Shown in pieces: positions 1 through 64,000 of a stretch of 64,000 bases of DNA (its first letter is position 1; each line of letters begins with the position of its first letter). Source of the stretch: Hufsiella arboris (GTDB taxonomy: Bacteria > Bacteroidota > Bacteroidia > Sphingobacteriales > Sphingobacteriaceae); assembly GCF_009834875.1 (NCBI RefSeq), contig NZ_WVHT01000009.1:62001-126000 (forward strand), in the 5' to 3' direction. The translations under genes and the position numbers were made by a program. The notes under the pieces are model-generated. The model searched no databases and was not told the DNA's origin. It saw only the letters and a program-made list of their open reading frames with translations.

Positions 1-3000
1 AGAGGGAAAGCCTTCCTTGCTGTTGTTGGGCCAGCTCTTTAAAAAAGAACAGGGAGTCTGGCCAAATATCCTTAGCCAGTTGTCACTTTCCTGCACAAAG
101 GAGGAATTACTATTTACGCTGAATGATATTGGCCGGCAGATCGGCTCGCGCGTGCTGATCCTAATCGATGCGCTGAATGAGGGCGACGGCAAAGTAATAT
201 GGTCGGCGGAGCAAGCGGGCTTTTTGGAAGAGATAGGAAATTACCCTTATATCGGGGTTGTGCTGACGGTACGTTCGGTATACTGGAATGCGGTGGTGCC
301 GAAAACGGTTCAGTCCGATCCGAAGTTCACAAAAATTACTTATGAAGGGTTTAAGGGGAATGAGTATGCGGCTCTGCGTCTGTTTTGCGCCTATTACGGT
401 TTACAGCAACCTAACTTCCCTATCCTGGCGCCAGAATATGCCAACCCGCTGTTTTTGCAGTTGGTTTGCGAGGGCGTAAAAGCATCGCCAGACAAACAAT
501 TCCCGCAAGGTTTCCAGGGTTTCAGCCGCCTGTTCGGGTTCTACCTCCAGGCGGTCAACGAGAAGCTGAGTGCCAAACGAGAAGAGTATGCGTTGCGGAC
601 AAAGTTGGCGGAAGAAGCGATCATAGAGCTAGCCGATGCATCCTTTGCTAAAAGTTCTCGTTCGCTGTCGCTGGAAGCGGCGGTGGCTCTGTTCGATGAA
701 CGTTTCCCGAAGCACTTAAACCTGTTGAATGACCTGATTCAGGAGAATGTATTCATCCAGTCGCTCTGGCACAATTATGATACCAAGGCAGATGAAGACA
801 TCGTTTATTTTTCCTATGAGCGCTTCGGCGATTTCTTTATCGCCCGGGAGTTGCTGAAGGACTTTGAAACGGCGGAACAGTTACGCGCATCTTTCCAAGA
901 TGGGCAACGCCTTGGAGATCTGATAGCTGATCACTACCACGCGAACCATGGTATCCTGGAGGCGCTGGCGGTAATCTTGCCGGAAAAGTTCGGGTTGGAA
1001 ATCTTTGAAGTCTATGATTGGGCCTTTACTTCCGAGGACGAGAATATCCGCTGGAAGGCGTCGGAATGGATCAACCATTGGCTGCTGGGCAGCCTAAAGT
1101 GGCGCACCTCGCAAAGTATCCAAGATCCCAAGCTTGCGGATTGGTTCAATTCCGAACAGTTCACGGTCGATTTCGACCGCTTTCTCAACGCGATGTTAGA
1201 ACTAGTGCCGGTGGTGGGGCACCCTTATAACGGTGATCGTTTGCAGCGTTTTTTTATGCATAAAGACATGGCCGAAAGGGATAGTTTCTTGCAGCAGTTT
1301 CTTTATTATTATCAGGGTTACGATGAATATAAGAATCCTTTCCCGATACGTGGCCTGATCGAATGGGCTTGGCAACCGGGGATATCTGCCCGGATCGATG
1401 GAGAAACGGCTCGGCTGACCGGACAGTGCCTAGCCTGGGCGCTCTCGTCAACACACCGGAAACTGCGTGACCAAGCGACAAAGGCAATCGTGAATTTATT
1501 AGAGGAGCAGCCCGGAGCGTTGATTGCGGTGCTCAAAGCTTTTGAAAAAGTGGATGATGCGTATATCTCCGAGCGTTTGTATGCCGTAGCCTACGGCTGC
1601 GCTTTGCGGACGGGCGCTTCCAATGGGCTGCAAAGAATCGCGCAACATGTGTTTGATGTTTGTTTTGCGACCGGCGATCCGCCGCCACATTTGCTATTGC
1701 GGGATTATGCCAGGAATATCGTAGAGTATGCACTATACAAGGGTGTAACCATTCGCGGAGACATCGATCGGATCCGCCCGCCTTATCACAGCCCAATGCC
1801 GGAGATCTGGCCGAGCGAAGAAGATATCGCGGTCTACGAGATGGATTACAAGGCAGAAGGCTACAGGGAAAAATACGGGCATGCCTATAACCGGATTCAT
1901 CATTCGGTGATGGAATGGGATTTTAGCCGCTATACCATCAGTCATGCTTTTAGAGATTTTAGTCCTTTCAGTTTCCGCGTCGAGGAAGCGAAAAAGCAGT
2001 TTATGAAGGCGTTGAAGCCTAAAAAACGCGACTTAGTGCGTCTCTATATCATGTTGTATGAAGGGCTGGAGTTAGTAAAGCAAAAGGAAGCAGACGGGCG
2101 CATCTTTACAAAGCTGGCCGATGATAAGACGCTGCGTGAGTTTTATGAGGAACAACTAGTGGCAGCCAACCAATGGATGGAGATCAAACTGGACGAAGGC
2201 GAACGAAAACATGTACTCGAACAGCTGACCCCGCATTTGGATAATAAAGTACGGAGCAAGCATCACAGGCGTTATGCTTTTGATACGCAGCCGGTCAAAC
2301 GCTGGATCGTAAAGCGAGCCTTTAGCCTGGGTTATACGGCTGAATTGCATGGGCCGTATGATTCGCGGGTGGGAGACTTTAACAGCCGTTCGGAGAATAA
2401 GATCGAGCGCATCGGAAAGAAATACCAATGGATCGCTTTATACGAGATATTGGCATATACGACAGATAATTACCAGCTCCGCGAAGGTTATGGGGATGAT
2501 GAGTGCTATTCGTTCTACCAGGGCCCTTGGCAGAAATACCTGCGGGATGTGGATCCTGCTTTTACAACAAAGAACCCGGCTGAAGATGACGAGGAAGAAG
2601 ATCCGCTAGGTATTGTGCAACCTGAACAGCAATGGTGGACGCCTGAACCTTATACGTACTGGGACCAGCCAAATGCGGACTGGGCGGTCAATAAGCTGGA
2701 TCTGCCTGATCCTAAGCAAATCATCGCTCGCCGGGATGAGTTCGGGCAGGACTGGCTGTACCTGCACCTGAATTGTTATTATAAAGAACCCAAGCCGGTC
2801 GGTGCGGAAAAATATTACCGGTTGAAAAAGGATATCTGGTATGGTTTTCAGGCTTATCTGGTTAAAAAGAACACCAAATCTAAAATTCTGGGCTGGCTGG
2901 ATGGACAGAATTTCTTCGGCCGATGGATGCCGGAAAGCCATTCGCATTCCGGTCTTTTCAATCGGGAGAATTACTGGTCGCCAGCCTCGAAATATTATCA

Positions 3001-3430
3001 AGAGGAACAGCGGGTATGGCAACGGCTGGATGGTTCCCGGCACCATGTGATTGTAGCAACGGTGGATGCGGTTGGGGAATTGGCCGATGACAAGTCGGGA
3101 GCGCATTTTAGTTACCAGATGCCTTGCCAAACGATCTTTGAAGGCATGGAGCTGGCTTATGCCCCACAGGATGGGGACTTTACGAATGCGGCCAGGGAGC
3201 TGGTTGTGACCAACGCGAATCCCCGTGGCGTACTAGTGCGTAAAATGGAACTGATGGCGTTTTTGGAGAAAAGCGGGCTGGAGCTGGTCTGGACGCTGCT
3301 AGGAGAAAAAAATGTCTGGGGCAGCAATAGCAAAGCGGAGGATATCTACCAGAAGGTGTTAAGTGGGGTGTATACGCTGGACGCACAGGGAGCAGTAACA
3401 GGAGATTTTCATTTAATGGACCGGAGGTAA
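1..3430 (+). CDS. AVAST-like STAND NTPase, 5'-truncated by the window edge
   Basis: The reading frame is open to base 2, so the true start lies outside the window. The first in-frame alternative start (TTG at 17) only opens the visible part. A Walker B segment (ILIDALNEG, about residues 48-56 counted from that TTG) is followed by FLEEIGNYPYIGVVLTVRS, a sensor-like segment. This arrangement is what I remember from antiviral STAND NTPases of the Avs/AVAST group. The P-loop must lie upstream. About 1,000 further residues form a long C-terminal region, probably helical repeats, where Avs proteins recognise phage proteins. The stop is followed at once by the MBL-fold gene (GGAGG at 3423-3427 serves that gene), so the two form an operon. 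Base composition is visibly G+C richer than the rest of the element, which suggests separate acquisition. The family call is from memory; the exact Avs type is uncertain. Confidence 0.75.
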   Translation, partial: EGKPSLLLLGQLFKKEQGVWPNILSQLSLSCTKEELLFTLNDIGRQIGSRVLILIDALNEGDGKVIWSAEQAGFLEEIGNYPYIGVVLTVRSVYWNAVVPKTVQSDPKFTKITYEGFKGNEYAALRLFCAYYGLQQPNFPILAPEYANPLFLQLVCEGVKASPDKQFPQGFQGFSRLFGFYLQAVNEKLSAKREEYALRTKLAEEAIIELADASFAKSSRSLSLEAAVALFDERFPKHLNLLNDLIQENVFIQSLWHNYDTKADEDIVYFSYERFGDFFIARELLKDFETAEQLRASFQDGQRLGDLIADHYHANHGILEALAVILPEKFGLEIFEVYDWAFTSEDENIRWKASEWINHWLLGSLKWRTSQSIQDPKLADWFNSEQFTVDFDRFLNAMLELVPVVGHPYNGDRLQRFFMHKDMAERDSFLQQFLYYYQGYDEYKNPFPIRGLIEWAWQPGISARIDGETARLTGQCLAWALSSTHRKLRDQATKAIVNLLEEQPGALIAVLKAFEKVDDAYISERLYAVAYGCALRTGASNGLQRIAQHVFDVCFATGDPPPHLLLRDYARNIVEYALYKGVTIRGDIDRIRPPYHSPMPEIWPSEEDIAVYEMDYKAEGYREKYGHAYNRIHHSVMEWDFSRYTISHAFRDFSPFSFRVEEAKKQFMKALKPKKRDLVRLYIMLYEGLELVKQKEADGRIFTKLADDKTLREFYEEQLVAANQWMEIKLDEGERKHVLEQLTPHLDNKVRSKHHRRYAFDTQPVKRWIVKRAFSLGYTAELHGPYDSRVGDFNSRSENKIERIGKKYQWIALYEILAYTTDNYQLREGYGDDECYSFYQGPWQKYLRDVDPAFTTKNPAEDDEEEDPLGIVQPEQQWWTPEPYTYWDQPNADWAVNKLDLPDPKQIIARRDEFGQDWLYLHLNCYYKEPKPVGAEKYYRLKKDIWYGFQAYLVKKNTKSKILGWLDGQNFFGRWMPESHSHSGLFNRENYWSPASKYYQEEQRVWQRLDGSRHHVIVATVDAVGELADDKSGAHFSYQMPCQTIFEGMELAYAPQDGDFTNAARELVVTNANPRGVLVRKMELMAFLEKSGLELVWTLLGEKNVWGSNSKAEDIYQKVLSGVYTLDAQGAVTGDFHLMDRR

Positions 3431-3431
3431 G

Positions 3432-4523
3432 ATGGAACTTTGTTTTTTACAAGCCGAATGCGGGGATGCAGCGTATTTAGTTTACCAGGGCAATGACGGC
3501 AAGATGCACCACGTGTTGGTCGATTCGGGTTACGAGCGGACTTACCGGCATGTGCTTTCGGACGTCATCGACGCGGCGCCGACGATCGACCTTTGGGTAG
3601 TCTCGCATATCCACGATGACCATATCGGCGGCGCGATTGCATACGCGCGGGCCGTTCTGCGCGGCGAACTTGCGGACAAGGTCGGACAATGGTGCTATAA
3701 TCATCCGCGCCCGGGGGTGTTGGCATTGACTGGGGAGGGTGGGCCTGAGGTGAGCAAGGCGACGAGTATCGGGCAGGGCGATGAACTGACGGCCTTCTTG
3801 TCGAGCCGTAAAAAGTTACCACAGGCGGATGTGGTCAATACGCTGAAGGCTATGAACCTATATGGGCTACAGTTTCATTGGCTTTCACCTTCGCCGCGCA
3901 AACTGAAAAAGCTTCGGAATAAATATACAGATGCTTCCGTGCCATTGGAAAAAGACGAGTGGTCGAAGGTTAGCGCGGCGAATGCGGCTTCGGGAAATGA
4001 TTACTATCTTAAGATTGAAGACTTTGACCTTTCCGGCTGGAAGCAAGATACGAATATTGACAACGGCAGTTCGATGGCATTTTTAACAGACTTGAATGGC
4101 TTTCGGGTGCTGTGGCTGGCGGATGCACATCCCCGTGTGCTGGTCAAAGCGCTGAAAGATATGGGTCATACTCCGCTGAAACGATTGCGCTGCGACTATG
4201 TAAAGGTGACGCATCACGGCAGCAAGGGTAATAACAGTGATGCATTATATAGCCTAATCGATTGCAGACATTATGTGATCAGTGTTGATGGTGAGAACCG
4301 CCACTATTTGCCGTCTAAGGAAAGTATAGCCAGGATCCTGCGCAACGGGCAGCGGAATATTAAGGCGGACCGTTATCATTTTTATTTTACCTATGACAAC
4401 TCGACGCTGCGCCGCATCTTCCAAGTAGATGGTGCGGAAGGTCTGACGTTTTGGAATTTCGAGGTGAATTATATCCCACCGGGTAATAAATGGCTGCATT
4501 TTCCACGCCCTAACGCGGATTGA
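3432..4523 (+). CDS. MBL-fold (ComEC-like) metallo-hydrolase, partner of the STAND NTPase
   Basis: A 363-residue metallo-beta-lactamase-fold protein without signal peptide or membrane segment, so probably cytoplasmic. Metal-ligand motifs are visible: VDSG near residue 31, HIHDDH at 59-64, LADAH at 229-233 and HHGSKGN at 261-267. The layout resembles the MBL part of ComEC/Rec2. The start codon sits one base after the STAND stop, with a strong GGAGG at 3423-3427, unusual for this phylum and consistent with foreign origin. AVAST type I loci encode an MBL-fold subunit next to a STAND NTPase, so this is plausibly an Avs1a-like effector or accessory. Cleavage of nucleic acid or a nucleotide is an inference. 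A small-molecule hydrolase role cannot be excluded. Confidence 0.8.
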   Translation: MELCFLQAECGDAAYLVYQGNDGKMHHVLVDSGYERTYRHVLSDVIDAAPTIDLWVVSHIHDDHIGGAIAYARAVLRGELADKVGQWCYNHPRPGVLALTGEGGPEVSKATSIGQGDELTAFLSSRKKLPQADVVNTLKAMNLYGLQFHWLSPSPRKLKKLRNKYTDASVPLEKDEWSKVSAANAASGNDYYLKIEDFDLSGWKQDTNIDNGSSMAFLTDLNGFRVLWLADAHPRVLVKALKDMGHTPLKRLRCDYVKVTHHGSKGNNSDALYSLIDCRHYVISVDGENRHYLPSKESIARILRNGQRNIKADRYHFYFTYDNSTLRRIFQVDGAEGLTFWNFEVNYIPPGNKWLHFPRPNAD

Positions 4524-4907
4524 TAGGTAGTTCCTGCGTTTTTGTCTAAGATATATTTAATAACACCGATTGATATTAAAAAATTTTATACATCAACTTT
4601 CTCGGTGTAATTTGTCTCCCTGCATACACCTACCACATTACCGCTTAAACAACCGAAGCTCAAAACAGGAAAATTGTCAAGGGTCGCGGCGATAGCAGCG
4701 GTTTATTATACCCATGACTGTTTTCCTGTGTCGCTAACTTTGTGAATACGTTGTTTTTTTGGTGCGGCTGGAAGACAGGTGTGTATGAGGAACGAATACT
4801 TGCCTGTGTGCAGCGGCGAGGCTGGTTGCGAAATGGAACCCGGCGCGTAGCGCGTGGTGCAATGCAGCAGCTTGCCGCAGCGGTGTGGCCCGTCTATCAC
4901 GAAAGTA
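4524..4907. other. Intergenic stretch between defence genes and mobilization block
   Basis: 384 bases between convergent transcription units. I see no convincing gene. Two weak inverted repeats are present: ACACCGA near 4565 against TCGGTGT near 4610, and ACAGGAAAA near 4665 against TTTTCCTGT near 4727. Either could act as a terminator or be part of a mobilization site. The short open frames here have no recognisable domain. Confidence 0.4.
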
Positions 4908-5510
4908 TCACTTATTTGCCTTCACCTTTTCCAACTTACGTTTAGCTTCCTTTTGATCCTGTTCTGGCTGCGCTGCTACCACTTCTGCTGCAATAATGGC
5001 TTGCTGTTTAATCATTGCTTTTTCAGCTTTTTCAATAAACGCGTTCGGGTTTTCCGCTAACCTCATTTCAATGGTTTTAGACACTTTAGGGTACAGCGCT
5101 CTAACCAGCCAAAAGTTATAGGCTTCACTATTCAAACGATTATTTTGATGATTGAGGTACAAGGAAGTTCCCATAGCTACTGCGGTTAATACAAAACAAA
5201 CCACTATACCAATGATTAAACTTTTCGACCAGGTGCCGAAATGATGACTGTTTCTTACGCCGATAACTTTCGGAACCGCCGCCACAACGCCTTTTAGTTC
5301 ATCAATTTGCTGCCGGATCTTCTGATCATCATATCGTTTATTAGCCGTTTCAATCTGGGCGGCAATAGTTTCCAATGTACCGCAGTACTGGTTCAAGAAA
5401 TTCTTCAGAAACTCAGCTAAACCAGTTTCAATCACATTGATCCTACCGGCAATACCTTGGATCAGCTCTTCCATTATCGTTACTTTCTCTTCTAATTCTT
5501 CATTTTGCAT
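4908..5510 (-). CDS. Coiled-coil single-pass membrane protein of the mobilization block
   Basis: A 200-residue protein of unknown function. Residues 1-80 are acidic and likely helical or coiled coil (MQNEELEEKV...). One membrane segment spans about residues 97-119, and residues 150-200 are rich in Lys, Glu and Ala and again look coiled coil. It lies 39 bases downstream of the relaxase gene on the same strand, so it is probably co-transcribed. Small membrane coiled-coil proteins often follow relaxase genes in Bacteroidota mobilizable elements. A role in relaxosome-to-membrane docking is possible but not shown. I do not recognise a named family. Confidence 0.7.
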   Translation of the reverse strand: MQNEELEEKVTIMEELIQGIAGRINVIETGLAEFLKNFLNQYCGTLETIAAQIETANKRYDDQKIRQQIDELKGVVAAVPKVIGVRNSHHFGTWSKSLIIGIVVCFVLTAVAMGTSLYLNHQNNRLNSEAYNFWLVRALYPKVSKTIEMRLAENPNAFIEKAEKAMIKQQAIIAAEVVAAQPEQDQKEAKRKLEKVKANK

Positions 5511-5549
5511 GACGTGTAATTTTAAGATTGCATGTATTAATTATTTAAT

Positions 5550-6530
5550 CTATCTGCTTATGCTTTGTGAATGAGACTGCTCTTCTTGGTGTTTCTTTCG
5601 TTTCCTACGAGCGATAACTGCATCACCTACTGGATCGGGCGATCCCGCTGCAAATTGCGGCTCCAGCAATATTTCCAATATGCCTTTACCGCCGTCAGGA
5701 CTGTGCTGGTAATCAGTCTGAACGCTCTGCCGGATGACTTCTCTTAATTGGCTGGCTAGTGTCGGCTGGTTTGCTTCCCTTGCTGCATGGTACTGCTGAA
5801 CCTGCTGATTCCGGTTTAATCTCGCATCTATGTTGGCAAAGCTTAAACTCCGGTCAATAGCAGATCCTTTCATTTTGAAATCACTTCTTTCAAAAGAAAT
5901 GCCCTGTACTTCGCTGGTACCGCTACGAAATTTATAAGCAATGGTAATTCCCTTCCTGGCAAGTCCGGCTTCCAGCTCTTTCCAATTGGCGGCTGTTTTC
6001 ATTCCCGCTTTGATGGCATCATGCAATTCATACCTGATTTTGTCTTTTCCTTTCAGTGCCTGGCGGTTCACCAGATCTTTACCCTGGCTCAAATGATAGC
6101 CATACTGCAGGGTAATCTCCTTACAAGCTTTGACATTCCTGACAAAGTTACTTTTGTCGCTAATAGTCTTTCCATTATTGTCAACCCGATTGTAGATCAA
6201 GTGGAGGTGCGGATGAGCGCGGTCGCTGTGACGAACCACTATGTACTGGGTGTTATGAATGCCCACCTTTTCCATGTACTCTTTTGCTCGTTCCACCATG
6301 ATCTCATCGCTTAATTTGAGCAAATCTTCTTTGCTCCAGCTTAATACCAGGTGCCCAACCGCCTTGCCAAGTTCCGGCCTCATCCTCCGTTGAAGATTAA
6401 AATCCTGGATAATAGCTCCGGCGTTTTGCATACGTACGCCCTTGACGGACAAAATCTTTGCCTCCGGTTTATTGACCACGTATCGGACACAGCCCCCAAA
6501 GCTCCTACCGGTAATCGGCTTACCCATCAT
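5550..6530 (-). CDS. Relaxase/mobilization nuclease (MobA-like, HUH type)
   Basis: 326 residues. The protein starts with the MGKPITGRSFGG type N terminus of Bacteroidota relaxases. It has an HUH-like histidine cluster HPHLH at residues 106-110, an upstream His101, and the following LIYNRVDNNG segment typical of these nucleases. The catalytic Tyr cannot be fixed by eye; Tyr18 and Tyr96 are candidates. Its role would be to nick oriT and pilot the transferred strand. The gene overlaps the preceding MobC-like gene by 11 bases, which implies coupled translation. No conjugation machinery is visible, so the element should be mobilizable with a helper rather than self-transmissible, unless tra genes lie left of the window. 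An ATG one codon downstream is an equally good start. Confidence 0.88.
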   Translation of the reverse strand: MMGKPITGRSFGGCVRYVVNKPEAKILSVKGVRMQNAGAIIQDFNLQRRMRPELGKAVGHLVLSWSKEDLLKLSDEIMVERAKEYMEKVGIHNTQYIVVRHSDRAHPHLHLIYNRVDNNGKTISDKSNFVRNVKACKEITLQYGYHLSQGKDLVNRQALKGKDKIRYELHDAIKAGMKTAANWKELEAGLARKGITIAYKFRSGTSEVQGISFERSDFKMKGSAIDRSLSFANIDARLNRNQQVQQYHAAREANQPTLASQLREVIRQSVQTDYQHSPDGGKGILEILLEPQFAAGSPDPVGDAVIARRKRKKHQEEQSHSQSISR

Positions 6531-6894
6531 AATCGCTGAGCTTAGTTAATAGTTCTTCTACCTGTTTAAGAATGGAGCGGCATTTCAAAGCAAGCGTAAA
6601 TAGACCTGCAACATGTGCCTGGTGCGTTAATTGGTTAAGATTATTAGCCAACCCAGCCAACATCCTGAACCAACCGCTTTCCTCGCTGGTGAAACGCGGG
6701 AAAACCCTGGCACTTTTAGCAGCTCTGCGGAACCACTCACTTGGTTTCAGTCCTGCATTTTTTGCACGGCTCTCGATCAACAATCTTTCTGTCGGCGTTA
6801 AACGCACCATCAAAATAGTACTCCGGCTAATCTTTTTCTTCGGTCTGCCAGGCGTCCGTCTTTTCCGTAAATTGTTATTTTCATTGGCAGTCAT
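6520..6894 (-). CDS. MobC-like relaxosome accessory protein
   Basis: About 124 residues from the ATG at 6894. The frame stays open upstream to 7002, but the 6894 start has an AAGGAT sequence about 7 bases upstream and gives the expected N terminus, a basic tail (RKRRTPGRPKKK) before the fold. The core has the pattern of MobC/ribbon-helix-helix proteins: VRLTPTERLLIESRAKNAG, then PSEWFRRAA, then a helical C-terminal half. Such proteins bind oriT and help the relaxase open the DNA. Overlap with the relaxase gene supports the assignment. Confidence 0.8.
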   Translation of the reverse strand: MTANENNNLRKRRTPGRPKKKISRSTILMVRLTPTERLLIESRAKNAGLKPSEWFRRAAKSARVFPRFTSEESGWFRMLAGLANNLNQLTHQAHVAGLFTLALKCRSILKQVEELLTKLSDYDG

Positions 6895-7052
6895 GCATTC
6901 ATCCTTTTGATTCTTAAAATTGACCAACGGGAGCGAGTTCCGGATCGCTCGTAAGGGAGTATCCGGGTTTTTGTATAGCAAAAACATTAACTTGCTCCTC
7001 ACAAGCGCAAAAAAATCGTGCGTTTAGCGTTTGCGAAGAAAACATGCCTTTA
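6895..7052 (-). other. Candidate oriT region upstream of mobC/mobA
   Basis: The leader of the mob genes holds a perfect inverted repeat, GTTTTTG (6967-6973) and CAAAAAC (6979-6985), with a 5-base spacer. A short CTTG/CAAG repeat follows around 6991-7005. Origins of transfer commonly sit just upstream of relaxosome genes and carry such repeats beside the nick site. No nick sequence could be recognised, so this is a positional inference only. Confidence 0.3.
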
Positions 7053-7937
7053 TCATAGTCCTAAGCGTCGGCTTTGACTGGTCAAAGTAGCTTTCAAGTA
7101 CTCATTGATATCGTTAAACTCCTTATAGAATTCTCCTTTGCTTATTCCATTTATTCCTGATTCCTTTAGCTTGGCAGCAGCATTTACTCCTGCCTGATCA
7201 TTATTTAAATACAGGAATACATTCTGATGATTCTTTAACAGATCTACGCTTCGTTGAAGCAAACTCACAGAATTCAGGACCAGGAAATTTGCTTGGGGTT
7301 GCCTGTGTTCCTTAAGTTCTAACAGAGACAGGAAATCGACAAAACCCTCAAAAAGGCAAACGGATTGCGAATCGTTATCCAGGAAAGTTACATCCTTTGG
7401 TGAAGAGGAGCCTTTGAACCAGCGATTGCGCAGTTCATAACCGCCCGAACGATTGAGAAAGCCGATGGCATAATAATTTTTATTAGCCATGCTAAAACCT
7501 ATCTGCTTACAATATCTATTTGCTGTTTGCAAGCTAATTTCTCTTTCACAAAGGTAGCCGGTCAAAGCAAGGCTATGGATTGGACCAACCTCCTTGATAA
7601 TAATCTTCGACTCTGCAGGTTTATTTTGACCTATATCCGTGTGGGGCCGGTAAAAAGAAAGGCCGGCGTTTCCAGAAGTTAATTTTTGCAACAGTTCCGA
7701 AACCGAACAATTGTGCAGGCGTATTCCCAGATCTATTATCGATCCGCCTTCACCGGTACCATGATCATACCAGGCATTTAACTTCGTGCTTACTTTGAAG
7801 GAGGGGTGCTTTTCGTCCCGCAAGGGCGACAGATACCAAAGGTCAGTACCTTTTGAGTAGACCGGGTTAATACCCATTTGGCTCAGGTATTCATTTATTG
7901 GGATCTGCTTTGCTTCATTGCAATTCAAGATTTTCAT
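7053..7937 (-). CDS. CHC2-Toprim primase-like protein of the mobile element
   Basis: 294 residues. The N-terminal part has the segment WYLSPLRDEKHPSFKV and WYDHGTGEGGSIIDL, the pattern of CHC2-type primase zinc-domain relatives in Bacteroidota mobile elements, though classical zinc cysteines are not evident. The second half looks like Toprim: LFEGFVDFLSLL supplies the Glu motif and LYLNNDQAG the Asp-bearing motif in which one Asp is replaced. It probably primes complementary-strand synthesis of the excised or transferred element. It lies between mobC and the excisionase-like gene on the same strand. Confidence 0.8.
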   Translation of the reverse strand: MKILNCNEAKQIPINEYLSQMGINPVYSKGTDLWYLSPLRDEKHPSFKVSTKLNAWYDHGTGEGGSIIDLGIRLHNCSVSELLQKLTSGNAGLSFYRPHTDIGQNKPAESKIIIKEVGPIHSLALTGYLCEREISLQTANRYCKQIGFSMANKNYYAIGFLNRSGGYELRNRWFKGSSSPKDVTFLDNDSQSVCLFEGFVDFLSLLELKEHRQPQANFLVLNSVSLLQRSVDLLKNHQNVFLYLNNDQAGVNAAAKLKESGINGISKGEFYKEFNDINEYLKATLTSQSRRLGL

Positions 7938-7961
7938 TGGATCGGGTGAGTTTGAATAGGT

Positions 7962-8246
7962 TTATTTATCAACAGCCTGGTGACCACTACTTATCCAATC
8001 CAATAATTTTTTACGTGAGAAAAGGAGCTTACCTTCTACTTTACAAAACGGGATCTTTCTTCTTTTCACCAGCCCGTATAAGGAAGTGATCTCATACTTT
8101 ATCAAGACTGCAGCTTCTTTGGTATCCAGTAACGTATCGCCTTCATCCGCTGCTGAAGTTTTGCCTTTTATAGCTTCTTTAATAGAAGACTCAATCAGCT
8201 CCTGGAGCTCTTGTGTCGATAGTGTGGTAACAAACGTTGCGTTCAT
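7962..8246 (-). CDS. Excisionase-family / helix-turn-helix DNA-binding protein
   Basis: About 94 residues from the ATG at 8246. The frame extends to 8291, but the added residues are hydrophobic and atypical. The C-terminal half reads as a MerR/excisionase-type winged helix: LLDTKEAAVLIKYE, SLYGLVKRRKIPFCKVEGKLLFSRKKLLDWI. Proteins of this size next to a primase gene in Bacteroidota elements act as recombination directionality factors or regulators of excision. The gene is co-directional with the primase, 24 bases upstream of it. Confidence 0.8.
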   Translation of the reverse strand: MNATFVTTLSTQELQELIESSIKEAIKGKTSAADEGDTLLDTKEAAVLIKYEITSLYGLVKRRKIPFCKVEGKLLFSRKKLLDWISSGHQAVDK

Positions 8247-8316
8247 AAATAAAAAAATTGATGAACACAAAAGAGTATGAAAATAACTCAACGTTAGTGA
8301 ACGAAGTTCAACGTCG

Positions 8317-9444
8317 TTAGGGTCTGAGTATATAGGTGGGGACTTTCCTTAAGACCTCATAGGCTTTTTTGGCATACGTTCCGCTACTTTTACGTACAAA
8401 GTCAATAGCGGAATCTTTCTTCTTGGTAATATTGCTTTGAATATCGCCAACAGATTCGATGGTGTCAAAAGGCGAGAAATTTGATTTGAGCAATTCGCAG
8501 TATCTTGCCAGCTGTACTTTCAAATATATCCTGTTCAGTTTATAGGTGGCATGCATCAGCAAGCATAAGAGATTCTGATAACCTGGTGCCATTTCATAAT
8601 AATATGATTCATTGCCAGACCAAATTTGCGCCCGACCCTCCGATTTGAAAAGCCCGCCCAGCAGATCTTTGATCTCATCTTCACTACCAAAAATCTGTGG
8701 AACTTGCATTAACTGACAAAGCTCTTGATCCAGCAAAGCGCACCAAAGATCGAATATCTCGGGTGCTGGGTATCTTAAAGGAATACGTACCGGGGAATCA
8801 ATAGGTTCTGTTTCCGATGGTACGGATTCCGGCTCGTACTCGCGTTCTACAGGTACTTTAGATTTCGATTCCGGCTCAGAAATGTTAAAGACCGGCGGCA
8901 CCTGTTCTTTTTCATTTAGGTCTTTGAGGTTGCTGTATTCCTGGAAACCTTTGACCAGTGATCCCTGGATGTAGCCCAATGCATATAACACTTCAGGAAT
9001 GGCAAAGCCTTCAAAGTACAGGTTAGTGTGGCAATAAATAATAAAATCCCGGAGGGCCTGTCTTTTTTGCTTCAGATCCAGTGACAAAAAAGTCTGACCG
9101 ATCTCTTTGTAAAAGTGTGTCAAGCCCTCAGAATAACCATCGTAAAACAACCCTGCCAATTCTTTTGTATAAGTTTCTTCGATTGGCTTAATGTTATTAA
9201 CCAGTATTTTGCAATCCCTTGACCGTGCGTTCTTAAAGAGCTTCAACAGATTGGATTCACTCACGTAAAACGAACGCCCCTCATTCAGTTCGATCTCCTC
9301 AAAAGGAAAGCTGCGATTGAAGTTGAATTCAAAATCGTCAGGCTCAAACAACCCGTGAGTTGATTCCAGAAAAGGGTATTTGCCGTGGTTATCCGTATTA
9401 ATACCAGTGGTTGGGTGAAATGATTTTAGGTCTAAGAAATACAT
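8317..9444 (-). CDS. Conserved mobile-element protein of unknown function
   Basis: 375 residues, no signal peptide or membrane segment. The middle (about residues 190-220) is a low-complexity Pro/Glu/Ser linker (EREYEPESVPSETEP) that separates two domains. The C-terminal part (LLCLLMHATYKLNRIYLKVQLARYCELL) resembles uncharacterised proteins that I recall next to excisionase-like genes in Bacteroidota elements. I considered RteC and do not see its conserved features. Position at the head of the minus-strand block, co-directional with the excisionase and primase, suggests a role in element regulation or maintenance. Confidence 0.65.
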   Translation of the reverse strand: MYFLDLKSFHPTTGINTDNHGKYPFLESTHGLFEPDDFEFNFNRSFPFEEIELNEGRSFYVSESNLLKLFKNARSRDCKILVNNIKPIEETYTKELAGLFYDGYSEGLTHFYKEIGQTFLSLDLKQKRQALRDFIIYCHTNLYFEGFAIPEVLYALGYIQGSLVKGFQEYSNLKDLNEKEQVPPVFNISEPESKSKVPVEREYEPESVPSETEPIDSPVRIPLRYPAPEIFDLWCALLDQELCQLMQVPQIFGSEDEIKDLLGGLFKSEGRAQIWSGNESYYYEMAPGYQNLLCLLMHATYKLNRIYLKVQLARYCELLKSNFSPFDTIESVGDIQSNITKKKDSAIDFVRKSSGTYAKKAYEVLRKVPTYILRP

Positions 9445-9651
9445 AGGCAGCTTAAAAACAAACGTGACAGATGAAAATTGGCTATAGTTATTTTAAGCTA
9501 AATATATTATTTAGTCAGCTATAATTAAGTAAGGGACATGTTCAATTTCTTTTTCAAAAATGAATATGTGTATTTGGTTTAAACAACTAAGTACGCTGGA
9601 CTCTGTTATGCTTATTAAAGATAATGGTAATTTATTGTAAATGCTTATTAT

Positions 9652-9666
9652 CGGCGATCATCGCCG
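9652..9666. promoter_or_regulatory. Distal AbiEi operator candidate
   Basis: Perfect inverted repeat CGGCGAT-C-ATCGCCG, 88 bases before the AbiEi start. It shares the CGGCGAT half-site with the larger palindrome at 9706-9740. AbiEi antitoxins are known to repress their own operon by binding inverted repeats upstream. Confidence 0.6.
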
Positions 9667-9705
9667 TCAACTCTTGCTTTTAGTAAATATCTTATTTACC
9701 TTAGT

Positions 9706-9740
9706 ATATAATATACGGCGATAGTCGCCGTATATTATAT
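9706..9740. promoter_or_regulatory. Proximal AbiEi operator candidate (16-3-16 palindrome)
   Basis: A perfect palindrome with 16-base arms (9706-9721 and 9725-9740) around a 3-base centre, ending 13 bases before the ATG at 9754. The core CGGCGAtagTCGCCG repeats the half-site of the distal palindrome. Position and duplication fit negative autoregulation by AbiEi. As RNA it would fold into a stable hairpin next to the start codon, so translational control is an alternative. Confidence 0.65.
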
Positions 9741-9753
9741 CAATAGATAAACT

Positions 9754-10548
9754 ATGCCGCTAGATGTAAACAGAAGGAAAGAACTGCTCCGACTAGTTCC
9801 TGAAGGAAGCCTGGTTTCGCGTTCCTGGTTGCAAAATCAGCAGTTCAGTGTAAATGCTATCGACAACCTTGTGAAAAGCCGGCAATTAGAAACCATTAAA
9901 GGTGGGATTTATAAAAGAGATGGATCTGAAATCCAATGGCCAGCTGTTGTTTATTTTTTACAACACCAAAAGGCAAGCGATCTTACCATAGGTGGCCTGA
10001 CTGCATTGGAATTACAGAAGCTTGGCCATTATATCCCTTTAAATGAGCAGCTGGCAATCCATTTGTACGGGTCAGACAGCCTGCCCCAATGGGCGAAACT
10101 CATTGTGCCGGATGTCCGCTTCAAGAAACATAGTGTCACCGATCTTTTAGGTTATCAGCCAGATGACTTTATACGAAAGCAGCTGGCCAAATTTACTAAA
10201 ACATTAAACTGGAACGGCGCTCACGAAGGACTGGTCATGTCGACACCAGAACGTGCCATCTTGGAGGTACTGAACGGAGTGCCCAACAAGATTGGATTTG
10301 AACATGCGTATGAACTGATGCAGGGACTGACCAGTTTATCGCCTCGTGCTTTACAGCAACTATTGGAATTATGCCATAACTTCAAGGTAAGAAGACTGTT
10401 CTTTTGGTTCGCCGAAAGGTTAAACTACAGTTGGCTGAACCGGATAGATCGTTCCAAAATTGATTTGGGCAGCGGCAACCGGGTTATCGTCAAAGGCGGT
10501 AAACTGGATAAAAAATATTTGATCACCGTGCCGGAAAATTATGAGTAA
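9754..10548 (+). CDS. abiEi: AbiEi family antitoxin/transcriptional repressor (type IV TA)
   Basis: 264 residues. The N-terminal 60 residues form a winged-helix-like domain (RRKELLRLVPEGSLVSRSWL, then LETIKGGIYKR). The rest matches the AbiEi antitoxin C-terminal region of Bacteroidota (TPERAILEVLNGVP, LNRIDRSKIDLGSGNR). Type IV antitoxins counter the toxin without binding it and repress the operon; the palindromes upstream fit this. The 3' end overlaps the toxin start by 8 bases (ATGAGTAA), the usual coupled arrangement. The antitoxin frame is intact although the toxin gene is interrupted. Confidence 0.88.
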   Translation: MPLDVNRRKELLRLVPEGSLVSRSWLQNQQFSVNAIDNLVKSRQLETIKGGIYKRDGSEIQWPAVVYFLQHQKASDLTIGGLTALELQKLGHYIPLNEQLAIHLYGSDSLPQWAKLIVPDVRFKKHSVTDLLGYQPDDFIRKQLAKFTKTLNWNGAHEGLVMSTPERAILEVLNGVPNKIGFEHAYELMQGLTSLSPRALQQLLELCHNFKVRRLFFWFAERLNYSWLNRIDRSKIDLGSGNRVIVKGGKLDKKYLITVPENYE

Positions 10549-11469
10549 GAAAGAAGAATACGAGCAGCAGGTACGCCTACTTGTCAGCATACTACCTATC
10601 ATTGACAAGGAAAAAATTTTTGCACTCAAAGGCGGTACGGCTATCAATCTGTTTTACCGGCCATTTCCACGGCTATCAGTTGATATTGACCTGCTCTACC
10701 TGCCCATGGACGATCGGGAAACCGCTTGGCAGAATATCAAAGAAGCCTTCGTGCGTATAGCAGGTGGCATCAAAAAAGTCATGCCTGCTGCCAAGATCCA
10801 AAATACAACGCTCCAACAAGAAGACTCACTTCGGATCATTGTGAGCCTGGGTGACGTGCGTATTAAAATTGAGTTGTCACCGGTGATCAGAGGAACGGTT
10901 TTCGCACCGCAGCGGATGTCGGTACGAGAAGAAGTTGAAAAAGACTTTGGTTATACTGAGATACTGGTCGCCTCGCATGCTGATCTTTACGCAGGTAAGA
11001 TTTGTGCGGCTCTGGACCGTCAACATCCAAGAGACCTGTTTGATGTGAAACAGTTATATGAAAACGAAGGACTGACAGACGACTTGCGTAAAACAGTAAT
11101 CGTGTTTTGATTAGCCATTTCCGGCCGATATCCGAATTATTGAACCCTAATCGTAAGGACATCGCTCAGATATATGAAACAGAATTTCGACAGATGACAA
11201 CTGTTGAGGTTACATTGGAAGAACTGCTCCAGGTACGCGAAAGGCTGATAGCCGACCTTAACCAGAGTATGACCGATGATGAACGCAATTTTCTGTTATC
11301 GTTTAAAAATAAAAAGCCAGAATGGTCGCTGCTGGGTGTCGCTGATCCTGATGCAGTTGCCGCTTTACCGTCAGTTCGGTGGCGCATGATCAACCTAGAA
11401 AAAATGTCGGCTGCCAAACACCAGCAAGCGTATGCAAGATTAGCAGCTATATTATTCCCCAGGCAATAA
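10541..11469 (+). pseudogene. abiEii: AbiEii nucleotidyltransferase toxin gene, interrupted by a frameshift
   Basis: The first part (10541-11110) encodes the nucleotidyltransferase core: LKGGTAINLF (Gly31-Gly32), SVDIDL with Asp48 and Asp50, and a third acidic residue in RIKIELSP (Glu111). This is the AbiEii/AbiGii family that AbiEi antagonises. The frame stops at TGA 11108-11110 within GTGTTTTGATT. The remaining helical C-terminal part continues in the -1 frame (LISHFRPISELL...) to 11469. One extra T in the TTTT run at 11105-11108 would restore a full protein of about 309 residues. It may be a real inactivating mutation, a slippage site, or a homopolymer sequencing error. Confidence 0.85.
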
Positions 11470-11548
11470 AGTATCTTAAACTCGCAATATTTTTCATCAT
11501 AAATGACCAGCATCCCTTGACGAAGCTGCGACACCTTGAATAGATTTT

Positions 11549-11598
11549 GTCGCGATACTCGGTATCACGACAAGTTTTAAATTTTTTGTCGCAATACT
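11549..11598 (+). repeat. Left direct repeat flanking the four-gene module
   Basis: Matches 18560-18609 at 38 of 50 positions without gaps, counted by eye. It contains the palindrome GTCGCGATAC-tcg-GTATCACGAC (11549-11571) and a second GTCGCAATAC 39 bases downstream (11588-11597). The right copy has the same spacing. Possible roles are recombination or arm-type sites, a remnant of cassette insertion, or a structured RNA. Confidence 0.6.
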
Positions 11599-11678
11599 TT
11601 GATGAAATCGCAACTTACTTAGGTCATAAACTTTAATTGCCATTTCCAATGTGTCTACGGTGCTTCAAATTTTTAAAC

Positions 11679-11846
11679 TTATTTGAATATTAAAAAGCGG
11701 CTGGCTTCAATCTTCTGCAAAACGTTTAATAGCTTTTCGTTGAAATAATTGTTTCTGCATATCCTAATCGGTCTAGATCTCGAAGCCTGTTTATCACGGA
11801 TCGAATAATCGAATAGATGTTGGCTTTTAATTTCCTGGTTAGTCAT
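11679..11846 (-). CDS. Possible small gene or gene remnant, 55 residues
   Basis: An ATG-initiated frame (MTNQEIKSQHLFDYSIRDKQ...) ending LIFK, basic and without membrane segments. The frame remains open a further 17 codons upstream without an ATG. I recognise no family. It lies between the left direct repeat and the four-gene operon and runs opposite to it. It could be the tail of a decayed gene or chance. Confidence 0.25.
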   Translation of the reverse strand: MTNQEIKSQHLFDYSIRDKQASRSRPIRICRNNYFNEKLLNVLQKIEASRFLIFK

Positions 11847-12018
11847 TTCAAGAACAATACCTTTTATGTCATGGTAGCTAATTTGTATATTTATTTATTA
11901 TTTTGATTAGCAGAATTATGACCTTTTTACCTTATCAATAAAAAGATTTAAAGATTTCCTTTATTATGCTTGGGTTGTTTATATCACGAATTTATTTTTT
12001 ATCCATTAACTACAAGCG

Positions 12019-12591
12019 ATGCGAAAAATAAAGATCTTCCTGGCCTCATCTAATGAGCTAAAACCAGAACGTGACCAATTTGAAATTGAAATTTATCGTA
12101 AAACAAAAGGCTGGTTTGATAAAGACATATTTCTTTATCTTGACATTTGGGAAGACATGACCGCCCGAATGTCGATAGCCGGTTCCCAAAGTGAATATGA
12201 TAAATTTGTAAAAGAGGCCGACCTTTTCGTATTTCTTGCTTATTCCAAAGTTGGTAGCTACACTGAAGAGGAGTTTGAAAATGCGATCGGACAGTTCAGC
12301 TCAACAAAAAAGCCGTTTATCTATACTTATTTCAAGATTCCACCACCAGATAATGCAGATCCCAGCCTTGGGGAATTCAAAAAGAAGCTGAATCAATTGA
12401 AACATTTTTATGCCAACTTCGCTGACTTTAATGATCTCTGGAACCAATTCAACAAAGAGCTGGAAAGATTAGAAGCAGACGGCTTCACCGAAAACAAAAG
12501 GCCTGATTATAACGCCGGAACTAAAACGATCAATCAAACCGCTGAAAAGATCTACAATATTGATAAGATCGATAAAGCAAATTTTTCGTGA
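12019..12591 (+). CDS. TIR-like/DUF4062-like effector with C-terminal adaptor motif
   Basis: 190 residues, first gene of a four-gene operon. Residues 3-105 have a TIR/flavodoxin-like pattern: strand KIFLASS, helix NELKPERDQFE, strand YLDIWEDM, then EADLFVFLAYSKVGSYTEEEFENA and strand FIYTYF. The acidic SYTEEEFE stretch (Glu83-Glu87) lies where TIR NADases keep their catalytic glutamate, so NAD cleavage is possible but unproven. I recall this family as a short effector in Bacteroidota conflict systems. The C terminus (177-189, KIYNIDKIDKANF) repeats a motif present in the next gene (57-69), suggesting homotypic contact. Six bases separate its stop from the next start. Alternative: a nucleotide-binding signalling domain without hydrolase activity. 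Confidence 0.7.
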   Translation: MRKIKIFLASSNELKPERDQFEIEIYRKTKGWFDKDIFLYLDIWEDMTARMSIAGSQSEYDKFVKEADLFVFLAYSKVGSYTEEEFENAIGQFSSTKKPFIYTYFKIPPPDNADPSLGEFKKKLNQLKHFYANFADFNDLWNQFNKELERLEADGFTENKRPDYNAGTKTINQTAEKIYNIDKIDKANFS

Positions 12592-12597
12592 TAAATT

Positions 12598-13929
12598 ATG
12601 GCAGGTCCAAGCAATGTCGCCGCTAATAATCTGATTATCCAAGGTGTAACAGATGATAAGATCACGCTGCTTGTCGACGGCAAGGCACAGGAGATAGATA
12701 AAAGGCTGGATGTGCTGCAGACATTAATGGAGCAGATGGCCACAAAATCTGTTCAATCTGCCAATAAGATTTATAATATCGGCTCCATTACCAACGCCAA
12801 TTTCGGCTTTGTAATGGGGCAGGCAGGACATGATAAATCATTGCCTTCAGAATTGGCGCAGAATCTTGTAGGGGAAGGTAATGGGTGGATAAAAAGCCTG
12901 CAACAGGAACTGGTGAAACAAGGTATAGCAGTTGGCAACCAGCCATGGAATATTTTTCAAAATTACGGTTGGCTGGTAGAAACTTTTTTATCAAAACTTT
13001 GCACAGCGCCCGGTCAGGAGAAAACATTGCGCCGCCTTTCGTTTATGGCGGAAGCATACCAAGCCTCCCTTCGGTATCTATGTTATGTCCAAATCGCGCA
13101 GATACTGCAAATGGGAAACAAACCCAAGATGCCCATCATGTCAGAGTTCATCCAAATGGAAGGAAACCAATACCTCAGCTTCCATTATATGAGCCTGTTA
13201 CTAATCGCCACAGATGCACTGGCACAGAATGGGTATATGAAGGAGATACCGAAATTTACCAACGAATTGAAAGATACTGGTTCAGCATTGTACGGAACTG
13301 CGCTTTTCTTGAATAACAAACGCCAGGATTTGAGAGACAATAAAATTCCGGAGGATGAGGCCCTCCCAAGGCTGCTTGATGAATACCTAACAGCCTTGGT
13401 GTACTGGTTACGAAAAGTTTCTTTTATTGCAAAATATAGGCTGGTTTCCATTAAAGACATCAACCTCAATTACAGTTTAGGAACCGCAGTAAATTTTGTT
13501 CACCTGTTCGGAGAATTGCATGGGATTTATAGTGCCGGAGACGCTATAGATGAGGATTATAATAAAAAGTCGCTTGAAGGTTCCTACACTTTCAACAAAA
13601 GCATTTTATTGTTCAAAGGAACTGATGTATCCTCAGCGATGGACAACATCCAAGACCAACGCTCCTTTCTTTCACTTTCACCTTTCGTAATAGATCAAAG
13701 TGTTTTTGCAGCCAAGGCAACACAAACACCGGAGATAGGTTATTACACAGGTTATGAAAAATCTAAACGACAGTATAATTATTCACAATATAAAAATGAA
13801 CTGTCTTTTGGTGAGTCAGGAGATATCAGCTCCAATAAATCACTAACTGTATCAGAGCAAAACAACCATCAGCCGCCACTGGATAATTTGTTTGAACAAC
13901 TGGAAGATTTGCTGAACCCTTTCAAATAA
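12598..13929 (+). CDS. Putative adaptor of the STAND system, unknown fold, shared motif near N terminus
   Basis: 443 residues, no signal peptide. Residues 11-50 (NNLIIQGVTDDKITLLVDGK and a short helix) look like a small effector-associated linker module. Residues 57-69 (KIYNIGSITNANF) match the effector's C-terminal motif at KIYNI, the following I, and ANF. The remaining approximately 360 residues are mostly helical, include aromatic-rich segments (YLCYVQIAQILQ, ALVYWLRKVSFIAKYR), and end in a Gln/Asn-rich tail. I do not recognise the domain. It lies between the effector and the STAND genes with 6-base gaps on both sides. Physical bridging between STAND NTPase and effector is an inference from motif and order. 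Confidence 0.65.
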   Translation: MAGPSNVAANNLIIQGVTDDKITLLVDGKAQEIDKRLDVLQTLMEQMATKSVQSANKIYNIGSITNANFGFVMGQAGHDKSLPSELAQNLVGEGNGWIKSLQQELVKQGIAVGNQPWNIFQNYGWLVETFLSKLCTAPGQEKTLRRLSFMAEAYQASLRYLCYVQIAQILQMGNKPKMPIMSEFIQMEGNQYLSFHYMSLLLIATDALAQNGYMKEIPKFTNELKDTGSALYGTALFLNNKRQDLRDNKIPEDEALPRLLDEYLTALVYWLRKVSFIAKYRLVSIKDINLNYSLGTAVNFVHLFGELHGIYSAGDAIDEDYNKKSLEGSYTFNKSILLFKGTDVSSAMDNIQDQRSFLSLSPFVIDQSVFAAKATQTPEIGYYTGYEKSKRQYNYSQYKNELSFGESGDISSNKSLTVSEQNNHQPPLDNLFEQLEDLLNPFK

Positions 13930-13935
13930 AACAAC

Positions 13936-15654
13936 ATGAACCAGGTAAATTCACCATTTAAATTCCTGGATTCTTATCAGCAGGCCGACGCGGATGTCTT
14001 CTTTGGTCGTGAAAAAGAAACTATTGATTTGTATGGAGCGTTGAGTGGTGTGAAGCACCTGCTCGTTTACGGCCCTTCTGGTTCAGGAAAAACAAGTCTG
14101 GTTGAGTGCGGACTTCGCAACCAGTTTTCGGATGCGGATTGGTATGCACTTAGTATCCGAAGGAGTGCCGATATTAATGCTTCTGTTTTTGCCAGTATCA
14201 ACAAAGCATTGAAAGATCAAATAGCATTGGATCCCATTACCAGAATGCCGGTGGATCCTGAAATGGAATTTGGACATGCCGTCGAAAAATTATTCACTGA
14301 ACGTTATCAGCCGGTTTACCTGCTGTTTGATCAGTTTGAGGAATTGTTGATATCAGGACTATCAAATGAAAAGAGTAAATTCTTTATCTCACTCAACAAG
14401 TTGATTCGTAATAAACTTCCCTGTCGAATCCTCCTTATTATGCGGGAAGAGTTCATCGGGCATCTGTCAGAATTTGAAGCGCTTTGTCCCAGTATTTTCC
14501 AGTACCGGTTTAGAGTGGAGAAAATGGGACGAAAAAATGTTGAAGAGGTTATTTATCAAATACTAGAAGCCCCAAAATACCGGGCTTATTTTAATGTTAA
14601 AGACAGCAGGAAACTAGCCGAAAGTATTTTATCAAAATTGCCTGATAAAAAGATGGAAATAGAACTGGCGCACGTCCAGGTGTTTTTGGGAGAATTGTGG
14701 GGGCGAGCCTTAAATGAAAAAAAGAACGACGATAGATTGCCGCTGTTGAGTGTGGATCTGGTGCATAATGGTGACGATCTTGAGACTATCCTGGAAAGCT
14801 TTTTGAGAAAACAAATGGGCGATCTCAACGAAAGTTTTGGTGAAAACGTACCGCTGGAATTACTCGCTGCAATGATCACAGACAAGTTTACCAAACTTCA
14901 ATTAAGTGAAGCAGCCATAGCGGCGGACCTGGCGCATAAAAAAGTAATCGCTATAAAACCTGTCGCTGACCTGCTGAAAGACCTCGAATATCATCGTATC
15001 ATACGCACCCTGAAAATAGGTGATGAGGCCCAATACGAAATAAGTCATGATCTACTGGCGCTGGTAGTGGGACAGAACCTTACCGAAGAAATGAAGATGC
15101 GTGAGAAGGCCGACGATATTTACAAAGTGTATGGCGAACGGCAGGGCTTATTTACGCAGGATGACATTGATTACCTACGGCCCTTTGAACAAAATCTTTC
15201 TTTCCCACCCGACTTACAGAAAAGGATAGACGAAAGTATTGATATGATAAAAAAGAAAAGGGATAAAGAAAGAAAGAGACAACGTGCAATTATTAGTATT
15301 GTTTCAGTCGCAGCAGTTGTAGCAGTGGTCTTTGCTTTATTTGGTTTATTTATGTGGCAAAAGGCTCAAGTGGAGGCTGAAAGGGCAATACTGGAGGCTG
15401 CAAAGGCGAAATTGCAAACCCAAAAGCTACATAAAGCTTTAGACTCGGTTTCGGTAGCAAACATGAAATTTGAAGAAGCAGACAAAAATCGTAAAGCAAT
15501 ACAAATAAATAGCTTGCTGCAAAAAGCAAAAAGCTATGAATCACTAGATGAAAAAAAACTGGCAATAACTACTCTGGAAGAAGCGCTGAAGATAGATTCA
15601 AAAAATGTCGACGTAAACACATATTTACAAAAATTAAAAAGCAAATACCAATAA
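13936..15654 (+). CDS. Membrane-anchored nSTAND1-type NTPase (receptor half)
   Basis: 572 residues. The N terminus (PFKFLDSYQQADADVFFGRE) is the signature of nSTAND1 proteins. Walker A is GPSGSGKTS (46-54) and Walker B YLLFDQFEEL (128-137), followed by a helical and winged-helix region (ISHDLLAL near 375). A basic stretch (KKKRDKERKRQR, about 438-449) precedes one membrane segment (about 451-474), which puts the NTPase in the cytoplasm and the C terminus in the periplasm. The periplasmic part is coiled coil plus one TPR-like unit (about 525-560). Canonical relatives continue after the membrane segment into WD40 repeats. Here the chain ends and the next gene supplies them. It should oligomerise and hydrolyse ATP or GTP as a signalling switch. 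Confidence 0.85.
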   Translation: MNQVNSPFKFLDSYQQADADVFFGREKETIDLYGALSGVKHLLVYGPSGSGKTSLVECGLRNQFSDADWYALSIRRSADINASVFASINKALKDQIALDPITRMPVDPEMEFGHAVEKLFTERYQPVYLLFDQFEELLISGLSNEKSKFFISLNKLIRNKLPCRILLIMREEFIGHLSEFEALCPSIFQYRFRVEKMGRKNVEEVIYQILEAPKYRAYFNVKDSRKLAESILSKLPDKKMEIELAHVQVFLGELWGRALNEKKNDDRLPLLSVDLVHNGDDLETILESFLRKQMGDLNESFGENVPLELLAAMITDKFTKLQLSEAAIAADLAHKKVIAIKPVADLLKDLEYHRIIRTLKIGDEAQYEISHDLLALVVGQNLTEEMKMREKADDIYKVYGERQGLFTQDDIDYLRPFEQNLSFPPDLQKRIDESIDMIKKKRDKERKRQRAIISIVSVAAVVAVVFALFGLFMWQKAQVEAERAILEAAKAKLQTQKLHKALDSVSVANMKFEEADKNRKAIQINSLLQKAKSYESLDEKKLAITTLEEALKIDSKNVDVNTYLQKLKSKYQ

Positions 15655-15678
15655 AAAGGTAATAAAGAACGGGTGGGT

Positions 15679-18216
15679 ATGAAATACTTAATTTTTGCAT
15701 TTCTTTTTTTCATTTTGACAGGAAATGTCAATGCGCAATGTGATGTTGTTAACTTTAAAAAGTTGATTAAAGCAGGTGACAAATTTGCCGTCGAAAATAA
15801 CTACGAATTAGCTGTTAAAAGCTATTCTGCAGCGATGATCGCCTGTGCCGATAACGCGAAGTTCACGCAAGAAAAAATTGTACAGATTTTTCGAAAAATT
15901 GATAAATTAAGGGAGGATGCAATTTTAGAAAAGCAAAAAGCGCAGAGCCTTACATTTACTGCAATAGCTAATGAACAATTGGACAAAAATCCAACATTCG
16001 CTTTACGGCTTGCAGAACTGGCCTGGAAAGCATCTTCTGGCAGCGCTGATAAATTTTTAGCCCAAACTTTAATCTTTAACGGACGTTATCTACAGGCTAA
16101 AAAAATGAGGGCGTTTTACCTAAATAGTCTTCCTCACGATAGCCCTGTTAATAGTGCAGTTTTCTCGCCTAGTGGAAAAGAAATTGTCACGACTTCAGAT
16201 GGCAAAAGTGCCATAATCTGGAATGATTCCGGTAAATTAAAGGCTTATCTTAATGGACATAACAACGGTATTAATAGCGGTGTTTTCTCATCCGACGGAA
16301 AAAAAATTGTCACGGCTTCAAAGGACAGCACTGCCAAAATTTGGGATGCTAGTACCGCTAAACTAATTGTCAACTTAATCGGGCATAAAGATTATGTTAA
16401 TAGTGCCGTTTTTTCGCCAAACGGAAAACTAGTTGTCACGGCATCTGCGGATAAAACTGCGAAGATCTGGGATTCGGCTTCCGGCAAGCTGTTGGCCGAC
16501 CTTAAAGGTCATACTGAATCTGTTCATAGCGCTGTTTTCTCGCCTAATGGAAAACAAATTGTAACGGCTTCATGGGACAGAACAGCCAAAATCTGGGATG
16601 CTGGTTCAGGTAAACTAATGGCTGACCTGAAAGGACACACTAGCAATGTTAGTAATGCCGTTTTCTCGCCCGATGGGAAAGAGATTGTAACAGTTTCATT
16701 TGACAAGACTATAAAAATTTGGGATGCTGCCTCGGGTAAAATTATAGTTAGTCTTATAGGTCACGCCAGCTACATTAACAGTGTCGATTTCTCGCCCGAT
16801 GGTAAAAAAATTGTGACGGCTTCATATGACAAAATTGCCAAAATCTGGGATGTTGCTTCAGGTAAACTGGTGGCTGATCTTATTGGACATACTGACGTTG
16901 TTATTAGCGCTGTTTTCTCGCCCAATGGGAAAGAGATAGTGACGACTTCTTCTGACAAAACTGCCAAAATCTGGGATTCTGCTTCGGGTAAACTAATGAC
17001 AGAACTTATAGGGCATACTGACGCCGTTTTTAGCGCCGTTTTTTCGGCTGATGGAAAAATAGTCACGACTTCTGGGGACAACACAGCGAAAATATGGGAT
17101 ATTAATTCCGGTAAACTGATTACTGATATTACTGGACATAGTCGCAAAGTTAACAGTGCAGTTTTCTCACCTAGTGGAAAAGAAATTGTCACGGCCTCAA
17201 ACGATAAAAGTGCCAAAATCTGGAACGTTACTTCGGGTGAACTAATAGCTGATCTTATTGGACATACTGACATTGTTAGTAGCGCTGTTTTCTCGCCCGA
17301 TGGAAAAGAGATTGTAACTGCTTCATTGGACAAAACTGCTAAGATCTGGAATGTTGCTTCTGGCAGACTTCTGACTAACCTAAAAGGACATAAGCGCGGA
17401 GTTATTAGTGCTGTTTTCTCGCCCGATGGTAAAAAAATTGTTACAGCTTCAAATGACAATTCTGCCAAAATCTGGGACGTTGCTTCAGGTAAACTGATGG
17501 CTGACCTAACGGGAATTGGCGATGTTCATAGTGCTATTTTCTCACCGGACGGAAAGAAAATTGTGACGGCTTCATTGGATAACTCAGCCAAAATTTGGGA
17601 TGCGTCTTCCGGTAAATTAATGGCTGACCTAAAGGGACATACTGGCTCTGTTTTGACCGCTTTTTTTTCACCAGATGGAAAAAAAATCGTCACAGCTTCA
17701 AATGACAAGACTGCCAAAATCTGGGACGTCGCTTCCGGCAAACTGGTGGCTAACTTTACGGGACATACCGATGCTGTTCGTAGCGCTGCTTTCTCGCCCG
17801 ATGGAAAAGAGATAGTAACGGCTTCATCTGACAAAACTGCTAAAATCTGGGAAGTTGCTTCAAGTAAACTGAGGGCTGACCTAACCGGACATACTGGCTC
17901 TGTCTGGAGTGCGGCTTTTTCACCTAATGGAAAAAAAATTATCACGGCTTCAATTGACAACACTGCTAAGATATGGGACGCCGCTACCGGGAAAATGATG
18001 GCTAACCTTACAGGACATACGGATGCTGTTAACAGCGCTATTTTTTCGTCCGATGGAAAAAAAATTGTTACAGCTTCAGATGACAATTCTGCCAAAATTT
18101 GGCTTACATCCGATGGAATTCTAGACTGGTTAAAAACAGCACCAATTTATAAACTAACGCAACAGAATCTAAAAGACTTAGGAATTGATTTTATTGATCT
18201 TAAAAAGATACGATGA
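15679..18216 (+). CDS. Exported WD40-repeat sensor with 16 near-identical repeats
   Basis: 845 residues from the ATG at 15679; a GTG two codons upstream is less likely. A Sec signal peptide (MKYLIFAFLFFILTGNVNA) has a probable cut before QCDVV. Residues 20-150 are helical and TPR-like (GDKFAVENNYELAVKSY), then carry the LTFTAIANEQLDKNPTFALRLA segment that in fused STAND-TM-WD40 proteins lies between membrane helix and propeller. Sixteen WD40 units of about 42 residues follow (16141-18100), enough for two propellers. The framework (FSPDGKKIVTAS.D.TAKIWD.ASGKL) is nearly invariant while a few positions change in every unit. The gene follows the STAND gene by 24 bases. Periplasmic sensing of phage, envelope damage or a peptide is an inference. 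Confidence 0.85.
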   Translation: MKYLIFAFLFFILTGNVNAQCDVVNFKKLIKAGDKFAVENNYELAVKSYSAAMIACADNAKFTQEKIVQIFRKIDKLREDAILEKQKAQSLTFTAIANEQLDKNPTFALRLAELAWKASSGSADKFLAQTLIFNGRYLQAKKMRAFYLNSLPHDSPVNSAVFSPSGKEIVTTSDGKSAIIWNDSGKLKAYLNGHNNGINSGVFSSDGKKIVTASKDSTAKIWDASTAKLIVNLIGHKDYVNSAVFSPNGKLVVTASADKTAKIWDSASGKLLADLKGHTESVHSAVFSPNGKQIVTASWDRTAKIWDAGSGKLMADLKGHTSNVSNAVFSPDGKEIVTVSFDKTIKIWDAASGKIIVSLIGHASYINSVDFSPDGKKIVTASYDKIAKIWDVASGKLVADLIGHTDVVISAVFSPNGKEIVTTSSDKTAKIWDSASGKLMTELIGHTDAVFSAVFSADGKIVTTSGDNTAKIWDINSGKLITDITGHSRKVNSAVFSPSGKEIVTASNDKSAKIWNVTSGELIADLIGHTDIVSSAVFSPDGKEIVTASLDKTAKIWNVASGRLLTNLKGHKRGVISAVFSPDGKKIVTASNDNSAKIWDVASGKLMADLTGIGDVHSAIFSPDGKKIVTASLDNSAKIWDASSGKLMADLKGHTGSVLTAFFSPDGKKIVTASNDKTAKIWDVASGKLVANFTGHTDAVRSAAFSPDGKEIVTASSDKTAKIWEVASSKLRADLTGHTGSVWSAAFSPNGKKIITASIDNTAKIWDAATGKMMANLTGHTDAVNSAIFSSDGKKIVTASDDNSAKIWLTSDGILDWLKTAPIYKLTQQNLKDLGIDFIDLKKIR

Positions 18217-18295
18217 TGCTAAATTGAATTATTGCCGAAACATGGAAATAACACAAAAAGAAAATGACAGTTAAATTAAAGGTTAGTACGAAGTA

Positions 18296-18519
18296 ATTAA
18301 TTTGCGAATTTTCTTTTATCGCATTAATAATTAATGCCAAATCGCAATGTGATCCTGCTGCTTATAGGAATTGAAAGGAAGGTGATGATTCGCCGTTAAG
18401 AAGAATTACGAGTTGGCTGTTAAGCGTTGTCCTTTAGCCGTAATTGCATGCCTTAATAATACGCCTATTGCCCGAAACATTGTACCGATTTATAAATATC
18501 TCGCGAGATCCGTGTAATT
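18296..18519 (+). pseudogene. Decayed 5' fragment of a second WD40-sensor gene
   Basis: The DNA parallels the start of the intact sensor gene. CGCAATGTGAT of the signal-peptide junction is kept, and one frame reads AVKKNYELAVKRCPLAVIACLNN against AVENNYELAVKSYSAAMIACADN in the intact protein, followed by ARNIVPIYKYL against EKIVQIFRKI. A one-base shift separates it from the upstream KEGDDS part, and stops interrupt the signal peptide. No WD40 repeats remain. It records a former paralogue or a tandem duplication of the sensor gene. Confidence 0.75.
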
Positions 18520-18559
18520 TTTAATCTTTCATAGTATTGCGATAAGTGCGAAAATTATT

Positions 18560-18609
18560 GTCGCTATACTCCGTATAGTGCCAAGCTTAAATTTTTCTGT
18601 TGCAATATT
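18560..18609 (+). repeat. Right direct repeat flanking the four-gene module
   Basis: Partner of 11549-11598. The palindrome GTCGCTATAC-tcc-GTATAGTGCC (18560-18582) keeps pairing through a covarying position (G-C in the left copy, T-A here). The second element GTTGCAATAT lies 39 bases on, as in the left copy. It sits between the decayed sensor fragment and the integrase stop codon. Confidence 0.6.
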
Positions 18610-18657
18610 TCAGTGAAATATTTTAATTGAGGATAATAAACATTATCTGAATATTAC

Positions 18658-19896
18658 TCAAATGGCAGCGTTTATCATTTCGTCAACAACAGGATCGCCA
18701 ATATCATCTAAATAAATTTGTGTCGTTTTCAAACTATCATGTCCCAATGACTGCCCGATAATTTCTTTGGATACTCCGCTCACCCGCAAGATGGTCGCAT
18801 AAGAGTGCCTGGCCACATAAGTAGTTACTGTTTTTTCGATACCTACTGATGAAGCTAGCGCTCTAATATTATCATTGACCATTTTCAATACTTTCTGCTT
18901 TCTGTATCGTATTGCCTTCGCGGTATTATGCCGTTTGTAAAGGATAGGAAAGATATAGCCAGCGTCACTATTGCCATCTAGTTTGCTGTAATGGTTCAGG
19001 ATCTCAACAGCTGCCGGGTGCATTTTGAATCGAAAATCCTCTTTTGTTTTTGCGCGTGTATAATGTAACTCACCATCAATGATGTTTTCCCATTTTAAGC
19101 TGGCCAAATCTGTAAAATTAAGACCCTGGCAGTAGAACATAAACAAAAAATAATTCCGCGAATTGATTTTAGCATCATCTTTTTTATCAATCTGCACCTC
19201 TGTAATTTGTGTAATCTGCGCCTTGGTTATAGCCCTTTTCTTCGTCCTGGGATTGTTGTATTTAGAAAAAGCGAAGTTCTTAAAAGGATAATGGTTTTCC
19301 GGACAGACTTTATCAGTCATGGCACCTTTCCAAACTGTTCGAAAGGTTCGAAAGAAAACACTCCTGGTTGTAACCGCATTTCCGCGCTTGATTAGATACG
19401 CTTCATATTTCTTTAAAAAATCGAGGCCAATATTGACAAATGGATAATCTTTCTTGTCGGTGAACCTTTGTAGACTTTGCAATGTAGCCCGATAGGTTGC
19501 GGCGTACCCCAAACGGTCTGCCTCCTTGAGTCGTTCGATTTCCCGCTCGAAATAGGAGTACAGGGAAAAGCATTTTATCTCCTTATTAGTATTGGTGAGT
19601 TTCAGCACTATTTTTTTGATATCGTCAAAATTGACCACCGTATCGTTTTCCCCGGCGTTGAGCAGGTATAGATCCACTTTTGAAGAAATGTTACGAAGCA
19701 GAGGATTAATAGTGTGATGCTCCGGATGGCTCTTAGATACCTGTTGTGCTTTTTCATTCCATTGTTCTGGGATAGCCGACTTTTTAACGCTAATAAACTG
19801 GCTTTGCCGGTTGATAGTAATGCGAAGCATGATCGGACATTCGCCGTTGCTTAGTTGTTTAGTTTTTCTTAAAATTATCTTGTTTGAAACTGACAT
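18658..19896 (-). CDS. Tyrosine recombinase (integrase) of the element
   Basis: 412 residues with the layout of Bacteroidota integrases: arm-binding N-terminal region (1-90), SAM-like core-binding domain (about 105-215) and catalytic domain (about 220-405). Visible catalytic residues are Arg363-His364 (VARHSYAT), His386 (SLGHDS) and nucleophile Tyr395 (TQIYLDD). At the usual first-arginine position there is Gln257 (YCQGLNFTDLASL). Arg281 (YTRAKT) may substitute, as reported for IntDOT of CTnDOT, which also lacks the first arginine. The gene's 5' end faces the tRNA attachment site 166 bases away, so this enzyme most likely made the insertion. Confidence 0.93.
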   Translation of the reverse strand: MSVSNKIILRKTKQLSNGECPIMLRITINRQSQFISVKKSAIPEQWNEKAQQVSKSHPEHHTINPLLRNISSKVDLYLLNAGENDTVVNFDDIKKIVLKLTNTNKEIKCFSLYSYFEREIERLKEADRLGYAATYRATLQSLQRFTDKKDYPFVNIGLDFLKKYEAYLIKRGNAVTTRSVFFRTFRTVWKGAMTDKVCPENHYPFKNFAFSKYNNPRTKKRAITKAQITQITEVQIDKKDDAKINSRNYFLFMFYCQGLNFTDLASLKWENIIDGELHYTRAKTKEDFRFKMHPAAVEILNHYSKLDGNSDAGYIFPILYKRHNTAKAIRYRKQKVLKMVNDNIRALASSVGIEKTVTTYVARHSYATILRVSGVSKEIIGQSLGHDSLKTTQIYLDDIGDPVVDEMINAAI

Positions 19897-20062
19897 AGTG
19901 CAAGTGCTAATGCAAGTGGCCGACGTAGGTACAACATAGGTACAACAAATCCTTGTCTAACTAAAATTAACGAAACTTAATAAAAGCTATTCAATCAGTT
20001 GTATATAAGCAAGTTATGAATATTTTTACAAACCTCAAAATGCAAAAATAGTCGATTTTCAA

Positions 20063-20107
20063 GCATGGCATGCAAAAGGTCATCGGTTCGACTCCGATAT
20101 TCTCCAC
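20063..20107 (+). repeat. attR: 3' fragment of a tRNA-Ala(GGC) gene
   Basis: The sequence contains the anticodon loop ATGGCAT (anticodon GGC), the 3' anticodon strand GCAAA, variable loop AGGTC, T arm ATCGG-TTCGACT-CCGAT, 3' acceptor strand ATTCTCC and discriminator A. The 5' half of the tRNA is absent, so this is not a functional gene. It is the target-site duplication left when an element inserts in the 3' end of a tRNA gene. The original terminator follows. The element therefore lies to the left, with the reconstituted tRNA at its other end outside the window. Confidence 0.88.
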
Positions 20108-20111
20108 TAAC

Positions 20112-20136
20112 AAAAGCTTCATTTTTTGAAGCTTTT
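20112..20136 (+). terminator. Rho-independent terminator of the former tRNA-Ala gene
   Basis: Stem AAAAGCTTC (20112-20120) and GAAGCTTTT (20128-20136) with a T-rich loop and T tail. Its symmetry also lets it end the convergent lacI-family gene, whose stop codon begins at base 20139 on the minus strand. Confidence 0.75.
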
Positions 20137-21231
20137 TTACTTTAAATCTTTTTTTCGTCCGTCCGGTTTTATGCTGTTAGCATCATCGACAAGTCGCGAA
20201 TTTGAACTGGCTGTCGATTGTCTCTTATATAATTTCGTAGGTAAAATTCGCGTTTCAAATTCTTCAACAGGCCGCTTGGCTTGAATCAGGCTTAACAGCA
20301 TTTCAACGGCATTTTTGCCGATATCAAAGCCTGGCTGGTAAACCGAACTCAGCGGAGGAAATAACACGTCGGCCAGATTGGTGTTTGTAAAACCGAGTAA
20401 AGCGATATCTTCAGGAATTTTTATATGTAATTTGTGCAATAAAGCAAGTGTAGTAGTAGTAATTCTGTCGGACGCCGTTAAAATCGCATCGGGCCAGATA
20501 TCCAAGGAAAGCAGTTCGTTCAAAGCCTTTTCAATTTCCTCCGTAGTTTTACCACCGTGAGGACAATACTTAATATAATCGTCGTTAATTGTTATGCCTG
20601 AATCTGTAAGCGCCTTTTTATATCCTTCCAACCGTTCGGAAGTTATAGAGACGTTAGCCGAGCTGGTGATGGTCGCTATATTTTTGAATCCCGACTGTAA
20701 CAGATGATCAGTTGCGTCATAGGCGCCTTTATAATTATCAGCAATAACTTTGTGTGTATCAATCTCACTGCTCACCCTGTCAAAAAAAACGATCGGTAAT
20801 CCCTGGGAATGCAGACGTTTCAAATGATCAATGTTTTTAGTCTCTGTTGACAAGGATATAAGTAAGCCGTCAATCGACCGGTATGTCAAATGCTCAACGT
20901 TTTGAACCTCCAAATCAAACGATTCATGGGTTTGTGTGATAATCACATTGTACCCATTGTTATGCGCAACCGACTCTATGCCATCAATTACTTGCGAAAA
21001 AAAATGATTATCTATTGTTGAAACAACTATTCCGATTGATTTACTGCGTCCTTGCTTTAAGCTTTGTGCTATTGGATTAGGTCGGTAGTTATGTTCACGG
21101 GCATAATTCGTGACAAGTTCCTTTGTCTTTCCACTAATTTCGTAGCTATCTCTTAACGCTTTTGAAACGGTCGACACCGATAATTTCAGTTCCTTCGCAA
21201 TGTCTCTTATCGTGATCGCTTCAAAATTCAT
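20137..21231 (-). CDS. LacI family transcriptional regulator
   Basis: 364 residues. An N-terminal LacI helix-turn-helix (TIRDIAKELKLSVSTVSKAL, residues 7-26) with hinge (NYRPNPIAQSLKQGRS) precedes a periplasmic-binding-protein-like sugar domain (IGIVVSTIDNHFFSQVIDGI onward). It is divergent from the YhcH, GH88 and uxuA genes, which suggests control of glucuronide use with a hexuronate or disaccharide effector. It is the first chromosomal gene right of the element. The last approximately 30 residues are hydrophilic and poorly typical, but the frame shows no sign of disruption by the insertion. Confidence 0.93.
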   Translation of the reverse strand: MNFEAITIRDIAKELKLSVSTVSKALRDSYEISGKTKELVTNYAREHNYRPNPIAQSLKQGRSKSIGIVVSTIDNHFFSQVIDGIESVAHNNGYNVIITQTHESFDLEVQNVEHLTYRSIDGLLISLSTETKNIDHLKRLHSQGLPIVFFDRVSSEIDTHKVIADNYKGAYDATDHLLQSGFKNIATITSSANVSITSERLEGYKKALTDSGITINDDYIKYCPHGGKTTEEIEKALNELLSLDIWPDAILTASDRITTTTLALLHKLHIKIPEDIALLGFTNTNLADVLFPPLSSVYQPGFDIGKNAVEMLLSLIQAKRPVEEFETRILPTKLYKRQSTASSNSRLVDDANSIKPDGRKKDLK

Positions 21232-21257
21232 ATAAATTAAATGTTGGACAAATTAAC

Positions 21258-21322
21258 AAAAGCGTTTGTATTTCGTCTGTTAAGCCGCTCGGATTGATCG
21301 TACAACTAAAACGTTTGCGTAA
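21258..21322. promoter_or_regulatory. Candidate LacI-family operators
   Basis: Two similar sites lie between the divergent genes: AAAAGCGTTTGTA (21258-21270) and AAAACGTTTGCGTAA (21308-21322). They share AAA-CGTTTG, close to the CG-centred half-sites of LacI-family operators, and both precede the lacI-family start and the YhcH-like gene start. Confidence 0.35.
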
Positions 21323-21397
21323 ATAAAGCCGTTTCCTTTTTTAATATGATTCTAATTGCTCGTAATATTGAGCAACCGATTAAAGTAACTCATTCAA

Positions 21398-22018
21398 ATG
21401 AAAGGCAGATCACTACATTTTCAGCTTTATATGCTGTTATTATTACTACCATCTTTAATAACCTCGGCTCAAACTATGCGCAATAAAACTCCGGTCAGCG
21501 ACGCAAAAAAATGGGTAAAAAGCCGTAAATGGAGCAATGGTTGTAAGTTAAACCCACACCAATCAGTAAACGCTTCCGAGTTCTATTATCAATATCACGC
21601 CAATAAAGCGGTGTGGGACAAGGTTTTTACTTTTATTAAAGACCACAATCTTGATAGCCTTCCGGCTGGTAAATATCCTGTTGACAGCACAAACACTTAT
21701 GCAAGTATCACAGAAGGCCCGTCGAAAGAGCCCTCACAAGCTAAATGGGAGTCGCACAAAAAGTATATCGATTTGCAATATGTAATTAAAGGCAAAGAAA
21801 GTATCGGAGTTCTTGACGTCGATAAAGCGTCTGTCGAAAAGCCGTATGACGAGACCAAGGATGTTGCAAATTACAGCTCTGATGGCGGAACGTATTACGA
21901 AGCGTCCGCGGCTGCATTCTTTTTATTTTTCCCGCAAAATGCGCACCGGCCAAGCATCAAGGTAGATGGCTTTGATGTTGTTAAAAAACTTGTTATCAAG
22001 ATAAAAGTGGCAGAATAA
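21398..22018 (+). CDS. YhcH/YjgK/YiaL family protein, exported
   Basis: 206 residues. A signal peptide (about 1-24, LYMLLLLLPSLITSAQ) precedes a cupin-like YhcH/YiaL domain (WESHKKYIDLQYVIKGKESIG, FFLFFPQNAHRPSI), in which the His and Glu residues probably bind a metal. Enterobacterial members are cytoplasmic and linked to sialic acid or other sugar catabolism. Here export suggests action on sugars released in the periplasm. The stop codon overlaps the GH88 start by one base (TAATG), so the two are co-translated. Confidence 0.85.
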   Translation: MKGRSLHFQLYMLLLLLPSLITSAQTMRNKTPVSDAKKWVKSRKWSNGCKLNPHQSVNASEFYYQYHANKAVWDKVFTFIKDHNLDSLPAGKYPVDSTNTYASITEGPSKEPSQAKWESHKKYIDLQYVIKGKESIGVLDVDKASVEKPYDETKDVANYSSDGGTYYEASAAAFFLFFPQNAHRPSIKVDGFDVVKKLVIKIKVAE

Positions 22019-23226
22019 TGAAACTGAAAAAAATCCTCATCCTGTCGTTTTGCAGTACGTTCGCGTTAAAATGTTTTTCGCAGGCAGATGTCAAAAAAGC
22101 CTTTTCATTCTCTGAAAAACAAACCGAGCTTATGTTTCAGGAAGTCGCAAAAAGCAAAACATCGGCTTCAAAACCTGGCCTGGTTTCGCCAAGATCATTA
22201 AATTCTGAGGGGGAATTGATACTCGTATCTCCAAACGACTGGTGCAGTGGTTTTTTTCCCGGCGAGTTATGGTTTCTGTACGAGTACAGCAAAGATCGGA
22301 AATGGCTTGATCAGGCGAAAAAATTCACCACCAACATTGAAGGCGAAAAAACGAATGGTGGCACTCACGATATGGGGTTTAAAATTTATTGCAGCGTTGG
22401 AAATGGTTATCGTCTTACAAGGGACGAGCATTACAAAGAGGTCATTATCGAGTCTGCGAAGACATTATCCACCCGTTTTAATCCGGCTGTTGGCTGCATT
22501 AAGTCGTGGGACCGACGCAAAGAATGGCAGTTTCCTGTAATTATAGATAACATGATGAACCTCGAACTGCTGTTCGCCGCGACTAATCTTACTGGCGATT
22601 CGAGTTTCTACAAGATTGCGGTAACCCATGCGAACACAACCCTTAAAAATCATTTCCGCGCAGATAACAGCTCTTATCACGTAATCGACTACGATCCGGA
22701 AACCGGAAAAGTACTTCACAAACAAACACACCAGGGATTTTCAGATGAGTCGTCGTGGGCGCGGGGCCAGGCCTGGGGGCTTTATGGTTATACGATGTGT
22801 TACCGCGAAACCGGCGATAAAAAATACCTTGAAGAGGCGGAAAAAATTGCGGCCTATATCTTAAAGAATCCAGCATTACCCGCGGATATGGTTCCTTTTT
22901 GGGATTATAACGTCGCTAATAAGCCCGGCGAACTCCGTGATGCTTCCGCTGCTGCGATTACAGCCTCAGCATTATTTGAACTTGGCACTTACAGTAAAAA
23001 CGGCAAGTCATACAAACATGCAGCTGACAAAATTCTCACAAGCCTGGAAAATCATTACCAGGCGGCGCCGGGCGGCAGCAAAGGCTTTTTATTATTACAT
23101 AGTACAGGTCATAAGCCTGCAAAAAGCGAAATTGACGTACCGATCAGTTACGCTGATTATTACTACCTTGAGGCTTTGTTGCGCAAGAATCGCCTGAAAA
23201 ACGGGCAACCTGTTACATTAAAATAA
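22018..23226 (+). CDS. GH88 unsaturated glucuronyl hydrolase
   Basis: 402 residues with a signal peptide (about 1-22). The (alpha/alpha)6-barrel pattern of GH88 is visible: NDWCSGFFPGELWFLYEYS, HDMGFKIYCSVGNGYRL, VIIDNMMNLELLF, SDESSWARGQAWGLYGYTM. The conserved aspartates near residues 118 and 177 correspond to the catalytic pair of unsaturated glucuronyl hydrolases. The enzyme removes 4,5-unsaturated uronic acids left by polysaccharide lyases. It is coupled to the YhcH-like gene and precedes uxuA, so released sugars feed hexuronate catabolism. Confidence 0.92.
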   Translation: MKLKKILILSFCSTFALKCFSQADVKKAFSFSEKQTELMFQEVAKSKTSASKPGLVSPRSLNSEGELILVSPNDWCSGFFPGELWFLYEYSKDRKWLDQAKKFTTNIEGEKTNGGTHDMGFKIYCSVGNGYRLTRDEHYKEVIIESAKTLSTRFNPAVGCIKSWDRRKEWQFPVIIDNMMNLELLFAATNLTGDSSFYKIAVTHANTTLKNHFRADNSSYHVIDYDPETGKVLHKQTHQGFSDESSWARGQAWGLYGYTMCYRETGDKKYLEEAEKIAAYILKNPALPADMVPFWDYNVANKPGELRDASAAAITASALFELGTYSKNGKSYKHAADKILTSLENHYQAAPGGSKGFLLLHSTGHKPAKSEIDVPISYADYYYLEALLRKNRLKNGQPVTLK

Positions 23227-23275
23227 TTGCACTTTTTTCACTAGAGCAATTACTTTTGCCATAAGCTAAAAATTA

Positions 23276-24463
23276 ATGAGTTTAGAACAAACATGGAGAT
23301 GGTACGGACCGAATGATCCGGTGACCCTTTCCGATATAAAACAAGCAGGTGCTACGGGAATCGTAACTGCACTACACCATGTAGCAAATGGCGAAGTATG
23401 GACGGTTGAAGAAATTTTAAAAAGAAAAACACTGATTGAGCATGCCGGATTGAAATGGTCGGTAGTTGAAAGCGTGCCTGTTCATGAAGATATCAAAACG
23501 AAAAGCGGAAATTATCAGCAGCATATTGAAAATTATCAGCAAACTTTACGAAACCTTGGTTCATGTAACATAGACATTGTTTGTTATAATTTTATGCCGG
23601 TGCTCGATTGGACGAGAACCGACCTTGACTATCCAATGCCTGATGGATCAACTGCCTTGAAGTTTGACGTAGTTGCCTTTGCAGCGTTTGAATTATACCT
23701 ATTAAAACGACCCGGCGCTGAAGATGGTTATACCGACCTGATAAAACAAAAGGCTCGCAAATACCTTGACGACCTTTCGTCTGAGGAGCAAACCAAACTT
23801 GTAAAAAACATTATAGCAGGCTTACCCGGTGCGGAAGAAGGCTATACATTGGATGAGTTTTTACAAGTGCTGGCTACTTACAACAACATCGGCCCGGCCG
23901 AGTTAAAAGCAAACCTCTTTTACTTTTTACAACAGGTTATTCCGGTTGCCGAGCAGGCTGGAATATTGATGTGTATTCACCCTGACGATCCTCCATATCA
24001 TATTCTTGGTTTACCACGGGTAGTCAGTACAGAACAAGACATTCTGGACATTTACAATGCAGTGGAAAGCCGCCATAACGGATTAACATTTTGTACAGGA
24101 TCATTCGGAGTTAGACCAGACAACAACTTACCCGAAATGGTTAAACGCCTGGGCGAGCGTATACATTTCATCCATCTACGGAGCACCTTACGGGATGAAG
24201 AAGGCAATTTCCACGAAGCGGACCATCTTGCCGGCGATGTGGACATGTATGCTGTTATGAAAGCGATTATTGAAGAACAACAAAAACGCAAATTATCGGG
24301 CAGGGAAGACGTGCGCATGCCGTTCCGCCCGGATCATGGCCATAAAATGCTGGACGATCTCCATAAGAAAACCAATCCTGGCTATTCTGCAATTGGAAGG
24401 TTACGCGGCCTGGCGGAACTACGCGGACTGGAGCTGGGAATACGCCGATCATTTAATTTATAA
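23276..24463 (+). CDS. uxuA: Mannonate dehydratase
   Basis: 395 residues, full length for UxuA. Family segments are visible: [14 protein letters not shown] at the N terminus, [41 protein letters not shown], and [12 protein letters not shown] near the C terminus, with His, Cys and Asp residues for Mn or Fe binding. It converts D-mannonate to 2-keto-3-deoxygluconate in the cytoplasm. It lies 50 bases after the GH88 gene, in the same LacI-adjacent cluster. UxuB, UxaC and KDG kinase are not in the window. Confidence 0.95.
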
Positions 24464-24465
24464 TC

Positions 24466-24828
24466 TCAAACAATCGTATTCTCTTCCTTTTTAACTAGTA
24501 AAACGGCATTATTTTCAAGAAGCAGGTAGCCATATTCATAACAGAAAAAGTACCTGCTTCCTTTTTGGGTTTCGTAAATGCTGGTAAAATAATTGAAATC
24601 GAAGCCCATGTTGATCATTTTCTCTTTTCCCGCTTTACTTTTCCCTTCAGGGTTAAGCTGCTCCATAATTGAGCGATTCTTCTTCAAAATCTGGTTAACA
24701 ACTTTAATCAATCTGTGATCTTCCTGTTTTAAACGATTGTTATAACTTGTCCGGCATTGATCATCGCAGAACTTTTTATCCGAACGTCCCTTTACAGGCA
24801 TTGAGCAGTCAAGACAGAGCTTTTCCAT
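24466..24828 (-). CDS. Small zinc-ribbon protein
   Basis: 120 residues from the ATG at 24828. The frame extends to 24876, but the upstream residues are atypical and the Cys-rich domain starts right after this Met. The N terminus has CLDC and CDDQC with a basic spacer, the DUF2116-like zinc ribbon seen in small Bacteroidota proteins. The rest is a helix and a hydrophobic beta segment (FFCYEYGYLLLENNAVLLV). Function unknown. Convergent with uxuA, with two bases between the stops. Confidence 0.75.
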   Translation of the reverse strand: MEKLCLDCSMPVKGRSDKKFCDDQCRTSYNNRLKQEDHRLIKVVNQILKKNRSIMEQLNPEGKSKAGKEKMINMGFDFNYFTSIYETQKGSRYFFCYEYGYLLLENNAVLLVKKEENTIV

Positions 24829-24916
24829 TAAACAAAATTTAGGTTCTATTAAGATAGGAAATTTTCGGAAAAGCAAATATGATGCTGGGTCAATAATAGC
24901 TGTTATGGCAAATGAA

Positions 24917-26230
24917 TTAAGCGATAAATTTCTTAAAATAGTCGATCAGGTACTTCCCTCCTTCTGTTAACAGCTGGCTTATGAATGGCGATGCTATGCC
25001 AATGATCGCTATCCATAGTGCAGGATTAGTGTTACTCTTTTTATCATTAATGTCGCTGATCTCTTTTTTTAAATCCTTAAAATGCACTGCATAATTTTTC
25101 AATGTCTCTTTGTTTACGGCAGGGTCGGTTTCGGCTAACAAGCTGCTTCTTAAATCGAGTGTACTTTGGTAAGTCGACTTCAAAAAATCATAGTAAACAA
25201 AACGCTTGTCGAACGGGCGTGCATGTTTGTAAAAGTTATAGATGAGTGTCTCATTTTCATTCAGATTGCCGGCAACAGCCGGATCGTCGAATCGTAATCC
25301 CATTTCCACTACCTTATCATCATTTACCAGTTCACTGTACTTCGCATTCAAAAATTGCCCGCTTTCATCAATTCGTGCTATTACATTATTAAGAGTCGCT
25401 AAATCCAGGGCGTCAATTAAATGATCGAGTATGGAAGTCTTATTTTCGAAGTGTTCCTTTTTAAGCTGCCTGGACTTCTGGATACCTATAAAATAAGGTA
25501 AAATAAAAAAGAAGACAAAGAACGCGAGCAAGACCGTAAAAATTAATGGATCGAAATTGATCCTCAGACTACCGACCGATATTTCATTTGCGGATCCCGT
25601 CCATTTTAACGTCCAAAAGAAAAAACTGATGAAAAGGGCGTTGGGTATCAACCCGGACAATTGTGCGGTAAGATATCTTGCGCGGGAATCCTCGTCGATG
25701 AAATCAGCGCTCAAAATATTAAGATTTGTAGGGATTAATAAAAGATAACTGCTCAAAATAAGAACGATTGTGCATTGCAGTGAAAACGTTCTGAACTGCT
25801 CTATATCAAGCGTATTTCTGAAAAAGTACAATCCAATCACTATCGGATATGCCAGCAGAATTATAATTGAAATACCCTGGGTGAATAAATTGAACAGCGG
25901 ATTTTTAACACCAAAATTGTATCCGGCCCAACCGCCAACACTTTTATATGGCACCTTCGGGCTTCCTAAAAGGCTCCAGATTATAAACGACAGAAATAAA
26001 CCAATATTAGAAAATGCGATACTCGCTATGATCATGTAGGAGTTAAAGAATCGTCCGACAGTAAATATTAATGCGAACAAAAACAGATTCGGAATAATGA
26101 CAAGCAGCTCATTTTGAATAAACCGGTCTTTGTTCGATCCGGATACATACTTCATTAGTAACACGTAAGATATCCCAAGATATAAGACGTAAATAACCAG
26201 GAAGGCAATAAAAATGAGAATCCGAATCAT
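24917..26230 (-). CDS. Polytopic membrane protein of unknown function
   Basis: 437 residues. About seven or eight hydrophobic segments fill residues 1-250, a soluble helical region follows (about 260-390), and one last membrane helix lies near the C terminus (ALWIAIIGIASPFISQLL). I recognise no family. Monocistronic by position, with over 300 bases upstream free of genes. Confidence 0.75.
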   Translation of the reverse strand: MIRILIFIAFLVIYVLYLGISYVLLMKYVSGSNKDRFIQNELLVIIPNLFLFALIFTVGRFFNSYMIIASIAFSNIGLFLSFIIWSLLGSPKVPYKSVGGWAGYNFGVKNPLFNLFTQGISIIILLAYPIVIGLYFFRNTLDIEQFRTFSLQCTIVLILSSYLLLIPTNLNILSADFIDEDSRARYLTAQLSGLIPNALFISFFFWTLKWTGSANEISVGSLRINFDPLIFTVLLAFFVFFFILPYFIGIQKSRQLKKEHFENKTSILDHLIDALDLATLNNVIARIDESGQFLNAKYSELVNDDKVVEMGLRFDDPAVAGNLNENETLIYNFYKHARPFDKRFVYYDFLKSTYQSTLDLRSSLLAETDPAVNKETLKNYAVHFKDLKKEISDINDKKSNTNPALWIAIIGIASPFISQLLTEGGKYLIDYFKKFIA

Positions 26231-26533
26231 TTCAATATTGATTTACAAAACTTGATGAACTTCAAATTAGGATTACAATACAGAAAGATGCTAAGGAATT
26301 GGCTGCTTTAATTTACATAATATTTTCATAACGAAACAAAAAGACATTTGATCAACATTTTATAACCGTTGATAATCAACATGTTAACTATCACTATCCG
26401 TTTATAAACGTTTAAAAACGGATCTACCTGTTTATTATACGACTAAGCTTCTGCCACCATCTCATCTTTGTTCTGTCGGTAGCCGGAGAATGGCTGCTGG
26501 TCGTTAATCACTCAAAACTTAAAATTTTTAAAA
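26231..26533. other. Divergent intergenic region upstream of ssb
   Basis: 303 A+T-rich bases between divergent genes. An inverted repeat ATCCGTTT (26396-26403) and AAACGGAT (26416-26423) lies about 110 bases before the ssb start and may be an operator. Nothing else assigned. Confidence 0.4.
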
Positions 26534-26893
26534 ATGGAAACTCAAACAAACAACAGCGTACGTTTAACAGGCTTTATCGGAAAAGATCCTGAGGTAAAAG
26601 AAATCGGCAAATCACAATTAGTTCGATTCTCGATGGCAACAAATCATTCGTATAAAAATTTAAAAGGCGAATGGATGAAGGATACACATTGGCACAACAT
26701 TGTTATATGGAATAAAATCGACGCTATTGATCACAAACGCTTATCCAAAGGAACCGAGGTAAGTATAGAGGGGCGTTTAGTAAGCAGAAGTTATACAGAT
26801 AAGAAAGGTAATAAGCATTATCTGACAGAAATAGTAGTCAATGAAATTTCTGTATTGGAGAAAAACAGGAAGGATACAGCACAGGTTGCTTAA
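26534..26893 (+). CDS. ssb: Single-stranded DNA-binding protein
   Basis: 119 residues, one OB fold: VRLTGFIGKDPEVKEIGKSQ, VRFSMATNH, WHNIVIWNK, GTEVSIEGRLVSRSYTDKKG. The acidic C-terminal tail that recruits partner proteins in housekeeping SSB is missing (it ends KDTAQVA), as in short secondary SSBs of Bacteroidota. It may serve natural transformation or recombination rather than the main fork. No neighbour clarifies this. Confidence 0.9.
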   Translation: METQTNNSVRLTGFIGKDPEVKEIGKSQLVRFSMATNHSYKNLKGEWMKDTHWHNIVIWNKIDAIDHKRLSKGTEVSIEGRLVSRSYTDKKGNKHYLTEIVVNEISVLEKNRKDTAQVA

Positions 26894-26906
26894 TAATCTT
26901 TAGAAC

Positions 26907-26945
26907 ATCAAATCTGCCGCTTCATAACCACGCGGCAGATTTGAT
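26907..26945. terminator. Bidirectional hairpin between ssb and the SDR gene
   Basis: ATCAAATCTGCCG (26907-26919) pairs perfectly with CGGCAGATTTGAT (26933-26945), and an extra C-G pair closes an 11-base loop. It lies between convergent stop codons, so it can end both transcripts. A clear T tract is lacking. Confidence 0.65.
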
Positions 26946-26947
26946 AG

Positions 26948-27652
26948 TTATGGTGTTGTAACTGCCACAGGCAATATTTTTCCATTGAAAAACTTGCCGC
27001 CGGTTTTTGCAAAATCAGCGATGTACTTACCCATTTCAAACGCCATAATAGGTGATTCATAGTCCGGGAAAGCTTGCTCAAGCATTTCTGTTTGTGCAGA
27101 CCCTAGCGCTAAGCAGTTAACCTTAATATTCTGATCAGACAACTCCATAGCTAAACATTCGGTTAATGTATGTAAAGCAGCCTTACTGGCTGAATAGGCG
27201 GCCAAGCCAGGAAATTTGATACTCCCGGTAAACCCGCCCATGCTTCCAATGTTAACTATATGACCGCCGGAATTGATGAGAGGAAGCAATTGTTGAATCA
27301 TCTTAACATGCCCTAACAAATTGCTTTGCAGCATTTCGGCAAAATCCAAAGCGGATGTGTCGATAAACGGTTTATTGATCAACTGCCCGGCGTTATTGAT
27401 CAGGACATCCACCTTCCCAAGAAATTGTTTAATAAAAGGGATTAAGCCGTCGTTATAATCATCATGAACAATGTCGAACTTTGCCGGATATAGGCTGCAA
27501 TCAGGATTAAGACTTCGTGCGATTTCTGAAAGTCGCTGTAATTTATCCTCCGAACGAGCCAAAGCTACTACTTGATTGCTGCTATCTAAAATGAGTTCTA
27601 ACACTGCTTCAAATCCTACTCCACTACTTGCTCCGGTAATTACAAAATTCAT
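26948..27652 (-). CDS. Short-chain dehydrogenase/reductase
   Basis: 234 residues from the ATG at 27652 (MNFVITGASSG). The frame extends to 27697, but only this start gives the normal SDR N terminus. NAD(P) motif TGASSGVGFE, LINNAGQ, and catalytic Ser with YSASK (AAYSASKAAL) are present. Classical SDR fold and length, so cytoplasmic oxidoreductase. The substrate cannot be told from sequence. Confidence 0.9.
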   Translation of the reverse strand: MNFVITGASSGVGFEAVLELILDSSNQVVALARSEDKLQRLSEIARSLNPDCSLYPAKFDIVHDDYNDGLIPFIKQFLGKVDVLINNAGQLINKPFIDTSALDFAEMLQSNLLGHVKMIQQLLPLINSGGHIVNIGSMGGFTGSIKFPGLAAYSASKAALHTLTECLAMELSDQNIKVNCLALGSAQTEMLEQAFPDYESPIMAFEMGKYIADFAKTGGKFFNGKILPVAVTTP

Positions 27653-27789
27653 TTTTATATATGTTATGGTTAAAAATTGGTTAACAAATTTGTTCAAAAC
27701 GTGTTGTTGTGTTGTTCAATCAAATTTTGACTTAATTATGTAGCATTACAAACCTTCAACTTCTAATTTTGCACTCTGAAATAAAAGTT

Positions 27790-28743
27790 ATGAAAAGGAT
27801 TTTAGTTACAGGTGGGGCAGGTTTTATTGGCAGTAACCTTACAGCTAAACTGCTCAAAAGCGGCCGTTATCATGTAACCTCTATAGATAACTTTGATCCT
27901 TTCTATTCAAGAACGCAAAAGGAACGCAATATAGCGCCCTTTCATCAGAATTTTCAGTTTATTCAAGGGGACATCAGGAATTCGAGTGATCTTGAAAAAG
28001 TTGGCGCTATTGATGCAATAGTTCACTTAGCAGCGAAAGCCGGAGTGCGGCCAAGTATTAAAGACCCTGTTTTATATAACGACGTTAATGTTGCCGGTAC
28101 TCAAAATCTGCTAGAATTTGCAAAAAGACGTGAAATCAAACAATTTGTTTTTGCTTCGTCAAGTAGTGTTTATGGCGTTAATCCAAACGTTCCATGGGAT
28201 GAAGAAGAAAAGCTTTTTCCGATAAGTCCTTACGCTTCGTCAAAACTATCAGCCGAAATGCTTGGACACGTATACAGTCACCTCTATGGAATTCGCTTTC
28301 TGGCCTTAAGGTTTTTTACAGTTTACGGCCCTGGTCAGCGTCCGGATTTAGCGATCCACAAATTCTTTAAATCGATTGAGAATAATTTGCCGATACCTGT
28401 TTTTGGCGACGGTTCTACAAGCCGTGATTATACGTTTGTTGACGATACCGTGAAGGGAATTGAAGCCGCGATTAATTATCAGGAAAGTGATTTTGAAATC
28501 ATCAATCTCGGCAACCACAATACTGTTACATTATCGACACTAATTGACGAGATCGAAAATACCTGCGGCAAAAAAGCCATTATCGATCGCCGGCCAGAAC
28601 AACCAGGCGACGTACCGCAAACTTTTGCCGACATTTCTAAAGCTGAAAAATTACTAGGATATAAACCGCAAACTGATCTTAAAACAGGTTTAAAAAAGTT
28701 CTATCAATGGTACCAGGACAACCGGGCTTATGTTTTTACTTAG
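27790..28743 (+). CDS. NAD-dependent sugar-nucleotide epimerase, UDP-glucuronate 4-epimerase-like
   Basis: 317 residues from the ATG at 27790 (MKRILVTGGAGFIGSN). Extended SDR with GGAGFIG, the DNFDPFYS segment typical of UDP-glucuronate 4-epimerases, FASSSSVYG and YASSK. It probably interconverts UDP-glucuronate and UDP-galacturonate for polysaccharide synthesis. Its end overlaps the convergent CHU_C gene by 8 bases. The glycosyltransferase block downstream fits a surface-glycan role. Confidence 0.88.
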   Translation: MKRILVTGGAGFIGSNLTAKLLKSGRYHVTSIDNFDPFYSRTQKERNIAPFHQNFQFIQGDIRNSSDLEKVGAIDAIVHLAAKAGVRPSIKDPVLYNDVNVAGTQNLLEFAKRREIKQFVFASSSSVYGVNPNVPWDEEEKLFPISPYASSKLSAEMLGHVYSHLYGIRFLALRFFTVYGPGQRPDLAIHKFFKSIENNLPIPVFGDGSTSRDYTFVDDTVKGIEAAINYQESDFEIINLGNHNTVTLSTLIDEIENTCGKKAIIDRRPEQPGDVPQTFADISKAEKLLGYKPQTDLKTGLKKFYQWYQDNRAYVFT

Positions 28744-30190
28744 CGACAAACAACCAGCCTGAAAATTTAGCATCGCCATTTCCCGGATCAATAACATACA
28801 TGTAGCTTCCAGTTTCAATTGGCTTGCCATTATAATTACCGTCCCAGGGATGCTCATAACCCTTACTTTTAAATATAGCCTGACCGTAGCGGTTAAAAAC
28901 CACAACCGAGCAGTTCAGATAAGTATTTAAGCCGGCTACTTCCCATTTGTCATTGATTCCATCACCATTAGGCGTAAAGGTATTTGGTACAACCAGCTTT
29001 TTATTTACATGGATATGAACCTGGTCTTCCGCGTAAGTATTGCACCCGTCTGTTGACTCTGCAATCAATGTATAAGTAATATCCTCCAAAGGTGTACAGA
29101 TAGTTTTGCCGTTCACATCGGCCAGATATTGCTGCGGTTCCCAATGCATATTGTAAGATGTTGCGCCGGAAACTTTACTCTCGAGTTCAAAAGATGTTCC
29201 CTGAAAAACCGTACGATCCTTACCTGCATCAGCTTTAATCATTAGGCTTACCGGAACTACAACTGAATCCGAGTAAACCCTGCATGACGCCGAATTAGCG
29301 CCATGCTGGGTAACAGCCAACCTGTATTTATACTCCTGGCCTGCTATGCCGGTTATTTTAGCTTCTTCACTAATACCTGTGAATCCGGGTATGTCTTTCC
29401 AGGCACCATTTTCAAAATTCTGCCACTGATACATCGGATCAACGAATCCTGGCGATAGCGTCGCACTCAGTTGTACTGTTTTGGTTTGCCCTTCACAAGC
29501 AACAAGGTTTGGATCGTTTGCAGCAGAGTTTACGTTGATTTCCGGCGACCATGGCCTGAACACAATATCATCCACAGCAATATCATTTCCAATCCCCCCG
29601 GGCGCGTTATTTGTTATTACTAAAACCAGGTTGGAGACATTTGCAGGCGTACTGAAAACAAATCCGTATTGCTTCCACTGAGGCGTCGCGGTAACAGGGA
29701 TGTTGCCAGAATCCTGCGAACGAAGAATATTACCCTCCGTATCCTGAATACTGAAGGTGATATTCGGCTCGATAGTGTTCATCGTTGTTATCAGGTTGAG
29801 ACACCATGCAGTAAAGGAATAGGTAGTGTTTGGGCAAAGCGCGGCAACCGTTTCCTTATAAAAAATCCCTGGACTATATGATGCGTTTACAATAAGCATC
29901 CGCCCATTCGGATCGCCGGTATGGTCTCTATTTAAGGTATGCCAGCTACTTCCAAAACAATTATAGGTAGACGGCGCAATGGTATAATGTCCGTCATTTG
30001 GACAATCAGCATTGTCGAAGGTATACCCGGACAGGTTGGCAAAAGGCTGACCGAAACCAGGTCCTGCACCAAAGGTTATATTGATCACCGGATCGCCGTA
30101 GCTGCCCTGAAGTTGTGCAAACAACGGTTTCGGTTCCAGCAATTTAAGTGCTATTAGCGTGATTAAGCCGATTCTAAAAAGCGCTTTCAT
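28736..30190 (-). CDS. Secreted protein with gliding-motility C-terminal domain (T9SS type B)
   Basis: 484 residues. A signal peptide (about 1-25, ending LFAQ) is followed by a carbohydrate-binding-like beta domain (residues 40-215, ending DIAVDDIVF), an immunoglobulin/PKD-like region, and a C-terminal CHU_C domain (VPNTFTPNGDGINDKWEV, VVVFNRYGQAIF, WDGNYNGKPIETGSY). The last domain is the type IX secretion signal of type B. It should be surface-exposed or released. It is four bases from overlap with the flippase-like gene, so may be transcribed with the glycolipid block. Confidence 0.92.
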   Translation of the reverse strand: MKALFRIGLITLIALKLLEPKPLFAQLQGSYGDPVINITFGAGPGFGQPFANLSGYTFDNADCPNDGHYTIAPSTYNCFGSSWHTLNRDHTGDPNGRMLIVNASYSPGIFYKETVAALCPNTTYSFTAWCLNLITTMNTIEPNITFSIQDTEGNILRSQDSGNIPVTATPQWKQYGFVFSTPANVSNLVLVITNNAPGGIGNDIAVDDIVFRPWSPEINVNSAANDPNLVACEGQTKTVQLSATLSPGFVDPMYQWQNFENGAWKDIPGFTGISEEAKITGIAGQEYKYRLAVTQHGANSASCRVYSDSVVVPVSLMIKADAGKDRTVFQGTSFELESKVSGATSYNMHWEPQQYLADVNGKTICTPLEDITYTLIAESTDGCNTYAEDQVHIHVNKKLVVPNTFTPNGDGINDKWEVAGLNTYLNCSVVVFNRYGQAIFKSKGYEHPWDGNYNGKPIETGSYMYVIDPGNGDAKFSGWLFVAK

Positions 30191-31113
30191 CGCCCGACCG
30201 CTGCTTCATCTGCTTTTTCCTCGAAGTCATGAGCTTCCTTTGAAGAAGGCGCTGCTTCGAACTCCCTGGAAAAATACACAAACCAAACTCCACTTAAAGC
30301 AGCAAGTGTTGACAACAGGAAAAACGCCACCGAAAGAAAGACGGCCAAATTCTGATCCATGCCGAAATAAGTTGAGGCATGGGTCATAACATACTCCCGC
30401 GCTCCCACTCCGGCAAAACTTACAGGCACATTAGCAGCCAGAGTTGACAATAAAAAGCTGAACAGGTAAGGAGAAAATTTACCATCAAAATTTTGCGACA
30501 ACAAAATCATGATAACAACAAGTACCTGCAATGATTGAACCAGCGCGGCTTTAGCGTGTACGGTAAAAAACTTTTTTGAATAATCCGGAAAAAAGCGTCT
30601 CATTAACAGGTAATACACCAATGTACCAGCAACTAAAGCGATGAAAGGCCAGGTTTTTGGAATATCAATTTTGGGAATAAAAATAATCAGCGAAACGGCT
30701 ATCATTCCAATTGCCCAAAGGCCGCTCATCCGGTCAAAAAGCATTGCCAGGAAAATTCGTTTGGTGGGCAGCTTAAATTTTTTCCGTAAAATATAAATTT
30801 TGTAGCCGTCGCCACCAACACCACCGGGAAGTGTGATATTGTAAAACATTCCAAGCAGGTAAAGCCGGAAATTAAATCCGAATTTCAAATCCAAACCGAT
30901 TGCCTTCAGAAGACTTAAGCTTCGCCAGGAAGAAACAATTTGAGATAAATAGTAGATCGCAAAGGCGAGAAAAATATAACCGAGATTACTTTTAAGGAAT
31001 AATTCCTTAACTACTTTAAAGTCGATTTTAAGCGACACCAGGTAAAGCAGGGCCGCGGTAAAACCAATTTTAAGGACAACTTTAAGAATGCCCCACAGTT
31101 TCTGCTTGTCCAT
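30187..31113 (-). CDS. Flippase-like integral membrane protein (UPF0104/LPG-synthase TM family)
   Basis: 308 residues with about eight membrane segments. Family marks include LLGMFYNITLPGGVGGDGYKIYIL, LFDRMSGLWA and NVPVSFAGVGAREY. Members are linked to lipid flipping or to aminoacyl-phospholipid synthesis. It overlaps the GT2 gene by 32 bases, and together with the GT39 gene suggests a polyprenyl-phosphate-sugar pathway for glycolipid or lipid A decoration. Confidence 0.88.
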   Translation of the reverse strand: MDKQKLWGILKVVLKIGFTAALLYLVSLKIDFKVVKELFLKSNLGYIFLAFAIYYLSQIVSSWRSLSLLKAIGLDLKFGFNFRLYLLGMFYNITLPGGVGGDGYKIYILRKKFKLPTKRIFLAMLFDRMSGLWAIGMIAVSLIIFIPKIDIPKTWPFIALVAGTLVYYLLMRRFFPDYSKKFFTVHAKAALVQSLQVLVVIMILLSQNFDGKFSPYLFSFLLSTLAANVPVSFAGVGAREYVMTHASTYFGMDQNLAVFLSVAFFLLSTLAALSGVWFVYFSREFEAAPSSKEAHDFEEKADEAAVGR

Positions 31114-32038
31114 TAAAAATTCGTCTTACCTGATAAGTTTTGCGGTTAGTTCCCTCGAAATATGTTCTTACGTTAATTTCGGCGATGATCCCAATCGTAA
31201 TAAGCTGAATCCCACCGAGGAGAAATATTAATCCAAGAATCAATAATGGCTTTCCGCCGATATCATGTCCCAATATCTTTAATATCAGCAAATACGCATT
31301 GATCAGGATCCCTAATGCCAGGGATATAAAGCCCATGGTACCAAAAAGGTGCATCGGTTTCTGAATGTATTTACGAAAGAAGACCATGGTGATCAAATCA
31401 GCCATTACTTTGAAAGTGCGGTTCAAACCATATTTTGAATGGCCAAATTGCCGGGCGTGGTGCTTCACATCAACCTGGGTGATATTGGCTCCCTGCAACT
31501 TAGCAAGTACTGGAATAAAACGATGCATTTCTCCATAAATTCCGAGGTCTTCGGCGATTTCGCGCTTGAAAATCTTCAACGTACAGCCATAGTCTTTTAT
31601 ATAAACCCCGGTCATCCGGCGAATTATTGAATTGGCTATTTTAGAAGGAATTTTACGTAAAAACATTCCATCCTTGCGGTTAGCACGGTTTCCGGCAACA
31701 ACATCCCAGTCTTCATCTTTAAGCTTTTGAAGCATAAAAGGAATGTCGGAAGGATCATTTTGGAGATCGCCGTCAAGCAACGCAATATATTCACCTTCGG
31801 CATGGTCGATGCCGGCAGTCATAGCGGTACTTTGTCCGTAATTTTTGCGTAGTTCAACAAGTTTTATATGCTCGTCGGCATTAGCTTTGATTTCATTTTG
31901 TGTTCCGTCATTTGATCCGTCATCAACAAAGATCACTTCGTAATCGATACCTGTCAGAGCCTGACGAATTGCAGCGACAAGCGGACTAATATTTTCCCGC
32001 TCGTTCAACACAGTTATTACAACAGAAAGTTCCCTCAT
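31082..32038 (-). CDS. GT2 glycosyltransferase with C-terminal membrane helices (ArnC/DPM-like)
   Basis: 318 residues. The GT-A domain has VITVLNERENI, FVDDGSNDGT and the catalytic-metal motif ALLDGDLQNDP, and DVVAGNRANRKDG. Two membrane helices lie at about residues 230-290. This is the polyprenyl-phosphate glycosyltransferase type, which loads a sugar on undecaprenyl phosphate at the inner leaflet. Its start overlaps the end of the GT39 gene by 4 bases. Confidence 0.93.
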   Translation of the reverse strand: MRELSVVITVLNERENISPLVAAIRQALTGIDYEVIFVDDGSNDGTQNEIKANADEHIKLVELRKNYGQSTAMTAGIDHAEGEYIALLDGDLQNDPSDIPFMLQKLKDEDWDVVAGNRANRKDGMFLRKIPSKIANSIIRRMTGVYIKDYGCTLKIFKREIAEDLGIYGEMHRFIPVLAKLQGANITQVDVKHHARQFGHSKYGLNRTFKVMADLITMVFFRKYIQKPMHLFGTMGFISLALGILINAYLLILKILGHDIGGKPLLILGLIFLLGGIQLITIGIIAEINVRTYFEGTNRKTYQVRRIFNGQAETVGHS

Positions 32039-33627
32039 TTCACAAAAAATAATTTCAAGCCGTCTTCATATTCCTTAACCAGGGCGGCCGAAGGGTTTTC
32101 TAAATTTTTGTCAAAGGTAAGATAATAACCGCTCATGTTATCCTGATCAACGATTTTAAGCATTTGCATTCTGCTTCGTTCGATATAAAAAATCAAGCGG
32201 TCATAAAAAGGAATATCTTCAACATGGGGATGATAACTATAGAAATAAAAAGGCTTCCCTTTGGAAATTGCTCCCATTTCGATAGCGATTGCACGATATT
32301 TTTTCGCGTCCTGGTTCCGTTCGGGAATGACAAAAAAACTGAATCCCAGCCTAAGTATCACAAGAAAGGCGAAAAAAAGAACGATCTTTTGGGAAGGAAT
32401 CTGCCAGATCAGTAAACACAAAGCCGCCATTAAAAGAAAAACAATGCAAGCTTTTAAAACTAAATAATCAACGTTTTGCGGCGTCTCCAGCATTAAGATT
32501 ATTGGCAGAATAATAGTCACAATCGAGCACGCTGTAGCTACGAAATAAAACAGAATAGTATTAAATCGTGGCAAACGACCCTGAAATGTAACATAGGCAT
32601 CGCTTATCACAACAAAAATTAGTGGATAAAGCATTAGCAAATACCGAGGCCTTGTCATCGGCGAAAGCCAGTAAATCCAGATATTAGCTAAAAGCAGAAT
32701 CACAACGAATTTTAAAAATGGAGTTTCAAAAAGCCGCTTTATAAATTCCCTGTTAAAGCAATAGACTATCAATAAGGTTACCGGCAACAAATGGACGAGG
32801 TGCTCAAACGGAAATTTAAGCACATACATTACGTTATTCCAAAAGCTAAATTTAGTGGCTGTTCTCTGGCTGCTTTGGTGCCACATGGTATCCAGGTATC
32901 CAACAACATTAGGATTGTGCAGCCAGTAATTGTAAAAATACCCTCCGACAATTAGTACGAAAACAGATCCTCCGATAATATGCTGCCAGCTAAATAGCTT
33001 TTTAAAATTTCCGGTATAAGTCGTGAGGGCAATCAGCGACAATCCCTGGAAAACAACGGAAGGCAGTCCCTTTGATAAGAAAGTTATGGCAGTTATCAGG
33101 TAGGTAAAAAAAAATAGCTTAAACCATTCATTCCGCTGCGAAAAATAAAACATCAGCATAAATGAAATATAAGTTAGCCATGAATAAAAGATATCAATAT
33201 GCCCGAGCATTGAATCGTAGAAAAGCATGCGGCCGTTAACAAGAAAAAATATTCCGGCAAGTAATGCTGTAGTGTTATTCTTTAAAAAATGAGCTGTTGA
33301 GTAGTAAATAGTAACCGCGAATAAGAACATCGGAACTACGGCAGGAAGTCGTGTAACGAACTCCGAAAAACTGCCTGTAAGTAAATACAAACTCGCTAAT
33401 ATCCAGTTATAAACCGGCGGCTTGTTATAATAGTATTCACCGCCTACCGTTGGAACTGAAAATCTTTTTGAAAGTATCATTTCCAGCGCTACGTTCGCTC
33501 GCGTAGGCTCGTCGGCAAATAAAGGCTGCAATCCAAGATTATAAAAGAATGCCGGCAGGGCAAGGATAATGAGTAAAAAGAAAGTTCTATCAGGGTTTTC
33601 CGCGATAAATTTTTCTATCTTCTTCAT
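32035..33627 (-). CDS. GT39-family (ArnT-like) membrane glycosyltransferase
   Basis: 530 residues, about 11-12 membrane segments. The first periplasmic loop carries ADEPTRANVALEM, with the acidic residues of GT-C enzymes, and YYYNKPPVYNW, both typical of the ArnT/PMT-like group. It would transfer sugar from a polyprenyl phosphate donor, plausibly made by the GT2 neighbour, to a lipid or protein in the periplasm. The acceptor is unknown. Confidence 0.9.
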   Translation of the reverse strand: MKKIEKFIAENPDRTFFLLIILALPAFFYNLGLQPLFADEPTRANVALEMILSKRFSVPTVGGEYYYNKPPVYNWILASLYLLTGSFSEFVTRLPAVVPMFLFAVTIYYSTAHFLKNNTTALLAGIFFLVNGRMLFYDSMLGHIDIFYSWLTYISFMLMFYFSQRNEWFKLFFFTYLITAITFLSKGLPSVVFQGLSLIALTTYTGNFKKLFSWQHIIGGSVFVLIVGGYFYNYWLHNPNVVGYLDTMWHQSSQRTATKFSFWNNVMYVLKFPFEHLVHLLPVTLLIVYCFNREFIKRLFETPFLKFVVILLLANIWIYWLSPMTRPRYLLMLYPLIFVVISDAYVTFQGRLPRFNTILFYFVATACSIVTIILPIILMLETPQNVDYLVLKACIVFLLMAALCLLIWQIPSQKIVLFFAFLVILRLGFSFFVIPERNQDAKKYRAIAIEMGAISKGKPFYFYSYHPHVEDIPFYDRLIFYIERSRMQMLKIVDQDNMSGYYLTFDKNLENPSAALVKEYEDGLKLFFVK

Positions 33628-33631
33628 TTGG

Positions 33632-34174
33632 TCAGCCCTTATTTTTCATTCGGTAATACTTGTATATTTTCACGGCCGACATGATGATCATCGCAAATAA
33701 AACCAAGCCAATTAATCCGTAGATCCAGTCAATCGCGCTCTTCAGGATGACAGTGAAAACAATAGCAACCAGGAAAATCGTCGCCAGTTCATTCCATAAA
33801 CGAAGTTGTGTGGAAGTCCAGGTCGAGTTGCCATCTTTCAGCTGTTTAATTATGCGCTGACAAATAAAATGATAAACAAGCAATCCTAGAACAAAAGCCA
33901 GTTTTACATGAAGCCAGGGCATCTTTAACAATCCAGGATTGATATAGACCATTCCGATGCCGGCTAAAACGGCCAAAATCATGGCGGGAGTTGTAATGAT
34001 GTTCCAAAGTTTGGATTCCATCACTTCGAACTGTTTTTGAAGAATTAGCCTTTCCTGTTCCGGCTTGTCGTTCGCCTCTGTGTGGTAAATAAAAAGGCGA
34101 ACAATGTAAAAAAGTCCTGCCATCCAGCTTACTACAAAAATTATGTGGAGGGATTTGAGGTAAAGATAGGCCAT
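33632..34174 (-). CDS. hemJ: Protoporphyrinogen IX oxidase, HemJ type
   Basis: 180 residues, four or five membrane helices. HemJ/UPF0093 marks: LKSLHIIFVVSWMAGLFYIVRLFIYH with conserved His10, and PWLHVKLAFVLGLLVYH with conserved His and Lys. HemJ oxidises protoporphyrinogen IX to protoporphyrin IX in the membrane. Location next to the hem cluster supports this over the generic CopD-like call. Separated from hemE by a 401-base repeat-bearing gap and 4 bases from the GT39 start. Confidence 0.9.
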   Translation of the reverse strand: MAYLYLKSLHIIFVVSWMAGLFYIVRLFIYHTEANDKPEQERLILQKQFEVMESKLWNIITTPAMILAVLAGIGMVYINPGLLKMPWLHVKLAFVLGLLVYHFICQRIIKQLKDGNSTWTSTQLRLWNELATIFLVAIVFTVILKSAIDWIYGLIGLVLFAMIIMSAVKIYKYYRMKNKG

Positions 34175-34247
34175 GCTGGAATTATATATTTTGGGCTAAG
34201 ATCAAATATTTACAAGTTAACAAGTTTATAACGGGACTGAACATTTG

Positions 34248-34285
34248 TAAACCCGGGTGAAGCGGATACCGGCCATGTGGCTAAT
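34248..34285 (+). repeat. Dispersed intergenic repeat copy a
   Basis: 38 bases beginning TAAACCCGGGTGAAGCGG. It matches the reverse complement of 44613-44650 at 33 of 38 positions, counted by eye. A GGGACT motif precedes it (34233-34238). Confidence 0.7.
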
Positions 34286-34459
34286 ACCTGCACAGTATGA
34301 GCAAAACACGGGGCTGCCGATAACTGAAACACTTCATCTGCTTTTCTTAAGCCTACTCTAAGTATTTAGTAAAATATTATAAACTAATTATACTTCTATT
34401 ACCCCCGGTTTCTAGAAATAAAACATATTTAAAAAGCAGGCTTCTTTTTCATCGCTTCC

Positions 34460-34544
34460 GTTAGTCCCGCTTTACGCTTTACTCCTCACTCATCCCCACA
34501 ATCCACTGCCTTCGTTGCGTGGTAACCGCTTCAATCGGGTTTAA
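34460..34544 (-). repeat. Dispersed intergenic repeat copy b
   Basis: Contains GTTAGTCCCGC (34460-34470) and TCAATCGGGTTTAA (34531-34544). The same pair of motifs recurs around 44586-44650, and the ATCGGGTTTA and TAGTCCCGC motifs recur near 52870-52963. Confidence 0.65.
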
Positions 34545-34575
34545 TTTGGTTCATTTCTGCCATGATTAACAGAAA

Positions 34576-35652
34576 TCAATACTTAAACTCCTTAATCACT
34601 TCAACCGCGTATTTCACGTTATCAAAAGGGATATCCGGCATAATACCATGACCGAGATTAAAGATAAATCCGTTTTCACCACGCATGCGTTCAAACAGCT
34701 TATAAATGCGTTCCTTGATCACCTTCTTATCTGCGTATAAAATGTGCGGATCCAGGTTTCCCTGCACCGCGATATTTTGAGGCAAGCGTTTTTTAATGTC
34801 CAATAAATCGACGTTCCAATCAATTGAAACAACATCTGGCTTCGCTTCCGCCATCAAAGGAGCAAACACAGAGCTCCCTTTACAAAAGGAAATCACAGGA
34901 ATGTCCTTGCGATTTAAATTCGAGATAATTTCAGAAATATAACGGTGCGAAAACTCTGTATAATCGTCCCAGCTTAATGCCTGTGCCCAGCTATCGAATA
35001 TCTGCACTGCATTTACACCAGCGTCTATCTGCAGATTCAGATAGTCGGCAGTGACTTTAGCGATTTTAGAAAGTAACTTATGTGCCAGCTCAGGTTCGTT
35101 ATGAAGCATCAGCTTAGTGAGCTTAAAGTCTTTTGATGAGCCACCCTCGACAAGATAACTCATAACAGTGAACGGTGCGCCGGCAAAACCGATTAATGGA
35201 ATTTTTCCATTCAAACGTTGTTGAATTACTTTTATAGCATCTGCAACATACTGCAATTTGTCGTTTACATCCGTTGCGAGGCTATTCACATCATTTAAGC
35301 TGCGAACCGGATTTGAAAATCGCGGGCCAATGCCGTTTGTGAAACTCAGATCGCCACCCATCGCTTCTGCGGTAACCAGAATATCAGAAAACAGGATCGC
35401 TGCATCGATGTCAAGTAAATCAACCGGAAGCATCGTTACATCTGCGGCAATTTCAGGCGTTTTGCACATTTCAAGAAACGAATATTTGTTCTTGATCTCC
35501 CAATATTGCGGCATAAAACGGCCCGCCTGGCGCATCATCCAAACCGGAGGTCGTTCTGTTTTTTGCGAAAATGCCGCTTTAATAAAAAGCGAGTTTTGTA
35601 TGTCTGGTTGAATTTCGATTGTATTACTAATAATTCTCTGATCAGTGCTCAC
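34576..35652 (-). CDS. hemE: Uroporphyrinogen decarboxylase
   Basis: 358 residues, the normal length. The two family signatures are present: PVWMMRQAGR near residue 37 and GFAGAPFTVMSYLVEG. Active-site Asp in LFSDILVTAEAMG, and the C-terminal NLGHGIMPDIPFDNV. It removes four acetate carboxyls to yield coproporphyrinogen III in the cytoplasm. It overlaps the TPR-protein gene by 4 bases and is the last gene of the coupled hem operon. Confidence 0.97.
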   Translation of the reverse strand: MSTDQRIISNTIEIQPDIQNSLFIKAAFSQKTERPPVWMMRQAGRFMPQYWEIKNKYSFLEMCKTPEIAADVTMLPVDLLDIDAAILFSDILVTAEAMGGDLSFTNGIGPRFSNPVRSLNDVNSLATDVNDKLQYVADAIKVIQQRLNGKIPLIGFAGAPFTVMSYLVEGGSSKDFKLTKLMLHNEPELAHKLLSKIAKVTADYLNLQIDAGVNAVQIFDSWAQALSWDDYTEFSHRYISEIISNLNRKDIPVISFCKGSSVFAPLMAEAKPDVVSIDWNVDLLDIKKRLPQNIAVQGNLDPHILYADKKVIKERIYKLFERMRGENGFIFNLGHGIMPDIPFDNVKYAVEVIKEFKY

Positions 35653-36164
35653 GTTACAACAGGTATTTCTTTTTCTATTTTTTCTATAATATTTTGAACA
35701 CGCGCACTAACCTTGAGTGCTTTAGCCGCTTCGATGTAAGCACGTGTTCTGTCCAGCTCTTTTTTCTTCAGGCTTAAATTTGCCAGCTGAACTAAAATAA
35801 TTCCTTTATCATTTTGATTACGAAGAGGAAAGCGGCTTGCTATTTGAAAATGACGTTCGGCGGCCTTAAAGTTCTCTTTTTGAAGCGCAATATTTCCCAT
35901 CATAAATTCGTAAAATCCGCGACGGTTTTTAGCCAGTCTGTCAGGATTCACGATTTCATTAAGGAGGCTTTCGGCCCTTTTGTAATCCTTTAATTGGTAT
36001 GCTTTTGAGGCTGCCAAAACCGTCCCTTGCTTAAAATGACTCCATATAAGGAGTAAAATTCCAAGTACGACAACGGCCGTAAGCTCATATGTTTCGCGAT
36101 AAATCGTCCACAACAACACAAAAATCGCCAGCCCTAAAATCGCGAAACGGTATTGTTTAGTCAT
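35649..36164 (-). CDS. Membrane-anchored TPR-like protein
   Basis: 171 residues. Two membrane segments at about 7-42 are followed by TPR-like helices (YKRAESLLNEIV, FYEFMMGNIALQKENFKAAERHFQIA, LVQLANLSLKKKELDRTRAYIEAAK). Function unknown. It is coupled by overlaps to the response regulator (8 bases) and hemE (4 bases), so may assist the two-component system or haem enzymes at the membrane. Confidence 0.8.
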   Translation of the reverse strand: MTKQYRFAILGLAIFVLLWTIYRETYELTAVVVLGILLLIWSHFKQGTVLAASKAYQLKDYKRAESLLNEIVNPDRLAKNRRGFYEFMMGNIALQKENFKAAERHFQIASRFPLRNQNDKGIILVQLANLSLKKKELDRTRAYIEAAKALKVSARVQNIIEKIEKEIPVVT

Positions 36165-36870
36165 GCCCCTGCATATCGGTAAACTTATAACCTACCCCAC
36201 GGATTGAATGGAAATAGATTGGATTTTTTTGATCTGGCTCGAAATATTTACGGAACGTCAGGATAAAATTATCGATGGTTCTGGTCGACGGGTAAACATC
36301 GTAATTCCAAACGGTTTCAAGAATTTGCTCTCGTGATACTGCCTCATTGCGTCTTTCGATCAGAAGTTTGAGCAGCATTGTTTCCTTCTTTGTTAGCGGC
36401 GTGATGCTTCCATCGTCATTCTTCAGCTCAAAGGAGTTGAAATAAATAGTTTTGTCGCCGATTTTGTATGAATTAAGCTCTTTCAGTTCATCGCCTTTCA
36501 AACTGCGTTTCACCAGGTTATGAACACGGAGAATCAATTCTTCCAGGTTAAACGGTTTGGTGAGATAATCGTCCGCACCTTTTTTCAATCCGGTTACACG
36601 GTCTTCGCTAGTGTTTTTAGCGGTTAAAAACATGATCGGAACTTCCGAATTTTCCAGTCGAATAGTTTCCGCGACCTGAAATCCGTCAATTTCCGGAATC
36701 ATTACATCCAGGATGACCAGATTGAAGCGTTCTTCCTTAAAAACTTTAAGAGCCTTTTTTCCATCTGTTGCGGTTGACACCTTGAATCCTTCCAATTCCA
36801 GGTTCAATTTAATGGCTTCGAGCAGATGGTCTTCGTCCTCAACCAGTAAGATTCTTTGTTTAGCTGACAT
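36157..36870 (-). CDS. OmpR/PhoB-family response regulator
   Basis: 237 residues. Receiver domain with LLVEDEDHLL, phospho-acceptor Asp in LVILDVMIPEIDGF, MFLTAK and the conserved Lys in DDYLTKPF. C-terminal winged helix (TKKETMLLKLLIERRNEAVSRE, STRTIDNFILTFRKYF). Partner of the kinase encoded just upstream, overlapping by 11 bases. Its place inside the hem operon suggests it responds to haem, porphyrin, oxygen or envelope state, but the target genes are not evident. Confidence 0.95.
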   Translation of the reverse strand: MSAKQRILLVEDEDHLLEAIKLNLELEGFKVSTATDGKKALKVFKEERFNLVILDVMIPEIDGFQVAETIRLENSEVPIMFLTAKNTSEDRVTGLKKGADDYLTKPFNLEELILRVHNLVKRSLKGDELKELNSYKIGDKTIYFNSFELKNDDGSITPLTKKETMLLKLLIERRNEAVSREQILETVWNYDVYPSTRTIDNFILTFRKYFEPDQKNPIYFHSIRGVGYKFTDMQGHD

Positions 36871-37747
36871 GTGAGTTAAATGTTACTTCAAAAATACTTC
36901 CATTAGGCTTATTGTTCTTCACTTTGATTTGCGCATCGTGATGATTTAAAACCTGTTTAACAATAAACAAACCCAAACCCGTTCCTTTAGTTTTACGGGT
37001 ATCTTCACTGCCTACACGATAAAATTTATCAAATATGCGAAGTTTTTCTTCGTCATTAATACCTATGCCGTTATCAGCGACCTGTAGAACGATGTTGCCG
37101 TTGTTTCTAAAAGCCTTCGCCTTTATCTCAGAACACGGCGGAGAATACTTTACGGCATTTTCGATCAGGTTTGTAACAACCGATGTCAATGCAAACCTAT
37201 CACCCGTTAAACTTAGCCCTGGTTCTATTTCAGCTTTGATTGTTTGCGAACTGCAAGTATGTACCTGCAGCCTGTCGGCAACACGCTCAACAAGTTCAGA
37301 AAAGTTAAATTCCTCCTTTGGAAAGCTGTAGGCCTTGTTATCAATCTTCGTAGCGATGAGCATGTTCTCAACAAGATCGTCCAATCGCTCGATATCTTTC
37401 AATGAATTTTTTATAAATCCTTTTTGCTGCTGCGGATCTAATTCACGTTTCAAAATTGTTTGAAGATAAAGCTTTATTGATGCAAGCGGCGACTTTAACT
37501 CATGAGTAACCGACAATAGAAAATTTCGTTGAACTTCATTTAGGCGACGCTCCTTTTTAAGCGATTTAAATAACTGGATGGCTCCCACCACGAAAATGAA
37601 AACGAATACAGAGCCTTCACCGAGAATCATTGCCTTGCGTTCAGGCTGTATCTTGATTAGCAGATATCCCCACCAGAACAATTCTGCCAACGCATAAATT
37701 GTCAGGAAGTAGAATATAAGCAGTGATTTCTTCATGAAGTTTATCAT
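36860..37747 (-). CDS. Sensor histidine kinase
   Basis: 295 residues. Two membrane helices at about 8-30 and 42-60 with almost no periplasmic loop, so it may sense through the membrane. Dimerisation/phospho-acceptor box SVTHELKSPLASIKLYL, N box NLIENAVKYSPP, G boxes DNGIGI and KGTGLGLFIVK. Its start overlaps the hemL end by 4 bases, which ties kinase level to haem-enzyme expression. No cytoplasmic PAS or GAF domain is present. Confidence 0.94.
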   Translation of the reverse strand: MINFMKKSLLIFYFLTIYALAELFWWGYLLIKIQPERKAMILGEGSVFVFIFVVGAIQLFKSLKKERRLNEVQRNFLLSVTHELKSPLASIKLYLQTILKRELDPQQQKGFIKNSLKDIERLDDLVENMLIATKIDNKAYSFPKEEFNFSELVERVADRLQVHTCSSQTIKAEIEPGLSLTGDRFALTSVVTNLIENAVKYSPPCSEIKAKAFRNNGNIVLQVADNGIGINDEEKLRIFDKFYRVGSEDTRKTKGTGLGLFIVKQVLNHHDAQIKVKNNKPNGSIFEVTFNSHVS

Positions 37748-39120
37748 CTGGCCGTTCTAAAAACTATATCCAGACTATCAAATATAGCACGTTTTGTTTT
37801 TTCCAGCTCTATTTTCGAGTGAGCTGCCGAAATGAATCCTACTTCATATCCTGAAGGACCAAGATAAATTCCGCGATTTAACAGTTCCCGGTGAAATATC
37901 TTGAACTTTTCCATGCTTGCCGGATCGATCTCTTCGGCAGTTTTTATATCCTTTTCAGAAAAAGCGAACCAAAAAATTGACCCGATATTGAATACTTTAA
38001 ACTTATAATTTTTAGCTGTAGTAAAGCGCCTGATCGAATCGGTGAATTCTTCAGCTTTTTTATTTAAATCTTTATAAAAACCGGATTTAGCCAATTCAGT
38101 GAGTTGCGCAATTCCTGCAGCCATTGCAACCGGATTACCGGACAAGGTGCCTGCCTGATAAACCGGGCCTTCCGGAGATATACTGGACATAATTTCCACC
38201 GAAGCGCCGTAAGCTCCAACCGGCAAGCCTCCGCCAATAATTTTACCGTAAGTAATAATATCCGGTTTGACATCGTAATAACGAGCTGCACCTTCAAAAC
38301 CTAAACGGAAACCTGTAATTACCTCGTCAAATATCAAGAGTGAATTATTTTTGGCGCTTACGTCGCGAAGGAAATGCACGAATTCTTTGTCCTGGATCAG
38401 CAGGCCATTATTTGCTGGCACACCTTCTATAATAATTGCAGCAATCTGGTCTTTAAACTGCTCAAATGCTTCTTCTACCGCCTTACGATCATTCAGTGAA
38501 ACAACGATAGTTTCGTCGGCAAATGACTTCGGAACACCGGCCGATGATGTCTCGCCGAAAGTAACCAGGCCTGAACCTGCTTTAACCAGCAAAGAATCTA
38601 CGTGACCATGATAGCATCCCTCGAATTTTAAAATTTTGTCACGTTTCGTATATCCGCGGGCCAACCTTATCGCCGACATGACGGCTTCCGTTCCTGAACT
38701 GACGAAACGTATTTTCTGAATTAATTTATTGTTTGAAAGGATCAGCTCTGCTAACTCATTTTCTAAAGCGGTCGGTGCGCCGAAGCTCATGCCATTCTGC
38801 ATAACTTCCGTAACCTTCTCACGAATTTTAGCATTGTTATGCCCTAAAATCAATGGCCCCCAGGAGCAGCAAAAGTCAATAAACTTATTTCCATCGGCAT
38901 CCCATAAAAAACAGCCATCACCTTTTTCAATAAACAACGGTGTTCCATGAACAGATTTAAACGCCCGAACCGGTGAGTTGACACCGCCCGGAAAATATTT
39001 CTTTGCCTTTTCATATAGCTCCCCGGATTTTTCCCGTGCAATATCAGGCTTACCAGTTGTACCCGTTACTCCAGTTTCCTCTTCCTGTCCCGAAAATATT
39101 TTTTTTATGGAATCCAACAT
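37744..39120 (-). CDS. hemL: Glutamate-1-semialdehyde 2,1-aminomutase
   Basis: 458 residues. A class-III aminotransferase fold with FPGGVNSPVRAF, the SSGTEAVMSAIRLARGYT PLP segment, FDEVITGFR and the PLP lysine in TYGKIIGGGLPVGAYG. It converts glutamate-1-semialdehyde to 5-aminolevulinate, the second C5-pathway step after HemA. About 30 extra N-terminal residues (Ser, Gly, Thr rich) precede the conserved domain. A later start is possible but no better codon stands out. Confidence 0.96.
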   Translation of the reverse strand: MLDSIKKIFSGQEEETGVTGTTGKPDIAREKSGELYEKAKKYFPGGVNSPVRAFKSVHGTPLFIEKGDGCFLWDADGNKFIDFCCSWGPLILGHNNAKIREKVTEVMQNGMSFGAPTALENELAELILSNNKLIQKIRFVSSGTEAVMSAIRLARGYTKRDKILKFEGCYHGHVDSLLVKAGSGLVTFGETSSAGVPKSFADETIVVSLNDRKAVEEAFEQFKDQIAAIIIEGVPANNGLLIQDKEFVHFLRDVSAKNNSLLIFDEVITGFRLGFEGAARYYDVKPDIITYGKIIGGGLPVGAYGASVEIMSSISPEGPVYQAGTLSGNPVAMAAGIAQLTELAKSGFYKDLNKKAEEFTDSIRRFTTAKNYKFKVFNIGSIFWFAFSEKDIKTAEEIDPASMEKFKIFHRELLNRGIYLGPSGYEVGFISAAHSKIELEKTKRAIFDSLDIVFRTAR

Positions 39121-39150
39121 TATCTTATAAAAATCAGTCTTGTTAGTGTA

Positions 39151-40119
39151 TTAAAGCCATTTATTCTGCAAAATATCACGAATGTGATAAGTAGTGATGA
39201 TACTTGCACCTGCTCTTGCGAATGCATGCATTGTTTCCATAACAACTTTCTGTTCATCTATCCAGCCATTTTTAGCGGCGGCCTTTATCATAGAATACTC
39301 GCCCGAAACATTATAACATGCAATGGGCAGATCGGTATTTAATTTCAGTTTATGGATAATATCCATGTAAGCCAATGCAGGTTTAACCATAAGCACATCA
39401 GCGCCTTGTTCTTCATCCAGCAATGCTTCGCGGACAGCTTCATTTCCATTACGAAAATCCATTTGATAAGCTTTACGGTCGCCTTTACCGGGAGCACAAT
39501 CGGCAGCATCGCGAAACGGGCCATAATAAGCCGAGGCAAATTTTGTAGCATGCGACATGATCGCTGTATTTACCAATCCGCTGTTGTCAAGCTTATTACG
39601 TATTGCTTCGATTCGTCCGTCCATCATGTCTGACGGCGCCAGCATATCAGCTCCGGCCTGAGCGTGACTAAGTGCCATTTTGGAAATTAATTCAACGGTT
39701 TCATCATTTTGGACGTAGTCATCTTTCAGAATTCCGCAATGGCCGTGAGTAGTGTATGAGCAAACACAAACATCTGTTACAATATACAGGTCGTCTCCGA
39801 ACCGGGATTTTAACAACCGTACGGTATCGGCCACGAGAGAATGTTCATGGTAGGCAGTGTGAGCGTCTTCTGATTTCTCCTCGCCTACGCCAAAAAGCAT
39901 TATTTTATTCAGGCCAAGATTCAGCCCTTTTTCTACATCTTCAACAAGTTTATCGGCTGAAAAGTGATTGATTCCCGGCATAGAAATTATTTCCTTGGTT
40001 ATGCCTTTTCCCGGAACTACGAAATAGGGATAAATGAACATATCTTTCGATAACCTGGTTTCGGCAACCATTTCACGAACTACCTGGGACTTTCTTAATC
40101 TTCTCGGGCGAACTAACAT
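39151..40119 (-). CDS. hemB: Delta-aminolevulinic acid dehydratase (porphobilinogen synthase)
   Basis: 322 residues. Metal-site cysteines in VCVCSYTTHGHCG mark the zinc-dependent type. The two active-site lysines are visible in SHATKFASAYYGPF and VLMVKPALAYMDI. It joins two 5-aminolevulinate molecules to porphobilinogen. 30 bases upstream of hemL; a 148-base gap separates it from the NTF2-like gene, where a further promoter may lie. Confidence 0.97.
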   Translation of the reverse strand: MLVRPRRLRKSQVVREMVAETRLSKDMFIYPYFVVPGKGITKEIISMPGINHFSADKLVEDVEKGLNLGLNKIMLFGVGEEKSEDAHTAYHEHSLVADTVRLLKSRFGDDLYIVTDVCVCSYTTHGHCGILKDDYVQNDETVELISKMALSHAQAGADMLAPSDMMDGRIEAIRNKLDNSGLVNTAIMSHATKFASAYYGPFRDAADCAPGKGDRKAYQMDFRNGNEAVREALLDEEQGADVLMVKPALAYMDIIHKLKLNTDLPIACYNVSGEYSMIKAAAKNGWIDEQKVVMETMHAFARAGASIITTYHIRDILQNKWL

Positions 40120-40267
40120 GAATCAAGCGTTTAAAATCAGGCACAAATCTATCATTCTTTCGGACGTTGGCTGTCAGGTATAAGTCAAGTGATCAGATAG
40201 ATTGGTTAGCGGCTAACTAGCTCGCTATCCACAAGGCATAAGGAAAGAATAAATTAGCGAACCAGAT

Positions 40268-40651
40268 TTAACTGATATCTCTCAATTCAGAAATCTTATC
40301 GTCTTTAAATGTAAAGATTGATTTACCGGTCAGTTCCAGTTTACTGCCGGTTTTAAGTGTGTCATTGAAATCAACTGCAAGCACTCCCGTGTAATGGACG
40401 TCTACTGTGGCGCTATCGCCATCGATTGTAATGCGTTGGATTGTCTGCGTTCGTTGACTAAACAACTCCGACGCGTTAATAATTTGTTGTTTTAAACCAG
40501 ATTTTCCGATTATCCGAAGATTGACCTCATCATTTAAACTGTTTTCGAATAGAATGTCGTCGTCCATATCCTTCAGCATTCCATTCGTGTCAAACTGATT
40601 ATACGCGGTGATATAATTTTCAATGATCTGCTGATACTGATGCGAATTCAT
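40268..40651 (-). CDS. NTF2-like/SnoaL-fold small protein
   Basis: 127 residues. A cone-shaped NTF2-like pattern: helix YQQIIENYITAYNQFDTNGM, then DMDDDILFENS, beta strands TIQRITIDGDSATVDVHYTG and ELTGKSIFTFKDDKISELRDI. Such proteins may be enzymes or binding proteins. It sits 18 bases after the hemC-hemD gene in the hem cluster, but a role in tetrapyrrole synthesis is unproven. Confidence 0.8.
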   Translation of the reverse strand: MNSHQYQQIIENYITAYNQFDTNGMLKDMDDDILFENSLNDEVNLRIIGKSGLKQQIINASELFSQRTQTIQRITIDGDSATVDVHYTGVLAVDFNDTLKTGSKLELTGKSIFTFKDDKISELRDIS

Positions 40652-40669
40652 ATAACTTGATTTGAGATT

Positions 40670-42250
40670 TTAAAGAGCAAAAACAACTTCTGCAAGGCCC
40701 ATTTCATCCGGCGAATACGGAAGTTTATATTTAACACCCATTTCATCGAATTTTTTACCGGTTGACTTACCAATGCAAATAACTTTTTGTCCGGGCTCAA
40801 GCAAATTGTTGGCAAAATAAGCGTCAACATTGGATGGGCTGGTAAATATTAACACTTCAGCAAAAGAAGGCGAAACTTTATCTTCGAGCACCGTTTCGTA
40901 AACCGGAAGGTCAATGATTTTTGTTTCGGCCGACATAGCACCCTGGATGGTTCTCAACGACTCTTTAGCGCCAGGAAACAGAATCGTTTCACCGTCCGCT
41001 ATTTTGGCAAATTCGGCGGCGATTTCTATCGTATCGATTCCTTCTTCTTCCCCGTTAAAATCAGGCATATGGCCGTAGCTTCGCAGCATATCTTCGGAAG
41101 CTCTTCCTATCACACCAAACTTTGTCTTTTTCGCCAGCTGTGGATTAAGCATAAAAAAATACTCAATCGCATTTTTACTGCTGAAAAATATCCAGTCGAT
41201 GTTTCTGAAAATAAATGAATCCAGCTTATGAATCATTGGAAGTGTTCGGATAAGCGAACGATCATCTATTTCAATAGTATGTTTTGTCAGAAATTTTCTC
41301 AGATAACTGCTTTCCCCAAGGTTACGGGTTATGAAAACGCTTTTAGGGCGTTTAGCTTCCACGGAAAACTTTGCGACAATTTTTTCGGCAAGACCTTCAG
41401 AACTTTCAGATTCCAGGAATAAACGGTCAGGAAACGAGTCGCCGTCATCCGCCTTTGAAGTCCACACCTGGAACTTACCGTCTTCCTTTCGGCAATAACA
41501 ACCCAGCGGCATATGGCAACCGCCCTCAAAAAGATTTAAAACTTTACGCTCGACAGCAATTTCTTCGGCAACCGACGGGTTATTTAAAGGTTTTAAAGCT
41601 TCAGCAAGTTCTTTATCGTTTTCACGGATCTGGATAGCCAGAACACCCTGAGCAGGTGCCGGGACAAATTCCATAGGCTCGATTTCTTCGACATGGAATT
41701 CGCTCAAATCAATACCTAAACGTTCAACTCCGGCTTTAGCTATCATAATGGCATCGTAATCTTCATTACGAAGTTTCTGAATACGTGTAGGAACGTTTCC
41801 CCGTAAATCTTCAATTTCTAAATCGGGCCTCATTGCCAGCAGCTGTGCCTTTCTGCGATTGGAGGAGGTACCAACCATACCGCCGTATTTGACCGAAAGC
41901 TTATGTTTCACTTCAACACAATCTTTAAGAATAAGCAGTAACTCTGCCGGATCTTCACGATCTGAAACGGCAGCTATAACAAGCCCTGCTGGATGTGCAG
42001 TGGGTAAATCCTTATGAGAATGAACAGCAATGTCAATTTTACCCAGAAGCAATTCTTCTTCAAGCTCTTTGGTAAAAAAACCTTTCCCTTCCAGTTTATC
42101 CAAACGAAGGTTTAAGATGCTATCGCCCTGCGTTTTAATGATCTTTAACTCAGCATTTACACCTGATTCTTCCAGTTTAGACTTTACAAAATTCGCCTGC
42201 CACAGAGCCAGATCGCTTCCCCGTGTTCCAATAATAATCGTTCTGTTCAA
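40670..42250 (-). CDS. hemC-hemD: Hydroxymethylbilane synthase fused to uroporphyrinogen-III synthase
   Basis: 526 residues, two enzymes in one chain. Residues 1-300 are HemC: IGTRGSDLALWQA, the HSHKDLPT loop, SSNRRKAQLL, and Cys245 in FEGGCHMPLG, which holds the dipyrromethane cofactor. Residues about 303-526 are HemD-like (VFITRN, WIFFSSKNAIEYFF, VLIFTSPSNVDAYF, VICIGKSTGKKF). The fusion channels unstable hydroxymethylbilane to uroporphyrinogen III. Located 62 bases after the end of hemA. Confidence 0.96.
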   Translation of the reverse strand: MNRTIIIGTRGSDLALWQANFVKSKLEESGVNAELKIIKTQGDSILNLRLDKLEGKGFFTKELEEELLLGKIDIAVHSHKDLPTAHPAGLVIAAVSDREDPAELLLILKDCVEVKHKLSVKYGGMVGTSSNRRKAQLLAMRPDLEIEDLRGNVPTRIQKLRNEDYDAIMIAKAGVERLGIDLSEFHVEEIEPMEFVPAPAQGVLAIQIRENDKELAEALKPLNNPSVAEEIAVERKVLNLFEGGCHMPLGCYCRKEDGKFQVWTSKADDGDSFPDRLFLESESSEGLAEKIVAKFSVEAKRPKSVFITRNLGESSYLRKFLTKHTIEIDDRSLIRTLPMIHKLDSFIFRNIDWIFFSSKNAIEYFFMLNPQLAKKTKFGVIGRASEDMLRSYGHMPDFNGEEEGIDTIEIAAEFAKIADGETILFPGAKESLRTIQGAMSAETKIIDLPVYETVLEDKVSPSFAEVLIFTSPSNVDAYFANNLLEPGQKVICIGKSTGKKFDEMGVKYKLPYSPDEMGLAEVVFAL

Positions 42251-42312
42251 AGTATAGAATTTACGCCCGTAAAAATATCAAATTGCCTGAAAGCAATGCA
42301 ATCGGGGAAAAA

Positions 42313-43539
42313 TTAATTGTGATTTACAAGGATTTGTTTAGCTATCACCATGGGAACACTGATATATTTTTTCTCCATGTAATTGATAACTTTTTCGAGC
42401 ACTTCTCTTGAGTTTGGATCAAGGCCTTCGATCTCAGAAGCAAATACAGAATCTATAGCTGTTTTGCGAATCTGCTTAATTTTTTCAGGAACATCACGCA
42501 TGGCCAGTTCAACGCGTCGTTGTTTTAAAGCCGGTTGAAATTCCGCTATATTCTGCTCGATGATCCGCTCGGCGTGGATTAGCTCTTTATATCGTTCCTG
42601 GATATTATGGTTAGCAACTTCCTGCAAACTGCTTACCTCGATATAATAGAGAGAGTTGTTCTCAACTACCTCAGCAGCGGTATCATTTGGAATAGCCAGG
42701 TCGACAATTACCTTTTTATCTGTTTCGCCATTAAGCAGCGATTGATAAATTTCATTTGTAATAACCGGCTCTGTCGATCCCGTGCAGGTGATAATCACGT
42801 CGAAACCTTCATTATACGAGGCCAGTTCATCAAGACTGTACGCTTTTCCCTGTAAATCAGCAGCCATTTCTTCCGCTTTTGACAATGTTCGGTTAAACAC
42901 TGCGAAATTGGAATACTTATGTTTCTGAAGGTATTTAGAAAAATTACGGTTCGTTTCGCCGGCCCCGATAATCAGGATGCGGGCATTTGAACACATTTTC
43001 AAATCACGAAGCTTGCGATAAGCCAGTGAGACAACCGAAATTGGCTTACGTGAAATATTGGTATGAGTATAAACCTCCTTTGCAGTTTTCACTACAAGAT
43101 TCATCACCATGCGTAAATAGTCGCCTGTAAAACCTGCTTCGCGGCAATGCTCATATGCTTTACGAACCTGGGCAAGAATTTCTTTTTCTCCAACTACCAA
43201 GCTCTCAAGCGAACAGGAAATGCGAAGCAAATGATTCAATGCTTCCTGATCTTCATATATCGAAACCTGGTCTGCAAGACAAGCAAGCTTTTCATCAGGA
43301 ACGCAAAAATTAAGCGACAGGATAAAATCCTTAACAAAAGTATGATCCAGATCACGCTCCAGGCTGAAGATGAACTCAACACGGTTACATGTTCCTATGT
43401 AAAATATTTCCGGAATATTGAATTTAGCCTTAAGATTACTTAACCTGTCTTCGAGCGTTTCGTTACAGATGACAAAGTGTCCTAAATCCTTTAGCTCAAT
43501 GTTCTTGTGTGTGAATGCTATAACTTTTAACTGCTTCAA
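42313..43539 (-). CDS. hemA: Glutamyl-tRNA reductase
   Basis: 408 residues from the proposed TTG at 43539, which gives the usual start (LKQLKVIAFTHKN). The frame is open to a TTG at 43572, eleven codons earlier; neither has an ATG. Catalytic Cys51 lies in YIGTCNRVEF, the NADPH site in ILIIGAGETNRNFSKYL, and a helical dimerisation region at the end. It reduces glutamyl-tRNA to glutamate-1-semialdehyde, the committed C5-pathway step. First gene of the hem cluster. The rare start codon may keep expression low. Confidence 0.94.
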   Translation of the reverse strand: MKQLKVIAFTHKNIELKDLGHFVICNETLEDRLSNLKAKFNIPEIFYIGTCNRVEFIFSLERDLDHTFVKDFILSLNFCVPDEKLACLADQVSIYEDQEALNHLLRISCSLESLVVGEKEILAQVRKAYEHCREAGFTGDYLRMVMNLVVKTAKEVYTHTNISRKPISVVSLAYRKLRDLKMCSNARILIIGAGETNRNFSKYLQKHKYSNFAVFNRTLSKAEEMAADLQGKAYSLDELASYNEGFDVIITCTGSTEPVITNEIYQSLLNGETDKKVIVDLAIPNDTAAEVVENNSLYYIEVSSLQEVANHNIQERYKELIHAERIIEQNIAEFQPALKQRRVELAMRDVPEKIKQIRKTAIDSVFASEIEGLDPNSREVLEKVINYMEKKYISVPMVIAKQILVNHN

Positions 43540-43679
43540 CGCTTTACAGGTTCCAATTTTTTGACCGAACAAAAGTAAAAAATAAGCACTCCCCCCTCTG
43601 TCACTCCTTTGTAAAACAGCTTTATTTAGAATGGCTATAAATTAAAGCACAAAAGAAGGACTATCTTTACTTAGTGGAA

Positions 43680-44510
43680 ATGAAAAATAGTTTTATAATT
43701 GATAGCGCTGAAGGTAACAAAATCCTTTGTGATTTAACAACGCCACTTAATGGCTATACGGAAGAACTCGTGATTTTTGTTCACGGTTTTAAAGGTTTTA
43801 AAGATTGGGGAACACACAACCTGGTAGCCGATTACTTTGCCAGCCATGGTTTGGCCTATTTGAAATTCAATTTTTCACATAATGGCACAACGATTGATGA
43901 CCCAACCAACTTCGCGGACCTCGAAGCATTTGGACGAAATACCTTTTCGAAAGAGTTATCTGACCTGAATGCCATTCTTGATTTTACCTTCAGCAATAAA
44001 GAATTTACCGCTCCCAGGAAGCTTTACCTGCTTGGCCATAGCCGGGGTGGCGGAATTTCCATTCTTCTAACATCAAGAGACAGCCGGGTAGACAAACTCG
44101 TCACATGGGCATCAGTTGCTTACTTTAATACGCTTTTTCTGCATAATGATATTGAGGAATGGCGCAAAACAGGCGTAATAACGATTGAAAATTCACGCAC
44201 CAAACAGCAAATGCCCCTGTACAGCACGCTTCTCGACGACTACGAACAAAATGCCGATGGTTTAAATGTGAATGAAAATTCAAAGAAAATATCTGTTCCA
44301 TGGCTCATTGTTCACGGTGACGCTGACCCAACGGTTAATATAAATCACGCGAAAATGTTGCATGAGCACAGTAATTCAGAACTCCTTGTGGTAGAAAACG
44401 GAGATCACGTTTTTGGCGCCAGTCATCCTTTTAAGGGAACACAGCTTCCGCAAGATTTACAAAAAGTTTGTGATGCAACGATAGAGTTTTTCAAAAGGGT
44501 TAACCAATAA
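43680..44510 (+). CDS. Alpha/beta hydrolase
   Basis: 276 residues from the ATG at 43680; an ATG two codons upstream (43674) is also possible. Oxyanion region FVHGFKGF, nucleophile elbow GHSRGGG (Ser about 121), acid in HGDADPTVN and base His in NGDHVFGASHP. Soluble serine hydrolase of the dienelactone-hydrolase-like or S9-like group. The natural substrate is unknown. Divergent from hemA. Confidence 0.88.
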   Translation: MKNSFIIDSAEGNKILCDLTTPLNGYTEELVIFVHGFKGFKDWGTHNLVADYFASHGLAYLKFNFSHNGTTIDDPTNFADLEAFGRNTFSKELSDLNAILDFTFSNKEFTAPRKLYLLGHSRGGGISILLTSRDSRVDKLVTWASVAYFNTLFLHNDIEEWRKTGVITIENSRTKQQMPLYSTLLDDYEQNADGLNVNENSKKISVPWLIVHGDADPTVNINHAKMLHEHSNSELLVVENGDHVFGASHPFKGTQLPQDLQKVCDATIEFFKRVNQ

Positions 44511-44909
44511 TCGGACTCGAAGACCTCTGATTAATTTTATTTTAATATTTGAAAACGAAAGGCTTTGCTGCTATCAATCTACTGCCCCGCTTTCGCCTCA
44601 TACTCCACCGTCATTAGCCACAGGGCCGGTATCCGGCTCAATCGGGTTTAGAATGAACGACTCTGTACAAAATATGGCGTTCAAAAAAGTTCGGTAATAG
44701 CATTGTCTTTAGTTCAATAAACCTGATGGCAGTGAGAAGCTTTTTTGTAGTCGATAGGTTTCATTAGCAAAAAACGTTGACAAAAAACTTGTAACGAACA
44801 GCAGGACTTCAATTGCCACGAGTCACTACCGTTCGTTTCAAAATAAATTATTCACCATCAGAATGTTCATCCTACTCCGCAAGTTCATCATCCGTCACAA
44901 TTCCACTAA
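44511..44909. other. Convergent intergenic stretch with dispersed repeat
   Basis: 399 bases between the hydrolase and the PoxB-like gene. The only recognisable content is repeat copy c (44581-44650). No gene or clear terminator seen. Confidence 0.5.
44581..44650 (-). repeat. Dispersed intergenic repeat copy c
   Basis: Contains CCCCGCTTTCGC and ends TCAATCGGGTTTA (44638-44650). Positions 44613-44650 are the reverse complement of copy a (33 of 38 matches). The CCCGCTTT and TACTCC segments are also shared with copy b. Confidence 0.7.
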
Positions 44910-46646
44910 CTAAAAAACCTCTTTTAAATGCTTGTAATTTGATTTGACGGTCTCGAGCACTTCATCCATTTTCCCATTTAGAATAAGCTTTGTCATTGAC
45001 AACGCCATCCCTTTCATTTGGCTTAATTCAATTTTCGGCGGCATGGCCAAAGCGTTGGGATCGGTAAAAACTTCCACTAACACCGGCCCTTGAAAATCGA
45101 ATGCATCTTTTATTGCTTGTTCTACATTACCAGGATCGTGTACAGCGACACCTTTAATTCCCATGGCTTCGGCAACCGCAGCATAGTCGGGGTTGACCAT
45201 ATCGGTTTGCCAGTCAGGTAATCCTGCTACCTCCATTTCCAGCTTAACCATACCTAGAGCACGGTTATTAAATACAACCAGCTTTATCGGAAGATTATAT
45301 TGTTTAATGGTCGACAAGTCTCCTAAAAGCATCGATAACCCACCGTCACCGCATAATGCAATTACCTGTTGCTGCGGTCGTGCCAAACATGCACCGATAG
45401 CTTGTGGCATTGCGTTGGCCATTGAGCCATGATTAAACGAACCAAGCATAACACGTTTACCTGTCGCATTTAAATGCCTGGCGCCCCAAACACAGCACAT
45501 TCCGGTATCTACAGTAAAAATCGCATCATTAGTTGCGTATTTGTCAATCATCGCAGCCACATATTCAGGATGGATAATGTCTTTTTCTCCGTGATCATCT
45601 ACATAGGTTTGCTGATTTTCCTTTACTTTTTCATAAACTTCCAACTGCGCTTTCAAAAATGAATCATCGGTTTTTTCGTTTAATAAAGGCATTAAAACGT
45701 TCAAAGTATTTTTAACTGATCCGCACAAGCCCAGGTCAACTTTTGCACGGCGACCAATTACCGAAGGATCAATATCCAGTTGCACAATCTCACAATCCGT
45801 AGGAATGAAGTTGTTGTAAGGGAAATCCGTTCCAAGTAATAAAATCAAATCTGATTCGTGCATGCTATGAAAGGCAGCCGGTAATCCCAATAGCCCCGTC
45901 ATCCCAATTTCATAAGGATTATCATATTGAATATCCATTTTCGACTTAAACGAATATGCCACCGGAGCCTTAATTTTTTTTGAGAGCTCCACCACTTCAT
46001 CATGAGCGTCCTTGCTCCCGATTCCACAAAAAATTGTAATTCGTTTATGTGAATTGATTAAATCGGCCAGCTGTCCGAGTTCGTTGTCTGCCGGCCGGCT
46101 GAGCGGCTTTGAAACAAATAAACGATCGGCACTTAGATTATCCTCTACCGCCATGCTTGTTAAATCTCCGGGAATGCCGATAACGGCTACCTCGCCATTT
46201 GCCTTTGCATGCTGCAGTGCGGCCTGGAGCATCCTCGGAAACTGTTTGGCATTCGACGCTATCTGGTTGTATCCGCTGCAATCGTCAAATAATTTGATGG
46301 TATTGGTTTCCTGGAAATAATCCGTACCAAACTCCTGGCTTGCTACGGTTGACGCTATAGCTAAAACTGCGGCGCCGGATTTATGCGCATCATACAATCC
46401 GTTGACAAGATGAACATGCCCGGGCCCGCTGCTTCCTGCGCAGCAAGCCAGTCCGTTTAACTGAGCTTCGGCACCTGCGGCGTACGCTCCAACTTCTTCA
46501 TGGCGAACATGCACCCACTGGATTTTCCCATTTCGCCTTACGGCATCATTTATCTCATTTAAGCTGTCGCCGGTAACGGCGTATATTCGTTTAATTCCTG
46601 CGTCAACCAGTGTATCAACCAGGTGCTCAGCTACTGTTTTTGCCAT
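44910..46646 (-). CDS. poxB: ThDP-dependent pyruvate oxidase/dehydrogenase (PoxB-like)
   Basis: 578 residues with the full three-domain ThDP architecture. The Pyr domain has the catalytic Glu (VRHEEVGAYAAG, residues 50-51), the middle domain the FAD-binding-like FCGIGSKDAHDEV, and the PP domain the GDGGLSMLLGDLST thiamine motif. Overall closest in memory to PoxB, pyruvate dehydrogenase (quinone), which forms acetate and CO2 at the membrane. The C-terminal lipid-binding helix of E. coli PoxB cannot be confirmed. Acetolactate synthase is less likely given the N-terminal sequence. Confidence 0.88.
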   Translation of the reverse strand: MAKTVAEHLVDTLVDAGIKRIYAVTGDSLNEINDAVRRNGKIQWVHVRHEEVGAYAAGAEAQLNGLACCAGSSGPGHVHLVNGLYDAHKSGAAVLAIASTVASQEFGTDYFQETNTIKLFDDCSGYNQIASNAKQFPRMLQAALQHAKANGEVAVIGIPGDLTSMAVEDNLSADRLFVSKPLSRPADNELGQLADLINSHKRITIFCGIGSKDAHDEVVELSKKIKAPVAYSFKSKMDIQYDNPYEIGMTGLLGLPAAFHSMHESDLILLLGTDFPYNNFIPTDCEIVQLDIDPSVIGRRAKVDLGLCGSVKNTLNVLMPLLNEKTDDSFLKAQLEVYEKVKENQQTYVDDHGEKDIIHPEYVAAMIDKYATNDAIFTVDTGMCCVWGARHLNATGKRVMLGSFNHGSMANAMPQAIGACLARPQQQVIALCGDGGLSMLLGDLSTIKQYNLPIKLVVFNNRALGMVKLEMEVAGLPDWQTDMVNPDYAAVAEAMGIKGVAVHDPGNVEQAIKDAFDFQGPVLVEVFTDPNALAMPPKIELSQMKGMALSMTKLILNGKMDEVLETVKSNYKHLKEVF

Positions 46647-46954
46647 GGGTAATTGCTTTGAGTAGTTCTAACAAGTTGCGTTTGGGATTGTTCGGCGGAA
46701 GAAGGAGTTTGAAGAAAGGTAGTTAAGGATGGAAACGGGGCGGATGCTGATCTATTGGTATTTAGCCTTCACACGCGTGCGCTAGCAAGGGGGCTTTCCC
46801 TCATCATTACTCATGACTGAACTTCCCTTTTCTAACATTGGTTTTTTTACTTTGAATTACTTATGTTGACTAAAACGTGTAGTGGTTGTCTACGAAAAAT
46901 AATTTTTTTTAATTTACATTGTTGGTAGTTAAGAATACTTTAAAAACAATTATA
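46647..46954. other. Divergent intergenic region, no gene seen
   Basis: 308 bases between poxB and the lipoprotein gene. TTTG and AATTTACATT-like segments near 46855-46920 may belong to the promoter of the lipoprotein gene, but no element could be fixed. Confidence 0.35.
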
Positions 46955-47530
46955 ATGATGATCAAAACGATAGGGCGGTTGCTAGTTTTTCTATTTTTCG
47001 TATTTGCATTAACAGCCTGCAAAAAAGACAATAAGGATCAGCCTCGCAAAAAATTGTATGATCCGCAACCAACTAAAACTTATTTCTTTAAATACCGTCT
47101 CGAAAAACGAGACTCTGTTGTTTTATGGCAACAGGATTCCGCTATTAATTACCCCAATTGGTTTTATATTTCACAAGCAGATATTAGCGTGGCTGGAGTT
47201 AGTTTTGCTGATCGTACTACGCACGGTTTAGCCTGGTCTCAATTTCTAATGAATAGTATTACTCCCGGAGATTATACTGTGGATGAACGTAGTTGGTACT
47301 TTTTTTTACACACTGAAAAGAGCGGTGTTGAATCACAGATCGTTTACTGGGTAGGACCTGACACGCCCGGTGCGTCGATAACTATTCATATCACAAAGAG
47401 CAACTCTGATATTGTCGAAGGAAGCTTCTTCGGCCGAACATTTAAACTTGTATATCAAGACACAGATAAAAAACTATATGATATAGAAGGGTCGTTCCGT
47501 TTGAAAAGACATGATAAGACGATTATTTAA
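46955..47530 (+). CDS. Lipoprotein of unknown function
   Basis: 191 residues from ATG 46955; a second ATG follows at once. The N terminus is a lipoprotein signal (LLVFLFFVFALTACKK) with Cys at the LTAC lipobox. The mature part is a beta-rich domain of about 165 residues with no family I recognise (FRLKRH at the end). It is probably anchored in the outer membrane. A set of palindromes follows its stop. Confidence 0.75.
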   Translation: MMIKTIGRLLVFLFFVFALTACKKDNKDQPRKKLYDPQPTKTYFFKYRLEKRDSVVLWQQDSAINYPNWFYISQADISVAGVSFADRTTHGLAWSQFLMNSITPGDYTVDERSWYFFLHTEKSGVESQIVYWVGPDTPGASITIHITKSNSDIVEGSFFGRTFKLVYQDTDKKLYDIEGSFRLKRHDKTII

Positions 47531-47656
47531 CTAGTCATGGGGCATAATAATTACTCATAGGCCCGACTTAAGTAACATGTTGCTTTAAATACAAGGTCAT
47601 TCAATCTCCTCACAAAAAGGAAAATTTTTTAAAAACCCTAACCTCCCAAAAAACAA

Positions 47657-47728
47657 AGCTTCGTTTTCCGGAAAACGAAGCTAATAATTGAGCAAAACGA
47701 AGCTTCGTTTTTTTATTTCGAAGCTTCG
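47657..47728. repeat. Three clustered palindromes sharing GAAGCTTCG, probable bidirectional terminator
   Basis: 47657-47682 is a perfect 26-base palindrome centred on TTCC/GGAA. 47694-47711 is AAAACGAAGCTTCGTTTT, followed by a T run. 47719-47728 is CGAAGCTTCG, again followed by T's. All carry the same AGCTTCGTTTT arm. The region lies between convergent genes. Termination is the simplest role, but the tandem arrangement is unusual. Confidence 0.65.
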
Positions 47729-47767
47729 TTTTTCGCGGATCTAAAAAACGGCCTTTAAAGGCGTTTC

Positions 47768-48150
47768 TCAGGCCTTTTCAAATTTCAATAAGCTGATGGT
47801 GTCTTTGAGCTTTTGGCCGGGGTAAAAGATGATCTTCGCACCGCGAACCGCCGAGGCTCCAACCTCTTTTTCGGTGTCGAAACCGTCGCTGCTCAGGCTG
47901 ATGCGAAAGTTGCCGAACTCGCCTATCCGGACAATCTGACCGTTTGCAAGGTCATCCAAAATTACATCCACCAATGCATAAAGCACGGCGCGAATATCGG
48001 CTCCGCTTACAGTGCTGATCTTTTCAATCGATTTAGTCAGGCCAACGATGTCTTTCTCTCCGCTGGTGACGGTTGTCGCATAATACTTTTTGTTTCCGCC
48101 GCCGGCTACTCCGGGTTCTGGGCGTTGTGTAACGTTGAATTTACAGCCAT
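47768..48150 (-). pseudogene. HU-like DNA-binding protein gene with an N-terminal frameshift
   Basis: From ATG 48150 the code gives MAV and then loses frame in the A run at 48140-48142. Adding one A restores the N terminus expected of Bacteroidota HU-HIG proteins (KFNVTQRPEPGVAGGGNKKY). The intact remainder reads through YYATTVTSGEKDIVGL and a HU-type body (LVDVILDDLANGQIVRIGEFGNFRI, GASAVRGAKIIFYPG). No ATG exists in the correct frame upstream. Only a GTG at 47986 could start a 72-residue fragment. Either a real recent null allele or a homopolymer error. Confidence 0.8.
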
Positions 48151-48453
48151 AATTGGTGTTCTTGTTTTAAATGTTCAGGATTAATAAATGATTTAAGAGA
48201 GCAGTTAACTCCCTCCTGCATTGATTAAAGTGTGGCGCTAAAACGGAGAGCTCCGGAAGGCATCGGGTTAATATCAGCTTAGCGACGAAAGGTCAGTTTT
48301 GTACGGAGATGCTGTCAGAAAGGTTTCGGGAGCGGCAGTCGGGGAATTCGCCAGACGGCAAGATCGGAATTTGGAAGGCTAAAAGTCAGGAACTTTGGGG
48401 CGCCGCCAGTACCATTTATCTGCTCCTTGCAATTATTTATTATCTTTAGGTAA
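48151..48453. other. Intergenic stretch, no gene seen
   Basis: 303 bases between the HU-like gene and the small plus-strand gene. No clear repeat, terminator or RNA recognised. Confidence 0.35.
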
Positions 48454-48657
48454 ATGAGTAAATTGAAGCTTTACGACCTAGCAACGCCTCGCGAGCAGAT
48501 ACTCCGCGAATGCGATTCTCATTATTTAAGTCGTTCAGCAGAGCAAATCATCAAAGATGGAATTGCATTAAACCGCATGTCAGTCAGGCTTAATGGCGAT
48601 AAACCAATCAAATCACCTCAGGGCAAAGGTGTGATTATTCGAAGAAATAATTCCTGA
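48454..48657 (+). CDS. Small protein paired with a decayed nucleotidyltransferase
   Basis: 67 residues, basic, no membrane segment (starts MSKLKLYDLATPREQILREC). Family not recognised. Its stop is one base before the start of the nucleotidyltransferase remnant, so the two once formed a two-gene operon. This resembles toxin-antitoxin-like layouts with a small partner and an MNT-type nucleotidyltransferase. That role is inferred only from order. Confidence 0.55.
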   Translation: MSKLKLYDLATPREQILRECDSHYLSRSAEQIIKDGIALNRMSVRLNGDKPIKSPQGKGVIIRRNNS

Positions 48658-48658
48658 T

Positions 48659-49105
48659 ATGTCTTTCGACAAGGAAAATTCCGACTCTTTATTTCTGCTG
48701 AAAAACTTTGCCGGGCGAAATGTCCGTTATTTGATTGTTGGTGGTTTTGCGGTAAACCGGTACAGGGGATCTCGACATCTACCTTGAAGACACTAAAGAG
48801 AACAGAAAAAATCTCATTGACGCTTTAGCAGATATGCAATACGGGCAGTTTGATACGGGTACTGCGAAATATTAATGGATGATGGGATGTACGCCGATCT
48901 GATGACCGATATTCCAGGCCTGACAAAGGAGAAATTCAATGAATATCATGCGAAGTCTACCGTAGATAGAATTGATTATTACGAAGTTCGCTTCCTTCAC
49001 TATAATCACTTGCTGGAAAACAAAAGAGCAACAGGCCGGACGAAAGATAAACTGGACGTTGAAGAACTTGAGAAAATCAACGCCGGTCGAAAATCAGAAA
49101 ATTAA
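48659..49105 (+). pseudogene. Decayed nucleotidyltransferase gene
   Basis: Starts MSFDKENSDSLFLLKNF and keeps VRYLIVGGFAVNRY, the GG part of the nucleotidyltransferase fold. About five codons before the DxD motif are lost, and the frame shifts so that DLDIYLEDTKENRKNL lies in another frame. A stop follows at 48871-48873 (AAATATTAA). The tail continues in a further segment (DDGMYADLMTDIPGL to NAGRKSEN). The catalytic region is therefore broken. Its 3' end overlaps the ispG stop by four bases. Confidence 0.8.
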
Positions 49106-51078
49106 GGTTCAATCCAGTTTCCGTCTGTTGAAATTATTCCGATCAATTCATCCAAAGCCTGATCTGTGTTAACGTTTTTCTTAACCACTTCTTTTCCGCG
49201 GTATAGAGTGATTTTTCCCGGTCCAGCCCCTACATAGCCATAATTGGCGTCAGCCATTTCGCCAGGCCCGTTTACAATGCAACCCATAATAGCGATTTTC
49301 AATCCCTTGAGATGCGAAGTTCTACTGCGAATCATCTGGGTAGTTTCCTGTAAATCGAAAAGAGTCCGTCCGCAGCTTGGGCACGATATATATTCTGTTT
49401 TCGAAATACGTGAGCGTGTGGCCTGTAAAATCCCAAAAGAAGTTGAAGTAACATCTGCAGCTTTTATTGAAGGAGCATCGATCCAAATTCCGTCGCCAAA
49501 GCCATCGATCAGCAAACCACCAAGATCTGTTGCGGCGTAAAGCTGTAATTGTTCAAGCGCGGTTACATCAGGCTGATCGGCAAATTCATAGGAACGTTTG
49601 ATAATTACCGGCACTTTTAGATCAAACTGTTCTAATTGAAAGAAGAAACTTCGCTGGTCGGCCATGCCGTTTTCAGCCGAAGTTTCCAGGACGAAAACTA
49701 ATGTTTCATCAAATGGAATCCGGGAAAATAATTCGCCTGATAAATCTACTGGCTTCAGAGAAACAAGATTTAAAGAAGTACACTTTCCGGATGCATCGGC
49801 GTATTCATTCAAAGTAAAAAGCGGATGGCAGTTTGCTTTATTTTCCAGCTTTTGCCAAGTAGCCTGATTATAAATTTGTTTCAGGTTACCCGGAAAATTA
49901 AACGAGGGCAATTGATCGGCCAGGTAAACAAAATCGACAGAACGATCGGCCATATTATATTTATCCAGGATGGGTGAATACAAGTAGCCTGCATCGGCTA
50001 AAATGGCTTGATCTTTCAAATTGGCTTTCGACAAGTCAAGCACAATTCGCGGAACCATGTGCCCGCCGATAAATGTATTTGCCTCATAGGTTTCACGCTT
50101 TCTGTACTCGTAAGGATTGAATATTTCGGGAACAGTAATTTGGGTTGTTGTTTCGACTACGCTGACGGCACGCCGTTCGTAGCGGTTTGCCAGCGCTTTT
50201 GCCACTGGCGCTTCGGCTTCAGGCTCTTCGGTTAATGAAACACGGACAGTATCGCCCAAGCCATCTTCCAATAAAGTACCAATTCCAACTGCGGATTTAA
50301 TACGCCCGTCTTCCCCATCACCAGCTTCGGTAACTCCTAAATGAAGCGGGTAATTCATTCCTTCTGCAACCATGGTTTCAACCAGCAAACGATAAGCCTG
50401 AACCATTACCTGCGGATTGCTTGATTTCATTGAAATCACCAAGCTGTAGTAATTCAGGGCTTCGCACATACGGATAAATTCCATAGCCGATTCTACCATG
50501 CCTTTTGGCGTGTCGCCGTAACGGCTCATAATACGATCAGAAAGCGAACCGTGGTTGGTTCCGATACGCATGGCAGTTCCGTAGTCCTTACAAATTTTTA
50601 CGAGCGGACTAAACTTCTGAAATATCCGGTCGAGCTCGCCCTGGTACTCCGCATCGGTATAATCAAGCTGATCGAATTTCTTTTTATCAGCGTAATTGCC
50701 GGGATTCACCCGAACTTTTTCAACAATTCTGGCGGCAACTTCCGCGGCATTCGGTGTAAAGTGAATATCTGCGACAAGCGGAACCTTACAACCCCGCTTT
50801 AACAATTCCGCTTTTATGTTAGCCAGATTTTGAGCCTCTTTAATACTTGGAGCCGTAATGCGTACATATTCACAACCAGCATTCACCATCCTGATGGTCT
50901 GCTCGACCGTACCGATAGTATCCATCGTATCTGTGGTCGTCATACTTTGAATCCTGATTGGATTAACACCACCCATAGGAATATCCCCGATAGCAACTTC
51001 GCGCGTAAGCCAGCGGGAATATCCGCTTAACGAATTACAGTAACGACCAGTTAACGATTTGATAATTTCGGATTCCAT
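49102..51078 (-). CDS. ispG: 4-hydroxy-3-methylbut-2-enyl diphosphate synthase (long form)
   Basis: 658 residues from the ATG at 51078; a TTG three codons upstream is the longer alternative. N-terminal TIM barrel (VAIGDIPMGGVNPIRIQSMTTTDT, VPLVADIHF), a middle insert of about 270 residues seen in Bacteroidota, Chlamydiae and plants, and a C-terminal iron-sulfur domain with CPSCGRT and GCIVNGPGEMADANYG cysteines. It makes HMBPP in the MEP isoprenoid pathway using a 4Fe-4S cluster. Monocistronic by position. Confidence 0.96.
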   Translation of the reverse strand: MESEIIKSLTGRYCNSLSGYSRWLTREVAIGDIPMGGVNPIRIQSMTTTDTMDTIGTVEQTIRMVNAGCEYVRITAPSIKEAQNLANIKAELLKRGCKVPLVADIHFTPNAAEVAARIVEKVRVNPGNYADKKKFDQLDYTDAEYQGELDRIFQKFSPLVKICKDYGTAMRIGTNHGSLSDRIMSRYGDTPKGMVESAMEFIRMCEALNYYSLVISMKSSNPQVMVQAYRLLVETMVAEGMNYPLHLGVTEAGDGEDGRIKSAVGIGTLLEDGLGDTVRVSLTEEPEAEAPVAKALANRYERRAVSVVETTTQITVPEIFNPYEYRKRETYEANTFIGGHMVPRIVLDLSKANLKDQAILADAGYLYSPILDKYNMADRSVDFVYLADQLPSFNFPGNLKQIYNQATWQKLENKANCHPLFTLNEYADASGKCTSLNLVSLKPVDLSGELFSRIPFDETLVFVLETSAENGMADQRSFFFQLEQFDLKVPVIIKRSYEFADQPDVTALEQLQLYAATDLGGLLIDGFGDGIWIDAPSIKAADVTSTSFGILQATRSRISKTEYISCPSCGRTLFDLQETTQMIRSRTSHLKGLKIAIMGCIVNGPGEMADANYGYVGAGPGKITLYRGKEVVKKNVNTDQALDELIGIISTDGNWIEP

Positions 51079-51221
51079 TAAAAGCAATTAATGCTGCAAA
51101 AATAAGCAATCGGCATGGGTTAAAAAACCCGTTTAGCCTAATGCGGTCTGCCATTAAAAAATTTCCAATATTTTAATAATGAAATAAGTGTGAACTTTAT
51201 GGATCATAGAATGAATTTACT

Positions 51222-52067
51222 ATGCGTCGAATTTTAATAACAGGTGCTACCGGCAATGTTGGCAGGGCAATTTTATCAAACATCGCTCATAATGAGGCCG
51301 ACTTGCAGGTATTCAGTGCAACACGAATCAAAGAATCTAAAGCCGACCAGTTATATTTTAATTTCGACGATATTGAAGGAAGTAAGCACACGTTAAAACA
51401 GATCGATATTTTATTTTTATTGCGTCCGCCGCAGCTTGCCGATGTGCCAAAATATTTTAAACCGCTTATAGAAAACTGCATTGAAGTAGGTGTCAGCCAC
51501 ATAATTTTTCTTTCTGTTCAGGGCGCCGAAAACACACCGTACATTCCGCACGCCAAAATTGAGAAGCTGATCGTTGAAAGCGAAATTCCGTATACTTTTA
51601 TACGCCCGAGTTATTTCATGCAGAATTTAACTACGATGTTTTTGCAGGATATCCGTAATAAGCACAGAATTTTTATTCCGGCAGGAAAAGCAAAGTTTTT
51701 ATGGGTTGACGTGAACGACATCGGAAAAGCAATTTCAAAAGTAATTCAACATCCAAAACAACATCAGTTTAAAGCTTACACCATTACCGGAAATGATCTT
51801 AAAAGCTTTCAAGAAGTCGCTGATTTACTTTCGCGAACAACGGGAATGAATATAAGCTATCAAAGCCCGAATTTGATAAATTTCTTTTTAACGAAGCGTA
51901 AAGAGGGCATAAAAACCTCGTTTATAATAGTGATGATCGTATTGCACTACCTCCCCCGATTTCAAAAAGCACCACCGGTTACCAACGATTTTACTCAATT
52001 AACCGCCGAAGCACCGCTTACCCTTAAAAAATTCATCGAGCAGGAAAAAGCAACGTGGATCAGCTGA
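51222..52067 (+). CDS. NmrA-like NAD(P)-binding protein
   Basis: 281 residues. Atypical SDR with ILITGATGNVGRAI, FLLRPPQLADV, FLSVQGAEN, IRPSYFMQNL, VDVNDIGKAI. NmrA/NAD(P)H azoreductase-like proteins either reduce small molecules or sense the redox state; the classical YxxxK is not obvious. Divergent from ispG. No operon partner. Confidence 0.85.
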   Translation: MRRILITGATGNVGRAILSNIAHNEADLQVFSATRIKESKADQLYFNFDDIEGSKHTLKQIDILFLLRPPQLADVPKYFKPLIENCIEVGVSHIIFLSVQGAENTPYIPHAKIEKLIVESEIPYTFIRPSYFMQNLTTMFLQDIRNKHRIFIPAGKAKFLWVDVNDIGKAISKVIQHPKQHQFKAYTITGNDLKSFQEVADLLSRTTGMNISYQSPNLINFFLTKRKEGIKTSFIIVMIVLHYLPRFQKAPPVTNDFTQLTAEAPLTLKKFIEQEKATWIS

Positions 52068-52123
52068 TCCGTGAATAAATTCTTTATGGAATTTTCGTTA
52101 GAATGGAATCTTACTTTTGAGTA

Positions 52124-52597
52124 ATGAAAATAACATTGCTAACTGTTGGTAAAACGGAAGATAAGTACCTGGTTGAGGGCATGGAGAAATATATCAAAAG
52201 ACTGAAGCATTATATCAACTTTAAACTGGTTGAACTCCCGGAACTCAAGCAAACTAAAAATCTGTCAGAAGACCAGCAAAAAGCTAAGGAGGCTGAATTG
52301 ATTTTTAAACACCTTAACAACACTGACCATTTAATACTGTTAGATGAGCGCGGAGAAGAATATTCGTCGGTACAGTTTTCCGGATTTTTAAACAAAAAAA
52401 TGATTGCCAGTGTGCAGCAACTTGTTTTTGTAATTGGCGGCCCGTATGGTTTCGATGTCACACTGCATCAACGGGCTAACAACAAACTGTCGCTTTCAAA
52501 AATGACTTTTTCGCACCAAATGGTTAGGCTGTTTTTTATCGAACAAGTTTACCGTGCTCTCACTATTCTGAAGGGCGAACCTTACCATCACGAATAA
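52124..52597 (+). CDS. rlmH: 23S rRNA pseudouridine-1915 N3-methyltransferase
   Basis: 157 residues, normal for the SPOUT-family RlmH. Knot region with LILLDERGEEYSS, FVIGGPYGFD and the C-terminal SHQMVRLFFIEQVYRALTILKGEPYHHE. Methylates the pseudouridine in helix 69 of 23S rRNA on 70S ribosomes using SAM. The following 40-residue gene is co-directional. Confidence 0.97.
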   Translation: MKITLLTVGKTEDKYLVEGMEKYIKRLKHYINFKLVELPELKQTKNLSEDQQKAKEAELIFKHLNNTDHLILLDERGEEYSSVQFSGFLNKKMIASVQQLVFVIGGPYGFDVTLHQRANNKLSLSKMTFSHQMVRLFFIEQVYRALTILKGEPYHHE

Positions 52598-52627
52598 ACA
52601 ACGAACTGATAAAACCGTTATAATTAT

Positions 52628-52750
52628 ATGTTAAACGCAAAGAGAAATTACAGATATAAGGGAGTGAACCCTGATAAAGAGCAAAAGAATTTTTGGATAT
52701 GGGTTGTGGTCGGATTAGCCATCGCGGCGATCATTATGTTCGTGTTTTAA
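52628..52750 (+). CDS. Small single-pass membrane protein, 40 residues
   Basis: Starts at ATG 52628, 31 bases after rlmH. A basic, tyrosine-rich N terminus (MLNAKRNYRYKGVNPDKEQK) precedes one membrane helix (WIWVVVGLAIAAIIMFVF). The positive N terminus predicts an N-in orientation. Family unknown. Clean start, charge pattern and a full helix support a real gene. Confidence 0.55.
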   Translation: MLNAKRNYRYKGVNPDKEQKNFWIWVVVGLAIAAIIMFVF

Positions 52751-52840
52751 CTACACAGAAAGGTTTACTAATACTTTTTGGTGGTTAAAGTCCCACCGAT
52801 AACGCTGAAATAAATAAGTTAAAAGTAATTTTGTAAATAT

Positions 52841-52891
52841 TGAAATGAACGGCGGTAGCTCTTGGATACTTTAGTCCCGCTGTTCATTTCA
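52841..52891. repeat. Hairpin-forming repeat with TAGTCCCGC
   Basis: TGAAATGAACGGCGG (52841-52855) pairs with CCGCTGTTCATTTCA (52877-52891) through one wobble. The right arm contains TAGTCCCGC, whose complement GCGGGACTA recurs in copies d and e. Confidence 0.6.
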
Positions 52892-53041
52892 AGTTTTTTG
52901 CTAACGTTTGCAAAATACTGAAAGCATCGGCGACAAAAAAGCCTTTCATTTCCATCGGGTTTATTGAACGAAAACCCGTTTCCCATCGGATATCGACGCC
53001 GGTGCAATCCCATCATAGCAGCAATGAATCAACGGTTTTAA

Positions 53042-53130
53042 ACCCGACATAAGTGGAAAGTCTTGAAGTTGAAGTAATGACAATTAAAGCAATACCATTC
53101 AGTTCAAGCTTGAAACATTGGCGGGACTAT
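53042..53130 (+). repeat. Dispersed intergenic repeat copy d
   Basis: Runs from ACCCGACAT to CATTGGCGGGACTAT, 89 bases, with GGAAAG and AAGCTTGAA inside. The same order of motifs and almost the same length occur at 55861-55948. Confidence 0.65.
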
Positions 53131-53292
53131 CGCAACCGAAAATCGAAGAGCCTTGCTTTCCAAATAATTTAGCTTCAACTCTACAGAAAGCTATAAGATT
53201 AAAAAGCTCTTGCTCCAGCTATAAAAGCGTTTATATATTCATAAAAAAAGCGATGATCTCTCACCGCTTCTGTTATTCCTGTTTTCAGCTAC

Positions 53293-53781
53293 TTATTTAG
53301 CTTTCGCCTTCGTTTTTGCAGGCTTCTCAGCTTCAGGCTCTGTTACAACTTCTTCTTCTGTCTCTGGTGCATTATCTTCAGCGTCAGCCGTTGCAGGCTC
53401 TTCTGTAAACAAAGGCAATTCCTTAATGATATTGAACCAGGTAACGATCTTTTTCATATCCGAAGCATAAACCCGCTCTTCATCATGCTCAGGAGCTACT
53501 TCCCTGAAATATACTCTTAAAGTTTTACCATCAGCTTTTTTAATATCCGGAACAGCGCTGCCATCCTTCATGTTATTAAAAATCTCAGGCAACTTCAAGT
53601 CGCTGTCTTCACCAAAAACTGTGATATCTTCCAGCGATGCCAGTTTAGCGGTCGATAGATTCACTACCAGCTTCAGTTTCTGAGCATCCAGGCTTTCGAG
53701 TACAAAACCCGATTTGTTCTGACCGATAACTTTAAACAATCCCGGCTTGCCCGAAACCGCCACTACTCCTCTTAAATTCAT
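53293..53781 (-). CDS. DUF5606-like conserved protein
   Basis: 162 residues. The N-terminal domain (MNLRGVVAVSGKPGLFKVIGQNKSG) has a small SH3-like beta pattern, then DITVFGEDSDLKLPEIF and PDIKKADGKTLRVYFREV. The last 35 residues are a Glu/Ala/Lys-rich disordered tail (EEEVVTEPEAEKPAKTKAKAK). Widely conserved in Bacteroidota with unknown function. 6 bases downstream of the cyclophilin stop, hence the same transcript. Confidence 0.85.
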   Translation of the reverse strand: MNLRGVVAVSGKPGLFKVIGQNKSGFVLESLDAQKLKLVVNLSTAKLASLEDITVFGEDSDLKLPEIFNNMKDGSAVPDIKKADGKTLRVYFREVAPEHDEERVYASDMKKIVTWFNIIKELPLFTEEPATADAEDNAPETEEEVVTEPEAEKPAKTKAKAK

Positions 53782-53787
53782 AGCTGC

Positions 53788-54225
53788 TTATTCTTCGATT
53801 ATGTCAATACCTAAAATCTTGTCGCCCTGGCGGATGTCATCAACAACGTCAACGTTTTCAACTACTTTACCGAAGCAGGTATGATTGCGATCCAAATGCG
53901 CTGTATTGTTGCGGCTATGGCAAATAAAGAATTGTGAACTTCCGGTATCGCGGCCAGCATGAGCCATTGATAATACGCCACGGTCGTGATACTGGTTGCC
54001 ACCATCTAGCTCACATTTAATACGTGTTCCTGATCCTCCGGCACCTGTTCCGGTTGGGTCGCCGCCCTGAATTACAAAATCAGGGATAACACGGTGAAAT
54101 GTCACTCCGTCATAAAAACCTTCTTTAGCCAGTTTTAAAAAGTTGGCAACAGTGTTTGGTGCGTCCTGATCGTAAAATTGTACGGTCATGTCGCCTTTTT
54201 CTGTTTTTATAATCGCTTTGCTCAT
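53788..54225 (-). CDS. Cyclophilin-type peptidyl-prolyl isomerase
   Basis: 145 residues from the ATG at 54225; an ATG two codons upstream is also possible. Cyclophilin core with FHRVIPDFVIQGGDPTGTGAGG, LSMAHAGRDTGSSQFFI, LDRNHTCFGKVVENVDVVD. Catalytic Arg and Phe residues are retained. No signal peptide, so a cytoplasmic folding helper of the short bacterial type. Confidence 0.95.
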   Translation of the reverse strand: MSKAIIKTEKGDMTVQFYDQDAPNTVANFLKLAKEGFYDGVTFHRVIPDFVIQGGDPTGTGAGGSGTRIKCELDGGNQYHDRGVLSMAHAGRDTGSSQFFICHSRNNTAHLDRNHTCFGKVVENVDVVDDIRQGDKILGIDIIEE

Positions 54226-54294
54226 AATCAAATTTGATAAGGGGCCAAAGTTAAAAATTAAGGATTGAAGATAAAAGGATTAAAGAAGAATGTG

Positions 54295-54490
54295 GTTGAT
54301 AGTTTACAGCTGATAGTCGGCGAGACCGAAAGTCCGGAAGTTAGCTGACTGCTGATACCTGAAAGCTGATTGCTCGATAGTCTGTAAGACCATGAGTCGG
54401 AAAGTTAGTTAAGGGGGTCATGGTTGATAGTTGATGGCTCATAGCTAATGGCTGATACCTGATGCTCATAGCTGATACCTTTTTCATACC
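54295..54490. repeat. Degenerate short repeats (GCTGATACCT/ATAGCTGATA type)
   Basis: Several loose copies of GCTGATACCT and TGGCTCATAGCTGATA are spread over about 200 bases upstream of 54519. The low-complexity stretch carries many stops in all frames and no gene. Replication slippage is a likely origin. Confidence 0.55.
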
Positions 54491-54518
54491 TTTAACTTAC
54501 ATAATTCGTTAGTTTGTT

Positions 54519-55775
54519 ATGCTAAAATGGCGTCTTACCTTCCTGTTGATAATTTGCTGCTTAGTCGGCCGCTCGGCATCGATTCTTATTCCAATGGACG
54601 AGGAACAAAAAAATCATCTAAAAGCGTACGGTATCACCTACTGGGTTTTAAAAAATGGCGAGGAGGCAGACTGGCTGCTTAATTACCGCGGGGGGAGCTT
54701 TTTAATGAAATATGCACAAGCTATTGAAAACGAGTTAAAGATTCGTGGCGTGTCATACGAAGTGATTGCCGATGCGAAAGTAACCGCAATTTTAAACCAG
54801 ATTAATGATCCTGAAGTTAATATGGATATGGTGAAACTGGAAAAAGCACCAAAAATTGCCGTCTACACTCCAAAAAATAAGCTACCCTGGGACGATGCCG
54901 TTACCCTTGTTCTGACTTACGCCGAAATCCCTTACGATAAAGTTTACGACGAAGAAATACTAAAAGGCGAACTGCCAAAATACGACTGGCTTCATCTGCA
55001 TCACGAAGATTTTACCGGGCAGTACGGCCGGTTCTGGTCGGCATTCAGAACAGCGAGCTGGTACCAGGAGGACGTAAGGTTACAGGAAGCTACCGCAAAA
55101 AAACTGGGGTTTCAAAAGGTTTCTCAAATGAAGCTCGCCGTGGCAAAGGCTATCCGTGATTTTACATCCGGCGGCGGTTTTTTATTTGCCATGTGCTCCG
55201 GTACCGACAGCTTTGATATTGCCCTGGCGGCAGATGGCGTGGATATCTGCGAAAGCATGTTCGATGGTGATGGTGCCGACCCGAATGCGCAGTCAAAACT
55301 TGATTTCGGCAAAACCTTCGCCTTCCAGAATTTCCGGCTCGACCTGAATCCAGCCAATTACGAATTTTCCAATATTGACGTAACACCAACCCGTAACCTC
55401 GATCGTACGGAAGACTTTTTCACACTGTTTGATTTTTCGGCAAAATGGGATATCGTACCAACGATGCTGACACAAAATCACGACAAGGTGATCAAAGGTT
55501 TTATGGGCCAAACAACTGCTTTCCGTAAGTCGCTTATTAAACCCGATGTATTGATCATGGGCGAAACCAAAACGTCCGACGAGGCCCGATATATCCACGG
55601 CGAATTCGGCAAAGGGCAATGGACTTTTTATGGCGGCCACGACCCGGAAGATTACCAGCACGCAGTCGGCGACCCACCAACCGACCTGAGCCTGCATCCC
55701 AACTCACCGGGCTATCGCTTAATACTTAATAATATTTTATTCCCTGCCGCGAAGAAGAAAAAACAGAAAACGTAG
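54519..55775 (+). CDS. Exported conserved protein with amidotransferase-like fold
   Basis: 418 residues with a signal peptide (about 1-20). Bacteroidota relatives are often labelled asparagine synthetase B, but no AsnB motifs are seen. The central part (IAVYTPKNKLPWDDAV, YDWLHLHHEDFTGQY, FTSGGGFLFAMCSGTDSFDIAL) has the look of a class-I glutamine-amidotransferase-like or LpqB-type flavodoxin fold, with Cys in AMCSG as a possible nucleophile. GHDPEDYQH lies near the end. Periplasmic; substrate unknown. Confidence 0.7.
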   Translation: MLKWRLTFLLIICCLVGRSASILIPMDEEQKNHLKAYGITYWVLKNGEEADWLLNYRGGSFLMKYAQAIENELKIRGVSYEVIADAKVTAILNQINDPEVNMDMVKLEKAPKIAVYTPKNKLPWDDAVTLVLTYAEIPYDKVYDEEILKGELPKYDWLHLHHEDFTGQYGRFWSAFRTASWYQEDVRLQEATAKKLGFQKVSQMKLAVAKAIRDFTSGGGFLFAMCSGTDSFDIALAADGVDICESMFDGDGADPNAQSKLDFGKTFAFQNFRLDLNPANYEFSNIDVTPTRNLDRTEDFFTLFDFSAKWDIVPTMLTQNHDKVIKGFMGQTTAFRKSLIKPDVLIMGETKTSDEARYIHGEFGKGQWTFYGGHDPEDYQHAVGDPPTDLSLHPNSPGYRLILNNILFPAAKKKKQKT

Positions 55776-55860
55776 CAAAGCAATTTCACTATCTGAAGTC
55801 GACCTAAAAATCGTGATTCAGGTCTGCAAAGCCGACGAAGGAATGCCATAACGGCAATAG

Positions 55861-55948
55861 ACCCGACATTCGCGGAAAGCTTTAATGATGTATAACAGAT
55901 GATATATTCTTGTCAATCACCTTAAGCTTGCAGCATTGGCGGGACTAT
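55861..55948 (+). repeat. Dispersed intergenic repeat copy e
   Basis: Runs from ACCCGACAT through GGAAAG and AAGCTTG to CATTGGCGGGACTAT, 88 bases. Same order as copy d, about 2.8 kb away. Confidence 0.65.
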
Positions 55949-56008
55949 GGGGACAGATCAGCGATACATTTGCTCTCCACTCCCTCGACATTTTTTAGAG
56001 ATATTCTT

Positions 56009-58060
56009 TTAATTATAAAAATTCCATCTCACCCCGAACGTCAGCAAACCCTTCTGCATCGGATAACGGTTAACGGTATAAAAGCCTTTAGAGAAAAGCC
56101 CTTCGTTAGCGTAGTTATATTTCACAAAAAGATTCGCCCGCTTAAGCGTTGCTTTCAGCCAGGGATCGAAAACAGGATAACTGGAAAATTCAGTAGCCGA
56201 GATATCGTTGTAAAACTGGCTGGTATTTAAATCATAAGCCGGAGCAGCATAGGGCGTATTAAAACGCGCATCAACTCCAAGGGTTGCCTTTAGAACTTTG
56301 AATACTGGTGTTGAAAAATAAAGACTTCCATATCCATAAAATTCAGGGATGCGCAGCAGCGCACGGGAATCTGTTTTTTGGTAAGCCACAAACGTATTAA
56401 AGCCAAACTTGCCAAAGGTGAAGTTTTTGCCGGCGCTGATCTTCAGTAAATTAATATCCGACGATTCCTGGAAAGGATTGATCTTTCTCGGAAGGTAAGT
56501 TTCCGCGTAATACAGGTAATTACTAACCAGGTAATACTCCGCTTTGGCTGAAAAACTGTATTTCGGATTTTCGTACAGAAATGAGAGGTTGGTCGTTTTG
56601 GTTCGGTCGAAGTTATTGTCCCAGCTATAAAACTGGTAATTAACCTTTTCATACAACTGTTCAGGCGATTTATTGAGCATGTAGGCTCCAAGAACAATAC
56701 GCCCAACCGAGCGGCTGAGAAGAAAATTTGTATTAGCCTCATATAAAAAGTCACCTGCATTTTCGCCCTGCGCTATCTGGCTAAGCTTGCCGACAATATT
56801 TACACGATCGCTGAAACGGTATCCAACGTTTGCCTGTAAGGTAATATTCTGGAAATTCTTTTTATACTGCATTTGCCGGTACCAGTATATGTCGTAAAGC
56901 AGCCCAAGATCAAGCTTCAACTCATTTTTTATGAACTTAACTGATTTGCCTCTCAGGTAAAAGCTGTAGAAGAATTCGCTGTGCAAGTTCTTTACTTCCG
57001 TTGAATCATTTGTTATTTGAGTGATCCCGTCGTCAGGGATCAGATCTGGTAAGGCGTCATAGTTATCCGGCTCATTTCGATAGAACTTATAGCGGTTCCG
57101 TGAATATTGTAAAGTGTACGAAACGCGCTGCGTTGGCAATACGCTCGAAACAGTATCATTTCCTGCGCTGTCAATCCGGCCGATAAAATAACTTTGCCGA
57201 ATAAAAAAGGTGCTGTTGCGCCAGGTCTGCCGCGGTTGATCAGCCCTCGTTCCCTGCAACTTTACGTCGGTATAAGAACCTGAAAGTGATTCGGAACTTG
57301 TAAATAAAGAGTCGTTAATTACCGAACCATTTTCAGCTGCCTTCAATGTATTCCATATTACGTTTGCCTGCAAATTATATCGCTTTTTAGGCGACTCGTA
57401 CCAGGTAAACAAAGCGATGTTGGTGTGATTTGGTTGTTGGTTGGTATAAAAACCATTGCCGCCAATGCGATTATAGTTGGCACCAATGTTCCAGTTTGGC
57501 TTGATGTTCTGCGAATGTATTACCTGGAACAATTGCTGCGCCTGGCCGCCATTCACGTAATACAGCGAGCTAAAAGGTGAGCGTGCCCGGTAATATTTCA
57601 AGGAATCTTCTGTCAACAAATACATATCCAGGTTATGAAAGCCTGCATCAAAACCGATATTTTTTCGCGGAGTAAATAGCATATACCGGTAATCGAGTCC
57701 CATGTTTCCAAGGTTCATAGTCGGCGTCTCCGGTTGAAAAAGAGGATTATAATTTTCGAAATTCCGGTCAGTTGTGTCAATCGGTATCGTCTTGGTGCTA
57801 TCGCTTAATAACCCAATATTTGTATAACGGATATATTTTGCCGTGATAACCACCGTATCATTTTGCCCTTCTTCCCGTTTACGTAATGAGTCGATTTCCG
57901 CTCCGGGATCTTTAGGTGTTTGATTGGGTGGAGGTTGTGGTGCAGGCTGTACAACCTGTGCGCTCACCTGCGAAGCTGATAATGAAATTAACATCACGCC
58001 GGCGATAAACAGGACATATTTAAGAGAACAAGAGAAGCTTTCTTTAAAGGTTGTTATCAT
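56009..58060 (-). CDS. Putative outer-membrane porin
   Basis: 683 residues. A signal peptide (about 1-35, ending VSAQ) and a Pro-rich stretch (PAPQPPPNQTPKDPG) precede a long beta-barrel-like region with alternating aromatic strands, ending in the aromatic YN expected of a barrel C terminus (VRWNFYN). Matches the putative porin group of Bacteroidota. Its start lies 4 bases before the PNP stop on the minus strand, so the two genes are probably co-transcribed with lpxK. Confidence 0.82.
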   Translation of the reverse strand: MITTFKESFSCSLKYVLFIAGVMLISLSASQVSAQVVQPAPQPPPNQTPKDPGAEIDSLRKREEGQNDTVVITAKYIRYTNIGLLSDSTKTIPIDTTDRNFENYNPLFQPETPTMNLGNMGLDYRYMLFTPRKNIGFDAGFHNLDMYLLTEDSLKYYRARSPFSSLYYVNGGQAQQLFQVIHSQNIKPNWNIGANYNRIGGNGFYTNQQPNHTNIALFTWYESPKKRYNLQANVIWNTLKAAENGSVINDSLFTSSESLSGSYTDVKLQGTRADQPRQTWRNSTFFIRQSYFIGRIDSAGNDTVSSVLPTQRVSYTLQYSRNRYKFYRNEPDNYDALPDLIPDDGITQITNDSTEVKNLHSEFFYSFYLRGKSVKFIKNELKLDLGLLYDIYWYRQMQYKKNFQNITLQANVGYRFSDRVNIVGKLSQIAQGENAGDFLYEANTNFLLSRSVGRIVLGAYMLNKSPEQLYEKVNYQFYSWDNNFDRTKTTNLSFLYENPKYSFSAKAEYYLVSNYLYYAETYLPRKINPFQESSDINLLKISAGKNFTFGKFGFNTFVAYQKTDSRALLRIPEFYGYGSLYFSTPVFKVLKATLGVDARFNTPYAAPAYDLNTSQFYNDISATEFSSYPVFDPWLKATLKRANLFVKYNYANEGLFSKGFYTVNRYPMQKGLLTFGVRWNFYN

Positions 58061-58063
58061 GCA

Positions 58064-58882
58064 TTAATTCAGCGATGCGATCAGCTCTTTTAAAACAGTT
58101 GTCATTTTGGGCTCAGCTTCGGTAGCTACGTTGATAATTTCTTCAACCGACACCGGCTCTAATACGTCGTGGAAACCTTCGTCGGTAATAACTGAAACCG
58201 CAAACACAGGCACTTGCATATGGTTTGCTACAATCACTTCCGGCACGGTACTCATCCCAACCGCATCTCCTCCGATAATACGCAAGTAACGATACTCCGC
58301 ACGGGTTTCGAGATTTGGTCCGGGAACAGAAACATATACGCCCTGGTGGCAGGCAATGCCATGTTTTGCAGCGATCTCTATTCCGTGGCCAATCAGGTCT
58401 TTGTCGTAGGGACTGCTCATATCCGGGAACCGCGGACCAAGTTCATCAAAATTTCGTCCCCTGAGGGGATTCTCCCCCTGCAGGTTTATGTGATCATTGA
58501 TGATCATCAGATCGCCCGTTTTGATCGCAGGATTCAGTGAACCGCTGGCATTTGAAACAAATAGTTTTTTTATGCCAAGCATTTTCATCACGCGGACAGG
58601 TAAAGTGATCTGCTGCATACTGTAGCCTTCATAATGATGCAAACGGCCCTGCATTGCCACAACTTTTTTGCCGCTGAGTGTTCCGAATATCAGTTTTCCT
58701 GAATGAAATTCAAGTGTGGAGATAGGAAAATCAGGAATGTTCGAATACATTAACTGGTGTTCAACCTCAATTTCGCGAACAAGAGCTCCAAGGCCCGTTC
58801 CGAGGATTATACCAATTTCCGGCTCGAAATCACCAACTCTCTTTTTTATATATTCAGTTGTTTTGTAGATAGTTTGCAGCAT
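58064..58882 (-). CDS. Purine nucleoside phosphorylase
   Basis: 272 residues, length of trimeric PNP (DeoD/PunA type II). Motifs: GIILGTGLGALV with the phosphate loop, MQGRLHHYEGYSMQQIT, SNASGSLNP, GDAVGMSTVPEVIVA with the Glu/Met purine site, VITDEGFHD. Phosphorolysis of guanosine and inosine in purine salvage. The start overlaps the lpxK end by 29 bases. Confidence 0.95.
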   Translation of the reverse strand: MLQTIYKTTEYIKKRVGDFEPEIGIILGTGLGALVREIEVEHQLMYSNIPDFPISTLEFHSGKLIFGTLSGKKVVAMQGRLHHYEGYSMQQITLPVRVMKMLGIKKLFVSNASGSLNPAIKTGDLMIINDHINLQGENPLRGRNFDELGPRFPDMSSPYDKDLIGHGIEIAAKHGIACHQGVYVSVPGPNLETRAEYRYLRIIGGDAVGMSTVPEVIVANHMQVPVFAVSVITDEGFHDVLEPVSVEEIINVATEAEPKMTTVLKELIASLN

Positions 58883-59915
58883 AATTCACAATCAAGTTAT
58901 CGAATCTTTCCCTTTCCGGCAGATGGATCACTGCACGTACAGGAAGATAATAAACCGGAAGATCTTTTAAAAGTTCAGCAATTTCCGGATCTTTTAAGCG
59001 CTGAGCGTCTTTTTCTGTTGTCAGGATGATTTTATCTGTAGCACCCGTCGTATTAAACAGATTTGCAAGTTTAGCAATATTTTTTGTGGTAAAGGGATGA
59101 TGATCGGCATATTGAACGTGCGCTATATGGCTGGTAAATTCATGTAGTTTCGCTACCAGCGGGTCCGGGTTTGCAATGCCTGTTAATAAAACAAGATGAG
59201 TATCAGTACCGATTGACGATAATGCCTTGGTTTGCACCTGGTAAACACCTTCCATATCTGCATAATCCAGGTAAGAAAAAAACAGTTCCTGGCCGGCAAC
59301 GGGTTTTATCCTTTTAAAGATTTTTTCCCTTGCATTTTGAGACAGCGCTGGTGGAGTTTTTGTAACCACAATAACATCTGCCCTGCTTTTTCCACTCATT
59401 GGTTCGCGCAAATCACCGGCCGGAAGCAACATTTGTAAGTCGAATAAGCGCGTGAAATCAAAAAGCAAAATGCTTAAACCTGGTTTTACGTACCGGTGCT
59501 GGTAGGCATCATCAAGTAAAATTACGCTTGCTTTTTCCTTCAAAAAATTAATACCTGTAACACGATCTTCGCAAACGGCAACAGTTATATCAGGCATATT
59601 ATTTTTCAGTTGAACGGGCTCATCGCCGCCATTTGCAGCGCTTGTTTCTCCAGTAATTTCCAGAAATCCTTTTGTATTACGCCCATATCCCCTGCTTAAT
59701 GTTGCGATATGATAATCATTTTTGAGAAGCCGCGCGACATATTCGGTCATAGGGGTTTTTCCGGCGCCGCCTACAGCCAGGTTTCCGACAGAAATAACGG
59801 GAAGATTAAATGACGTCGAACGTAAAATTTGCCGGTCGAACAGATAGTTTCTTATCACAACGATCAATCCGTAAATCAAAGAAAAGGGCCACAGCGCCCT
59901 GCGAAGAAACTTCAT
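58854..59915 (-). CDS. lpxK: Tetraacyldisaccharide 4'-kinase
   Basis: 353 residues. An N-terminal membrane-associated helix (LWPFSLIYGLIVVIRNYLF), P-loop GNLAVGGAGKTP near residues 41-52, LSRGYGRN, LLDDAYQHRYV (DDxxQH active site) and FDFTRLFDLQMLLPAGDLREP. It phosphorylates the lipid A disaccharide on the inner membrane. First gene of the lpxK, PNP, porin group on the minus strand. Confidence 0.96.
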   Translation of the reverse strand: MKFLRRALWPFSLIYGLIVVIRNYLFDRQILRSTSFNLPVISVGNLAVGGAGKTPMTEYVARLLKNDYHIATLSRGYGRNTKGFLEITGETSAANGGDEPVQLKNNMPDITVAVCEDRVTGINFLKEKASVILLDDAYQHRYVKPGLSILLFDFTRLFDLQMLLPAGDLREPMSGKSRADVIVVTKTPPALSQNAREKIFKRIKPVAGQELFFSYLDYADMEGVYQVQTKALSSIGTDTHLVLLTGIANPDPLVAKLHEFTSHIAHVQYADHHPFTTKNIAKLANLFNTTGATDKIILTTEKDAQRLKDPEIAELLKDLPVYYLPVRAVIHLPERERFDNLIVNYAANYLQNN

Positions 59916-60011
59916 GCTGTAAAAATAAAAAACTCGTTTAAATGGCCCGCATCATGCACTAAAACTTATCGCCGCGGCTGCTTGTTTAAATTCTTAATCA
60001 ATGATACACCT

Positions 60012-60617
60012 ATGAAAAAATATCTTATTATTCCGCTTGTTTTGGCGACAATCTGTCAGCAAGCGTGTAACAATCAGCAAAAGAAAGATAGCGTTGAAAG
60101 CGCCGAAGCTGTTAACGATAGTACGGCGAACGTAAAGGAAGACGATTCCGAGTTTATGACGAAGGCAGCCAGCGGCGGCATGCTTGAAGTTGAGCTCGGA
60201 AAACTGGCACAGGAAAAAGGAGCTTCGTCACGCGTTAAAAATTTCGGAGCAATGATGGTAAAAGATCACACCAAGGCCGGCGACGAATTGCAGGTATTGG
60301 CAAAAACTAAAAATGTGACTTTACCACAAACACTAGGCAAAGACCACCAGGATATGTTCGACAAACTGAAAAACGAAAAAGGTATCGACTTTGATAAAGA
60401 ATATATGAAGATGATGGTTAGCGATCATAAAGAAGACATTGAAGAATTTAACGATGCAGCAAAAGAAGGCAAAGACGCCGACGTAAAGGCTTTTGCAAGT
60501 AAAACCCTTCCTGTACTTACTATGCACCTTGATTCTGCCAAAGCAATTAACGATGCGGTAATGAAAATGACCGATAACGCTGTTACCAGCGGCAGCAAAA
60601 AATTCCCAGACCATTAG
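60012..60617 (+). CDS. DUF4142 domain-containing exported protein
   Basis: 201 residues from ATG 60012. The open frame reaches back to 59829, but that stretch overlaps lpxK and lacks a signal. An N-terminal signal (YLIIPLVLATICQQAC) with a possible lipobox Cys precedes a DUF4142 four-helix bundle (EFMTKAASGGMLEVELGKLAQEK, FGAMMVKDHTKAGDELQ, KEYMKMMVSDHKEDIEEF), a ferritin-like fold of unknown role. Widespread in Bacteroidota envelope stress sets. Confidence 0.9.
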   Translation: MKKYLIIPLVLATICQQACNNQQKKDSVESAEAVNDSTANVKEDDSEFMTKAASGGMLEVELGKLAQEKGASSRVKNFGAMMVKDHTKAGDELQVLAKTKNVTLPQTLGKDHQDMFDKLKNEKGIDFDKEYMKMMVSDHKEDIEEFNDAAKEGKDADVKAFASKTLPVLTMHLDSAKAINDAVMKMTDNAVTSGSKKFPDH

Positions 60618-60765
60618 CGCGATACATACGCCAAGCTCTGAATATCTGAAAAAGTGCCGATCGCTGCTTGGGATACGTCTCGCAGAGCGCATTTTGAAGT
60701 ATTAATGACTCGCATAATTTATAACCGGCTTATATATTGCTTACCTTTGCGCCAAATTTTTCATT

Positions 60766-62400
60766 ATGCTTAAAGGATTTTTTAATGTTCCACAGCCGGT
60801 TAATGAACCGATTTTAAATTATGCACCTGGAAGCAAGGAACGCGAATTGTTGAAACAAGCTTTACGCGATGCCCGTTCGGCGGAAACTGAGGCGACCCTG
60901 CATATTGGTGGTAAAAAAATAAAAACAGACAAAAAGGTAGCCATGCGGCCTCCGCATGACCATCGCCATATTTTAGGCCATTTTTATATGGGCGATAAAT
61001 CTCACGTCCAACAAGCCATAGATGCGGCACTTGCTGCAAAAAACTCCTGGGAAAATCTTGCATGGGAACAACGTGCAGCTATATTCTTGAAAGCTGCGGA
61101 TCTTATTGCCGGACCATATCGTTATAAACTGAACGCGGCAACCATGCTCGGTCAGTCAAAAAATGCGTTCCAGGCCGAAATCGATTCAGCCTGTGAAATC
61201 ATAGATTTTCTGCGTTTCAATGTAAAGTACATGGCCGATATTTATGCGCAGCAGCCACCTGTTTCTCCGCGGGGAAGCTGGAACCGGGTCGAGCAACGGC
61301 CATTGGAAGGATTTGTATTCGCACTAACTCCGTTCAATTTTACTGCCATTGCCGGAAACTTGCCTTCCTGCGTTGCGATGATGGGAAATGTGGTGGTTTG
61401 GAAACCTGCTGATACCCAGATCTACGCTGCTAATCTCATTATGGAGATTTTTAAAGAAGCTGGTTTGCCCGACGGCGTGATCAACCTGGTATATGTCGAT
61501 GGGCCTGAAGCCGGAGAAGTTATCTTCAATCACCCTGATTTTGCAGGAATCCATTTCACCGGATCGACGGCTGTTTTTCAAAATATATGGAAAACAATAG
61601 GAAACAACATTCACAAATACAAAACATATCCTCGAATTGTAGGCGAAACCGGCGGCAAGGATTTTATTTTAGTCCATCAATCGGCTGATGTAAATGTAGC
61701 TGCAACAGCTATCGTTCGCGGAGCTTTTGAATACCAGGGGCAAAAATGCTCAGCTGCTTCAAGGGTTTATATTGCCAGATCAGTTTGGCCGGAGATTAAA
61801 AAACTCATGATTGATGATTTATCGACATTAAAAATGGGGCCTGTCGAGGATTTTTCAAATTTTGTTAATGCCGTGATTGACGAGCGTTCGTTTGATAAAC
61901 TTGCTAAATACATTGACGCGGCAAAAACTGATGGCCAGGTCGAAATAATCGCTGGCGGTAATTATAACAAGTCTGAAGGTTATTTCATTGAACCAACCGT
62001 CATTGTCGCAAATAATCCGAAGTATGTTACGATGTGTGAAGAACTATTCGGACCAGTGTTAACGGTGTTCGTTTATGAAGACGCCGATTACGAAGCGACA
62101 CTTGAGGTAATCGATAATACGTCAATATACGCCTTAACTGGTGCCATCATCGCACAGGACCGTTATGCTATCGACAAAGCGACTCATGGATTACGCAACG
62201 CTGCAGGTAATTTTTACATCAACGATAAATGTACCGGAGCTGTTGTTGGTCAGCAGCCTTTCGGAGGCGCACGTGGATCAGGAACAAACGACAAAGCAGG
62301 ATCGATGATTAATCTTCTGCGTTGGGTTTCTCCAAGAACTATTAAAGAAACTTTTGACCCGCCAAAAGATTATAGATATCCATTCTTGCAAAACGACTAA
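60766..62400 (+). CDS. pruA: L-glutamate gamma-semialdehyde dehydrogenase (P5C dehydrogenase)
   Basis: 544 residues. Aldehyde dehydrogenase fold with the P5CDH-specific N terminus, FNFTAIAGNLPSC, the catalytic Glu in VGETGGKDF (about residue 294) and catalytic Cys in YQGQKCSAASR (about 328). C-terminal QQPFGGARGSGTNDKAG. It oxidises P5C to glutamate with NAD in proline breakdown. No PutA proline dehydrogenase is fused or adjacent, as usual in this phylum. A strong terminator follows. Confidence 0.96.
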   Translation: MLKGFFNVPQPVNEPILNYAPGSKERELLKQALRDARSAETEATLHIGGKKIKTDKKVAMRPPHDHRHILGHFYMGDKSHVQQAIDAALAAKNSWENLAWEQRAAIFLKAADLIAGPYRYKLNAATMLGQSKNAFQAEIDSACEIIDFLRFNVKYMADIYAQQPPVSPRGSWNRVEQRPLEGFVFALTPFNFTAIAGNLPSCVAMMGNVVVWKPADTQIYAANLIMEIFKEAGLPDGVINLVYVDGPEAGEVIFNHPDFAGIHFTGSTAVFQNIWKTIGNNIHKYKTYPRIVGETGGKDFILVHQSADVNVAATAIVRGAFEYQGQKCSAASRVYIARSVWPEIKKLMIDDLSTLKMGPVEDFSNFVNAVIDERSFDKLAKYIDAAKTDGQVEIIAGGNYNKSEGYFIEPTVIVANNPKYVTMCEELFGPVLTVFVYEDADYEATLEVIDNTSIYALTGAIIAQDRYAIDKATHGLRNAAGNFYINDKCTGAVVGQQPFGGARGSGTNDKAGSMINLLRWVSPRTIKETFDPPKDYRYPFLQND

Positions 62401-62401
62401 T

Positions 62402-62440
62402 AAAAAGAAAAGGGAACCGATTTGGTTCCCTTTTCTTTTT
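62402..62440. terminator. Bidirectional rho-independent terminator
   Basis: A perfect 17-base stem, arms 62402-62418 and 62424-62440, around a GATTT loop. The A-rich start and T-rich end give a T tail on both strands. It lies between convergent pruA and the carbonic anhydrase gene. Confidence 0.92.
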
Positions 62441-62452
62441 ATTTTGAAGTAT

Positions 62453-63124
62453 TTACGACATAGTAAAAACACTGCCGAGGTTGTTGCTGCTTGAGCTGCT
62501 CACCTCCATGTCTTTTATCAAGCCAGTCGATATATCGATTATCCAGCCATGTACTTCCAGATCTGTCCGCTGTTTCCAGGCGTTCTGAATAATTGTTGTT
62601 TTACACAGATTATTAACCTGCTCAACCACATTTAGTTCAACCAGCCTCTTGATACGCTCATCATTGTCGGTGATTGCGTCGAGTTCAGCGCTATGTAAGC
62701 GGTAAACGTCTTTAATATGACGAAGCCAGTTGTCTATCAATCCGTATTGTTGATTACCCATTGCTGCCGCAACGCCACCGCAGCCATAATGTCCGGCAAC
62801 AATCACATGCTTAACTTTTAAAACGTTTACAGCATAATCCAGCACACTCAACATGTTCATATCTGAATGCACACAAACATTGGCAATGTTCCGGTGCACA
62901 AAAACATCGCCCGGCTTGGTACCTGTCAATTGATTAGCAGGCACGCGACTGTCGGAACAGCCAATCCAGAGAACTTCCGGTTTTTGCCCTTTTGCCAGGT
63001 TGGTAAAGTATTCTGGATCGATATCTTTTTGCTCTTTTACGAATTTCTGATTTCCTTCTTTTAGTAATTGGTAAGTATTCTGATGGCCCTGGCCATTTGA
63101 ATTTATGTTTTCGCTAGCTGACAT
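62453..63124 (-). CDS. Beta-class carbonic anhydrase
   Basis: 223 residues. Zinc ligands in WIGCSDSRVPA (Cys and the Asp-Arg pair) and HYGCGG (His and Cys), with HRNIAN, as in plant-type beta carbonic anhydrases. It interconverts CO2 and bicarbonate. It overlaps the upstream SulP gene by 11 bases, so hydration of CO2 and bicarbonate or anion transport are probably coupled. No signal peptide. Confidence 0.96.
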   Translation of the reverse strand: MSASENINSNGQGHQNTYQLLKEGNQKFVKEQKDIDPEYFTNLAKGQKPEVLWIGCSDSRVPANQLTGTKPGDVFVHRNIANVCVHSDMNMLSVLDYAVNVLKVKHVIVAGHYGCGGVAAAMGNQQYGLIDNWLRHIKDVYRLHSAELDAITDNDERIKRLVELNVVEQVNNLCKTTIIQNAWKQRTDLEVHGWIIDISTGLIKDMEVSSSSSNNLGSVFTMS

Positions 63125-64000
63125 TTTGATTCTTTTTTTTGGGTGTATAAATAAGTTCTTTTAGTGAGGGAACATCGTAATGATCTTTTACATTGACCAA
63201 TTGAACGATAATTCCTTTTGTGTGCGCATGATGCTTAAAGTTCTTTATTATTTCGAGCACATCCATATCAATAAATCTTGAGTTCGTGCCATCAATAATA
63301 ACTGTTGATTCTTTCGGCAAGTGTGTTAGCGTGTATTGAATCGCGGCTTTATTTAAAAATGAAACTTCTTCTGCAAGGCGTATTTTGATATCCCCTTCTC
63401 CGTTGATATTGTAAAAATAAGGATTCCGCAGATTGGTTCGAAGTATAAAGAATATTCCAATTAACATACCAATACCTACGCCTGTAAGCAGATCGGTAAA
63501 AACTACAGCTAAAACAGTTACCACAAACGGAATAAACTGATCCTTTCCATGTTTCCATAATCTAACGAACAAAGATGGATTTGCGAGTTTATATCCCGTA
63601 AACAACAGAATGGCCGCCAGACATGAAAGCGGTATCATGTTAATCAAGCCCGGAATAAGCAATAATGATACAAGCAGCCACGTACCGTGAAAAATTGCGC
63701 TCATCTTGGTCCTGGCGCCTGAATTTACGTTTGCTGAAGAGCGGACAATTACGGATGTCATAGGCAGGCCGCCAAGTAATCCGCTTACAATATTGCCGGT
63801 TCCTTGCGCGAAAAGCTCCCGGTTTGTAGGTGAAACACGTTTAATAGGATCTATTTTATCTACGGCTTCCAGGCTAAGCAAAGTTTCCAAACTTGCTACG
63901 ATGGCGATCGTTATCGCAACTATCCAAACATCTTTATTGGCAAGTGCCTTAAAATTTGGAAACGTAAACAATCCGGTAAATTCATTGAAGGAGTTCACAA
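63114..64000 (-). CDS. SulP family anion transporter, 5'-truncated by the window edge
   Basis: At least 294 residues are visible and the frame is open to the window edge. The membrane part contains LSLEAVDKIDPIKRVSPTNRELFAQGTGN and GLLGGLPMTSVIVRSSANVNSGARTK, core SulP segments, with several further helices. The C-terminal STAS domain is about residues 200-290 (VSFLNKAAIQYTL, VIIDGTNSRFIDMDVLEII). Sulfate, bicarbonate or another anion may be carried; the coupled carbonic anhydrase favours bicarbonate. The N-terminal half lies outside the window. Confidence 0.93.
   Translation of the reverse strand, partial: VNSFNEFTGLFTFPNFKALANKDVWIVAITIAIVASLETLLSLEAVDKIDPIKRVSPTNRELFAQGTGNIVSGLLGGLPMTSVIVRSSANVNSGARTKMSAIFHGTWLLVSLLLIPGLINMIPLSCLAAILLFTGYKLANPSLFVRLWKHGKDQFIPFVVTVLAVVFTDLLTGVGIGMLIGIFFILRTNLRNPYFYNINGEGDIKIRLAEEVSFLNKAAIQYTLTHLPKESTVIIDGTNSRFIDMDVLEIIKNFKHHAHTKGIIVQLVNVKDHYDVPSLKELIYTPKKKNQNVS

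Follow-up and report, generated by a model that had tools for sequence, protein, structure and literature searches.

Gene content of the locus

The window, i.e., the whole stretch of 64,000 nucleotides of Hufsiella arboris DNA that was analysed, contained four genes (orfA to orfD) on the forward strand that are predicted to encode a TIR-like effector, a conserved partner protein, a STAND NTPase with one membrane helix, and a secreted sensor with WD40 units (Table 1). The orfA product alone matched none of the TIR_2, DUF4062, and NPHP3 models. Within its family alignment (A5), each of the three models matched two of the eight members (best E 4.7e-5, 6.4e-4, and 5.5e-4, respectively), and E85 was invariant in all eight (the alignment holds the orfA family; KpSwz E97 lies outside it). 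A PDB profile search with this family gave nothing below E 0.06. OrfB was 41–72% identical to 17 relatives, and in close relatives it is located directly 5' of the STAND, either alone or behind TIR-like or EAD11 domains, to which it is fused in some of them (EAD11 in the copy of locus L036). No EAD family was found in the four window proteins (for orfD, among the best 25 of 61 families). The locus was flanked by genes for mobilization, an AbiE pair, and a recombinase. No exact direct repeats of at least 14 bases were shared by positions 1-5000 and 18400-21400 of the window, and the ends of the element could thus not be located; the window harbored no tRNA genes. A tblastn search of plasmids (30 records) gave none with 80% coverage of the STAND, and a phage megablast with the STAND-sensor stretch gave no match.

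Table 1. Positions of genes and features in the window.
Feature	Position	Strand	Evidence
MobA-type relaxase and MobC/NikA genes	5550..7002	-	
AbiEi/AbiEii toxin-antitoxin pair (neighbouring cargo)	9754..11110	+	
orfA, 190 aa, TIR-like/DUF4062-family putative effector	12019..12591	+	Family-alignment matches
orfB, 443 aa, conserved partner	12598..13929	+	Without Pfam or NCBIfam match
orfC, STAND NTPase with one membrane helix and TPR-like tail (transducer)	13936..15654	+	nSTAND1 E 7.7e-32
orfC membrane helix, residues 451-469	15286..15342	+	Mean hydropathy 2.92
orfC tail TPR-like unit, residues 526-557	15511..15606	+	TPR_8 E 3.7e-4, 20.9 bits (curated cut-off 25.7 not reached)
orfD, secreted sensor gene (signal peptide, Cys/TPR-like module, coil, linker, WD40)	15673..18216	+	
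orfD signal peptide, 19 residues from ATG 15679	15679..15735	+	Rule-based prediction
orfD putative docking module (TPR-like, Cys at positions 2 and 37 of the mature protein, coil start)	15736..15915	+	Iterated profile, Cys count
Linker common to some fused STAND-helix-sensor proteins	15916..16038	+	Profile searches
16 WD40 units of ~42 residues each	16135..18141	+	WD40 E 1.1e-162, 16 stretches
Degenerate remnant of a second secreted-sensor gene	18286..18499	+	tblastn E 7e-4, three stops
Tyrosine recombinase adjoining the operon	18658..19896	-	Phage_integrase 1.3e-16

OrfC (572 aa) matched nSTAND1 of Pfam over residues 7-374 and scored 111.8 bits against PF20703 (curated cut-off 27.1), which places it in nSTAND1. 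It contained motifs of the P-loop and Walker B type (G46, G49, G51, K52, T53, and S54; D132, Q133, E135, and E136) that were invariant in alignment A1 (7 rows) and, excepting the neighbours of G46, in alignment A8 (24 rows). Helices were called by mean hydropathy with a cut-off of 1.5, and that of locus L088 was weak (best mean 1.02). The 15 residues before the orfC helix included nine K/R and the 15 after it two, a pattern that, by the positive-inside rule, predicts the N-in topology proposed in the sequence-only reading. STAND tails were poorly conserved (17% mean column identity), and nine of 18 lacked any Cys.

The orfD product has 847 residues when counted from GTG, and the ATG at 15679 is the likelier start. 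Both Cys residues of the mature protein fall within the putative docking module, with none among the other 766 residues. An iterated profile of this module, built from the window, joined 19 sensor genes in 15 loci (E 1.6e-26 to 7e-10); it missed the L039 sensor, and that of L041 reached just 0.017. The number of Cys was even (0, 2, 4, or 6) in 19 of 21 mature sensor N-termini, a set that includes near-copies, and was two in 12; both L105 sensors had one Cys in the module. TPR_11 was detected in four of the 19 sensor genes, and no TPR model matched the N-terminal segment of the window sensor itself. The earlier proposal of TPR-like regions in both partners thus held for the STAND by a TPR_8 match below the cut-off, and for the window sensor only by way of its relatives. 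When 395 genomes of the phylum were searched with the module profile, 40 matched, one strongly (the genome of origin) and the other 39 at E 2e-6 or weaker. No STAND partner was recognised in the 18 loci (L109-L126) inspected among 29 further loci with the profile. One of these, L126, is a kinase locus.

Split and fused receptors among the relatives

The best 80 of 335 relatives were retained, which gave 79 loci; together with the window and six loci from a further genome search, 86 loci were compared. The tally leans toward close relatives because only these 80 were kept, and many of the loci are MAG contigs, in which misassembly is possible. In this set (the best 80 of 335 relatives plus seven), a STAND gene and a separate secreted sensor gene were present in 17 of the 86 loci, the two parts were fused after the membrane helix in 41, and they were fused without a detected helix in three (L046, L098, and L033). 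The division of the receptor into two polypeptides, claimed from the window alone, is therefore not a chance arrangement but one that recurs. Split and fused states were scattered across the STAND tree, with 12 changes between them.

In fused STAND-TM-WD40 receptors, the helix, linker, and WD40 units occupy one chain, whereas in the window the helix lies in orfC, and the linker and WD40 units lie in orfD. The window linker alone matched fused STANDs or helix-sensor genes at E 6e-4 (L062) to 0.23 (L075), and its iterated profile found nine such loci (E 1e-17 to 1e-11). Its onset after the helix was 7–10 residues in L062, L094, and L076, two in L071 and L075, and 71–125 in L069, L060, L074, and L058. 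Thus, the statement that the secreted half carries the linker that follows the helix in fused proteins was confirmed for the window, with alignment to some of the fused relatives. Cutting a fused gene in two would nevertheless not give the observed split, since the secreted half contains an additional Cys/TPR-like module ahead of the linker. Positions 1-46 of the module profile were found in no fused STAND listed, and were present in the tails of L073, L083, and L104, and weakly in L039. Disruption of a fused gene by a frameshift or sequencing error, as seems to have occurred in L048 and L086, was consequently rejected for the window as having next to no probability, given the signal peptide and extra module of orfD and the recurrence of the two-gene layout in 17 loci.

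It could also be argued that orfD is a separate envelope or extracellular protein that merely adjoins the STAND, which would then sense through its own short tail. The linker profile matched only four of the 19 sensor genes (those of the window, L021, and L104, and the first of L029), the remaining sensors being linked with the STAND through their location and the module. In L099, where the STAND tail is rich in TPRs, no sensor gene was recognised downstream, a large signal-peptide gene of a different kind follows the STAND of L070, and the L083 sequence ends 408 bases behind the STAND. On the other hand, the gap between STAND and sensor was at most 25 bp in 15 of the 17 split loci, six of which had a 4-bp overlap (the sensor gene lies 347 bp behind the STAND in L039 and 144 bp in L041). 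Four sensors, including that of the window, contain the linker that occurs after the helix in relatives, and loci on the STAND tree switch between the split and fused states. The separate-protein explanation is therefore considered unlikely.

Cellular location of the sensor

Signal peptides, which were called using a home-made rule, were detected in 18 of the 19 sensor genes found by the module, compared with 144 of 563 background ORFs (Fisher p 7e-10) and none of the 86 STAND genes. With one sensor per locus, the count was 14 of 17 (p 2e-6). The sensors of L052, L039, and L041 failed the rule, although their N-termini appear hydrophobic. For the window, the same rule, which is not SignalP, predicted cleavage before QCDVV, in agreement with the signal peptide noticed from the sequence alone. 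More K/R residues preceded than followed the helix in 60 of 64 helices. Among fused relatives, L069 harbored GldM_3rd (3e-17) and GldM_4th (4e-18) domains behind the helix, and L053 a PG_binding_1 domain (3.6e-8); a PP-binding domain in L053 and a pYEATS domain in L030 also lie behind the helix, and neither points to the periplasm. A gene for an OMP beta-barrel was located immediately behind the STAND in four of six fused loci, which were picked because a signal-peptide gene follows.

Because of the signal peptides, the positive-inside rule, the paired Cys, and the GldM, peptidoglycan-binding, and outer-membrane partners in relatives, the WD40 part of the window receptor and the sensors of the split relatives very probably lie outside the cytoplasm. 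The sequence-only reading had extended this location to the whole receptor class, and this extension failed because three of the 86 loci were fused without a detected helix; a sensor of this kind can therefore also reside in the cytoplasm. Another possibility is that the hydrophobic N-terminus of orfD is an uncleaved anchor, or that orfD proceeds to the outer membrane or beyond and meets the STAND on release or return. The OMP beta-barrel genes would be consistent with the latter, and the cleavage site is solely a rule-based prediction. However, the predicted cut lies between small residues and a Gln, which resembles an ordinary signal peptidase I site, and we regard this possibility as improbable.

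Tandem sensors, proposed function, and repeat evolution

Several loci contained tandem secreted sensors behind one STAND (three in L029, and two each in L036 and L105), and the three exported sensors of L029 differ from one another. The first 95 residues were more alike than the remainder in all five tandem pairs: 85/95 against 98/289 identical residues in L036, 91/95 against 574/782 in L105, and 54/95 against 90/359 and 39/95 against 79/391 in two pairs of L029, with the contrast barely present in its third pair (49/95 against 182/380). The remnant behind orfD had a DNA local score of 57, compared with a maximum of 33 in 500 shuffles. The separate docking module could allow several sensors to share one STAND, as suggested by the tandem genes. 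We regard as evenly balanced the case for a plug-in immune receptor, in which one inner-membrane STAND is shared by exported sensors with a common docking module and a recognition domain that is exchanged or multiplied; the exchangeable types may include WD40, LRR, WG, or other propellers. If true, several sensors would be placed on one death switch, probing envelope or pre-entry threats, and recognition would be modular and combinatorial. A second recurrent break, in which the NTPase gene is separate from helix-sensor genes (up to three HD-helix-sensor genes per NTPase), would then be an independent solution to the same end. The tandem sensors and the remnant, the leading orfA and orfB genes beside the mobilization genes, and this second break all went unnoticed in the sequence-only reading.

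Judged from sequence, the genes at 12019-18216 are likely to form one conflict system, probably anti-phage or anti-competitor, which would act as an abortive-defence receptor with exchangeable periplasmic sensors. Exported orfD would dock via its N-terminal Cys/TPR-like/coil module onto the periplasmic tail of the STAND, and its WD40 face would bind an envelope or invader ligand, whereupon the STAND would be released or clustered across the membrane. The STAND oligomer, via orfB, could activate the TIR-like orfA, and NAD degradation by the latter would then halt the cell. TPR-TPR binding of the STAND tail and the sensor is possible, yet the weak conservation of the tail is odd for a common docking site. 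A role in developmental or self/non-self envelope signalling instead of defence seems rather doubtful. No PADLOC system model fits: orfA and orfB had no match, orfC had weak partial NTPase matches (best 5.6e-4), and orfD had only repeat matches to HEAT-ARM and CARF models. Nevertheless, mobilization genes and AbiE adjoin the system, and TIR-like, caspase, CHAT, and patatin domains of effector type occur in it or in its relatives.

STAND and NLR receptors are usually regarded as cytoplasmic single-chain sensors, and Avs and bacterial NLR-related proteins carry both effector and sensor on the STAND chain. The logic proposed here would resemble theirs in its sensor repeats, NTPase oligomer, and killing effector, whereas in the window system the STAND chain has a membrane helix, the sensor is exported, and the putative effector is encoded by its own gene. 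LuxP/LuxQ is a pair of a periplasmic binding protein and a membrane transducer. GlnH/GlnX is described as such a pair in the part of the source consulted (PMC9769921). Both resemble the window in layout, with no homology claimed, in that the signal of an exported soluble sensor is passed by a membrane protein to an output in the cytoplasm; here, that output is a STAND NTPase, and repeat-protein sensors can be multiplied behind one transducer.

According to the consulted part of PMC10907252, anti-phage STANDs have C-terminal sensors and N-terminal effectors. The DGR-diversified STAND/CLec systems described there are likewise STAND conflict systems, with some targets predicted to be periplasmic, and their FGE-sulfatase sensor domain also occurs in L034; in contrast, the sensor here is a separate WD40, LRR, or WG protein. 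The nSTAND1 conflict systems (Kaur et al., 2021; PMC8195603) share the nSTAND1 core and separate effector genes, as well as EAD11 in the close relative L036, whereas a secreted partner sensor with a signal peptide is a feature of the window system without mention in the sections consulted of that paper. DUF4062 proteins (Swarozyc) are TIR-like NADases with anti-phage function, as stated in the excerpt consulted (PMC13174449), and the orfA family, which may be related to them, shows weak TIR_2 and DUF4062 matches and an invariant Glu. In Swarozyc, it is the DUF4062 protein that assembles with the phage portal, whereas in the window system the STAND and the exported protein would do the sensing. 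In the one literature collection searched, no paper was found to describe a STAND with a secreted partner sensor. An exported sensor encoded by its own gene offers a direct genetic handle (deletion, tagging, and swapping) on STAND sensing outside the cytoplasm and a testable prediction on how a STAND is triggered across the membrane, and orfB is brought to attention as a partner family that is well conserved and uncharacterised.

We also considered whether the WD40 units had recently evolved in concert, like those of fungal NLRs. High internal repeat conservation is defined by an 85% rule in the consulted part of PMC4986451. The mean identity was 65% for protein and 72% for DNA among 12 of the 16 units (omitting the first, the last, and two units one residue out of register), and synonymous differences were high (pS 0.56–0.59 in 14 units; this earlier set and another of 13 units include the two out-of-register units). 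Recent concerted evolution was rejected on both grounds. Variability among the 12 units peaked at unit positions 22, 4, 6, 3, and 37, and pN/pS was 1.03 at six positions picked as variable from the same data and 0.47 elsewhere (14 units).

Division of the STAND receptor and its frequency among relatives

Its profile match places orfC in the nSTAND1 family. The sequence-only reading had described a receptor with a STAND part, a membrane helix and WD40 units that was divided between two polypeptides, and its main parts were borne out: the helix of orfC and the signal peptide, linker and WD40 units of orfD are all present, as is the basic stretch noted ahead of the helix (see table). The window system would work as a STAND receptor that differs from single-chain STANDs in that its sensor is exported, separately encoded and, in some relatives, multiplied; docking of the two halves, ligand binding by the sensor and activation across the membrane would be the putative steps. 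Conflict systems including nSTAND1 have been described, among them systems for which extracellular or periplasmic domains are predicted (PMC8195603, PMC7159879, PMC10907252), and the available portions of these three papers contain no description of a STAND with a secreted partner sensor. Given the separate, exported sensors found here, the system therefore appears to be a known kind of STAND in a new layout.

Features of the four-gene operon and its surroundings in the window
Feature	Position	Description
MobA-type relaxase, MobC/NikA, Toprim protein, HTH gene	5550-8291	upstream of operon
AbiEi/AbiEii pair		upstream of operon
Operon orfA-orfB-orfC-orfD	12019-18216	four genes, one direction (+ strand)
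orfA	12019-12591	190 aa
orfB	12598-13929	443 aa
orfC, STAND	13936-15654	572 aa; nSTAND1 E 7.7e-32; weak TPR_8 in tail
orfC membrane helix	residues 451-469	single hydrophobic helix; nine K/R among the 15 preceding residues
orfD, secreted sensor	15673-18216	847 aa; signal peptide (MKYLIFAFLFFILTGNVNA/QC), Cys/TPR-like/coil module, linker, 16 WD40 units, in that order
Decayed copy of sensor-gene start	18286-18499	signal-peptide region included; between orfD and recombinase; E 7e-4
Tyrosine recombinase	18658-19896	downstream of operon

A profile scan of genome contigs with a 7-row STAND alignment yielded 335 relatives. The best 80 of these, representing 79 loci, were kept; the window and six relatives found by a separate genome search were added, and all loci were classified by their ORFs. 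The number of split loci, which the first reading had left to a survey, was 17 of these 86 (the window, L021, L029, L036, L039, L041, L044, L047, L049, L052, L056, L087, L088, L097, L102, L104, and L105), in which the STAND stops a short way past the helix and the sensor has a gene of its own downstream; L088 is counted here although its helix scores under the cut-off. In the same set, which includes the best 80 of 335 relatives, 41 loci were fused with a helix (five running off the contig), 15 had a second type of break, three were fused with no helix detected (L033, L046, and L098), and three were incomplete (L045, L055, and L107). In the other seven (L035, L048, L070, L073, L083, L086, and L099), the helix is followed by a short or TPR tail and no sensor was recognised; L035 stops at the contig end, and L048 and L086 look frameshifted.

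A STAND tree was built by a quick method with SH-aLRT support only, using 67 of the 86 rows (without the 15 second-break loci, the three incomplete loci and L065). Split versus fused required 12 changes on this tree, a count that gives no direction of change. The split label required 15 changes against a shuffled mean of 15.4, and was thus no more clustered than when shuffled; at least 10 changes were forced by the starred branches. L046:5812-9309, a fused STAND-WD40 gene with no detected helix, sits among split systems.

Linker, additional module and location of the sensor

The linker of orfD, proposed earlier to be that of fused proteins, was matched to fused STANDs or helix-sensor genes both as a single segment (E 6e-4 in L062, 0.006 in L074, 0.008 in L094, 0.013 in L069, 0.018 in L060, 0.022 in L076, and 0.23 in L075) and as an iterated profile (nine such loci, E 1e-17 to 1e-11). 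The match begins 2 residues past the helix in L071 and L075, 7-10 residues past it in L062, L094, and L076, and 71-125 residues past it in L069, L060, L074, and L058. Among sensor genes, the linker profile matched 4 of 19 (the window, the first of L029, L021, and L104). The secreted half is not simply a fragment of a fused protein: a further module of ~60 residues sits between its signal peptide and linker. An iterated profile of module and linker detected sensor genes, 19 altogether, at 15 of the 17 split loci (E 1.6e-26 to 7e-10), missing the L039 sensor and reaching only 0.017 in L041. Its first half also matched STAND tails in L073 (4e-9), L104 (3e-8), L083, and, weakly, L039; TPR-like units of one kind are therefore present on both partners in some loci.

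Five lines of sequence evidence agree in placing the sensor, by prediction, outside the cytoplasm. Firstly, the 19 sensor genes were picked by the mature module, independently of the signal peptide, and a simple rule predicted signal peptides in 18 of them (exception, L052), compared with 144 of 563 other ORFs of the 79 scan loci (Fisher p 7e-10) and none of 86 STAND genes; for the first sensor of each split locus, the figure was 14 of 17 (failing in L039, L041, and L052; p 2e-6). Secondly, K/R were more numerous before the helix than after it in 60 of 64 helix-bearing STANDs, with one tie and three opposite cases (L080, L104, and L021). Thirdly, the first 60 mature residues of 21 sensors contained two Cys in 12, none in four, one in two, four in one, and six in two; the window sensor has just two in this stretch and no Cys in its other 766 residues. 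Fourthly, domains of extracytoplasmic type follow the helix in fused relatives, namely GldM_3rd and GldM_4th (L069) and PG_binding_1 (L053); GldM is periplasmic. Finally, among six fused loci chosen because a signal-peptide gene comes next, an outer-membrane beta-barrel gene lies directly 3' of the STAND in four (L064, L082, L084, and L085; not L063 or L081). The earlier proposal of a WD40 part outside the cytoplasm is thus very probable for the window and for the sensors of its split relatives, but not as a class-wide rule, since L033, L046, and L098 lack a detected helix and pYEATS (L030) and PP-binding (L053) domains occur behind the helix.

The barrel gene overlaps the STAND by 4 bp in L064 and L084. 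L069:6983-9079 encodes the nSTAND1-helix-GldM_3rd-GldM_4th protein, with a second STAND gene directly behind. The post-helix region of L051:7001-9400 has no Pfam match and, by eye, a GH19/lysozyme-type look.

Tandem sensors and a second break

According to the module profile, one STAND is followed by three sensor genes in L029 (one WD40 and two LRR by sequence), and by two in L036 and in L105 (LRR). The first 95 residues were more alike than the remainder in all five within-locus pairs: 85/95 versus 98/289 in L036, 91/95 versus 574/782 in L105, and 54/95 versus 90/359, 39/95 versus 79/391 and, for the two LRR sensors, a hardly different 49/95 versus 182/380 in L029. The remnant behind orfD (score 57, versus at most 33 in 500 shuffles) shows that the window once had tandem sensors as well.

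The second break falls ahead of the HD motif, which is at window residue 368, with the NTPase gene ending near residue 355 and, in L094, at an earlier position. A separate helix-sensor gene, mostly beginning MxYELxHD or similar, was found in 14 of these 15 loci, and not in L096, whose sequence ends soon after. Such genes occur in tandem in L058 (three; L058:8072-10697) and L074 (two; L074:41-8365), upstream of the NTPase in L072 and L079, and some 4 kb off in L093. Both break types fit the idea of a constant switch with a detachable, multipliable sensor, and different sensors would bind different ligands.

A two-part layout resembling that of the STANDs was seen in L028:6261-8998 (minus strand), where a gene that is Ser/Thr kinase-like by eye, with a helix and a TPR-like tail, is followed by a TPR-like protein with a hydrophobic N-terminus (module profile, 8e-23).

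Genomic setting, putative effector genes and WD40 surface

A mobilizable element probably carries the operon as cargo; the ends of this element were looked for in the window and not found. Nothing in Pfam or NCBIfam matches the orfB family. The window orfB shares 41-72% identity with 17 relatives; these sit 5' of the STAND gene, in most cases overlapping it by 4 bp, either standalone or behind a fused TIR-like domain (e.g., L030, L049, and L051) or EAD11 (L036). CHAT or caspase proteins occupy this position in distant loci. In the distant split system L021:4426-11469, patatin and caspase-domain genes precede the STAND, and an exported propeller-like protein follows it. The orfA family weakly matches TIR_2 and DUF4062, and a 2026 preprint (PMC13174449) reports DUF4062 proteins to be TIR-like NADases active against phage; by family, NAD loss and growth arrest are therefore the likely output, and the system may act in defence.

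A comparison of 12 in-register WD40 units of orfD revealed invariant positions 1, 10, 11, 14, 15, 19, 21, 23, 27-29, and 42 and variability peaks at positions 22, 4, 6, 3, and 37, a pattern that fits a putative binding face of varied surface.
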